Below, piece by piece: positions 1-38,194 of a stretch of 38,194 nucleotides of DNA. The translations under genes were made by a program, and so were the position numbers. The DNA is from Gammaproteobacteria bacterium (GTDB lineage: Bacteria > Pseudomonadota > Gammaproteobacteria > GCA-2400775), in NCBI GenBank assembly GCA_016765075.1, contig JAESQP010000137.1, positions 1 to 38,194 of the forward strand, written 5' to 3'. The notes beneath the pieces were generated by a model. The model did no database searches and had not been told where the DNA came from. It saw only the letters and a program-made list of their open reading frames with translations. The number at the start of each line of letters is the position of its first letter. Position 1 is the stretch's first letter.

Positions 1-279
1 CACGAACGTGCCTACGATCAAATGATGACAGTGCTCGCTGAGCGATATGGTGTCAATGCCAATGTCATCGTATTCAGCGCTATTGGCGAAGATGGCACCA
101 AGGGTTGCCAGAAAGTTCTTGCATCAGGCGGCCGAGTTTGGTTGCAAAAAGGTCAAGTTAGCTATGCCAGCCGATTAGCACAGCAGCCACGTGATGAAGC
201 TCATCATAATAAACAGCTACTTGAAACTGCGTCTGCTATCGAGTTAGCACAACGTTTGAACGATCTGTATAAGCATTAG
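1..279 (+). CDS. CheB/ChpB-type protein-glutamate methylesterase, C-terminal fragment
   Basis: The reading frame is open from the first base of the window, so only about the last 92 residues are present. The segment VFSAIGEDGTKG matches the catalytic-Asp loop of CheB-type methylesterases (family pattern SGMGxDG), and GGRVWLQ matches the strand that follows it. Full-length proteins remove methyl groups from chemoreceptor glutamates; the ChpB branch works with the Pil/Chp system that controls type IV pili. Which branch this is cannot be told from the tail alone. The end lies 14 bp from the convergent rsmE stop, with no terminator visible between them. The catalytic Ser and His are outside the window, so activity cannot be judged. 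Confidence 0.7.
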   Translation, partial: HERAYDQMMTVLAERYGVNANVIVFSAIGEDGTKGCQKVLASGGRVWLQKGQVSYASRLAQQPRDEAHHNKQLLETASAIELAQRLNDLYKH

Positions 280-293
280 CTTGGGTTAGACAA

Positions 294-1031
294 TCACATG
301 TCGCCCCAACGACTTTGAATGGCTGAGATAGCAGCAATGGCAGCGGTTTCGGTGCGCAAGATACGTGGCCCAAATTGCTTGGGTTGAAACCCTGCGTTGT
401 TGAGCATATGAATTTCACCGTCGCTCAAGCCACCTTCTGGCCCGATTAAAATACTGATAGATGCATTTTCAGTAACGGTCTCTGTAGCCAGTGTTTGCTT
501 TGCTTCAGGGTGTAATAGCCATCGATGATCGGATGTGATGGCAGCGTTCTTTGAAATATTTATTATGTCTGTTAACGCATGTAATTGCGGTAGTCGATTA
601 CGGCCACATTGCTCGCAGGCATTACTTATTATAGCTTGCCAATGATTAAGGCGACTGCGCGCGCGCTTAGCGTCAAGCTTAACGTTACAGCGTTCACTAG
701 TAAGTGGACGAATGGAAGTGACGCCTAGCTCAACGGCTTTTTGAATGACCCAATCCATTTTTTCGCCACGCGATAGAACTTGTAATAGTTCAATGTGTAG
801 CGGCGATTCACGATCAGTGGTGGTTTCGTTGCCTATTGTTAATTGCGCGCTACGTTTGCCGCTGACATCTAGCATTGAATGATAAGCATGGCCTTCGCCA
901 TCAAAGGCCTCAATTTCACAGCCATTACGCAGGCGCAAAACGTTGAGCACATAATGTGTGGTGGACGCATCTAACGATGTCGTTGAGTTGCTGCTAAGTT
1001 TTGCCGCGATATAAAGTCTGTGTTTGGCCAC
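294..1031 (-). CDS. rsmE: 16S rRNA m3U1498 methyltransferase RsmE
   Basis: This 245-residue protein has the RsmE layout: an N-terminal PUA-like RNA-binding part (about 1-75) and a C-terminal SPOUT/trefoil-knot methyltransferase domain. The SAM-binding knot is visible as ILIGPEGG followed by LGxRILRTETA-type sequence (here FGPRILRTETAAIAAISAIQ). RsmE methylates N3 of U1498 in 16S rRNA in assembled 30S subunits, using SAM. The start is GTG at 1031 (MAKHRLYIAAKL, matching usual RsmE N-termini); no good Shine-Dalgarno is visible, and translation may be coupled to metF, which ends 32 bp upstream. It is the last gene of the metK-ahcY-metF-rsmE transcription unit, which makes SAM and uses it. Confidence 0.95.
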   Translation of the reverse strand: MAKHRLYIAAKLSSNSTTSLDASTTHYVLNVLRLRNGCEIEAFDGEGHAYHSMLDVSGKRSAQLTIGNETTTDRESPLHIELLQVLSRGEKMDWVIQKAVELGVTSIRPLTSERCNVKLDAKRARSRLNHWQAIISNACEQCGRNRLPQLHALTDIINISKNAAITSDHRWLLHPEAKQTLATETVTENASISILIGPEGGLSDGEIHMLNNAGFQPKQFGPRILRTETAAIAAISAIQSRWGDM

Positions 1032-1063
1032 GAGAGTGATGTGCTGTAAGAGCTTGCTTAGCT

Positions 1064-1903
1064 CTAACCTTGTAGTTGCCGCCAGATTGCCAGCGTTGCT
1101 TTAGTTTGGTTCATGGTATAAAAATGTAGCCCTGGCGCATCGCCCTCAAGCAGTGTGCCGCAGAGCTCAGTGATAATATCGGTACCAAAATCACGTAGAG
1201 ATTCCATGTCATCGCCAAAGCCCTCAAGGCGACGACGTATCCAGCGCGGGATTTCAGCGCCGCAAGCATCGGAAAACCGTGCCAACTGAGTATAGTTAGT
1301 AATGGGCATGATGCCGGGAACAATGGGGATGTTAATGTTTGCTGCGCTGCAATCGTCGAGCAAGCGAAAATAGGCATCGGCATTGAAAAAATATTGTGTT
1401 AAGGCACTGTCGGCGCCGGCGTCAACTTTGCGTTTAAAATTGGTTATATCCTCTTGAGCAGACCGTGCTTGCGGATGAAACTCAGGATAGGCGGCGACTT
1501 CGATGTGAAAATGATCGCCGGTTGTTTTGCGGATGAATTCGACTAATTCATTGGCATAATTGAACTCGCCTGGATCGCGCATGCCTGATGGCATATCGCC
1601 ACGCAATGCGACGATACGTTTTACCCCTTTACTTTGATATACCTCCAAGAGCTCGCGAATACTGCTTTCGGTTGAACCAATACAAGAGAGGTGAGGGGCT
1701 ACATCAATGCCAGTGGCGCTGCTAATGTTTGATACGCATTCAAGGGTATTGTCGCGGGTGCTACCGCCAGCACCAAAGGTAACTGAGAAGAACTCAGGGG
1801 CTAACTCTGCCAGGGTTGCACTGGTTTGCGCAAGCCGTTCGGCGGCTTGCGCATTTTTCGGTGGAAAAAATTCGAAGCTAATAGTGCGTTGATCGTTTTC
1901 CAC
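1064..1903 (-). CDS. metF: Methylenetetrahydrofolate reductase MetF
   Basis: This 279-residue cytosolic flavoenzyme reduces 5,10-methylene-THF to 5-methyl-THF, the methyl donor for methionine synthesis. The hallmark N-terminal ISFEFFPPKN is at residues 8-17 and supplies the catalytic Glu. FSVTFGAGGSTRDNT, the ALRGD strand (RIVALRGDMPSG) and ALTQYFF are all typical of the TIM-barrel family. Length is slightly below E. coli MetF (296). The start is GTG at 1903, with an AGAGA-type ribosome site about 7 nt upstream. It begins 20 bp after the ahcY stop, so the two are surely co-transcribed. The neighbourhood joins folate one-carbon units to the SAM cycle: AhcY yields homocysteine, MetF the methyl group, and MetK turns methionine into SAM. 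Confidence 0.97.
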   Translation of the reverse strand: MENDQRTISFEFFPPKNAQAAERLAQTSATLAELAPEFFSVTFGAGGSTRDNTLECVSNISSATGIDVAPHLSCIGSTESSIRELLEVYQSKGVKRIVALRGDMPSGMRDPGEFNYANELVEFIRKTTGDHFHIEVAAYPEFHPQARSAQEDITNFKRKVDAGADSALTQYFFNADAYFRLLDDCSAANINIPIVPGIMPITNYTQLARFSDACGAEIPRWIRRRLEGFGDDMESLRDFGTDIITELCGTLLEGDAPGLHFYTMNQTKATLAIWRQLQG

Positions 1904-1923
1904 GTTATATCTCTACTTTAATT

Positions 1924-3240
1924 TTAATAACGATAATGCTTTGGTTTATACGGGCCGTCTTTGTCTACGTCAATATATTTGGCCTGTTCATCGGTGAGTT
2001 CGGTGAGGTTTGCGCCAACTTGTTTTAGGTGCAGGCGTGCGACTTTCTCATCCAGCTTCTTCGGCAAGACATAGACTTTGTTTTCGTAATTATCGGTGTT
2101 GTTCCACAATTCAATCTGCGCTAGCACCTGGTTAGTGAACGAGTTGGACATAACAAAGCTTGGGTGACCGGTGCCGCAGCCAAGGTTCACTAAGCGTCCC
2201 TCAGCCAATAAAATAATGCGTTTGCCGTCAGGGAAGATAATATGGTCGACCTGGGGTTTGATGTTTTCCCATGTGTATTGTTTCAATGAGGCGACGGCAA
2301 TTTCAGAATCAAAATGGCCAATATTGCAAACGATGGCCTGATCTTTCATTTGTTTCATGTGCTCATGGGTAATGATGTCAACGTTACCGGTGGTGGTGAC
2401 AAAGATATTCGCTTGTGAACAAGCTTCATCCATTGTCACGACACGATAGCCTTCCATTGCAGCTTGTAGCGCACAGATAGGGTCGATCTCGGTAATCCAT
2501 ACGGTGGCGCCGAGGCCGCGCAGGGATTGCGCGCTGCCCTTGCCGACATCGCCGTAGCCTAAAACCACGGCAACTTTACCGGCGATCATGACATCGGTTG
2601 CACGTTTGATGCTGTCTACCAAAGATTCGCGGCAACCATAGAGGTTGTCGAATTTCGATTTGGTGACTGAGTCGTTAACGTTAAACGCAGGCACTTTTAA
2701 CGAGCCATCACGCATCATATTATAGAGGCGATGAACACCGGTGGTGGTTTCTTCAGACAGGCCTTTGACATCCTTGAGCAGTTCGCCGTATTTCTCATGC
2801 ATGAGTATGGTGAGGTCGCCACCGTCATCGAGAATCAAATTGGGTCGCCAATTGTCGGGGCCAAAAATGCTTTGTTCTATGCACCACCAGAACTCTTCAT
2901 CGGTCTCGCCTTTCCAGGCAAAGACAGGAATGTTGGCGGCGGCCATGGCTGCGGCAGCATGATCTTGAGTAGAGAAAATATTACACGATGACCAGCGTAC
3001 TTCTGCGCCAAGATCAAGCAGTGTTTCGATTAATACCGCAGTTTGAATGGTCATGTGCAGGCAGCCAGCGATACGCGCGCCTTTTAATGGTTTTTCTACA
3101 CTATATTCTTTACGCAGTGCCATCAATCCAGGCATTTCGCTTTCAGCAATATTGATTTCTTTGCGCCCCCAATCCGCCAACGACATGTCAGCGACTTTGT
3201 AATCAGGGCTCAGGTTTTCTATTGGTGCGGCAAGACTCAT
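1924..3240 (-). CDS. ahcY: S-adenosylhomocysteine hydrolase AhcY
   Basis: This 438-residue NAD-dependent enzyme reversibly splits S-adenosylhomocysteine into homocysteine and adenosine, relieving product inhibition of methyltransferases. Visible family signatures are the substrate domain ([14 protein letters not shown]), [17 protein letters not shown], the Rossmann loop [40 protein letters not shown] and the C-terminal YKPKHYRY tail that completes the neighbouring active site in the tetramer. The start is ATG at 3240, with GGAG 9 nt upstream. It lies 47 bp downstream of metK. No SAH-riboswitch pattern is present in that short gap, so regulation should come from the metK promoter and leader. 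Confidence 0.98.
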
Positions 3241-3287
3241 TTAGTGTATCTCCATTAAGAATGTTTCAATAATATCGGGCTATTAGC

Positions 3288-4454
3288 TTAGCTGTTAATG
3301 CCTGCGGCGTTGCTGAGTGCATCAGCTTTATCTGTCTTTTCCCAGGAAAAGCCCGCTTCTTCACGGCCAAAATGGCCGTAACTGGCCGTGGCCGTGTAAA
3401 TAGGCTTAAGCAGATCGAGCATTTTTATCAGGCCACGTGGGCGCAGATCAAAATGTTGTTTTACCAGCGCAACAATTTTTTGATCGCTTATTTTACCAGT
3501 ACCGAAGGTGTCGATACTGATCGAGGTGGGTTCGGCGACGCCGATGGCGTAGGAGATCTGGATTTCACAGCGATCGGCAAGCCCGGCTGCTACCAGATTT
3601 TTAGCAACATAACGGCCAGCATAGGCAGCCGAACGGTCGACTTTGCTAGGGTCTTTACCAGAAAAGGCACCGCCGCCATGGCGTGCCATGCCGCCATAGG
3701 TGTCAACAATGATTTTGCGGCCAGTCAGCCCGCAGTCACCGACCGGGCCACCAATAACGAAGCGACCGGTTGGATTAATATGAATTTTGGTGGTTTTACT
3801 CAACCATTTGGCGGGTAAAACCGGTTTGATGATCTCTTCCATCACCGCTTCATGTAGCGTGTCGTTGTCGATTTCAGGGTTGTGCTGTGTTGACAACACA
3901 ACGGTATCAATGCCAACAGGCGTATTGTTTTCATAACGGAAAGTGAGCTGGCTTTTGGCGTCGGGACGTAGCCAAGGTAGCGTGCCGTTTTTTCTCACCT
4001 CAGCCTGACGTCTAACTAGGCGGTGAGCATACGTAATGGGCGCTGGCATCAAGACATCTGTCTCGTTGCTGGCATAGCCAAACATCAGACCCTGGTCACC
4101 GGCGCCTTGCTCGCCATCTTCGCCTTCATCAACCCCCATGGCAATATCGGGGGATTGTTTGCCAATACCATTCAATACCGCGCAAGACTCCCAGTCAAAG
4201 CCCATCTCAGAACTGTTGTAGCCAATTTCCTTTACTGTGGTACGCACGATCTCTTCGAGGTCAACCCAGGCATTGGTAGTGATTTCACCAGCAATCAAGA
4301 CCATGCCGGTTTTTACCAGAGTCTCGCAGGCAACGCGTGCGGCGGGATCCTGGGTCAGCAATGCGTCCAGCACAGCATCCGAGATTTGGTCGGCGATTTT
4401 GTCGGGGTGACCCTCAGAGACGGACTCAGAGGTAAAAAGAGTGTTGTGCGACAT
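3288..4454 (-). CDS. metK: S-adenosylmethionine synthetase MetK
   Basis: This 388-residue cytosolic enzyme makes SAM from methionine and ATP. Recognisable motifs are [20 protein letters not shown] near the N-terminus (ATP binding), [12 protein letters not shown] (methionine/ATP loop), GGPxGDxGLTGRKI, and the P-loop [19 protein letters not shown]. Length equals the family norm (about 384). The start is ATG at 4454, preceded by AGGGGA with about 9 nt spacing. It is the first gene of the minus-strand methyl-cycle operon. The candidate promoter at 4686-4715 would give an unusually long leader of about 225 nt (see the separate entries). Confidence 0.98.
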
Positions 4455-4512
4455 GTGTGACGTATCCCCTATGTGATTTTAGCCATGATTCAGAGTTGTG
4501 TGAGGCGTCTAA

Positions 4513-4527
4513 CCTACACCATGTAGG
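4513..4527 (-). promoter_or_regulatory. Hairpin in the metK 5' leader
   Basis: A perfect inverted repeat with 6-bp arms (CCTACA/TGTAGG) and a 3-nt loop lies about 60 nt upstream of the metK start. Other complementary pairs in the same leader are CCAGT...ACTGG and TACCC...GGGTA (about 4628-4667) and GCTTC-CTG-GAAGC (about 4570-4582). Together they suggest a folded leader. I do not recognise any known SAM or SAH riboswitch class in it. Confidence 0.4.
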
Positions 4528-4685
4528 CAACTATTTTGGATGTTTAAGGCCAATTGAGTTTGGTTGGTTGCTTCCAGGAAGCGTACTCTAGAGCGTTCTA
4601 AGCCGTTGAGCCAGTATTACCCACATATTATGTATGCTGCGAAGAAGGGGTATTTTTTACCACACTGGAGCTTTTTTCAAGTTCC

Positions 4686-4715
4686 AGTATAATAGGCCGC
4701 CCCGTGATCTGCCAA
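4686..4715 (-). promoter_or_regulatory. Candidate sigma70 promoter of the metK-ahcY-metF-rsmE operon
   Basis: Read on the minus strand, TTGGCA (4715-4710) is separated by 18 nt from TATACT (4691-4686); each differs from the sigma70 consensus hexamer by one base. Transcription would start near 4679, giving a leader of about 225 nt before metK. An overlapping TTATAC with 17-nt spacing is an alternative -10. Assigned from sequence pattern only. Confidence 0.5.
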
Positions 4716-4777
4716 AATAGTTTATTGCTCGAGCGCTGGGGCCAGAAATATAACGTACTGCCTGAGGGTTGCGTGGC

Positions 4778-4835
4778 GATTTTCACTGGAGAAGTTCTGC
4801 TGTGAAGATTTTCGCTGGTACCGTTCTGGCAGTGA
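4778..4835 (+). repeat. Tandem imperfect direct repeat upstream of tkt
   Basis: Two adjacent copies of about 28-29 nt start at 4778 and 4807. Both share GATTTTC, CTGG and GTTCTG in the same spacing and end in GTGA. The period of 29 nt is close to three helical turns, so the two copies would present on the same face of DNA, as expected for a pair of activator or repressor sites. They lie about 120-175 bp upstream of the tkt start. Confidence 0.45.
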
Positions 4836-4953
4836 GCTGTCGAAATGCACTCCGTAAGCTTTTTTAGTGTAATTGTGTGCGGGTATGGTTTGCTCGACAG
4901 TCTATAACAACGAATTTTATAGCTATTAATGGCTATTATTGAAGGAGAGATCG

Positions 4954-6948
4954 ATGCCCTCTCGGACTGACTTGGCCAATGCGATTCGTGCATTGAGCAT
5001 GGATGCCGTACAAAAAGCGAATTCTGGACACCCTGGTATGCCTATGGGAATGGCGGATATCGCCGAAGTGTTGTGGAATGATTATTTGCGCCACAACCCG
5101 GCCAACCCTCATTGGGACAACCGCGACCGCTTTATTTTGTCGAATGGTCACGGTTCCATGTTGCATTATTCTCTACTGCATCTGTCGGGTTACGACCTGC
5201 CTGTTGATGAACTTAAGCAGTTTCGTCAAATGCATTCAAAAACACCCGGCCACCCGGAATATGGCTATACAGACGGCGTTGAAACCACGACCGGGCCGCT
5301 AGGCCAGGGTTTGACTAATGCGGTCGGTATGGCGATTGCCGAAAAAGTAATGGCAGCGCGTTTTAATACCGATTCTTATAAGATTGTTGATCACTTTACC
5401 TATGTCTTTTTAGGTGATGGTTGCTTAATGGAAGGTATTTCGCATGAGGCCTGCTCGCTAGCCGGTACCTTAGGCTTAGGTAAATTGATTGCTTTCTATG
5501 ACGACAATGGTATTTCTATTGATGGCGATGTCGAAGGTTGGTTTACCGATGACTCAGTCAAGCGCTTTGAAGCCTACGGTTGGCATGTTATTGCCGATGT
5601 TGATGGCCATGACCCCGATGCGCTACATATGGCGATACGTAATGCCCGTGCCGAGCCTGATAAACCAACAATGATCTGTTGTAAGACGGTGATTGGTCAG
5701 GGTTCGCCCAATAAAGCCGGTGGCCATGAGTGTCATGGTGCGGCGCTGGGTGATGAAGAAATTGCACTGACGCGCAAAAATATCGGTTGGCCGCATGCGC
5801 CGTTTGAAATTCCAGACGATATCTACGCAGGCTGGGATGCCAAGAAAACGGGTGCCGACCTGGAAGGCGATTGGGATGCCCAGTTTGCCAAATATGAAAA
5901 CGCCTATCCTGAGCTGGCGATCGAATATAAACGTCGTATGGCAGGGGAATTGCCAGCTGATTGGGCAGATAAAGCGGCGGCTTATGTTAGTGATGTTAAC
6001 GCTAAAGCTGCAAAAATTGCGACCCGTCAAGCGTCACAAAAAGCGATTGAAGCGTTTGCGCCAATGTTGCCGGAGTTGTTAGGTGGCTCAGCTGATTTGG
6101 CGCCTTCTAATTTGACCATGTGGTCAGGCTCCAAGAGCATGACAGCGGCAGCCGATGGCGACGCTAACTATATTCACTACGGTGTGCGTGAGTTTGCCAT
6201 GTCGGCGATTATGAATGGCATTGTTATTCACGGTGGGTTTATCCCGTATGGCGCTACGTTCCTTGTTTTTTCTGATTATGCCCGCAATGCAATGCGCATG
6301 GCAGCGTTGATGAAAATTCAAAGTATCTTTGTTTTTACCCATGACTCGATTGGTTTGGGTGAAGATGGCCCGACTCACCAGCCAGTTGAGCATGTCAGCT
6401 CATTGCGTATTATTCCTGGTATGCATGTTTGGCGCCCGTGTGATGCGGTCGAGTCTGCTGTCAGTTGGAAAGTGGCAATTGAGAGCAAGAATCAGCCAAG
6501 TACCTTGGTATTTTCACGTCAGGGCTTGCCGCATCAGCCGCGTAATGATGCGCAAATTGCCAATATCGAAAAAGGCGGTTATATCTTGTTAGAGGGTGGT
6601 GCCAATCCCGATGCGATTATTATCGCTACCGGTTCTGAGATCGAGCTTGCCGTTGAGGCGGCCAAGGCAATGTCAGGCAAGAATATCCGCGTAGTCTCTA
6701 TTCCGTGCCTAGAGATTTTTGAAGCGCAAGATGCCGCCTATAAGGAATCAGTATTACCCCGCGCGGTGACTGCTCGTGTTGCGGTTGAAGCCGGTGTACC
6801 TCACATTTGGAAAGGCTATGTCGGTTTTGGCGGGAAAGTGATTGGCATGACCACCTTCGGTGAATCTGCACCAGCTAGCGATTTGTTTAAACATTTTGGT
6901 TTTACTGTAGATAATGTTGTTGCCGCAGTCAACGATGTGCTGGCTTAG
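4954..6948 (+). CDS. tkt: Transketolase
   Basis: This 664-residue thiamine-diphosphate enzyme moves two-carbon ketol units between sugar phosphates in the pentose-phosphate pathway (or the Calvin cycle). Signatures are [15 protein letters not shown] (about 22-36), the ThDP/metal motif [13 protein letters not shown] followed by DDN, the middle-domain [22 protein letters not shown] with catalytic residues, and a C-terminal transketolase domain. Length matches E. coli TktA (663). The start is ATG at 4954, with AAGGAGA at 4942-4948. A TTG at 4939 in the same frame lies before this ribosome site and is rejected. It is the first gene of tkt-gap-pgk-pyk-fba; gap follows after 48 bp. Confidence 0.98.
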
Positions 6949-6996
6949 AAAATATTGCTAGCCAAACGTTTTTATTGAAACTATTAGGGAGTTGAT

Positions 6997-8010
6997 ATGA
7001 GTATTAAAGTAGCAATCAACGGCTATGGCCGTATTGGTCGTAACGTTTTACGTGCCCTTTATGAGTCAGGTCGTAGCGATGAAATCGAGATCGTTGCGAT
7101 TAACGACTTGGGTGACAGCAACACCAATGCCCACTTGACTAAATACGATTCCGTGCACGGTAAATTCGCTGCCGATGTTTCAGTGGATGGTGACACTATG
7201 GTCGTCAATGGTGATCGTATTCGCGTATTTGCCGAGCGTGATCCGTCCAAATTACCTTGGGCTGAGTTGGGCGTTGATGTGGTGCATGAGTGCACGGGCT
7301 TCTTTGCCAACAAAGCAAAAGCGTCTGCTCACCTGCAAGCAGGTGCCAAGAAAGTGATTATTTCTGCGCCGGGTGGTGGCGATGTGGATGCAACGATTGT
7401 TTTCGGTGTTAACCACAAGATTTTAAAAGCGACTGATACAGTTATCTCTAATGCGTCGTGCACAACTAACTGTTTAGCACCTTTAATCAAACCTATCCAT
7501 GACCGTATCGGTATTGAGTATGGTTTGATGACCACGATTCATTCTTACACCAATGATCAGGTTTTAACAGACGTCTATCACTCGGATTTGCGTCGCGCGC
7601 GTTCTGCCACCTTATCGCAAATTCCTACCAAGACCGGTGCCGCAGCAGCTGTGGGCTTGGTCATGCCTGAGTTGAACGGTAAGCTGGATGGTTTTGCTAT
7701 GCGCGTGCCGACAGCCAATGTCTCAATTGTTGATTTGACTTTTGTGCCCAGGAAACCAACGAGCAAAGAAGCCATTAATGTGATTTTGAAGGAAGCCTCT
7801 GAAGGCGACCTTAAAGGTATACTGAATTATAGTGATGGGCCAATGGTATCGATTGATTTTAACCATGATCCAGCGTCTTCGACTTATGATGCCACCTTGA
7901 CCAAGGTGATTGGTAGTAAGTTGATTAAGATCTGTGCTTGGTATGATAACGAGTGGGGTTTCTCAAACCGCATGCTTGATACCACCGTTGCCTTGATGAA
8001 TGCTAAATAG
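6997..8010 (+). CDS. gap: Glyceraldehyde-3-phosphate dehydrogenase, type I
   Basis: This 337-residue enzyme converts glyceraldehyde-3-phosphate, phosphate and NAD(P) to 1,3-bisphosphoglycerate. It has the N-terminal Rossmann motif [21 protein letters not shown] at the cofactor-ribose position (an Asp there usually means NAD preference), the catalytic SCTTNCLAP with Cys155, the TIHSYTNDQ loop carrying the catalytic His, and [12 protein letters not shown] near the C-terminus. In some gammaproteobacteria the gene at this locus is epd (erythrose-4-phosphate dehydrogenase). The HSYTNDQ and [12 protein letters not shown] segments here fit true Gap rather than Epd. The start is ATG, with AGGGAG upstream. 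Confidence 0.95.
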
Positions 8011-8032
8011 TTTTAGTCGTTGATATTGTTCG

Positions 8033-8054
8033 GGTGGCCGCTTTTGCGGCCACC
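8033..8054 (+). promoter_or_regulatory. Perfect intercistronic hairpin between gap and pgk
   Basis: GGTGGCCGC and its complement GCGGCCACC flank a TTTT loop, giving a 9-bp GC-rich stem 22 nt after the gap stop and 19 nt before the pgk start. No U-tract follows, so it is unlikely to be a strong terminator. Such hairpins often protect the 3' end of an upstream mRNA segment or mark a processing site, which would let gap message outlast pgk message. That role is an inference. Confidence 0.6.
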
Positions 8055-8073
8055 GCTGTTTCTGGAGTTTCTT

Positions 8074-9252
8074 ATGTCAGTCTTGAAGATGATAGATATG
8101 GATTTGGCGGGGAAGCGTGTACTGATTCGCCAGGATTTGAATGTGCCGTTAAAAGACGGCAAGATTGCCGACGACACGCGTATTCGTGCCTCGTTGGCAA
8201 CGATTAGACAAGCACGTGATGCTGGTGCCTGTGTGATGTTAATGTCTCATTTAGGTCGCCCAAGCGAAGGCGAATTTGATGAGGCGGCTTCGCTGGCTCC
8301 TGTGGCTCAATATATCACTGATAATTGTGATATCCCCGTGCGTCTTGTTAAAGATTGGCTTGATGGTGCAGACGTTGCCGCAGGCGAAGTTGTGCTGTGT
8401 GAGAATGTGCGCTTCAATAAGGGTGAAAAAGCCAACGATGATGCATTGTCGAAAAAGATGGCGGCACTATGCGATATCTTTGTCATGGATGCCTTTGGTA
8501 CAGCTCACCGTGCTCAAGCGTCGACACATGGTGTGGCTAAATATGCTCCGGTTGCCTGCGCAGGCCCTCTGCTTGCCAATGAGCTGGAAGCCTTAGGCAA
8601 AGCCTTAGATAACCCAGCGCGGCCAATGGTTGCCATTGTTGGTGGCTCTAAGGTTTCAACGAAGCTGACAGTGTTGAAATCATTATCAAAAGTGGTTGAC
8701 CAACTCATTGTTGGCGGGGGCATTGCCAATACATTTATTGCTGCTGCGGGCCATTGTGTGGGCAAGTCCTTGTGTGAGCATGACCTGATTGATGTGGCTA
8801 AAGAGTTGTCTGCTGAGGCCAAAGCGCGTGGTGGTGATATTCCAATACCCAGTGATGTAGTCTGCGCTAAAGAGTTTTCAGAAAATGCGGCGGCCACACT
8901 GAAATGCGCCGAAGAAACTGCTGACGACGACATGATTTTTGATGTTGGGCCAAAGACTTCTGAAGCCTTTGCCGAGATTTTGAAAAAGGCGGGAACGATT
9001 GTTTGGAACGGCCCGATTGGGGTGTTTGAATTCGACCAGTTTGGTGAAGGCACCAAGGCCTTAGCCATGGCGATTGCTGACAGTGACGCGTTTTCCATCG
9101 CTGGTGGTGGTGACACTCTGGCTGCTGTCGCAAAATACGGTATTACTGATAAGGTCTCTTATATATCCACTGGTGGTGGCGCTTTTCTGGAGTTTTTAGA
9201 AGGTAAAAAGTTGCCTGCAGTCGAGATTCTTGAGCAGCGCGCAGCGGATTAA
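8074..9252 (+). CDS. pgk: Phosphoglycerate kinase
   Basis: This 392-residue two-domain cytosolic enzyme transfers phosphate from 1,3-bisphosphoglycerate to ADP. Visible signatures are [29 protein letters not shown] (3-PG site), [50 protein letters not shown], and the C-terminal nucleotide segment [17 protein letters not shown] with GGGDT. The start is ATG at 8074, after TGGAG. The frame stays open upstream to 8020 but would run through the gap-pgk hairpin and lacks any family similarity, so it is not used. A terminator-like hairpin follows the stop. Confidence 0.98.
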
Positions 9253-9255
9253 TGT

Positions 9256-9289
9256 GTAAATGGTTTTAACCGTTTACTGTATTTTTTTT
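9256..9289 (+). terminator. Candidate intrinsic terminator/attenuator between pgk and pyk
   Basis: A 9-bp stem (GTAAATGGT with ACCGTTTAC, including one G-U pair) around a 4-nt loop is followed, after TGTA, by eight T residues. It begins 4 nt after the pgk stop and lies in the 53-bp gap before pyk. The stem is AT-rich, so termination is probably partial, lowering pyk and fba relative to tkt-gap-pgk. Confidence 0.55.
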
Positions 9290-9305
9290 AATAAAATGAG
9301 TCGAC

Positions 9306-10748
9306 ATGCCTAGACGTACAAAAATATTGGCCACATTAGGTCCTGCAACTGATGATCCCGCTGTTTTAGACCAGATATTAGAAGCGGGTGTTGACGTGGT
9401 GCGCCTGAATTTCTCTCATGGTAGCGCTGAAGATCATATCAAGCGTGCAGAAAATGTACGAAACCGCGCAGCGGCACATGGCCGTCAGGTCGGGGTGCTG
9501 GCTGATTTACAAGGGCCAAAGATTCGTATTCAGCGTTTTGCTGATGGTGGTGTTGATCTCGTTGAAGGTAATGGTTTTGTGCTGGATAGTGCACTTGATG
9601 CTAATGCTGGAACGGTTGAGCGTGTTGGGGTGACCTATGCGTCCTTGGTTAATGATGTCAAACGTGGTGATACCTTACTATTAGACGATGGTCGCCTCAC
9701 TCTTTGGATAGACAGAGTTGAAGGGACTGAGATTCGATGCAAAGTTGTCATAGGTGGTCGCTTAACTAACAGCAAAGGTATCAATCTACAAGGTGGTGGC
9801 TTGTCGGCGGAAGCGTTGACTGAAAAGGATCGTGCTGATGTGATTACGGCAGCGAAAATTAAGGCCGATTATCTTGCTGTCTCATTTCCACGTACTGCCG
9901 ACGATATCCATGAGGCGCGTGCATTGCTGCGCGCTGCCGGTGGCCATGGCGCTATTGTGGCTAAGATTGAGCGTGCTGAAGCATTGCAGTGTATTGATGA
10001 GATTATAGAAGCCGCTGATTCGATTATGGTTGCGCGTGGCGATCTGGGCGTTGAAATTGGTGATGCTGAATTACCCGGCGTACAAAAAGATTTAATCGCG
10101 CGGGCGCGCAGTGCTAATCGTACGGTGATCACGGCAACACAAATGATGGAGTCGATGATAGATAGTGCAATGCCAACGCGCGCAGAAGTCTTTGATGTGG
10201 CCAATGCAGTGATGGATGGCACCGATGCGGTAATGTTGTCAGCAGAGACCGCGACGGGCAAGAATCCCGCTGCGGTGATTGCTGCAGTAAATCGCGTTTG
10301 TCTGGGCGCGGAAAGCCAGCGTAGCGCAATGCGATCAACGCACCGTATTGACTCGCGCTTTGATCGGGTGGATGAATCCATCGCAATGGCCGCGATGTAT
10401 ATTGCTAACCATACCAATATTAAGGCCATTGCGGCATTGACCGAGTCAGGTGCAACGGCGCTGTGGATGTCGCGGATTAGTTCGGGTATTCCGATCTATG
10501 CCTTATCGCCACATGTTAATACGCGGCGGCTGATGACGTTGTATCGAGGTGTTTATCCGACCAGTTTTGATATAAGCGCGGGTGAACATCATGGCATGAA
10601 CCGTGAGGCTGTGGACGAGTTGGTTCGTCGTGGCGCTGTGCGTAACGGTGACTTGGTGCTAATTACTAAAGGCGATCGTATGGGTTTAATGGGTGGCACT
10701 AATGCAATGACCATTGTTTGTGTTGGTGAGGAAGATGCTACCAAGTAA
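9306..10748 (+). CDS. pyk: Pyruvate kinase
   Basis: This 480-residue enzyme transfers phosphate from phosphoenolpyruvate to ADP, the last step of glycolysis. Motifs are TKILATLGPATDD at the N-terminus, LNFSHG, LADLQGPKIRI, the metal-binding and catalytic segments IVAKIERAEAL and MVARGDLGVEIG, and TATQMMESMIDSAMPTRAEVFDVANAVMDGTDAVMLSAETA. A regulatory C-terminal domain follows. Length matches PykA-type enzymes. The start is ATG at 9306; the ribosome site is weak. The gene sits between pgk and fba, so carbon flow genes for both directions share one unit, possibly uncoupled by the preceding hairpin. Confidence 0.97.
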   Translation: MPRRTKILATLGPATDDPAVLDQILEAGVDVVRLNFSHGSAEDHIKRAENVRNRAAAHGRQVGVLADLQGPKIRIQRFADGGVDLVEGNGFVLDSALDANAGTVERVGVTYASLVNDVKRGDTLLLDDGRLTLWIDRVEGTEIRCKVVIGGRLTNSKGINLQGGGLSAEALTEKDRADVITAAKIKADYLAVSFPRTADDIHEARALLRAAGGHGAIVAKIERAEALQCIDEIIEAADSIMVARGDLGVEIGDAELPGVQKDLIARARSANRTVITATQMMESMIDSAMPTRAEVFDVANAVMDGTDAVMLSAETATGKNPAAVIAAVNRVCLGAESQRSAMRSTHRIDSRFDRVDESIAMAAMYIANHTNIKAIAALTESGATALWMSRISSGIPIYALSPHVNTRRLMTLYRGVYPTSFDISAGEHHGMNREAVDELVRRGAVRNGDLVLITKGDRMGLMGGTNAMTIVCVGEEDATK

Positions 10749-10888
10749 ACCTGATTATTCTCTTCGTTTGTTAATTCGAGCATGGTTTAGTATGTGGCAC
10801 GGTGCTTGGGTTGAGCTAGACTTGGATGTTGGGGTTTTTGGGTCGATCAGGGCTCGATAACTATGACTATTTTTTGGTTTTACTATTT

Positions 10889-10903
10889 CTGAGCAAAGCT
10901 CAG
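10889..10903 (+). promoter_or_regulatory. Hairpin in the fba leader
   Basis: CTGAGC and GCTCAG flank an AAA loop, a perfect 6-bp stem ending 25 nt before the fba start codon. It lies in the 180-bp gap after pyk, the longest gap within this glycolytic run, so fba may also have its own promoter here; none was convincingly identified. Confidence 0.45.
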
Positions 10904-10928
10904 GTTGATAACGTGTGAGGATACTCTT

Positions 10929-11993
10929 ATGGCTTTAATTTCACTGCGACAGCTGCTGGATCATGCTGCCGAATACGGTTATGGCGTACCCGCTTATAAC
11001 GCTAACAATATGGAACAAGTACATTCGATTATGGAAGCGGCGGCTGAAGTTGATAGCCCGGTTATTATTCAAGCCTCTGCTGGTGCGCGTTCTTATGCAG
11101 GGAGCGCATTTTTCCGTCATCTAATGGATGCAGCAATAGAGCAATGGCCAGACATTCCTGTTTGCGTTCATCAGGATCATGGTGCCTCACCTGAAGTCTG
11201 CGCACGCTCTATCCAGTCCGGTTTTTCATCGGTGATGATGGATGGTTCGCTGATGGCTGATATGAAAACACCATCAAGCTACGAATATAACTGCGAGGTC
11301 ACTGGCCGCACATCTGACATGGCGCATGCTGTGGGTGTTTCGGTTGAAGGTGAGCTGGGTTGCCTGGGTTCGCTTGAAACCGGCATGGCTGGCGAAGAAG
11401 ATGGCTCCGGTGCAGAAGGTGTATTGTCGCACGATCAGTTGTTGACTGATCCTGACGAAGCGGCTGACTTTGTTAAGAAAACCAAGGTCGATGCTTTGGC
11501 GATTGCCATTGGTACCAGTCATGGTGCCTATAAGTTTACGCGCCCACCAACAGGCGACATTTTGGCCATTGACCGTATTAAAGCCATTCACAAACGTATT
11601 CCTGGCACCCATTTGGTGATGCATGGTTCGTCTTCAGTGCCGCAGGACTGGCTAGCGATTATTCATGAATTCGGTGGTGATATCGGTGAAACCTATGGTG
11701 TGCCGGTTGAAGAAATTCAAGAAGGTATCAAGCATGGCGTGCGTAAAGTGAATATCGATACTGATCTGCGTTTGGCCAGTACCGGTGCCGTTCGTAAGCA
11801 TTTAGCGGAAAACCCGAAGAATTTTGACCCACGTAAATTCTTAAAAGCGTCAACGATTGCAATGCGTGATATTTGTCGTGCGCGTTACGAGGCGTTTGGA
11901 TGTGCTGACCAGGCGTCCAAGATTAAGCCAATTAACTTGGAAGATATGGTGAAACGTTACGAGAGTGGTGAGTTAGACCCGCAGGTTAAATAA
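10929..11993 (+). CDS. fba: Class II fructose-1,6-bisphosphate aldolase (Calvin-cycle subtype)
   Basis: This 354-residue Zn-dependent aldolase interconverts fructose-1,6-bisphosphate with dihydroxyacetone phosphate and glyceraldehyde-3-phosphate. Visible features are [14 protein letters not shown] near the N-terminus, the zinc and catalytic segment [29 protein letters not shown], the [12 protein letters not shown] zinc ligand region, [10 protein letters not shown] and [18 protein letters not shown]. Length and these sequences fit the Calvin-cycle/CbbA subtype found widely in proteobacteria; no RuBisCO is in the window, so the name does not imply autotrophy. The start is ATG at 10929, with GTGAGGAT 6 nt upstream. 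A strong terminator follows. Confidence 0.96.
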
Positions 11994-12025
11994 GCTGAGA
12001 TCCCTTAATAAAAAAGGGAAAAAAG

Positions 12026-12055
12026 AAAAAGGGCGAGTTCATCTCGCCCTTTTTT
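12026..12055. terminator. Bidirectional intrinsic terminator between fba and ugd
   Basis: A 12-bp stem (AAAAAGGGCGAG paired with CTCGCCCTTTTT) and a 5-nt loop (TTCAT) has a T-run on the plus strand and, because of the preceding A-run, on the minus strand too. It lies between convergent fba and ugd and can end both. A smaller hairpin (TCCCTT/AAGGGA, 12001-12019) precedes it. Confidence 0.9.
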
Positions 12056-12077
12056 GTGTCTGTATGTAGAGGTGGTC

Positions 12078-13406
12078 TTAACTTTTTCCTCGACCGATTG
12101 CGTAGTACTCAATGCCTAAGCTGTCCATAAAGCTTGGCTCGTAAAGATTACGGCCGTCAAAGATTACGGCCGAGGAGAGCGATTGTTTGATGTTGTTAAA
12201 ATCAGGGCTACGAAAGGCATTCCATTCGGTGACAATGACCAATGCATCGGCACCTGCAAGCGTGTCATCCTGAGACTCACAGAGTGTCAGCCCTGCTTTG
12301 TCGCCATAGATCCTGGTACATTCTTCCATGGCAACTGGGTCAAATGCTTGCACCTTAGCACCGGCAGCCCATAAGGCCTCCATCAGCGTGCGACTAGGTG
12401 CGGCGCGCATATCATCTGTATTTGGTTTAAAGGCCAAGCCCCATAAGGCAAATGTTTTGCCTTTTAGATCGCCGGAAAAATGCTTGCTGATTTTTTCAAA
12501 CAAGCGATGTTTTTGGCGATTGTTAACGGATTCTACGGCGTTGAGTAATTCAGCATCATAGTCATTTTCACCCGCAGTACGTGCCAATGCCATCACGTCT
12601 TTAGGAAAACAGGAGCCACCGTAACCGCAGCCTGGATAGATAAAGTGATAACCAATACGAGGATCGGAGCCAATGCCGATACGTACTTTCTCAATATCCG
12701 CACCGAGTTTTTCTGCGACGTTAGCTAATTCGTTCATGAAGCTGATTTTGGTGGCTAAGAGCGAGTTTGCCGCATATTTGGTTAATTCAGCTGAACGAAT
12801 ATCCATGACTACCAAACGTTCTGTCTGGCGGTTAAAGGGTGCATACAGTGCCCTGAGTAGCTCGGTGGTGCGCGGATTGTCGGTGCCAATAATGATACGG
12901 TCAGGTTTCATGAAGTCATTTAATGCGGCACCTTCCTTGAGGAATTCTGGGTTCGAAACAATATCAAATTCAATATTCGCACCGCGCTTTTCTAGCGCTG
13001 CAGTTATCGCGTCTCTGACCTTGTCACCCGTGCCAACGGGAACTGTTGATTTATTGATAATGACGCGATAGTCGTCCATATTTTCGCCAATACTGTTGGC
13101 AACAGCGACAACGTATTGCAGGTCGGCAGAGCCATCTTCGTCAGGTGGTGTGCCAACGGCAATAAATTGAAACAGGCCGTGATCAACGCCTTCTTTAATA
13201 TCGGTAGTAAAACGTAGACGGCCACTTTTCATATTGGTGGCAATCATGTCATCAAGACCAGGTTCGTGGATGGGGACGTCACCTTTATTGAGGCGATCAA
13301 TCTTGTCTTGGTCGATATCGACACAAATCACATCATTACCTACCTGAGCGAGACAGGCGCCGGTAACCAGGCCAACATAACCACTACCAAAGATTGTTAG
13401 TTTCAT
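12078..13406 (-). CDS. ugd: UDP-glucose 6-dehydrogenase
   Basis: This 442-residue NAD-dependent enzyme oxidises UDP-glucose twice to UDP-glucuronate, a sugar donor for acidic polysaccharides. It has the N-terminal Rossmann motif [28 protein letters not shown], the STVPVGTG segment, [11 protein letters not shown], the active-site thiolate loop [13 protein letters not shown] with Cys266, and [16 protein letters not shown]. The start is ATG at 13406, with GGAG 11 nt upstream; the longer frame to 13505 has no family similarity. It is convergent with fba and divergent from prsK, next to an exopolysaccharide regulatory pair, so it likely supplies that polymer. The related enzyme at 26326 is AlgD and uses a different sugar. 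Confidence 0.96.
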
Positions 13407-13459
13407 TGAAAAGTGAACTCCATATACATTGTGTTGTGTGTAGTCTATAAAATAGTTTG

Positions 13460-13484
13460 AGAGCCAGCCGGGTATGCTGGTTCT
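13460..13484. promoter_or_regulatory. Hairpin in the divergent ugd-prsK control region
   Basis: A 9-bp stem (AGAGCCAGC with GCTGGTTCT, one G-U pair) and a 7-nt loop lie 54 bp upstream of the ugd start. A perfect TATAAT hexamer occurs on the minus strand at 13509-13504, but no good -35 box accompanies it. If that is the ugd -10 element, the hairpin would be in the ugd 5' leader. Confidence 0.35.
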
Positions 13485-13626
13485 GGTGTCTAGTTTTAGC
13501 GGCATTATAGGCGCAATATTGAGATAGCGATGATGCTTTTCTATATAGCTTAAAGCACTGTGTTCAGATACCGATAGTTATACGAGTGTTTGGTTTCTCT
13601 TAACTGCGATTTACTGTGAACATTTG

Positions 13627-15714
13627 ATGGAATTACTGCAAGACAATTTATTAATTGTTGTCACCGTAGCCTATTTGGTTGTGGCAGGAGCATTGCTTTG
13701 GCACTGGAAAGGGCAGCTTGATCGAATATTGCTGATTTCGGCAGCTTTGGTTTCAGCTGTTTGGCTATACGCTATGGGTTCAGTGCCAAATGCAGAGCTT
13801 ACGGTGACGGTTCGCCTTGCTCATTTGTTGCAGATTTTTCTTTGGGTAAGTTTTTTACTGAAGTTGTTGCACGCTAAGCATCGTAGTTTCAATCAACGTG
13901 TTCTTGTTATTGGCGTTATTTTTCTTGCCCAATGTGCCGCATTATTACTGGGTGCTTTCTCCTTATTGTATGAGACGGATGCGCATCAGCTGCCTGGCAA
14001 TGAGACCATTGCTTATGTATTCCCGGTTATTATCTTGCTTATGTCATTAAGTGGGTTCTATGTTGTTTCGCGCATTAATGAGCGTGGACGACGGGAGCGC
14101 CGAGCCAATACGCGATTACTTTGTTTAGCCGTTATTTTTTTGCTGCTGTATCACGTTTTATTTGGCTTGCAACATCTGACTCTTGGTGCTTTGTTGGGCA
14201 TCGACTGGTTGTTGATAGTGGCTTTATATTCGGTTACGGCGGTATTGTTATTGAAATCTTCGTTGAGCCGAAATGCAAGGTGGATGGGCGAGGTTTACGT
14301 TTCGCGTGATGCAGTAATGTATGGTGCTGGCGCAGTGCTGGTCGCATTGGCTATTTATTGTTTTATGTTGTTTTTGCAGAATAGTGATATCGCTGGAAAT
14401 AGCATTGGGCGTATGGACTACGCGTTGGCTTATTTGTTGTTAGCTTTGGTTTGTAGCGTAGTGTTAATAGGGTTTTTCTCAACACGTGTGCGCGCGCATG
14501 CGCATGTTTTTCTTAGTAAACACCTTTTTAACTATCGTTACGATTATCGTGAAGAATGGCTACGGTTAATTCATACGCTATCCAAAGGTGGCGCCGGTGC
14601 ACATATGCTGGAGCGCGTTATCCAGTCAGTTGCGCAAATTGTTGGCAGCCAAGGGGGCGTACTTTGGGTGAACCGACATGGTGAAGACTATGAGCCTGTT
14701 GCTCGATGGGGCAAGATTATTGAGATTGAAAATGTCGAGCATGCCAAGGATGATTTGATTTATTTTTTGCAAGAAAGACAATGGGTGATCGAATGCAGTG
14801 AATATAGTCGTGAGCCCGAGCTCTATGGCGGATTGGTGTTGCCGTCCTGGTTAACAGAAACTGGAGAACTGTGGTTAGTAGTGCCGTTGATGCAGGACAT
14901 TCGCTTGCTTGGCTTTGTTGTTTTGTCTGCTTCATCCATACGTAAAAGCATTAATTGGGAAGATAGGGATTTGCTGAAAACAGCGGGTCGTCAGGCGGCG
15001 ACGCATATTGCGCAGTTATTAGCGACGCAGGCATTAATAGAAGCGCAAGAGTTTGATACATTTAACCGTCTTTCAGCATTTGTTGTGCATGACCTGAAAA
15101 ATGTAGTCAGCCAGCTTTCGTTGATCACGAAAAATGCTGAGCGACACAGGGATAATCCAGAATTTATTGCTGATACTTTTGCTACCGTTGCGAGTGCCTC
15201 GCGTCGGGGACATCGATTGCTTGCTCAGTTACGTGATCGCTCGCCGCGTGCCGCAGTGTCTACGCGCGTACCCTTACATGCTTTACTGTCTGAAGTGGTA
15301 ACAGAAAGATCTTTAGCAAAGCCAGTGCCTGTCTTGGTGGGTGATGCAAGTGTTTTTGTCATGGCGGACTATCAAAAATTAAAAGAAGTGTTTAGTCACC
15401 TGGTGGAAAATGCGCAACAGGCTACGTGCTCTCGGGGTGCAACCAATGATAAGGGGCGAGTGGAAGTAAGTTTGCTTGTCGATGGTCAGTATGTGTTGGT
15501 AGACGTGGTGGACAACGGCTGTGGTATGGATGTACATTTTATTCGTGAGCGATTGTTCAGAGCATTTGACTCGACTAAAGGTGATGAGGGCATGGGAATT
15601 GGGGTATATCAAAGTCGTGAGATTGTTAGAGCGTTAGGTGGCAGTATCGACGTTGAGAGTATTCCTGGGCAAGGTAGCAAGTTCAGCATCAAGCTGCCGA
15701 TAATAGAGAAATAA
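13627..15714 (+). CDS. prsK: PEP-CTERM/exosortase-system histidine kinase PrsK
   Basis: This sensor kinase of 695 residues has an N-terminal membrane block of roughly eight hydrophobic segments (about 1-290), a GAF-like domain (about 310-470), then a kinase core. The phospho-acceptor is His488 in VVHDLKNVVSQLSL, the ATP-binding N box is HLVENAQQA, and the G boxes are VDNGCGMD and GDEGMGIGVYQS. This architecture and its place directly before prsR match the PrsK family linked to exosortase and exopolysaccharide loci. The signal sensed is unknown. The start could be ATG 13627 or the adjacent in-frame TTG 13624; no strong ribosome site separates them. prsR follows after 49 bp. Confidence 0.92.
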   Translation: MELLQDNLLIVVTVAYLVVAGALLWHWKGQLDRILLISAALVSAVWLYAMGSVPNAELTVTVRLAHLLQIFLWVSFLLKLLHAKHRSFNQRVLVIGVIFLAQCAALLLGAFSLLYETDAHQLPGNETIAYVFPVIILLMSLSGFYVVSRINERGRRERRANTRLLCLAVIFLLLYHVLFGLQHLTLGALLGIDWLLIVALYSVTAVLLLKSSLSRNARWMGEVYVSRDAVMYGAGAVLVALAIYCFMLFLQNSDIAGNSIGRMDYALAYLLLALVCSVVLIGFFSTRVRAHAHVFLSKHLFNYRYDYREEWLRLIHTLSKGGAGAHMLERVIQSVAQIVGSQGGVLWVNRHGEDYEPVARWGKIIEIENVEHAKDDLIYFLQERQWVIECSEYSREPELYGGLVLPSWLTETGELWLVVPLMQDIRLLGFVVLSASSIRKSINWEDRDLLKTAGRQAATHIAQLLATQALIEAQEFDTFNRLSAFVVHDLKNVVSQLSLITKNAERHRDNPEFIADTFATVASASRRGHRLLAQLRDRSPRAAVSTRVPLHALLSEVVTERSLAKPVPVLVGDASVFVMADYQKLKEVFSHLVENAQQATCSRGATNDKGRVEVSLLVDGQYVLVDVVDNGCGMDVHFIRERLFRAFDSTKGDEGMGIGVYQSREIVRALGGSIDVESIPGQGSKFSIKLPIIEK

Positions 15715-15740
15715 TCAAGCAGCCCTAGGCGTATCAGGGG

Positions 15741-15754
15741 CTCGCTAAAGCGAG
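15741..15754 (+). promoter_or_regulatory. Small hairpin overlapping the prsR Shine-Dalgarno
   Basis: CTCGC and GCGAG flank a TAAA loop just ahead of prsR. The right arm supplies the first bases of the likely ribosome site GAGGA (15753-15757), 6 nt before the ATG at 15764. Folding would partly hide the site. A second weak pairing, CCCT with AGGG (15723-15739), precedes it. Confidence 0.4.
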
Positions 15755-15763
15755 GACTATTTT

Positions 15764-17122
15764 ATGGCCAAGGCCAAGCAGTACTTACTTATCGTCGATG
15801 ATGAAGAAGGCATCCAAAAGCAATTACGCTGGAGCTTTGATGGATATGAGCTTGTCTTTGCTGCTAATCGTGTAGAGGCCATTGCGCAGTTACGTCGTTT
15901 TGAACCTGTTGTTGTGACATTGGATCTTGGTTTGCCGCCTGATACTGCCGGCGCAAGCGAAGGTATTCTTGCTTTGGAAGAAATGCTGGCGCTTTCACCA
16001 CACACCAAAGTCATTGTGGTGACGGGTAATGATGATCGTGCTAATGCGCTTGAGTGTGTCAATAAAGGCGCTTATGACTTTTATCAAAAGCCCATTGATC
16101 CTGAGTTGTTGTCAATTATGGTGGCGCGTGCATTTCATGTGTCGGAGCTTGAGGGCGAAAATCGCAAACTCGCTAAACGTCACAACACCATGCGCTTGCC
16201 CGGTGTGATTGGATCCAGCCCGCAAATGCTCAGGGTATGTCGTGATATTGAGAAAATCGCCCAAGCGAATGTGGCGACCTTGTTGCTAGGAGAGAGTGGT
16301 ACCGGCAAGGAAGTGATTGCGCGTGCGCTGCATGAAATAAGTGACCGTAGCAATGAGCGGTTTGTCGCGATTAACTGTGCGGCTATTCCTGAAAATCTGT
16401 TGGAAAGCGAACTATTCGGCTATGAGAAAGGTGCGTTTACGGGTGCGACGAGGCAAAATATTGGCCGTATTGAGTATGCCAATGGTGGCACTCTATTTCT
16501 TGATGAAATTGGCGATTTATCACTTTCAATGCAAGTCAAATTATTGCGTTTTTTACAAGAGCGCACTATTGAGCGTGTTGGCGGACGCAAAGAGATTCCA
16601 CTCGATGTACGTGTTGTCTGCGCAACCCATCAAAACCTTAGCGAGTTAATTACTGATAGCCGCTTTCGTGAGGATCTTTATTACAGAATCAGTGAAATCA
16701 CCATTAATATTCCCCCTTTGCGTGATCGTGATGCCGATGTAGTCTTGCTGGCCAAAGCCATTATGGTGCGCAGCAAGCAGGAGCTTGGTAAGAAAACGAA
16801 ACCGAAGAGCTTCTCTAGGGAGGCTTTGGATGTTATTTCTGCTTATCCCTGGCCCGGTAATGTGCGTGAGCTAGAGAATGTTGTACGCCGTGCGGTACTG
16901 ATGTCTGAGGGGGCTCAAATCACGGTTGAGGATCTTGGCATAGAAGCCAATGCTGATACTAGACAACCGCTTAACCTTAAAGAAGTACGTGATCACGCAG
17001 AGCATGAAGCCCTGGTCAAAGCATTTGGCCTCTGTGAGGGTAATGTTTCGAGAATTTCTGAGCTGTTGGGTGTCAGCCGGCCGACACTGTATGATTTAAT
17101 GGGTAAGCATGGTATAAAGTAG
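15764..17122 (+). CDS. prsR: PEP-CTERM/exosortase-system sigma54-dependent response regulator PrsR
   Basis: This 452-residue NtrC-type activator has a receiver domain (about 1-125; acidic pocket DD12-13, phospho-acceptor Asp54 in TLDLGLPPD), an AAA+ sigma54-interaction domain with Walker A GESGTGKE (176-183) and the sigma54 contact loop GAFTGA (223-228), then a Fis-type helix-turn-helix (NVSRISELLGVSRPTLYDLM, about 427-446). The partner is PrsK, encoded just upstream. Known PrsR proteins switch on genes of the exosortase/exopolysaccharide system with RpoN. A sigma54-like site lies before epsL. The intact GAFTGA loop indicates a true activator. Translation may be tuned by a hairpin over its ribosome site. 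Confidence 0.94.
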   Translation: MAKAKQYLLIVDDEEGIQKQLRWSFDGYELVFAANRVEAIAQLRRFEPVVVTLDLGLPPDTAGASEGILALEEMLALSPHTKVIVVTGNDDRANALECVNKGAYDFYQKPIDPELLSIMVARAFHVSELEGENRKLAKRHNTMRLPGVIGSSPQMLRVCRDIEKIAQANVATLLLGESGTGKEVIARALHEISDRSNERFVAINCAAIPENLLESELFGYEKGAFTGATRQNIGRIEYANGGTLFLDEIGDLSLSMQVKLLRFLQERTIERVGGRKEIPLDVRVVCATHQNLSELITDSRFREDLYYRISEITINIPPLRDRDADVVLLAKAIMVRSKQELGKKTKPKSFSREALDVISAYPWPGNVRELENVVRRAVLMSEGAQITVEDLGIEANADTRQPLNLKEVRDHAEHEALVKAFGLCEGNVSRISELLGVSRPTLYDLMGKHGIK

Positions 17123-17223
17123 AGTGAAATCAAGCAGAGCCTGTGCTCGAGTGGTTTTCTGCGCTCTGAATTATTAACGTTTCGAGAAAGAATCAGCCAG
17201 TCTCTAGTAAAGAGAAGTAAGCC

Positions 17224-18372
17224 ATGTACGAGTCGTTTTATAACTTATCAGCCAAGCCATTTGCGTTAAACGCTGACCCACGGTTTTTTTTCGGTAGCCG
17301 TGGCCACAAGCGTGCTCAATCCTATCTGCAGTATGGCCTGACACAAGGCGAGGGTTTTATTGTCATTACCGGCGGTGTTGGCACAGGCAAAACCATGCTT
17401 GTGCGTAATCTATTCGCTGGTCTTGCTAAAGAAAACATTGTTGCTGCGCAGCTCGTTACGACACAGCTCGGTGCCGACGATATGCTGCGAATGATTGCCG
17501 CGTCTTATGGTTTGGCTCATGAAGGGTTAGGTAAGGCAACTCTACTTAAGAACCTGGAAACATTTTTAATTACGCGCGCACGCGAAGGCAAGCGCGTATT
17601 GTTAGTGATCGATGAAGTGCAGAATTTGCCGCTGAGTTCGTTAGAAGAGTTGCGCATGTTATCCAACTTTCAATTGTCTGGTAAAACTTTGTTACAGAGT
17701 TTCTTGTTAGGGCAAGCTGACTTCAAAGATACGCTACGTTCGCCGCAAATGGAGCAGCTGCGCCAGCGTGTGATTGCCGCTTATCATCTTAACCCATTGG
17801 GGGAGGACGAGACTCAGACCTATATTGAACATCGCCTGACCTTGGTAGGCTGGACTACAGACCCAGTGATTAGCGATGAAGCCTACGCTGCTGTTTATAA
17901 ATATACGAATGGTGTGCCGCGTTTGGTTAATCAGCTGTGCGACCGCTTACTGCTCTTTGGCTATCTAGAAGAGCTGCTGGCTATCGATATTGAACATGTT
18001 GATACGGTGGTTAAAGAATTACAGCAAGAGACCCCTGGCTCTCAATTTGGCGGCGATATTCATGATGAGCAAGACCAAGAGTTTATCCCCATAGAGCCTT
18101 CACAGGCGCCCTCATCACAGGCCAGGGGTGCATCTTCAGAACAGGTACGCACACCTAAGCGAAGCTTGAAAAAAGCTACGCGAGGTAGTAATGCGAAGTT
18201 AGCTAAGCATGCGACGATTACGAAACCAGACAGTAGCGAGGTTGGTCTCGCCAGTGATGAGGCAGTAAAGCGAATTACATTGCTTGAAAAGCGTGTGCAG
18301 TTGCTGGAAGAAAAAATGGATAGGCACATTACGGCCTTGCGTGATGCTTGCGAGGTTGTGATAGATGGTTAG
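17224..18372 (+). CDS. ExeA-like AAA ATPase of the exosortase/EPS locus
   Basis: This 382-residue protein opens with MYESFYNLSAKPFALNADPRF, typical of ExeA/GspA-like ATPases found beside exosortase genes. Walker A is GGVGTGKT (50-57) and Walker B is VLLVIDE (125-131). The AAA part ends near residue 270. It is followed by a low-complexity, charged linker rich in Ser, Gln and Lys and a short C-terminal heptad-like helix (about 345-375) that may form a coiled coil. No transmembrane segment is evident after the ATPase part, unlike GspA. The exact role in polymer or protein export is not known. It sits 101 bp after prsR, with AGAGAAG as ribosome site, and 118 bp before epsL. Confidence 0.85.
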   Translation: MYESFYNLSAKPFALNADPRFFFGSRGHKRAQSYLQYGLTQGEGFIVITGGVGTGKTMLVRNLFAGLAKENIVAAQLVTTQLGADDMLRMIAASYGLAHEGLGKATLLKNLETFLITRAREGKRVLLVIDEVQNLPLSSLEELRMLSNFQLSGKTLLQSFLLGQADFKDTLRSPQMEQLRQRVIAAYHLNPLGEDETQTYIEHRLTLVGWTTDPVISDEAYAAVYKYTNGVPRLVNQLCDRLLLFGYLEELLAIDIEHVDTVVKELQQETPGSQFGGDIHDEQDQEFIPIEPSQAPSSQARGASSEQVRTPKRSLKKATRGSNAKLAKHATITKPDSSEVGLASDEAVKRITLLEKRVQLLEEKMDRHITALRDACEVVIDG

Positions 18373-18412
18373 GGTGTGGATTGATGAATGGTGCACCCCA
18401 AGAGCACTTCCT

Positions 18413-18428
18413 TAGCAAGGCTGTTGCA
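18413..18428 (+). promoter_or_regulatory. Candidate sigma54 (-24/-12) promoter upstream of epsL
   Basis: TAGCAAGGCTGTTGCA fits the TGGCAC-N5-TTGCA pattern with exact spacing: a full TTGCA -12 element, and a -24 element with G to A at one of the two guanines. It ends 62 bp before the epsL ATG. It is the best match I found in the gaps of the eps region. PrsR, encoded 1.3 kb upstream, is an RpoN-dependent activator. Pattern match only. Confidence 0.4.
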
Positions 18429-18490
18429 TTATTTTATGGTGTAATCGTTTGCGATTTTTGCATTTTTTATAAAAACTTGAGTGAGTTGCT

Positions 18491-19651
18491 ATGAATAATT
18501 GGGTAGGGTTGGCGTGTATTAGCGCAGCTATATTGTCTTCTGTTACGGTTAATGCAGCAGATGAGAATTTTGATGTTTATGTGTTCACCAATGCTATTTA
18601 TGACGACAATGTATTTCGTGTAGCTAACAGTGCGGAGGCCTTGGCACAAAGTGGTACGACAACACGCTCTGACATAGAAACCACCTTTGGTGTGGGCGCC
18701 AATGTCAAAATTCCTGTTAGCCGCCAGCAGTTTAATGTTGATGCTGAATTGCGTCGTACGCACTTTAATCGTTTTGATCAGCTTGATAATAATAATGGCG
18801 AGTTGAAGGGTGAGTGGCAATGGGCCTACGCCAGTCGTGCCAGTGGCACCTTGGGTTATGAGTATGAGCGAGGGTTGACGGACTTCTTCGAATTCCAGTC
18901 TGCGAGTCGCGATACTGTCGTTGATCAAAACTTTTATGGCAGCGCGAAAATTCCAGTACATCCAAGGTGGACTGTAGTGCTGGGCAGTAATGCTCGTGAT
19001 GTGGGTTATGACGAACGCCCCGAGCTTGACCGGGATACGACTGCAATTTATGCAGAGGCTCTTTTTCAGACGCGAGCCAAAACCTTTGTTGGGGTTCGTT
19101 TGCAGGAAAATGAGACAAAATTTGATAATAACGGTCTCGTCAGTAATGATTTCGATGAAAGCCAATACAGTGTCGTTGCTCGCTGGAACGTAACAGGTAA
19201 GTCACGTTTTGCAGCTTCCCTGGGACGAACCAAACGAGATCCCAGAAACGCAGAAAGTGGTGAATTTTCAGGTGGAACAGGGCAAGTGGAATACCGGCAC
19301 ATCATCAGTGGTAAGACGCTTGTAGATTTTAAATTATTTCGCCAAACGTCGTTGGTGGATGAGATTGCCAGTCTTGTTGTCGCAGAAGGCGCAGCGATTG
19401 AGCCGCAATGGAAAATTTCTCCGAAGCTTGCTTTTCGTGGGGAGCTTCGCTATGAGGAGCGTGATTTTAGAGGCTCGACTAATAGCGGCCGGTCTGATGA
19501 TTTGCTATCTCTGCGTGCTCGTTTAGCATATAGATTGAACCGTGCTTTGACGCTTAACTTGGGTTTGGGTTATCAGACCCGAGATTCAAATGTTAGTGAT
19601 AGTGAATTTGACCAGACTAGGCTTAGTGCGGGGATCCGCTTCACGATCTAA
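18491..19651 (+). CDS. epsL: EpsL-like outer-membrane beta-barrel protein of the EPS export system
   Basis: This 386-residue protein has a cleavable signal peptide (hydrophobic core about 4-20, likely cut after VNA at 22). The rest is rich in alternating polar/aromatic strands with few hydrophobic helices, and ends in a C-terminal aromatic strand (LSAGIRFTI) expected of an outer-membrane barrel. The segment YDDNVFRVANSAEAL near the mature N-terminus resembles EpsL of Methylobacillus-type exopolysaccharide operons, and the following order epsE-epsF-epsG supports this. A TIGR03016-type exosortase-associated barrel is the main alternative. It probably forms or supports the outer-membrane exit for the polymer; no enzyme activity is expected. 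Confidence 0.75.
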   Translation: MNNWVGLACISAAILSSVTVNAADENFDVYVFTNAIYDDNVFRVANSAEALAQSGTTTRSDIETTFGVGANVKIPVSRQQFNVDAELRRTHFNRFDQLDNNNGELKGEWQWAYASRASGTLGYEYERGLTDFFEFQSASRDTVVDQNFYGSAKIPVHPRWTVVLGSNARDVGYDERPELDRDTTAIYAEALFQTRAKTFVGVRLQENETKFDNNGLVSNDFDESQYSVVARWNVTGKSRFAASLGRTKRDPRNAESGEFSGGTGQVEYRHIISGKTLVDFKLFRQTSLVDEIASLVVAEGAAIEPQWKISPKLAFRGELRYEERDFRGSTNSGRSDDLLSLRARLAYRLNRALTLNLGLGYQTRDSNVSDSEFDQTRLSAGIRFTI

Positions 19652-19668
19652 ATCATAGGAAAATAGCA

Positions 19669-19704
19669 TAAGCCAATTGGTTTTTTTACTATTTGTTTGG
19701 CTTA
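19669..19704 (+). promoter_or_regulatory. Inverted repeat between epsL and epsE
   Basis: Arms TAAGCCAA and TTGGCTTA pair perfectly over 8 bp around a 20-nt loop containing seven T residues; a further GC pair can form past a one-base bulge. It begins 18 nt after the epsL stop. No T-run follows the right arm, so it is not a classical terminator. It may be an attenuator or operator in the 211-bp gap before epsE. Confidence 0.35.
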
Positions 19705-19862
19705 GCGGGTTTTCCTTGTATCTTAATAAAGATATTGCCAGTGAACGAAATGAGCTGGCAAGTGCTCTTACTGTATATTCTGTTCATCGCCGGTTAAAGA
19801 ATGTCTGTTATCTTTCCGATAGGATGGTGGCGTGTCGTTTAATTGTTTAAGAGGGAAGGCTT

Positions 19863-20654
19863 GTGAGGACTTGGTACCAAATTATTTTCATCGGAATTTT
19901 TGTGTTCTGGGGAGTAACTGTATTTGCCGATACGCCTAAGGAATACCGACTTGGTATCGATGATACGGTTAAAATTACTGTTTTTCAGCAGCCAGATCTC
20001 ACCACTGTTTCACGCATAGACGCTTCGGGTAGTGTTACGTTCCCCTTGATAGGTGAGATTAGACTGGCTGGTTTAACCAAAGTGGAAGCAGAAAGAGCAA
20101 TATCGGGCTCTCTTAAGCAGGGCGGCTATCTGAAAAACCCTCAAGTATCTATTTTAGTTGAGCAATACCAAAGTGCCCAGGTTTCAGTATTGGGCTTTGT
20201 CAATAAACCTGGAAAATATCCAATCGAGCGTACAAGCTCGGTTATCGACATGCTGGCCAATGCTGGTGGACTGAGAGCCGAAGGTGGTGATGTGCTGCTT
20301 GTGGTGAGAGGGGCTGGTCGTAAGGCAAAGAGAATAGAGGTGGATTTGCTTAGATTTCAGCAAGGTGATTTAAGCCAGAATATTGAATTAAAGGCTGGCG
20401 ATTTAGTCTTAGTGCCAAGAATGGAAGAGTTCTATATTTACGGTGAAGTTAGGTCTGCAGGTATTTATAGGCTGCGGCGCGATATGACAGTAATGCAAGG
20501 GCTGTCCGTTGGTTCTGGGCTAACTGATCGAGGTTCGAGGAAACGTTTGGTGGTTAGCAGGCAGAAAGATGGCAAAGTGGCCGAGAAAAAAGTGGCGTTA
20601 GGGGATATATTGCAAGCTAATGATGTTATCTACGTTAAAGAAAGTATTTTTTAG
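19863..20654 (+). CDS. epsE: Polysaccharide export protein EpsE (Wza-like)
   Basis: This 263-residue export protein has an N-terminal signal peptide (cut near VFA, residue 22), a polysaccharide-export domain starting at YRLGIDDTVKITVFQQPDLT and continuing through FPLIGEIRLAGLTKVEAE, then SLBB-type repeats (VSVLGFVNKPGKYPIE and FYIYGEVRSAGIYRL). These proteins form the periplasmic/outer-membrane channel of Wzy-dependent export. There is no lipobox Cys, unlike E. coli Wza, which is usual for the EpsE subgroup; EpsL may supply the outer-membrane part. The start is GTG at 19863, directly supported by GAGGGAAGG at 19851-19859. epsF follows after 18 bp. Confidence 0.9.
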   Translation: MRTWYQIIFIGIFVFWGVTVFADTPKEYRLGIDDTVKITVFQQPDLTTVSRIDASGSVTFPLIGEIRLAGLTKVEAERAISGSLKQGGYLKNPQVSILVEQYQSAQVSVLGFVNKPGKYPIERTSSVIDMLANAGGLRAEGGDVLLVVRGAGRKAKRIEVDLLRFQQGDLSQNIELKAGDLVLVPRMEEFYIYGEVRSAGIYRLRRDMTVMQGLSVGSGLTDRGSRKRLVVSRQKDGKVAEKKVALGDILQANDVIYVKESIF

Positions 20655-20672
20655 GTTGGTTGAATTTTTAGT

Positions 20673-22196
20673 ATGAGTACTACAAAAGAGATAAATATAA
20701 ATCAATACTTGATGATATTTTTCGCCTATAAGCGGATAGTGATTGCCTTGGTGTTGTGCGCTTTGGCGGCAGGTATTTTTATATATTCTCAGTCTCCAAA
20801 GCTTTATTCCTCAACGGTATCGGTAAATTTTGAATTCTTTAACCCTACTAACCCGCTTGCAAGTGCAGGTGGCAACTTGGCTATGAGGAGCGATGAATCG
20901 GTTTACATAAATACTCAAATCGATTTGATTCAAAGTAAGCTGGTTGCGGAACAAGTTTTTAATGGTTTGTCTGTTAGGCAGCAGGAAAGACTGGAGTTTG
21001 CCTTAGATAAAGGTCAGCCGCTGCTTGGAGTGTATATTGGATCGGTCCTTGATTGGATAGAACAGTTGATGGAACTATTCGCTCGTAAGGATGAAGATAG
21101 TGGTGATCTTCTATATGAGAGTACATCTTCAAATGATGAGGATGTTTTGGCTGAGAGAGATGTGGATTCTACATCTTGGCAGGCGAGATCTATGCTGAGA
21201 AGGTTGGCGGTTGAAAACGTTTTTGGCACGAGAATTGTCAATATTAGTTATGCATCCGCCGATTCTGAATTGGCTGCATTAATTGCTAATAGATTTTCAG
21301 CGGCATACATTGATACGCATCTGAAATTGCTACGCAGCCCAGCGGAGGGTTCCAAAATATGGTTAGAAGGACAGTTAAGTACCCTAAAAGCAGGTTTGGA
21401 AAGAGCACAGGCGACGTTAACACAATATAAAACTTCTGAGAGTATCGTTATTTCGTCCGAAAGGGTGGGTTTGGAATCAACAAAATTAGAAAAGATGAGT
21501 GCTGAATTGGTTACTGTACAAAGTGATCTTAGGCGGGCGGAGGTCACAAGAAGACAGCTGGACAAAATTAAACAGCAAGGTAAATCATTGTTGTCACTTG
21601 CGGCCATTTCAGAGAACGCTGATATACGGTCTATCCGCACAATAATACGAGAGTTAGAAGGTAGGATTGCGGAAAGTTCATCTGATTTAGGGGCGAACCA
21701 TCCCAGGTTACGTCAACTGAGAAGCGAATTAAGCCAAGTAAAGGGAAAATTGCAAAGGGAGCTGAAGACGATATCCAATTTAATTGCGAATAGAGAGAGC
21801 TTGTTGAAGACAAGATATCAATCGCTTTCTGCAAGTACCGGTAAGCAGAAAAAAATAGTGCTCGGCTTGCAACAGCAGTTTGATCAAATCAGTGTGCTTG
21901 AAGCTGAGGTGGAAAGGAGAAAGGGCGCCTATGATTCGATTCTAGGACAGGCGAATACTACAAATTTACAAGCAGCGGTTGAGGAAGCAAACGTTAATGT
22001 TATTGATAAAGCGCGTGCTACTTCTAATTCATTTAGCCCTAAAATATCTAAGATATTATTATTTTCTTTGGCGATAGCATTTGCCTTGTCTATTTTTATC
22101 GTTGTCGTCGCAGAATTTTTTTGGCGAAAAGTAAGGTCACCTGAAGACATATATCAGGAATTTGATTTTAAGGTTTTGGGCGTTTTGCCCAGATAA
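20673..22196 (+). CDS. epsF: Chain-length determinant protein EpsF (Wzz/PCP family)
   Basis: This 507-residue inner-membrane co-polymerase has one transmembrane helix near the N-terminus (about 20-39) and one near the C-terminus (about 458-481), with a long periplasmic region between. Much of that region (about 230-430) is heptad-rich coiled coil, as in Wzz/GumC proteins. The C-terminal tail VRSPEDIYQEFDFKVLGVLPR is cytoplasmic and typical of partners of a separate tyrosine-kinase-like ATPase, here EpsG. It controls polymer length and links the Wzy polymerase to the EpsE channel. It is followed after 23 bp by epsG. An unusual acidic stretch (about 135-165) interrupts the first periplasmic part. 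Confidence 0.9.
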   Translation: MSTTKEININQYLMIFFAYKRIVIALVLCALAAGIFIYSQSPKLYSSTVSVNFEFFNPTNPLASAGGNLAMRSDESVYINTQIDLIQSKLVAEQVFNGLSVRQQERLEFALDKGQPLLGVYIGSVLDWIEQLMELFARKDEDSGDLLYESTSSNDEDVLAERDVDSTSWQARSMLRRLAVENVFGTRIVNISYASADSELAALIANRFSAAYIDTHLKLLRSPAEGSKIWLEGQLSTLKAGLERAQATLTQYKTSESIVISSERVGLESTKLEKMSAELVTVQSDLRRAEVTRRQLDKIKQQGKSLLSLAAISENADIRSIRTIIRELEGRIAESSSDLGANHPRLRQLRSELSQVKGKLQRELKTISNLIANRESLLKTRYQSLSASTGKQKKIVLGLQQQFDQISVLEAEVERRKGAYDSILGQANTTNLQAAVEEANVNVIDKARATSNSFSPKISKILLFSLAIAFALSIFIVVVAEFFWRKVRSPEDIYQEFDFKVLGVLPR

Positions 22197-22219
22197 ACAA
22201 GTAGGTTTGTAAATAGACA

Positions 22220-23215
22220 ATGTCGATGGATACCATACAAAGAGCGTTACAAAAGCAGCAGGAAAAAGCGCCTGATGAAAATGTATATCCGATTCGCAAT
22301 GATGTTGATTCAGTTGTCACGGATGAGTTTACAGAAAATCCTGCTATTGAAGAGCTTGATTTAGAAGTACAACATGCTGCTGAAAATAGTATTGGTGAAA
22401 TTTTACTTGAGGCAAAGCGGCTATCTGAAGGTGATATTGAGCTTATCCGGCAAGTTCAACAGGACGAAGATATATATTTTGGTGAGGCAGCTTTGCAGCT
22501 GCGATTGTTGACAAAAGAAGATATAAAATTTGCCCTATGTCGTCAATATGGTTATACCTATATTAATGATGCTGATTGTACGATATCAGAAGAATTGGTT
22601 ACGTTATATAAACCGTTCCACAAAAAATCCGAGGTTTTACGTCTAGTACGTAGCCAACTAATCGTTGGCGCAATGTCAGAAGGTAAACGGATCTTTGCGG
22701 TAGTAAGCCCAGGCGCACAGGAAGGTAAAACATATATAGCGTCTAACCTTGCGGTCACTATGGCGCAGCTGGGAAAGCGAACACTTTTGATAGATGCCAA
22801 TTTTCGTACTCCGCGAATCGATAAGATATTCTCGGTCAATGCACGGATAGGGTTGTCATCAATGTTAGCAGGTCGAGTGAGCAGAGAAAACCTGGCTAAA
22901 TTACCGTATGCAGTCTCTACAGTCCCAAATCTTTACGTTCTTCCGACTGGGGCATTGCCTCCACATCCAGGAGAGTTATTAAGTTCTCATGTGCTACCAA
23001 AAATCCTTGGCGAGATATCCACTTACTATGATGTAATTTTTCTAGACACTCCCCCGGGAGGATATTTGGGAGATGTACAGACAGTAGCGCACGCGGCTGG
23101 TCAGGCAATAGTAGTTCTGCGAAAAAACCAGTCTTCTATGTATGATAGTAAAAAGTTAGTGGAGGCACTGCATCAAGCGAAGGTGGATATTATTGGAACC
23201 GTGTTTAATCATTAA
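22220..23215 (+). CDS. epsG: EpsG-type BY-kinase-like ATPase partner of EpsF
   Basis: This 331-residue cytosolic P-loop protein has an N-terminal region (about 50-120; IGEILLEAKRLSEGDIE...GEAALQLRLLTKEDIKFALCRQYGYTYI) resembling the MshE/GspE N-terminal fold, then a BY-kinase domain. The Walker A is SPGAQEGKT (163-171), the A' motif is TLLIDANFRTPRID, and Walker B is VIFLDTPPGG. The domain order matches EpsG proteins of exosortase-linked EPS operons. It should bind the EpsF cytoplasmic tail and drive cycles of assembly. The C-terminus ends at TVFNH with no Tyr cluster, so the autophosphorylated tail of Wzc is absent. It ends the epsEFG run; 285 bp of AT-rich DNA without a gene follows. Confidence 0.88.
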   Translation: MSMDTIQRALQKQQEKAPDENVYPIRNDVDSVVTDEFTENPAIEELDLEVQHAAENSIGEILLEAKRLSEGDIELIRQVQQDEDIYFGEAALQLRLLTKEDIKFALCRQYGYTYINDADCTISEELVTLYKPFHKKSEVLRLVRSQLIVGAMSEGKRIFAVVSPGAQEGKTYIASNLAVTMAQLGKRTLLIDANFRTPRIDKIFSVNARIGLSSMLAGRVSRENLAKLPYAVSTVPNLYVLPTGALPPHPGELLSSHVLPKILGEISTYYDVIFLDTPPGGYLGDVQTVAHAAGQAIVVLRKNQSSMYDSKKLVEALHQAKVDIIGTVFNH

Positions 23216-23500
23216 TTAAAGACCTTTCGGCATCCTGTCACCAAGAGACGATAAAGTATGCTGTAGTTAGCTTGATACGCCACGCATTTATATGAATAGT
23301 GTGATGACTAAATACAGCTTACGAAATTATTTTCTTGCTTTGAAATTATGGCGAGAGCTTGTTGTATAAAAAATGTATGGGTTTTCACATACAGCAAAAA
23401 TATTGATGCAGCGTGTCTATTAATTTTTTATAGAAAAAAATTGATGTTATTTTTTGACTTTATCATTTTTAATGATCATATGAATGGTGTCAGGTAAAAT

Positions 23501-24763
23501 ATGAAGATACCTTTCGATGCTAAAATAATCACGCATTACGTCTTAGTCTACCTGCTGATTTTTACTAGTGGTGCGCTAGTTTTTAAATCGCTAAATTCCA
23601 ATTTAATATTGATTTTCGCAACGTCTATGGCGGCACTTGCCTGGTGGGTGTATTCCGCGCGTGAAATTAACATAAAATTTTTAATCTATTTGTCTGTGAC
23701 TGTTATTTTACTGTTAATACTGTCGTCCTATACCCAGGGTGGCATACCTGTCTCTGGGCTAGTGGCGACAGTTATAAAATTTATGTTTGTATATTTTGTT
23801 ATTGCTACAGTCAGAGAGAAATTTTTAGGAGTATATACTAGGTTAGTAATATTTCTTGCAGCGGTGAGCATTATTGGTTATGCATCAGACCAGTTTTCGT
23901 TGCTCAGTGGTCTCGTAGGTTTGTTTCCCGCGCACCAATGGGTGGGCCCCACGGGAATAGAATCTGGATACGAGGGCATGTTATACATGTTTCGTTTTAA
24001 TGTGCATTTGGATCGAAATAACTCTATTTTCTTTGAGCCGGGCGCGTATCAATTTTTTCTTAATGCTGCGATTTTCATATTATTTTTTTATGACTCGGGG
24101 TTGAAGAAAAAAGAAAAAATGGTAGGTTTATCTATATTGCTTGTGACTATCGCAACCACGCAATCGACTACTGGCTATATGACGACAGCACTTATTATGT
24201 TGGGTGCATTTCTGTACAGCCAGACAATATCAAATGGGGTCAAATTGGCGGCTGTTATCATGGCAGTATTGATGTTGGTCTTGCTGGCCCCTCTGATTCA
24301 ATCGGTGATTTTTGATAAAATAGAGCGTTATTCCTCTATAGAATCTATTGGTGATAAGCAAGATTTACGTAGTTTCGAATTGTTGGTGGATAAGGAGATA
24401 ATTAAAAAATACCCATTTGGGCTTGGCTATGAAGGTTATCGTAAAGCATTTTCGGTCATTGGAAAAACACGTCTGGGGCGCGCCTCATCTAATGGCATAA
24501 CAAAACTGGCGGCGATATTTGGTTTGCCATTTACGATATTTTACTTAGGGTCAATGTTGTGGGCGTTCTTAGTCTACAATAAGAATATTGTCGTATCATT
24601 TATTGGTTTTGTGAGTATTGTTTTGTTTTTGTATTCTGAGGCTTATTATTTGTTTTCTCCTATCATGCTGGCGATTATTGTTGGCATGTTTGTAGTTCGA
24701 AAAAAGGAAAACACACTGAGTACTAAGGAGCGAAAAGCGAAGTCTGTTGCTGATTATCGATGA
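23501..24763 (+). CDS. Wzy-like O-antigen/exopolysaccharide polymerase
   Basis: This 420-residue integral membrane protein has about ten to twelve hydrophobic helices spread over the whole length and a longer periplasmic-type loop (about 145-185) carrying HLDRNNSIFFEPGAYQFF. That loop pattern, with RN and EPGxY/F, recurs in Wzy/O-antigen-ligase-type polymerases. A second hydrophilic stretch with YPFGLGYEGYRKAF (about 305-322) also fits. It would join repeat units at the periplasmic face of the inner membrane, with EpsF setting the length. Sequence divergence in this family prevents naming the linkage. The gene is AT-rich and stands alone, with 285 bp before and 259 bp after it. Confidence 0.85.
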   Translation: MKIPFDAKIITHYVLVYLLIFTSGALVFKSLNSNLILIFATSMAALAWWVYSAREINIKFLIYLSVTVILLLILSSYTQGGIPVSGLVATVIKFMFVYFVIATVREKFLGVYTRLVIFLAAVSIIGYASDQFSLLSGLVGLFPAHQWVGPTGIESGYEGMLYMFRFNVHLDRNNSIFFEPGAYQFFLNAAIFILFFYDSGLKKKEKMVGLSILLVTIATTQSTTGYMTTALIMLGAFLYSQTISNGVKLAAVIMAVLMLVLLAPLIQSVIFDKIERYSSIESIGDKQDLRSFELLVDKEIIKKYPFGLGYEGYRKAFSVIGKTRLGRASSNGITKLAAIFGLPFTIFYLGSMLWAFLVYNKNIVVSFIGFVSIVLFLYSEAYYLFSPIMLAIIVGMFVVRKKENTLSTKERKAKSVADYR

Positions 24764-24961
24764 CTGCTGCTATTTTAATGATTGTCATTGTATGTGATGG
24801 AGCACGGTAAACAATACGCAACCAATTTATTGGCTGGTATAGATTTATTTGGCTGATAGAAGTGTGGCGAGCTGGGTTAGGCGCGCCCTAAGGCTTCAGT
24901 TAATGTAGTGTCAGCTTGGGACTATTTAAGCTCAATCGAAAAAATGCAGAGCGAATTATCT

Positions 24962-24980
24962 CGTATACACAAAATATACG
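24962..24980. promoter_or_regulatory. Inverted repeat upstream of the first GT4 gene
   Basis: CGTATA and TATACG flank a 7-nt A-rich spacer about 43 bp upstream of the glycosyltransferase start. The dyad resembles a small operator. A second dyad (TTAGG/CCTAA, 24877-24891) lies 70 bp further upstream. Neither is assigned to a known regulator. Confidence 0.3.
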
Positions 24981-25022
24981 GTCTTTTCAATTGAATTGGT
25001 TGGCAAATAATAGGTTCATGGT

Positions 25023-26270
25023 ATGAAAATATTACATGTCAGTAATGCAGCGCAGCTTGGCGGCGCGGGAATCGCTGCGCATAGATTGCATAGAGGGTTG
25101 ATGCGGCTTAACTCAGCATCGATGATGTTAGTGAATAAGCGGCGCCATAAAGAAAGTTCTATTGTTGGTGCCGTAGGTACCTTTAACAAAATAATGTCAA
25201 AATTGACACCGTTACTAGACAGGGTGCCAGGACACTTTTCAAGCATTGATATGGACAGGGTTTCCGCATCCTGGGTTCCAGACAGGTTGGTTAATCGAAT
25301 AAAAAAGATTTCTCCGGATGTTTTGAATCTTCATTGGGTAAATGATGGTTTTATGTCAATTGAAACCTTGGCAAAGTTCGATCAACCAGTCGTCTGGACA
25401 TTGCATGATATGTGGGCATTTTCTGGGGGTGAGCATTATGTTGGTAATAGCGTTAGATATAAGGAAGGATATTCAAAGAAAAATCGACCGTTAGATGAAA
25501 AAAAGTTAGATATTCATCGGTGGATTTGGGCAAGAAAAAAGAAGTCTTGGTCTACGTTGGGAGAAAAAATAGTAATAGCCGCTCCAAGTAAATGGATGGC
25601 TCGTTGTGCCAGTGAGAGCGCGCTATTCAATAATTTTAGGGTAGAAGTTTTGCCTAACGGTATCGATCACGAAAGATATCACCCGGTGGACCATACTATT
25701 GCCAGGAAAATTCTAGGGCTACCAGAAGATAAAAAATTGATTCTATTTGGCGCCGGATCAGCAACAAGTGATAAAAGAAAAGGTTATCACTTGTTAGTTG
25801 ATGCCATTTCAAAACTTGAGGCGTGGGGAACTGCAACTGACTATGAGTTGATCGTATTTGGAGCATCTTCTGGGGAGAGTAAGTTTTCCATGAAAACCCA
25901 TTATCTCGGCATACTGGCCGATGAAATCAGTCTAGCGCTTGTGTATGCTGCTGCCGATGTTTTTGTGGCGCCGTCGCTTGAAGATAATTTGCCCAATACA
26001 GTGCTTGAGTCTCTTGCTTGCGGCACGCCTGTTGTGGCATTTAATACTGGTGGTATGCCTGATATGATTTTGCACAAAACTAATGGTTATCTTGCCAGCG
26101 CGTTTGATGTGGATGATTTAGCGAGAGGGCTGTTTTGGGTGTTAGAAAATAATAAACGTTGGGATGGTTTGTCCGCTGAAGCTCGCGATACAGTCCTTCA
26201 GTCGTTTACTCTTGAGCAGTCGGCGAAAAGATATTTGAGCTTGTATCAAGAGTTATTAGAACGTTTTTGA
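25023..26270 (+). CDS. Glycosyltransferase family 4 protein (WcaC-like)
   Basis: This 415-residue cytosolic or membrane-associated GT-B glycosyltransferase has an N-terminal acceptor domain starting MKILHVSNAAQLGGAGIAAHRL, with HWVNDGFMSIETL and WTLHDMWAFSGGEHY, and a C-terminal donor domain with LPNGIDHERY, LILFGAGSATSDKRKGYHLL, then the nucleotide-sugar motif SLEDNLPNTVLESLACGTPVVAF (about 318-340). These match WcaC-like GT4 enzymes of exopolysaccharide clusters. The donor sugar cannot be read from sequence. The start is ATG at 25023. algD follows after 55 bp. Confidence 0.88.
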   Translation: MKILHVSNAAQLGGAGIAAHRLHRGLMRLNSASMMLVNKRRHKESSIVGAVGTFNKIMSKLTPLLDRVPGHFSSIDMDRVSASWVPDRLVNRIKKISPDVLNLHWVNDGFMSIETLAKFDQPVVWTLHDMWAFSGGEHYVGNSVRYKEGYSKKNRPLDEKKLDIHRWIWARKKKSWSTLGEKIVIAAPSKWMARCASESALFNNFRVEVLPNGIDHERYHPVDHTIARKILGLPEDKKLILFGAGSATSDKRKGYHLLVDAISKLEAWGTATDYELIVFGASSGESKFSMKTHYLGILADEISLALVYAAADVFVAPSLEDNLPNTVLESLACGTPVVAFNTGGMPDMILHKTNGYLASAFDVDDLARGLFWVLENNKRWDGLSAEARDTVLQSFTLEQSAKRYLSLYQELLERF

Positions 26271-26325
26271 AGAATATAAGTTCTATGAGATTAGGCAACG
26301 ATAGAGTGTTAAACGAGGAACAAAC

Positions 26326-27639
26326 ATGAAAATCAGTATATTTGGTCTTGGCTATGTTGGCGCTGTCTCGGCAGGTTGCTTGGCGAAAGAGGGGCACACA
26401 GTGATTGGTGTAGATCCCTACCAACCAAAAGTTGACCTCATTAACAGCGGGCAAACTCCTGTTATCGAGGATGAAATTGGCGCTATAGTTTCTAATGCGG
26501 TTAAATCGGGCTCGCTGCGAGCTACGACCGATGTTCAAAATGCTGTTAACAATAGTGAAATGTCCTTTATTTGTGTTGGTACTCCGAGTTTATTAAACGG
26601 TGGTCTGGATCTAAAATACGTCAGAAATGTGTGCGAACAAATCGGTGAGGCGATTCGGCAAAAAGACGGGTTTCATGTCGTGGTTGCGCGTAGCACCATG
26701 TTACCCGGCACGATGAGTGATGTGGTGATACCGGTACTGGAGGAAGCCTCGGGCAAAAAGGCAGGTGTTGATTTTGGTGTGTGCAATAACCCGGAGTTTC
26801 TGCGCGAAGGCACTGCCGTCTATGATTTCTATCATCCACCGAAAACAGTCATTGGTGAAACGGATTCGAAGAGCGGTGATTTGTTGGCAAGTATCTATGC
26901 GAAACTTGATGCGCCATTGATAAAAACAGATGTGCGTACGGCTGAAATGGTCAAGTACAGTGACAATGTATGGCATGCACTGAAAGTGGGGTTTGCCAAC
27001 GAGATCGGTAATATATCGAAAGCGGTTGGACTCGATGGCCACGTAGTCATGGAAATTTTTTGCCAAGATACCAAACTAAACCTATCTCCCTATTATATGA
27101 AACCCGGTTTTGCCTTTGGTGGCTCATGTTTGCCTAAAGATGTGCGAGCCTTGACCTATAAGGCTCATAGTCTCGATGTCGATGTGCCTATTCTCGATTC
27201 AATTATGATTAGTAATAAATATCAGGTCGAAAGAGGCCTGAATATGATTACAGAAAAAGGCAATAAGCAAATCGGCATTCTCGGCTTTAGCTTCAAGGCA
27301 GGAACCGACGACTTACGGGAAAGCCCAATCGTTGAGCTAATAGAGCGATTATTGGGCAAAGGATACGATTTAAAGCTCTATGATAAAAACGTTAATTTGG
27401 CAAAACTGGTTGGTGCCAATCGAGATTACATCATGAATCAAATTCCACATATTTCAAAATTGATGGTGGGCAGCATTGATGATGTGCTTGAGCATGGTAG
27501 GACGATTGTGATTGGTAATGGCGATAAGGACTTTACCAGCGTTATGGATCGACTCAAGGATGACCAGGTTATTGTTGATCTTGTTCGTATCACCCAGGAT
27601 AGAAGCAAGGAAGGTCGTTATGACGGCATATGCTGGTAG
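26326..27639 (+). CDS. algD: GDP-mannose 6-dehydrogenase AlgD
   Basis: This 437-residue NAD-dependent enzyme oxidises GDP-mannose to GDP-mannuronate, the committed precursor of alginate. From memory it follows P. aeruginosa AlgD nearly throughout: ISIFGLGYVGAV at the N-terminus, FICVGTPS, STMLPGT, GVDFGVCNNPEFLREGTA, YYMKPGFAFGGSCLPKD with the catalytic Cys at residue 268 (same number as in Pseudomonas), FSFKAGTDDLRESP, and a C-terminus ending GICW. This separates it from the UDP-glucose dehydrogenase at 12078. The start is ATG at 26326. The downstream GT4 starts inside its last codons (20-bp overlap), implying coupled translation. No Alg8/Alg44-type synthase is nearby, so the mannuronate probably goes into a Wzy-built polymer. 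Confidence 0.93.
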   Translation: MKISIFGLGYVGAVSAGCLAKEGHTVIGVDPYQPKVDLINSGQTPVIEDEIGAIVSNAVKSGSLRATTDVQNAVNNSEMSFICVGTPSLLNGGLDLKYVRNVCEQIGEAIRQKDGFHVVVARSTMLPGTMSDVVIPVLEEASGKKAGVDFGVCNNPEFLREGTAVYDFYHPPKTVIGETDSKSGDLLASIYAKLDAPLIKTDVRTAEMVKYSDNVWHALKVGFANEIGNISKAVGLDGHVVMEIFCQDTKLNLSPYYMKPGFAFGGSCLPKDVRALTYKAHSLDVDVPILDSIMISNKYQVERGLNMITEKGNKQIGILGFSFKAGTDDLRESPIVELIERLLGKGYDLKLYDKNVNLAKLVGANRDYIMNQIPHISKLMVGSIDDVLEHGRTIVIGNGDKDFTSVMDRLKDDQVIVDLVRITQDRSKEGRYDGICW

Positions 27640-28828
27640 TGCCCGACGTGTACTTATCATAGTTGAGAACCTGCCGTCGCCGTTTGATCGTCGTGTCTGG
27701 CAAGAGGCGACTACGCTCAATGAGGCAGGTTACGAGGTGTCAATTATTTGCCCGGTCGGCAAAGGCTATGAAGAAAAATATGAGCTGATCGATGGGGTGC
27801 ATATTTATCGGCATAGCTTGCCTCTTGAAGCAGAGGGTGCGCTGGGTTATTTGCTGGAGTATTCAGTTGCCTTGTTCTGGCAGTTTACGCTTGCTTGTCG
27901 CGTGCTGTTGACACGTGGCTTTGACGTTATTCATGCTTGCAACCCGCCCGATAATATTTTCTTAATAGGTGGTTTCTTTAAACTGTTTGGAAAAAAGTTT
28001 TTATTCGACCATCATGATATCAACCCCGAGCTGTATGAAGCTAAATTTGGTCGTCGTGATTTGTTTTATAAAATCATGCTGGCGTGGGAGAAGTGGTCGT
28101 TTAAAACGGCAGATGTTTCTATCGCTACTAATGAATCTTATAAACGCATAGCCATAGAGCGTGGTGGTATGCCGGAGGATCGAGTTTTTGTCGTTCGTAG
28201 TGGGCCAAAACTGGATCGCCTAAAAATTATGCCACCTGTTGAATCGCTCAAGCAAGGAAGAAAGTTTCTGGTTGGCTATGTCGGGGTAATGGGTGCGCAA
28301 GAGGGCATAGATTATCTCTTACGAGCAGCACAGCACATTGTCTACGAAATAGGTCGCAAAGACGTGCATTTTGGTTTGGTTGGTGGCGGCACTTCACTGA
28401 ATGAGATGAAAGCCTATGCCGAGAAACTTAATATCTCGGAGTATGTGACGTTTACGGGGCGGGTGCCCGATGAAGAAATGCTGCAAATGCTAAATACGGC
28501 AGATGTGTGTGTGAACCCTGATGTTGCCAATGAAATGAACGACAAGTCTACAATGAACAAGATTATGGAGTACATGGCATTGAGCAAACCTATTGTTCAG
28601 TTTGATCTGACAGAGGGTCGATATTCAGCGCAGGGGGCGTCGTTGTATGCATTGAAAAATGACGACGAGGATATGGCAAGAAAAATAGTTGAACTGCTCG
28701 ATAACCCAAAGCAAAGGGAGACCATGGGGCTCTTGGGAAGAGAGCGAATTGAAAAAACGTTATCTTGGGAACATGAAGCACCTAAGCTTTTAAATGCCTA
28801 TGAGACGCTGTTTAACGGGTTAAATTAG
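27620..28828 (+). CDS. Glycosyltransferase family 4 protein
   Basis: This 402-residue GT-B transferase begins, after the overlap with algD, with VLIIVENLPSPFDRRVWQEATTL, a common opening in GT4 enzymes of exosortase/EPS loci. A hydrophobic patch near 75-90 may tether it to the membrane. Donor-domain features are VGYVGVMGAQEGIDYLL, FGLVGGG, and VNPDVANEMNDKSTMNKIMEYMALSKPIVQFD. The start is ATG at 27620, with GGAAGG just upstream; longer in-frame starts lie inside algD and lack family similarity. The tight overlap suggests it acts on the product AlgD supplies, perhaps as a mannuronosyl- or related transferase; the donor is an inference. It ends the local operon. Confidence 0.88.
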   Translation: MTAYAGSARRVLIIVENLPSPFDRRVWQEATTLNEAGYEVSIICPVGKGYEEKYELIDGVHIYRHSLPLEAEGALGYLLEYSVALFWQFTLACRVLLTRGFDVIHACNPPDNIFLIGGFFKLFGKKFLFDHHDINPELYEAKFGRRDLFYKIMLAWEKWSFKTADVSIATNESYKRIAIERGGMPEDRVFVVRSGPKLDRLKIMPPVESLKQGRKFLVGYVGVMGAQEGIDYLLRAAQHIVYEIGRKDVHFGLVGGGTSLNEMKAYAEKLNISEYVTFTGRVPDEEMLQMLNTADVCVNPDVANEMNDKSTMNKIMEYMALSKPIVQFDLTEGRYSAQGASLYALKNDDEDMARKIVELLDNPKQRETMGLLGRERIEKTLSWEHEAPKLLNAYETLFNGLN

Positions 28829-29254
28829 ATTATTTATAGTATGGCTTGCTAATGACTTTATAGTTGGCTGTGCATGGGCTTATTTTTTAGCAGGTTTGCT
28901 CGTAGTACTTGAAGGGCATGTTGGGTTTGGCCGTACCGCGTTATGCCATTATGAAACTGTAGTTCAGCAATCTCTAATTCTTGCCGTTCCTATTTGGTTG
29001 GCTGTCTGCCAACACATTTTGATAGCCACATCACACTTTTCACAACAGCCAAAATACATAGCTTTGCCTTGGCTTAAACTTGAGGCTAGACCTAAAGCTG
29101 CTCACATTCAAGCTAGATGGCCTGTTTGTGCGCTAATCGTTACTTTTCAATCCCAGTAAAATACGCTTCTCTGAGTTGTGAACTCAATCACCGTTCTTAA
29201 TCGATTTTAGAGACAGAATCCAACCCATATTTACAGCACTCCACGGTGATTGGT
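28829..29254. other. Gene-free gap before the polysaccharide-lyase lipoprotein
   Basis: About 425 bp. An open frame (28896-29159) lies here, but its translation is rich in Gln, His, Cys and Trp, has no ribosome site and no family resemblance, so it is not called. No terminator with a T-run was seen after the upstream GT4, and no clear -35/-10 or -24/-12 pair was found for the lipoprotein gene. Confidence 0.5.
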
Positions 29255-31477
29255 ATGGGTCTACGTTTACTTTCTTCAGTTTTGATTTTTCTGATATCGA
29301 TTGCTGTTACTTCTTGCGGTGGCGGTGGCGGTGGCGGTGGCGGTGGCGGTGGCGGTAATAATAATGCATCGCAAGAATCAACGGTTACTATTCTCGGATC
29401 GGGCATTAAAGGCATTCTCGCCAATGCGACGGTTTCAATATACGAGCTCAATATATCACTGCCATTGTCCTATGATCCAGCGCTCCCTCTTGCGTCAGGC
29501 GTGACAGATTCCGTGGGCAGGCCTGCTTCTTTGGAGATTCCAACAAGCATATCTAGACCCCTAGTGTTAGTCGTTGACGGTGCGAGCAGTATCGATCTTA
29601 ACAGCAACCAAACTCCTGTCATTACGAATTTAACAAGCATCTTTACAATTCAAGATGCTTTGGCGGGTAATCCAATTTTCGCTACCCCGTATACAACGAT
29701 TGCGCATGAAATGGTAAAGCTCAACTCAACAAGCAGCTCTTCCAACACGGCCTTTCATGATAATTTTGCCGCTGCGATAACGGATGTTGGTATGGCGCTT
29801 GGTTTCGGCACTGAAACAAGTGTAAATTTTCTTACGACACCTGCTGTATTAAGTGAGACTACGTTAAGCCAAGCGCAACAAGGTGCGATTATTCAGCATC
29901 GTGCAGCTATTGAGGCGCTAGCCGCAATCATCGTCGAACTCAGAAATGCCTCGGGCAATACGCTATCTGCAGGGGATGTTGTGGTAAAGCTTGCAGATGA
30001 CCTTTTTAATGATGGCCAGATTGATGGTGACAGTGGGCTCGATATATCTGCTATTCCTGCGAATGTCGAAAACCTATATGTTCCAGATACGCAATTTCGA
30101 ATCAAAGATATTAGCCTCATTCTTGAGTCAGAGCGTCAATACACAGGGGTGAATACAAGCTCTGTTAGCTCCTTATCACCAACCCTAATGGCGCCTACAC
30201 TATCATCAGATAATAGTAGACCTGTAGTAGATAACAATGGTGGTTCTACCGGAGCCAATACAGAGGTTCCAGAGCCCGTTATTTCTTTTTCCACAAGTGC
30301 CGCCAACTTTGGTCGTATTTCAATGGGTGCTAGCGCTGATATGTCAGTCATATTGACCAATATTGGTGGTGCGCCACTGGTCATCACCAATATTTCAACA
30401 GCAGCACAACAGAGCTTTACCCAAACAAACGATTGTAATGGCTTTGTGCCAAGCGGTCAGAGTTGCGTAGTAAACATTACCTTTTCCCCTGCTGGGTTGG
30501 GCAACAGGAGTGATGTGCTCTTAGTCAATGGTGATGGGGCAGCAACACGAACCGTCAGTTTGCTAGGCGTGGGTGATAGTGGAGTGTTGCCAGAAAACAC
30601 TGTTTTGGACGTTGATTTTGAGCGCCTGAGCCGAGGTGCATATCGGGAATCAGACTTACGATCAGATTTTAACGTAGGTGTAAACGGTTATAACGATACC
30701 GTTCATGGACCTAATGCTAACTCTATGGATATTATTGCAGACCCAGCGAATTCAGGCCGTGGTAATGTTTTACGTGTCTTGCACCGAGAAGGCAGAGGCG
30801 GCAATAGCGTTCGAGCCGGTGGTTTTCGGTTTCGTGCAGATTTTCCTGCCACAGAAGAATATTATTTTGCCTACGATGCTTACTTCCCCAATGGCTGGTT
30901 TCAACCGTTACAACACAAAATGCCTGCAATGATGAGCACTACCAACTTGCTTAATGCGTCGCATTTGCATAATGTGAGGCCGCACGAAACGACAATACCG
31001 GGGTTCAATACTCGAATGCAAACTTTTTCAAATGCTGCATATGGTCGCGGTGATGGGAGCTTTTCCAGTATTGTTTATGACAAGGAGAGCGTGCAACAGC
31101 CTCGTTGGGCTAATTACATAAGTCCAACAGATACTGACTTCAGGACTCAAAGAGAAAACTTGGCCGGACAATATATTATGCCGCGTGGCCGCTGGGTTAA
31201 AATAGAACAGCGTGTAAAACTCAATACGGTCAATGTCAGAGACGGGCTTATGCAGATATGGATGGATGGGGAGCTAATTTATGATCGAACACATTTATGG
31301 TTGGCAGATACAAACTACCCAGGAAACTTGGTATCCAATGCCAACAGAAAGATCGATGGGGTTTTTATGTATAGCTATTATGGTGGCAACCCCTCTGATC
31401 CGAGGAATCGACCACCTGCTGATAATTACCACTATTATGATAACTTTATCGTGTCTGCTTCGCCGATCACACATTAG
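29255..31477 (+). CDS. Lipoprotein with choice-of-anchor D domain and PL14-like polysaccharide-lyase domain
   Basis: This 740-residue exported protein has a lipoprotein signal (hydrophobic 5-19, lipobox VTSC, Cys21), then 13 consecutive glycines as a spacer, an N-terminal alpha/beta region (about 45-340), an ASH/choice-of-anchor-D-type Ig-like domain (about 342-442; NFGRISMGASADMSVILTN...CVVNITFSP), and a C-terminal jelly-roll domain (about 450-740). The last has YYFAYDAYFPNGW, QHKMPAMM and YSYYGGNP...YHYYDNFIVS, the layout of alginate/glucuronan-type lyases (PL14/PL20-like). It likely cleaves uronate polymer at the cell surface; substrate is inferred from neighbouring algD. The start is ATG 29255 (GTG 29246 possible). 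A close paralog ends at 37923 on the other strand. Confidence 0.72.
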   Translation: MGLRLLSSVLIFLISIAVTSCGGGGGGGGGGGGGNNNASQESTVTILGSGIKGILANATVSIYELNISLPLSYDPALPLASGVTDSVGRPASLEIPTSISRPLVLVVDGASSIDLNSNQTPVITNLTSIFTIQDALAGNPIFATPYTTIAHEMVKLNSTSSSSNTAFHDNFAAAITDVGMALGFGTETSVNFLTTPAVLSETTLSQAQQGAIIQHRAAIEALAAIIVELRNASGNTLSAGDVVVKLADDLFNDGQIDGDSGLDISAIPANVENLYVPDTQFRIKDISLILESERQYTGVNTSSVSSLSPTLMAPTLSSDNSRPVVDNNGGSTGANTEVPEPVISFSTSAANFGRISMGASADMSVILTNIGGAPLVITNISTAAQQSFTQTNDCNGFVPSGQSCVVNITFSPAGLGNRSDVLLVNGDGAATRTVSLLGVGDSGVLPENTVLDVDFERLSRGAYRESDLRSDFNVGVNGYNDTVHGPNANSMDIIADPANSGRGNVLRVLHREGRGGNSVRAGGFRFRADFPATEEYYFAYDAYFPNGWFQPLQHKMPAMMSTTNLLNASHLHNVRPHETTIPGFNTRMQTFSNAAYGRGDGSFSSIVYDKESVQQPRWANYISPTDTDFRTQRENLAGQYIMPRGRWVKIEQRVKLNTVNVRDGLMQIWMDGELIYDRTHLWLADTNYPGNLVSNANRKIDGVFMYSYYGGNPSDPRNRPPADNYHYYDNFIVSASPITH
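29318..29356 (+). repeat. Hexanucleotide GGTGGC repeat encoding polyglycine
   Basis: Six and a half perfect copies of GGTGGC encode 13 glycines right after the lipobox cysteine. Gain or loss of whole units keeps the frame and only changes linker length. It is the most repetitive tract in the window. Confidence 0.95.
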
Positions 31478-32073
31478 GCTCTGTTGATAATTGGCTTTAA
31501 GGAGGGGGATTATTAAGGGTAAACTCGTCATATTGCAGGTTCTACCCCAACAATAGTAATGCCCCGGCTCATGCATCACGGATGTGCTTTGTGCCGAAGC
31601 CAAAAAAATTATGTTGCAACAGCAGAGCAGGCAAAGGCTAGAATAGTGACTCGTTAAGAGGTCAGCTTCGAGGGAAAAAATCGGGCTCCCATAGCCCAAA
31701 AAAACAACTTGAGGATTAGCAATGATGACATGGACTGGCGTTTATACAAACATTGCTATCTCGCAGAGAATATCTTTTCGAGGCTTAAATACTTTTAAGA
31801 AATTGCAACAAGATACGATAAATTGAAACGAAATCATCAAGTCATACTGACTTAGACTGTGTGGCTTTATAGGGCTACCAATATGAATGATCAATACTTC
31901 TGTAGACAATATTTTTTGTACATCTAGCGCTATCGTCGTAGGTTGCAAACATTGAGATTATAAATTTTCACATATGAGTACAAAGGCCATGAGGGATGCG
32001 CAATAATTGTGGATGTGTAGCAAATTTAGCGCTAGACTGCGCCCTAAATGATTGGGGCGCAGGGCACAGCAAT
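31478..32073. other. Gap holding a decayed insertion-sequence remnant
   Basis: About 595 bp between the lyase lipoprotein and the CapK-like gene. Its middle contains a broken IS5-type transposase tail (31670-31870, separate entry). The flanks show no intact gene. I could not find matching terminal inverted repeats or a target duplication, so the insertion boundaries are lost or too diverged to see. The first 26 codons of a longer frame for the CapK-like gene (from 31996) also fall here. Confidence 0.6.
31670..31870 (+). pseudogene. Relic of an IS5-family transposase C-terminus
   Basis: Read in the frame of base 31733, the DNA encodes YKHCYLAENIFSRLKYF, then a TAA stop (31796-31798), then EIATRYDKLKRNHQV and a TAG stop (31853-31855). 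The pair (Y-x-x-R/H-x-x-x-E-N-x-F-x-R-L-K) and (R-I/E-A-T-R-Y-D-K-L) is the conserved C-terminal DDE-domain ending of IS5/IS427-type transposases, where the Glu is the last catalytic acid. Upstream, GKNRAPI resembles the Arg/Lys-rich segment that precedes it. Two stops and no N-terminal part show that this is dead. It marks past mobile-element activity in the polysaccharide locus. Confidence 0.7.
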
Positions 32074-33402
32074 ATGTATCTCAAGAACAGCCTGACAAGT
32101 ATTGCAAAAAAAGCCAAGCAAATAGGTTTGCTAGATAGGTTTATTCGTTACCACCCGCTTTATTACACACGCGCTTTGCGAGCCATTAAAAAATTCAACG
32201 GCCAGGGTATGCCTGAGCGGAAAAAGCTTGCTGAGGTGTTAAGGGATCGTGCTTTGTTGCACGCATCTAAAACACCCTATGGCAGGCAGTTTGGCAGCAA
32301 TTATGACAACTGGCCGGTGCTAGAGAAGACTGTATTGCGGGATTCTCCAGGTATCTGTTCCCATCGCAGTTTCTCATCTATTCCTGCCTCTACTGGAGGC
32401 ACTACAGGTCTGCCACTGAATTTATTGCGGTCTGTAGAGTGTATTGCTGTAGAGCAAGCGTTTATCGATAATTTGATCAAGTCGCATGGGGTAAGCTTTC
32501 GCTCCGCAAGAATTGCGATACTGCGCGCTGATGAAGTTAAAAGCCTAACGGACAATAAACCACCATTTGGTGTTTATAGACACAAAGGGAAGCGACTGAT
32601 TTTATCAAGCGTACATATGTCAAGGCATACGATTGATTGGTTTGTTGCTGCACTACAGGATTTTCGACCTCAGGTATTGTGGGTGTATCCTGGCACGCTG
32701 GCAAGCATGCTTCGTTTGATGGATGAAGCTGGGTTGCGACTCAAGGTTCCAATTGTTTTGTCATCTTCAGAGTCCATGGCGCCTGAGCTGTCAAAGGCAA
32801 TCACTAAAATACTGTCAGCAAAAGTAATTGATTATTATGGTCAGGGCGAGCGTGTATGTTTGGCCTATGCAACTCAAGTTGAAGAATATTGGTTTTCGCC
32901 AGCATATGGTTATGTTGAATTGCAGCCAGAGGAAGAGCCTGATGCTGATAACGGAACTAGAACTGCGAGAATAATTGCAACTACTTATTGGAATAATGCT
33001 ATGCCACTTATTCGTTACAATACGGGAGACTTTGCTGTTATTCCTTCAACCTATACCGCGAAAGACCTTGAAGAGGTTGCGTTCGGTGTTAAACCATTCT
33101 TAGGTATTGCAGGTCGGTCAAATGAATTTATTGTTACTCAAGATGGTAGGGATCTTCGTGGTTTAAACCACATACCTAGAGACGTGGAGCATATTTTGCG
33201 TTTGCAGATCGTGCAAAATTGTATGAACAAAATAACGATTAGAGTGTTAGCAAATTCCGGTTTTAATGGGTCTGATAGAATAAAAATTATTGCGAATGCG
33301 CGCAATTATATTCCCCCTGAAATTGACGTGGTTGTCGAAGTGGTCGATTCATTAGAATCTATGCCAAATGGTAAAACACCGTTTGTAATACGTAATGTGT
33401 GA
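32074..33402 (+). CDS. CapK-like / phenylacetate-CoA-ligase-family adenylate-forming enzyme
   Basis: This protein of 442 residues belongs to the ANL-type CapK/PaaK group. It has the phosphate-loop-like PASTGGTTGLPL (about 104-115), DYYGQGER (253-260) in place of the usual aromatic-TE motif, and RYNTGD (314-319), whose Asp normally binds the AMP ribose. Relatives are common in capsule and O-antigen clusters and are thought to activate a carboxylate for transfer, but the reaction is unproven. In this locus a uronate or an acyl decoration could be the substrate; that is speculation. The start is placed at ATG 32074 (MYLKNSLTS); an in-frame ATG at 31996 would add 26 residues unlike the family. 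Confidence 0.78.
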   Translation: MYLKNSLTSIAKKAKQIGLLDRFIRYHPLYYTRALRAIKKFNGQGMPERKKLAEVLRDRALLHASKTPYGRQFGSNYDNWPVLEKTVLRDSPGICSHRSFSSIPASTGGTTGLPLNLLRSVECIAVEQAFIDNLIKSHGVSFRSARIAILRADEVKSLTDNKPPFGVYRHKGKRLILSSVHMSRHTIDWFVAALQDFRPQVLWVYPGTLASMLRLMDEAGLRLKVPIVLSSSESMAPELSKAITKILSAKVIDYYGQGERVCLAYATQVEEYWFSPAYGYVELQPEEEPDADNGTRTARIIATTYWNNAMPLIRYNTGDFAVIPSTYTAKDLEEVAFGVKPFLGIAGRSNEFIVTQDGRDLRGLNHIPRDVEHILRLQIVQNCMNKITIRVLANSGFNGSDRIKIIANARNYIPPEIDVVVEVVDSLESMPNGKTPFVIRNV

Positions 33403-33486
33403 AGTTGTTTTTTTGCCATAACAATTTTAGTTAGCACTGATTTTATGGCGTCAGTATTTGATTAAGCTTATGGTTTTTACAGGTAA

Positions 33487-35508
33487 ATGATTGATAAAGG
33501 GAAGTGGTTGGTAAAGCGCTTGCAGTGTATGTCCTTGCCGGAAATATTGCACCGCGTAGTAACGTTAATTAAAAATAGTCTAGAGAAGTTAGGCCTGATT
33601 ATTGTTAGTGACCCGCCCTCGCCTAACTTGGTTAACCAATCAATCTCTTGGTTTGGGAAAAACAAAAGCGAGCAACCAGCATCTTATTGTCAAGCCTCGG
33701 ATAAGACCATACAGGGTTTGTTAAACGTTTTTGATTTACGTGACCAATATGTTGGTACCCCCCCCCAATGGAACCAAGACCCGTTATCGGGGAAAAATGC
33801 GCCAATGGTTTTTGGTAAGACGCTCGATTACCGTAACGAGAAGTTGGTTGGTGATATTAAGTATCTTTGGGAGCCTAGCCGACACCTTCATCTGGTTACC
33901 TTGGCTCAAGCGTATTCCCTCACTCAGTCAGAAGATTATCTTAATGTTCTAAAGTTACATTTAGATTCCTGGTTTGACCAGTGTCCGTATTTGATGGGGC
34001 CACAATGGGTGAGTTCGCTGGAACTGGGAATTCGTCTTATTAATTGGTATCTCGTATGGCAGCTAGTTGGCGGCCTCGAATCAACATTATTTAAAGGAAA
34101 AGAAGGCGAAGAATTTCGTGACAGGTGGCTAAAATCGATTTATCAGCATGTTCACTTTATAAAAGGGCACTATTCTCGCTATTCATCAGCTAATAATCAT
34201 TTAATTGGAGAGGCGTCAGGTGTGTTTATTGCTACTGTTGGATGGCCATTCTGGTCGGAATTCAATCAATGGCGAAAAGAAGCTGCAAGTATATTAGAAC
34301 GTGAGACATTGCTACAGAATACCGCTGATGGTGTGAATCGCGAGCAGGCCATTGCTTACCAACAATTTGTCTTGGACTTCCTGATTATCTCAAAATTGAC
34401 AGCAGATTCGAATCAGTGCGAGTTTTCTAGTGCTTGGGATGCACGTTTGGAGAGTATGCTTGAGTTTGTCGCATCGATAATGGATGTTGCTGGCCATATT
34501 CCGATGATAGGCGATGCAGATGATGGTTTTGTTGTTGGTTTGGTGCAAGGCGAAAATAATTGGTGTCCATTTAGATCATTGCTAGCTACAGGCGCTATTT
34601 TGTTCAACAGAGCTGATTTTGCTGTCAAGTCAGGTGGGTATGATGGTAAGAGTCGATGGCTTCTAGGTGATCAGGCTTTAGAGAAATTCGAGTCTTTAAG
34701 CGCTAACGATGTTTCTTTGCCAGTTAGAAGAGAGTTCGTAGAGGGTGGCTACTATATATTAGGTGACAAGTTCGAGAGTGAAGAAGAAATTAAAATAATA
34801 GCTGATGCAGGGTCGTTGGGGTATCTTGGTATTGCCGCACATGGGCATGCTGACGCGCTTTCGTTTACGTTGTCAGTAAGTGGTGAGGAAATATTAATAG
34901 ACCCTGGCACCTATACCTATCATACCCAGAAAGAGTGGCGTGATTATTTTCGGGGTACCGCAGCCCATAATACCGTGTGTATTGATGGCCAAGATCAATC
35001 GGTTATCGGTGGTAATTTTATGTGGCTGCGAAAAGCAGAAATTTCCGACGTTGAGTGGAGCGTTGATGCCGATGAGGACTCTCTTTGTGCATCCCATAAT
35101 GGGTATATGCGGTTTTCTGACCCTGTTCGTCATACAAGAACAATACGTTATGATAAAGCTGAGAAAAAGATTTTTGTTGCCGATACCATAGCGTGCAGCG
35201 ATGAGCATCTAGTTGAGTTGTCATGGCATTTTAGTGAGCTATGTAAAGTTGAAAAACGGCCAGAAGGAGTTGTTATTGTCAATGGTAAAGCTGTAGTGGT
35301 AATAAAAATTGCTGATTCAGAAAAAGGTCAGCTTAAAGTCGTATCCGGTGGAAGCGACCCACTGCAGGGTTGGATTTCTCGGCGATTTGGTATGAAAGAA
35401 CCGGTGTCTACGGTGGTGTTTTCGAGAAAAGTCCACGGCGATACAGAGTTACATACAGAATTTGAAATCAATCCGATTGATATTTCAGATTCAAGTTCAA
35501 GTATTTGA
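33487..35508 (+). CDS. Heparinase II/III-like polysaccharide lyase
   Basis: This 673-residue protein has an N-terminal alpha/alpha-toroid (about 40-380) and a C-terminal beta-sandwich (about 400-650). Family marks are YSSANNHLIGE with Asn236-Asn237-His238 in the active-site cleft and HGHADALSFTLSVSGEEILIDPGTYTY with His452 and His454, then RGTAAHNTVCIDGQDQS. The family cleaves uronate-containing glycans (heparin, alginate) by beta-elimination; members in EPS gene clusters are often annotated only by homology. There is no clear signal peptide, so the site of action is uncertain. A C9 homopolymer near codon 91 is a potential slip site. It is followed after 13 bp by a GT2 gene. Confidence 0.85.
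   Translation: MIDKGKWLVKRLQCMSLPEILHRVVTLIKNSLEKLGLIIVSDPPSPNLVNQSISWFGKNKSEQPASYCQASDKTIQGLLNVFDLRDQYVGTPPQWNQDPLSGKNAPMVFGKTLDYRNEKLVGDIKYLWEPSRHLHLVTLAQAYSLTQSEDYLNVLKLHLDSWFDQCPYLMGPQWVSSLELGIRLINWYLVWQLVGGLESTLFKGKEGEEFRDRWLKSIYQHVHFIKGHYSRYSSANNHLIGEASGVFIATVGWPFWSEFNQWRKEAASILERETLLQNTADGVNREQAIAYQQFVLDFLIISKLTADSNQCEFSSAWDARLESMLEFVASIMDVAGHIPMIGDADDGFVVGLVQGENNWCPFRSLLATGAILFNRADFAVKSGGYDGKSRWLLGDQALEKFESLSANDVSLPVRREFVEGGYYILGDKFESEEEIKIIADAGSLGYLGIAAHGHADALSFTLSVSGEEILIDPGTYTYHTQKEWRDYFRGTAAHNTVCIDGQDQSVIGGNFMWLRKAEISDVEWSVDADEDSLCASHNGYMRFSDPVRHTRTIRYDKAEKKIFVADTIACSDEHLVELSWHFSELCKVEKRPEGVVIVNGKAVVVIKIADSEKGQLKVVSGGSDPLQGWISRRFGMKEPVSTVVFSRKVHGDTELHTEFEINPIDISDSSSSI
33758..33766 (+). 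repeat. C9 homopolymer inside the heparinase-like gene
   Basis: Nine consecutive C residues encode Thr-Pro-Pro at about codons 91-93. The gene is in frame with nine. Loss or gain of one C would truncate the protein soon after. Tracts of this length are typical contingency-locus mutational sites. Confidence 0.9.
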
Positions 35509-35521
35509 TGGGGCTGGTGTG

Positions 35522-36397
35522 ATGAGGGCGGCATTATTACTGACGTGTTTTAACCGAAAGGATAAGACGCTGTCGTGTCTTGAATCAATATATAGCCAGC
35601 TGCCGGTTAAAAATTTAGAGTTAGAAATTTATTTAGTAGACGATGGTAGTACGGATGGTACTGGCGACGCAGTTGCTGCTAAGTTTTCAGCAGTACGACT
35701 TTTGCGCGGCGATGGCAGCTTATATTGGAATGGTGGAATGAACATGGCCTGGAGCGCTGCTCGTGCAGATGGGTTCGACGCTTATATGTGGGCTAATGAT
35801 GACATAGACTTAGATCCAGATGCTTTATCAGTGATGGTGCATGCCTTTAATGAAGGTCACGATGATTGTGGTGTGGAGCCTGTAATTGTTGGTAATTTTT
35901 GTGAGACTGATAGTGGCAAGCATACCTACGGAGGGTTTTCTGTGAAGCAGACATTTCGTGGTATGGCGACTAAAAGAATACTACCGAATGGACAAATCGC
36001 AAGATGCGATACGTTCAATGGAAACCTGGTCTTGATACCTAACAGTGTTGTGGAGATGGTTGGAATGCTGGATCCGCAATATACCCATGCATTTGGCGAT
36101 ATGGACTATGGGCTTAAATGCATGAAAAATAATATTCCAATGTACATTACTCCTGAGTATCTTGGGCGATGCTCAAGAAACAGTATTAAGGGAACATGGG
36201 TAGATTCGACGCTTCCGTTGGCCGAACGGTATCGAAAATTACTACTTCCTACCGGGATTCCACCTAAGGAATATTTTTATTCATGCAGGAAGCATAGTGG
36301 GAGAGGTGTTAGCATTATTGCGCTTGTCAAACTTTATTTGCGATTGTTGCTGCCAGATTTTTGGGCTCGGATTTCCAGGAAAGAAAGTAGCAAATAG
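35522..36397 (+). CDS. Glycosyltransferase family 2 protein
   Basis: This 291-residue GT-A transferase opens with MRAALLLTCFNRKDKTLSCLES, has the nucleotide-binding YLVDDGSTDGT (Asp40-Asp41), GDGSLYWNGGMNMAW and a DXD-like WANDDIDLD (Asp93-Asp94), matching GT2 enzymes of rhamnosyltransferase type. A helical tail (about 255-285) is hydrophobic and may dock to the membrane. The start is ATG at 35522, 13 bp after the heparinase-like stop; in-frame starts further upstream lie within that gene and lack similarity. The donor sugar is not predictable. It should add one residue of the repeat unit. Confidence 0.87.
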   Translation: MRAALLLTCFNRKDKTLSCLESIYSQLPVKNLELEIYLVDDGSTDGTGDAVAAKFSAVRLLRGDGSLYWNGGMNMAWSAARADGFDAYMWANDDIDLDPDALSVMVHAFNEGHDDCGVEPVIVGNFCETDSGKHTYGGFSVKQTFRGMATKRILPNGQIARCDTFNGNLVLIPNSVVEMVGMLDPQYTHAFGDMDYGLKCMKNNIPMYITPEYLGRCSRNSIKGTWVDSTLPLAERYRKLLLPTGIPPKEYFYSCRKHSGRGVSIIALVKLYLRLLLPDFWARISRKESSK

Positions 36398-36434
36398 TGA
36401 CTTAGTGGAGAGTTTTGAAAAACCCTGATTTCTT

Positions 36435-36980
36435 ATGAAGAAAGTACTGCTTATATCGAATTATGTATTTCACTATAGACTAACTATCTATAATCATTTC
36501 TATGATGAATTTAAAAAACTGGGATACGAATTTCATGTGTTGAGTAACCAATACCAGGAGTCTGATGTTGACTGTAGATTTGTCAAACATGTAAAACCAT
36601 TTTCTGTTTTTGGCTACATTAAAAAGATACGCTCAATTAGACCTGATGTGGTGATAAACTTTTTGCATCTTAAGGATAAGATGATATTTTCATTAACGTT
36701 GTATTGCAGGATTAGCAGGATACCGATGATTTATTGGAATCATGGTGTTAATTTAAGCAAATCGGATGATAAGTTGCTAGGCTTAATATACAAAACGATA
36801 CATAAGTTAAGTGACGCTGTATTGTTGTATACGCCTAATGAGTTAAAGTTCATCTCCCCATATTCCAGAGATAAAGTATTTATTGCATATAACACGCTTT
36901 GTTTTGATGCTGCCGATAGGGTCGGAATTTTGAGTAAGGATGCCGTAAAAAAAAATATTCGATTAAGGAAGAAAAAGTAA
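36435..36980 (+). CDS. Glycosyltransferase family 4, N-terminal part (frame broken)
   Basis: These 181 residues form the N-terminal acceptor domain of a GT-B glycosyltransferase: MKKVLLISNYVFHYRLTIYN, then IRPDVVINFLHLKDKM and YWNHGVNLSKSDD. The family-like sequence stops at the A9 run (codons 171-173); the last eight residues (NIRLRKKK) are an out-of-frame tail. The donor domain continues immediately in the -1 frame (36953-37498). Without slippage the product lacks the sugar-nucleotide-binding half and should be inactive. The merged length would be 354 residues, normal for the family. The start is ATG at 36435. Confidence 0.75.
   Translation: MKKVLLISNYVFHYRLTIYNHFYDEFKKLGYEFHVLSNQYQESDVDCRFVKHVKPFSVFGYIKKIRSIRPDVVINFLHLKDKMIFSLTLYCRISRIPMIYWNHGVNLSKSDDKLLGLIYKTIHKLSDAVLLYTPNELKFISPYSRDKVFIAYNTLCFDAADRVGILSKDAVKKNIRLRKKK
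36947..36955 (+). repeat. A9 slippage site joining the two halves of a GT4
   Basis: Nine A residues sit exactly where the reading frame of the glycosyltransferase must shift by -1. Ten As in the DNA or mRNA, or a -1 ribosomal slip on AAA-AAA, would fuse the halves as VKKKYSIKEEKVILFISRLV. Confidence 0.8.
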
Positions 36981-37498
36981 TATTATTTATATCGAGATTG
37001 GTGCCTTATAAAAAACTGGATTTGTTGTTACAGTTATTTTGTGAAGAAAGTGGTGTGGCTGTAGTGGTGGTTGGCCCAGGTATCGAGGAGAAGCAAGCGA
37101 AATTGATCAATGAAACGCCTCATTATTACTATTTGGGGGCGAAGTATGGAAGGGAAATTAATGAAATATACAATATGGGGGATGTGTTCAGTACGCCGGG
37201 GCATATCGGCTTGGCTTTGATTCAGGCTTTTTTTTGGGGAAAGCCGGTGGTACTTCTAAACACTAGGCATGCTCCCGAGATATTTTATATGAAAAATGGA
37301 AAAAATGGCTATCTTGTAGAAAGTTCGCGAGAGCTGAAAGAAAAAATACTCTATTTGCTAAGAAACGAAGAAGTATGTAACGAGTTTTCACGCAATGCCA
37401 GAGATACGATAGATAGAGATGCGGATATAAGTAAAATGTTTGGTGGGTTTCGAGAGGCAGTGGACTATTGTACAAATAAAAACCAGCTTAAGTTATAA
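36953..37498 (+). CDS. Glycosyltransferase family 4, C-terminal part (frame broken)
   Basis: These 181 residues are the donor-binding half of the same GT4: EEKVILFISRLVPYKKLDLL is the conserved start of the second Rossmann domain, followed by VAVVVVGPGIEE, HYYYLGAKYGREINEIYNMGDVF and PGHIGLALIQAFFWGKPVVLL. It has no good start of its own; a TTG at 36998 is the first candidate but lacks a ribosome site and would cut off the first strand. It depends on frameshifting from the upstream part. The organism may carry an inactive allele, a phase-OFF state, a slippage-expressed enzyme, or the sequence may hold a homopolymer error. Confidence 0.7.
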   Translation, partial: KYSIKEEKVILFISRLVPYKKLDLLLQLFCEESGVAVVVVGPGIEEKQAKLINETPHYYYLGAKYGREINEIYNMGDVFSTPGHIGLALIQAFFWGKPVVLLNTRHAPEIFYMKNGKNGYLVESSRELKEKILYLLRNEEVCNEFSRNARDTIDRDADISKMFGGFREAVDYCTNKNQLKL

Positions 37499-37922
37499 CT
37501 GCCCAAAACAGTGCTCAGCACTCAAGGTAAGGGCGAGGAAAACATGAAAAGCTGACTAGTAACTATATATCTTATATTGTGATGTGTGGGCGCATAATTC
37601 TAGTTGCGGGCTGTTAAAGTTTTTAGATGTTGGCTCTGAGGTTGGTATAGGTAGAGAAACGATGTTGTATTTTGTCGTGCCATTGTGTAGACCCCCCCAT
37701 CAAAGAGACAACTCTAAACTAGAGTTTTCCCGGTAAGCAAAAAAATACGGAAAGAGTTTTCTCTGGGCGAGTGAGGAGTGAAGGATTACGGTATTTGACA
37801 GGAGCCTGGTCTGACAAGGTTAGTGGCATCTGTGAGATTATATATAGTGAGGGCTTGTACGTTCGGTGTCAGCAATCACTCCTCAGCATATTGTTGCCGA
37901 GGAGTGTAAGAACAATTTTGGC
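37499..37922. other. Gene-free gap between convergent GT4 and lyase paralog
   Basis: About 425 bp with no credible gene. It has a C7 run (37692-37698), a perfect 7-bp inverted repeat AACTCTA-AAC-TAGAGTT (37710-37726), then short frames with stops. The inverted repeat and following A-rich stretch vaguely recall the leader of an IS3-type element, but no transposase motif is convincing. A strong hairpin at 37877-37906 lies near the end of the minus-strand gene. Confidence 0.45.
37877..37906 (-). terminator. Hairpin downstream of the lyase paralog
   Basis: CACTCCTC and GAGGAGTG form an 8-bp stem that continues inward, past one mismatch, with GCA/TGC around a 6-nt loop. It begins 16 bp beyond the stop of the minus-strand gene. 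A T-tract is lacking, so it may act as a Rho-dependent or mRNA-stabilising 3' end rather than a strong intrinsic terminator. Confidence 0.45.
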
Positions 37923-38194
37923 TTAATGTGTTATTGGTGAGCCAGATACGATAAAGTTATCGTAATAGTGGTATTGGTCGGCAGGCGGACGATTTCTTGG
38001 GTCGTTTGGATTGCCGCCGTAGTAGCTATACATATAAATACCGTCCCATAGTCGAGTGCTCGCAGCGTCACGCCAATTATGATTATGATCATAAATCAAC
38101 TCTCCGTCCGCCCACATCATCATTTTGCCGTTGTTTAAGCCGTTGGTGTTGACCTTTACATATTGCTCTATCTTGACCCAGCGACCACGCGGCA
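37923..38194 (-). CDS. C-terminal fragment of a second PL14-like polysaccharide lyase
   Basis: The minus-strand frame is open to the window edge and gives the last 89 residues. It reads PRGRWVKIEQYVKVN, then MWADGELIYD, YMYSYYGGNPNDPRN and YHYYDNFIVSGSPITH. It is nearly co-linear with the end of the lipoprotein at 29255-31477 (PRGRWVKIEQRVKLN, YSYYGGNPSDPRN, NFIVSASPITH), except for a loop about nine residues shorter. The DNA is clearly more diverged than the protein, so the duplication is old and held by selection. Whether this copy has the same lipoprotein and anchor domains cannot be seen. Confidence 0.72.
   Translation of the reverse strand, partial: PRGRWVKIEQYVKVNTNGLNNGKMMMWADGELIYDHNHNWRDAASTRLWDGIYMYSYYGGNPNDPRNRPPADQYHYYDNFIVSGSPITH

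Follow-up and report, generated by a model that had tools for sequence, protein, structure and literature searches.

The GDP-mannose 6-dehydrogenase AlgD is commonly taken as the mark of alginate, a polymer in which epimerisation comes after polymerisation, in the periplasm. AlgD is the first committed enzyme of the Pseudomonas and Azotobacter alginate operon (algD-alg8-44-KEGXLIJFA). Exopolysaccharide (EPS) genes of a different kind, epsL-E-F-G, characterise the XrtA/XrtB PEP-CTERM loci, and the founding exosortase paper mentions neither mannuronate nor GDP-mannose (PMC1569441). The promonan pathway of Sphingomonas LM7 is comparable as an alphaproteobacterial EPS cluster for a uronate polymer, but its uronate is glucuronic acid, and AlgD and mannuronate go unmentioned (PMC11340318). 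A mannuronate-containing heteropolysaccharide from Rhizobium viscosum was chemically characterised in the 1960s (PMC9823382). In the open-licence literature we found no description of the biosynthetic genes of that polymer, of AlgD combined with a Wzy/exosortase locus, or of the cassette of AlgD and a glycosyltransferase (GT4b) reported here.

We analysed a stretch of 38,194 nt (the window; contig JAESQP010000137.1, assembly GCA_016765075.1) from a Gammaproteobacteria bacterium (lineage GCA-2400775), whose draft genome of 163 contigs (G000) is 95.6% complete. Its features are:

12078-13505, minus strand: Ugd, UDP-glucose 6-dehydrogenase, TuaD-like (NDP-sugDHase TIGR03026, 474 bits)
13624-15714, plus: PrsK histidine kinase (TIGR02916, 542 bits; cut-off 300)
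15764-17122, plus: PrsR sigma-54 response regulator (TIGR02915, 714 bits; cut-off 503)
17224-18372, plus: XrtA/PEP-CTERM-associated ATPase (TIGR03015, 374 bits; cut-off 324.5)
18491-19651, plus: EpsL-like outer membrane protein (TIGR03014, 236 bits; below cut-off 275)
19863-20654, plus: EpsE, Wza-type export protein (TIGR03028, 277 bits; cut-off 262.7; PF02563)
20673-22196, plus: EpsF-like, Wzz-type chain-length protein (TIGR03017, 240 bits; below cut-off 423)
22220-23215, plus: EpsG-like tyrosine autokinase (TIGR03029, 273 bits; below cut-off 314)
23501-24763, plus: candidate Wzy polymerase, 420 aa, about 9 hydrophobic segments in a crude scan
25023-26270, plus: GT4a glycosyltransferase (PF00534/PF13692), kept in same-genus loci L035 and L042
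26326-27639, plus: AlgD, GDP-mannose 6-dehydrogenase (full-length 1mfz match; tree)
27620-28828, plus: GT4b, GT4 glycosyltransferase, predicted GDP-mannuronate transferase (Pfam GT4 domains; co-occurrence with AlgD; GT-B model, pLDDT 90.8)
29246-31477, plus: secreted PL14-like protein with Ig-like (choice-of-anchor D) domain (PF21294, E 2e-11; PF22544, E 3e-13)
31996-33402, plus: CapK/AMP-ligase-like protein (NF045666, 50 bits; PF00501, weak)
33487-35508, plus: HepII, heparinase II/III fold, predicted uronate lyase or C5-epimerase (PF07940, E 2e-49; PF16889, E 3e-21)
35462-36397, plus: GT2 glycosyltransferase (PF00535, E 5e-15)
36435-37498, plus: GT4 glycosyltransferase interrupted by a frameshift within an A-run, its N- and C-terminal halves being read in different frames
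37923-38192, minus: C-terminal portion of another PL14-like protein, truncated at the edge of the contig; its 90 codons closely resemble the end of the 29246-31477 product

Export and regulatory genes

Like the XrtA/XrtB loci, the window combines EpsL/E/F/G-like genes with PrsK, PrsR and an XrtA-type ATPase, and it encodes Wza-, Wzz- and Wzc-type proteins (PF02563, GNVR, AAA_31 and NCBIfam matches). A preliminary description of this DNA had read epsL-E-F-G in an exosortase-type locus. The four genes are present at 18491-23215 and EpsE exceeds its NCBIfam cut-off, whereas EpsL, EpsF and EpsG fall short of theirs. The exosortase label is not borne out: PF09721 finds no exosortase (EpsH) in the 95.6%-complete genome, and the same search matched one control. 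For PEP-CTERM proteins, PF07589 matched neither this genome nor any control genome.

Other parts of that description also lose ground. Its Wzy-like polymerase is a candidate by position and hydrophobicity that matches no Pfam or NCBIfam family and has no counterpart in the other loci compared. Control by PrsK and PrsR, both encoded here with scores above the cut-offs, finds no backing in a sigma-54 site scan of the window, which gave 12 matches to the -24/-12 pattern (7.3 expected by chance) and no good intergenic site. A glucuronate role for Ugd is not supported either; ugd is divergently oriented, starts 13 kb before algD and does not belong to the recurring cassette. No Wzx flippase is found within the window; an initiating polyprenyl-phosphate transferase is encoded elsewhere in the genome (C114:5137-6543; Bac_transf and CoA_binding_3).

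AlgD and the alginate synthase question

Residues 1-437 of the 437-aa AlgD align to residues 1-436 of the P. aeruginosa GDP-mannose 6-dehydrogenase (1mfz, E 8e-169), compared with E 1e-69 for the best UDP-glucose dehydrogenase match. Cys268 in GGSCLPKD, the GICW end and the AlgD-type KLN(L/I)S..Y..PG motif are all present, and the enzyme is predicted to oxidise GDP-mannose to GDP-mannuronate. In the tree, the Pseudomonas alginate AlgDs form a separate clade (100/99), and the window AlgD falls among AlgDs linked to GT4b. Two alginate-type loci (L057 and L164; alg44-algL-alg8-algD) are nested inside this GT4b-linked clade, which indicates that its AlgDs also serve alginate synthases. The dehydrogenase paired with GT4b in several Alphaproteobacteria has no GICW tail and shares just 40-43% identity with AlgD; although its score against AlgD still exceeds that against Ugd, its substrate is less sure.

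At a threshold of 1e-30, Alg8 has no match anywhere in this genome, the window included, nor in a same-genus AlgD carrier (G001). The same search matched 9 other genomes, in four of which (G006, G038, G195, G371) alg8 lies beside AlgD. For the acetylation proteins AlgX/AlgJ, PF16822 matched neither this genome nor any control genome. The locus thus shares AlgD with the Pseudomonas/Azotobacter operon, at 55-58% identity to the Pseudomonas enzymes, and differs in having no Alg8 and in an AlgD that overlaps GT4b within a Wza/Wzz/Wzc locus. On these points the preliminary description holds: the gene encodes a full AlgD with Cys268 and GICW end, which the 1mfz match and the tree separate from Ugd/WbpA-type enzymes, and no alginate synthase is detected. 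The two outcomes it had named as contrary, AlgD grouping with another dehydrogenase family or an alginate gene set adjoining the locus, did not appear.

The AlgD-GT4b pair across genomes

The longest open reading frame of GT4b starts at TTG 27512; its conservation begins near ATG 27620, so the overlap with the end of algD is 20 nt, in agreement with the overlap reported earlier. GT4b is as conserved as AlgD, with a median pairwise identity of 70% compared with 65% (39 loci). Among 103 AlgD loci, 44 have GT4b, 44 have alg8, 15 have neither and none has both. GT4b lies less than 1 kb from algD in 39 of the 44 GT4b loci; in G346 the two are 11 kb apart. Of 369 genomes of the class, 28 carry AlgD and 19 carry GT4b, and 18 carry both (hypergeometric 1.5e-22; 2e-20 when the window's genus is left out; both figures made optimistic by kinship among the genomes). 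Outside the class, all seven GT4b proteins of at least 55% identity are encoded directly beside an AlgD-like gene, compared with none of five divergent homologues (43-54%). The pairing therefore exceeds chance and recurs in dozens of genomes, spanning Alpha-, Beta- and Gammaproteobacteria, Nitrospirota, Mycobacterium and Deinococcus.

The surroundings of the pair vary in many loci, with different export genes and regulators. Relatives favour a Wzy route: a same-genus locus (L042) holds epsLEFG, Wzy_C, algD and GT4b together. In Shinella, a flippase, AlgD-GT4b-HepII, an O-antigen ligase family protein and GumC lie in a single stretch, and R. rhizoryzae has a similar arrangement with VpsF and GumC. 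Pointing to precursor supply, a phosphomannomutase gene directly follows GT4b in Rhodobacteraceae SC52. In many draft genomes Wza and the cassette lie on different contigs, and the two mycobacteria compared have no Wza.

The frequent third member is a heparinase-II/III-fold protein, HepII in the window. Its model matches the folds of PL12 heparinase III, the PL17 and PL15 alginate lyases and human dermatan sulfate epimerase (DSE), with His238, Tyr291 and His452 invariant; it differs from them in its low identity (12-17%) and lack of a signal peptide. The fold thus also houses an epimerase. We rejected the reading that HepII is secreted and acts as the cognate lyase, as neither it nor any orthologue has a signal-peptide-like start, which makes a cytoplasmic biosynthetic role likelier than extracellular degradation.

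Proposed pathway and alternatives

We consider it fairly probable (about 0.6) that AlgD makes GDP-mannuronate and that GT4b adds it to the lipid-linked repeat unit of a heteropolysaccharide assembled by the Wzy route. GDP-mannose would come from a ManC-type GMP/PMI, whose gene is present elsewhere in the genome, and be oxidised by AlgD. GT4b would then transfer mannuronate in the cytoplasm to the growing undecaprenyl-diphosphate-linked repeat unit, where HepII may act on the uronate residue as a C5-epimerase or lyase. The unit would be flipped, polymerised by Wzy and exported via EpsE/F/G, giving not alginate but a heteropolysaccharide whose repeat contains mannuronate or its epimer. The mannuronate heteropolysaccharide of the preliminary description thus gains strong comparative support from the AlgD-GT4b loci, together with the Wza/Wzz/Wzc genes; its Wzy is a candidate.

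GT4b might instead be a conserved neighbour that uses another donor such as GDP-mannose, with GT4a, GT2 or the split GT4 placing mannuronate in the repeat unit. This is a minor possibility that draws on one genome (G170), where a GT4b of 57% identity sits in an epsEFG/Wzy/Wzx locus without AlgD, so that GT4b need not always use mannuronate. Moreover, the nearest solved GT4 relatives include GDP-mannose enzymes such as PimB' and also UDP-sugar enzymes; as the GT-B matches span both, the donor is not readable from the fold. Yet no glycosyltransferase other than GT4b accompanies AlgD across phyla; GT4a and GT2 differ between loci. The EX7E motif of GT4 enzymes was dropped as a guide to specificity because the residue at its first Glu position varies in the family. 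A bolder extension of the preferred reading, speculative and rather unlikely, makes HepII-AlgD-GT4b a mobile cross-phylum cassette that adds mannuronate to Wzy-type EPS or capsule loci; GT4b would be the founding member of a family of dedicated GDP-mannuronate transferases, and HepII would be a cytoplasmic C5-epimerase converting lipid-linked mannuronate to guluronate before polymerisation.

A plain methanolan-type PEP-CTERM exosortase locus, in which AlgD would be just one accessory gene for sugar supply without particular significance, would fit the scores of PrsK, PrsR, the ATPase and EpsE; it is improbable given that no exosortase was found in the genome and that many AlgD-GT4b loci have other export genes and regulators. 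That AlgD has drifted to another substrate, leaving a polymer without mannuronate, is highly improbable: the window AlgD has Lys where P. aeruginosa AlgD has Arg259, but this Lys also occurs in AlgDs of alg8-type loci (L011 and L012, equal to J038 and J006), the clade includes nested alg8-linked members, and 40 of 44 GT4b-linked AlgDs retain the KLN(L/I)S..Y..PG..FGGSCLPKD stretch, which Ugd does not have. It is extremely unlikely that a canonical alginate system has its synthase genes in the missing 4% of the genome. The identity to Pseudomonas AlgDs and the draft state of the assembly would allow it; against it stand the lack of Alg8 in this genome and in same-genus G001, both AlgD carriers, the position of AlgD in an EPS export locus and the 103 loci, none of which combines GT4b with alg8.

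Among the loci compared, a non-alginate kind of system accounts for half of the AlgD genes whose partner can be assigned, so annotating alginate from algD alone is unsafe, for example in Accumulibacter, Janthinobacterium and rhizobia. In GT4b the cassette offers a concrete mannuronosyltransferase candidate that does not belong to the Alg8 family, and it opens a genetic approach to mannuronate heteropolymers like the one from R. viscosum. Overall, the recurrence of the AlgD-GT4b pair across phyla predicts that mannuronic acid is widely incorporated into polymers other than alginate.

Organization of the locus

The window is one entire contig of a draft genome of 2.0 Mb with a completeness of 95.6%. 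It starts with housekeeping genes (S-adenosylmethionine cycle, glycolysis), then ugd on the minus strand, which lies outside the cassette formed by AlgD, the glycosyltransferase GT4b and often the heparinase II/III-fold protein HepII. The series prsK-prsR-ATPase-epsL-epsE-epsF-epsG follows, then a hydrophobic protein at the Wzy position and the genes listed here, with a CapK-like protein directly before HepII and a GT2 after it.

25023-26270, GT4a, GT4 glycosyltransferase
26326-27639, algD
27620-28828, GT4b, predicted GDP-mannuronate transferase
29246-31477, secreted PL14-like protein
31478-31995, resembles a decayed transposase remnant, before the CapK-like gene
33487-35508, HepII
36435-37498, GT4 gene interrupted by a frameshift at nine consecutive As (assembly error or pseudogene)
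37923-38192, minus strand, end of a second secreted PL14-like gene at the contig edge

We rate this as a probable locus for Wzy-type exopolysaccharide synthesis with an AlgD-fed mannuronate step. The preliminary description named epsL-E-F-G; genes of export type are present there, with scores that fall short of the family cut-offs for EpsL, EpsF and EpsG. Its exosortase-type label was not upheld, as no exosortase was found in the genome, nor was its PrsK/PrsR control, as a sigma-54 site supporting PrsR control was not found in the window. The genome additionally encodes a polyprenyl glycosylphosphotransferase for initiation, as well as a GMP/PMI enzyme. Thirty-one of the 33 GT4b genomes encode Wza (PF02563), the two mycobacteria being the exceptions, and the gene lies within ~30 kb of the cassette in seven (G000, the window's genome, and G001, G040, G075, G136, G268 and G302). 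Shinella combines a flippase, AlgD-GT4b-HepII, an O-antigen ligase family protein and GumC in one stretch; in R. rhizoryzae GumC, VpsF and dehydrogenase-GT4b-HepII stand together. Locus L042 from the same genus contains epsL-E-F-G, two sulfotransferase-family genes (6173-7174 and 13142-13855), which suggest a sulfated polymer, Wzy_C, GT2, algD, GT4b and, as in the window, two terminal PL14-like genes (14031-16193 and 17469-19463). The paired secreted PL14-like proteins may be lyases that act on the locus's own polymer.

A repeat-unit heteropolysaccharide of R. viscosum containing mannuronic acid, galactose and glucose, 4-linked, is chemically known (PMC9823382). We found no description of AlgD in a Wzy system, or of an AlgD-GT4b cassette, in the open-licence literature.

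AlgD and alginate synthase

The window AlgD aligns end to end with P. aeruginosa AlgD (E 8e-169; best UDP-glucose dehydrogenase 1e-69) and retains Cys268 and GICW, confirming the first reading of the gene. Using P. segetis Alg8 as query, no Alg8 was found in the 95.6%-complete draft genome, in agreement with the noted lack of an alginate synthase; in four genomes from the same sample (G006, G038, G195 and G371) the identical search recovers alg8 adjoining AlgD. The phylogenetic check proposed earlier was run on 74 AlgDs with Ugd as outgroup. Pseudomonas alginate AlgDs form their own clade (support 100/99) and the window AlgD groups among GT4b-linked AlgDs, with weak support at deep forks. Nested in the GT4b-linked clade are the AlgDs of L057 and L164 (69-70% identical to the window's), which adjoin alginate synthases in the order alg44-algL-alg8-algD. 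This argues that AlgDs of the clade would produce GDP-mannuronate. These alginate-like operons (L057 810-6348, L164 8843-14675; algL an alginate lyase gene) differ strongly in sequence from their Pseudomonas counterparts (Alg8 36-38%) and are an independent alginate operon lineage.

HepII

HepII adjoins the AlgD-GT4b pair in many loci, before AlgD or after GT4b, and sits 5.8 kb downstream of it in the window. Counterparts in plasmid records are labelled 'alginate lyase family protein'. In fold, the HepII model (pLDDT 85.8) resembles first heparinase III, followed by the PL15 and PL17 alginate lyases, and also human dermatan sulfate epimerase. A phmmer alignment with heparinase III places His238, Tyr291 and His452, invariant in 13 orthologues, on that enzyme's own conserved His, Tyr and His, which we take to be catalytic. 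A start resembling a signal peptide is missing from all 20 orthologues compared: their hydropathy over 12 residues peaks at 1.63, against 2.2-2.8 for the window's secreted proteins. As a probably cytoplasmic member of this fold within a biosynthetic cassette, HepII is suggested, as a lead only, to modify the lipid-linked unit, possibly by C5 epimerisation, rather than to act in degradation.

GT4b as the partner of AlgD

The comparison took in 80 named AlgD loci together with further ones drawn from the sampled genomes; in these the partner of AlgD is alg8 in 44, GT4b in 44, both in 0 and neither in 15. Of the 369 genomes sampled from the class, 19 carry GT4b (E <= 1e-100), 28 carry AlgD (E <= 1e-110) and 18 carry both (hypergeometric 1.5e-22); such probabilities are guides, not exact, because the genomes are related. 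In a phylum sample beyond the class, GT4b homologs of at least 55% identity directly adjoin an AlgD-like gene in 7/7 cases, those of 43-54% in 0/5. On plasmids the best 11 matches (at least 53%) all do so, judged by position. The pair was found in Oxalobacteraceae, Accumulibacter, Silvimonas, Rhizobiaceae, Nitrospirota, Mycobacterium and Deinococcus. GT4b is less variable than AlgD (median pairwise identity 70% versus 65%, 39 loci), and the other glycosyltransferases differ between loci. This sequence pattern is as expected of an enzyme using AlgD's product, and we infer, short of proof, that GT4b may be one.

In the Rhodobacteraceae SC52 60-kb plasmid (L193 10557-14572), a phosphomannomutase gene for GDP-mannose supply directly follows the pair. 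L160 (G268) has an AlgD 45% identical to the window's adjoining a GT4b 69-70% identical. The AlgD-GT4b of mycobacteria ENV421 and M. sphagni ENV482 (L052, L055) group among Betaproteobacteria in the tree, reflecting either horizontal transfer into an actinobacterium or contamination to be excluded. G170 is the sole GT4b genome of the 369 lacking AlgD; its 57% identical homolog (L162 8950-10215) lies in a complete epsEFG/Wzy/Wzx/initiating-transferase locus, a test case for other GT4b donors.

Follow-up and report, generated by a model that had tools for sequence, protein, structure and literature searches.

The exopolysaccharide-type cluster in the DNA stretch analysed here (38,194 nucleotides, hereafter the window) contains a GT4-type glycosyltransferase gene whose reading frame is broken at a run of nine As (A9). 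Most probably, this is a real and recent one-base slipped-strand change in a laterally acquired gene, giving an OFF or low-expression allele, a reading that builds directly on the break itself, its position between two domains, the intact homologues and the undecayed second half. We propose that replication slippage at the A tract would have generated the one-base change, that the change would be reversible, and that slippage of RNA polymerase at the nine As would let a fraction of the mRNAs encode the full-length enzyme. Since runs of nine As are published sites of RNA-polymerase slippage in vivo at high efficiency (review PMC5009743), some full-length enzyme may persist.

Two halves of one glycosyltransferase

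The first open reading frame (36435–36980, plus strand) starts with ATG at 36435 and comprises 181 codons, with the stop codon at 36978–36980. The A9 tract occupies positions 36947–36955 of the same strand, and the second half (36956–37498, plus strand), read in the −1 frame, is uninterrupted across the tract and up to a stop codon at 37496–37498. The site of the break is also the longest A run in the window. In so A-rich a gene, a run of this length arises by chance in about 7% of first-order Markov simulations, i.e., it is not rare, and what departs from chance is the exact coincidence of the frame break with the run, rather than the presence of the run as such.

Together, the two halves have the layout of a GT4-type (GT-B) enzyme, with two Rossmann domains, and they can be aligned with intact homologues over their entire length. 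The first half carries the N-terminal, GT4-like domain, for which the Pfam match is weak and below the curated cut-off (PF13439, 7e-5), and the second half the C-terminal nucleotide-sugar-binding domain, which is strongly matched (PF00534, 1.9e-20) and has the C-terminal domain of staphylococcal TarM as its best solved relative (1.3e-12). As judged from these assignments, the break lies in the linker that joins the two Rossmann domains.

When one genome per species was scanned, three relatives of the gene came up, all in Fibrobacter MAGs. Two of them (L002 and L004) encode a protein of about 348 codons in one frame. The third (L003, 6001–6936) is truncated near the C-terminus, ending around codon 300, and seems to have lost part of the C-terminal coding region to a deletion. 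Identity to the intact homologues is 52% in the first half and 55% in the second, with no gaps inside either half, and the DNA alignment contains a single one-base gap in the gene body, at the first A of the tract; no other indel occurs over the first ~300 codons. The sequence-only reading, according to which two GT4 halves meet at nine As with a frame offset of one base, is thus borne out by the ORF coordinates, the Pfam matches and the homologue alignment. In the comparison of tract lengths among relatives that it proposed, the A run proved absent from the Fibrobacter homologues, which have AAGGCGGCCTAC or a similar sequence at this point and a single reading frame, and the site is therefore not conserved. 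No orthologue was found in four congeneric and 90 other genomes of the class, where the second half gave generic glycosyltransferase matches only (26–38% identity). The first half had no match in 368 other genomes of the class-wide set, and a plasmid search returned no relatives on plasmids.

Origin, age and surroundings of the gene

The GC content of the gene is 33% in the first half and 38% in the second, compared with ~45% for the genome, and because of this composition and the failure to find an orthologue in congeners, the gene looks laterally acquired. The second half contains no internal stop and no indel, and it has kept the blocks that are conserved in the homologues. Under simulated neutral substitution, the probability that it stays free of stops is 0.78 at 1% divergence, 0.30 at 5% and 0.04 at 15%, and with indels included at one-tenth of the substitution rate, the value at 5% divergence falls to 0.02. 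Because survival of the second half becomes improbable as neutral divergence grows, either the break is young or the second half is still under selection, and the data do not separate the two. The earlier argument against an old pseudogene is supported by the ungapped alignment and the open frame, and a decayed pseudogene does not fit, since additional disabling mutations are missing from the second half.

Upstream of the gene are glycosyltransferases, a polysaccharide lyase 14-like gene, an AMP-binding protein and a heparinase-like gene, together with what we take to be PrsK/PrsR-like regulators and Wza-like and chain-length-like genes. The cluster is of the exopolysaccharide type. Its heparinase-like gene (33487–35508) is intact, and its frame stays open through a C9 tract at 33758–33766 (plus strand). 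This second run of an unstable type is located 3.2 kb from the A9 tract, and the whole 2.0 Mb genome has just five G/C runs of at least 8, this one included; its proximity to A9 is suggestive, and was spotted after the fact. A heparinase-like paralogue elsewhere in the genome (L072, C98:692-2598; 34–40% identity) looks like a decayed copy from its sequence, which carries both a frameshift and a TGA in frame, away from long homopolymers, and the same contig, C98, opens with an apparent 3′ end of a polysaccharide-lyase-14-like gene. The contig that forms the window ends within a second copy of such a gene (37923–38192, minus strand), which is 70% identical to the C-terminus (30746–31474) of the protein encoded at 29246–31477, and a third copy is found on C122. 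These copies may have broken the assembly at the contig end.

Assembly accuracy, recoding and gene loss

An error in the consensus or assembly, such that the true tract differs by one base or the sample is mixed and the gene is intact, is unlikely, yet it retains appreciable weight. The draft genome is fragmented (163 contigs), homopolymers are the usual location of such errors, and the whole 2.0 Mb lacks A runs longer than nine bases, where about three would be expected by inference from a roughly five-fold drop per added base; this is a weak hint of under-calling. On the other hand, the A9 tract of the glycosyltransferase is the only one of 15 exact A9 tracts in the genome that splits a gene: eight of the other 14 are inside intact ORFs of 246–616 codons, and the rest are intergenic or near gene ends. 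A coding-frame HMM applied to ~280 kb produced many same-strand frame changes, almost all between ordinary adjacent genes. The suspicious ones, presumably AddB-like/AddA-like, methyltransferase/RnhA and argS/SPOR-domain pairs, were ruled out as frame breaks when their translations, read by eye, proved to be those of normal neighbours. Apart from the decayed heparinase-like paralogue on C98, this sample revealed no other unexplained frame break, with the proviso that the HMM is blind to the glycosyltransferase gene, which has a foreign composition, and may miss breaks in laterally acquired genes. An assembly generally riddled with frameshifts was rejected after the scan. Because the other coding A9 tracts are intact and no other unexplained break was encountered, a systematic homopolymer problem is unlikely, and the assembly error suggested by the sequence-only reading loses ground in its generic form. 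The eight intact coding tracts also imply that A9 is not wildly unstable in this organism, and homologues of MutS and MutL are present with open ORFs, so that nothing obvious marks the genome as a mutator; both points count against the preferred reading of a slipped-strand change. Loss of mismatch repair was rejected on the presence of the two homologues.

Programmed recoding, either by −1 ribosomal frameshifting or by programmed transcriptional slippage, would give a regulated proportion of full-length enzyme. The slippery heptamer A_AAA_AAA at 36947–36953 has the zero-frame phase that is correct for −1 slippage, a purine-rich AAGGA is located 6 nt upstream, and nine As are enough for slippage of RNA polymerase (PMC5009743). 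We nevertheless consider programmed recoding very unlikely. No stimulatory RNA structure was detected in the 88 nt downstream (z = +1.39) or in the 121 nt around the site (z = −0.59), a search for known RNA elements in the window gave no Rfam match, and ribosomes of E. coli slip far less readily on A_AAA_AAA than on A_AAA_AAG (review PMC5009743). The intact homologues, being tract-free and in a single frame, lend no support to conservation of the site, and a conserved recoding site was rejected on that account; programmed recoding, another option of the sequence-only reading, is not supported by these results. Unprogrammed rescue via transcriptional slippage is plausible from the published behaviour of nine-A runs. 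The position of the break in the interdomain linker would also suit an enzyme of two polypeptides, with domains made separately and then assembled. This can hardly be entertained, considering that the first usual start codon of the second half (TTG 36998) is downstream of the first β strand, that the first ORF ends in about nine out-of-frame residues past the A tract, and that the complete homologues found are single-chain proteins. An ordinary, irreversible young pseudogene, in which a dispensable gene was first broken at its weakest point, is improbable. Loss of such genes is exemplified by the decayed heparinase-like paralogue with its frameshift and stop, and the missing orthologue in congeners points in the same direction, but the second half carries no additional lesion, although a recent loss would look alike.

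Contingency control and related systems

An indel at a homopolymer is a familiar type of event, and exopolysaccharide clusters are a usual home of contingency loci. The A9 tract is a simple repeat that could be unstable, and it lies inside the coding region of a glycosyltransferase from such a cluster. The one assembled allele is compatible with phase variation at A9, and the population may switch or may simply carry a young inactivating mutation. A more elaborate version of the slipped-strand reading, a contingency locus in which two homopolymers would act as switches (A9 in the glycosyltransferase and C9 in the heparinase-like gene), where the OFF allele would leak full-length enzyme via transcriptional slippage and polymer decoration would be graded instead of on/off, is distinctly improbable. 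Poly-A contingency control of surface sugars has been described chiefly in pathogens. If the change is real and variable, such control would be extended to an uncultivated bacterium, with possible effects on phage attachment or biofilm. At present, the finding amounts to a frameshift of one base, seen in a single draft genome.

Programmed transcriptional slippage is known from dnaX of Thermus thermophilus, which similarly has nine consecutive A/T where the frame breaks (PMC5009743). In dnaX, the output of two products is functional and the tract is common to other species (PMC3711429), whereas the A9 tract described here is absent from homologues. Genes that are intact but for one indel in a long A tract are likewise seen in Blochmannia and Buchnera, where rescue of poly-A frameshifts by transcriptional slippage has been proposed (PMC3017870 and its references). 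Those genomes are extremely AT-rich and hold 114–153 coding poly-A tracts of at least nine (PMC3017870), in contrast to ~45% GC and 15 A9 tracts in total in the present genome. The closest precedent is Vibrio cholerae O1, where one-base deletions in the coding A tracts of wbeL (A8 to A7) and manA (A9 to A8) likewise affect genes of surface-polysaccharide biosynthesis (PMC3441752). The V. cholerae work documented two alleles, a phenotype and, in manA, reversion as well, whereas our case consists of one assembled allele of a different enzyme with the tract in the middle of the gene. As for the leakage considered above, the A7 OFF allele of wbeL still yields some product through non-standard decoding (PMC3441752).
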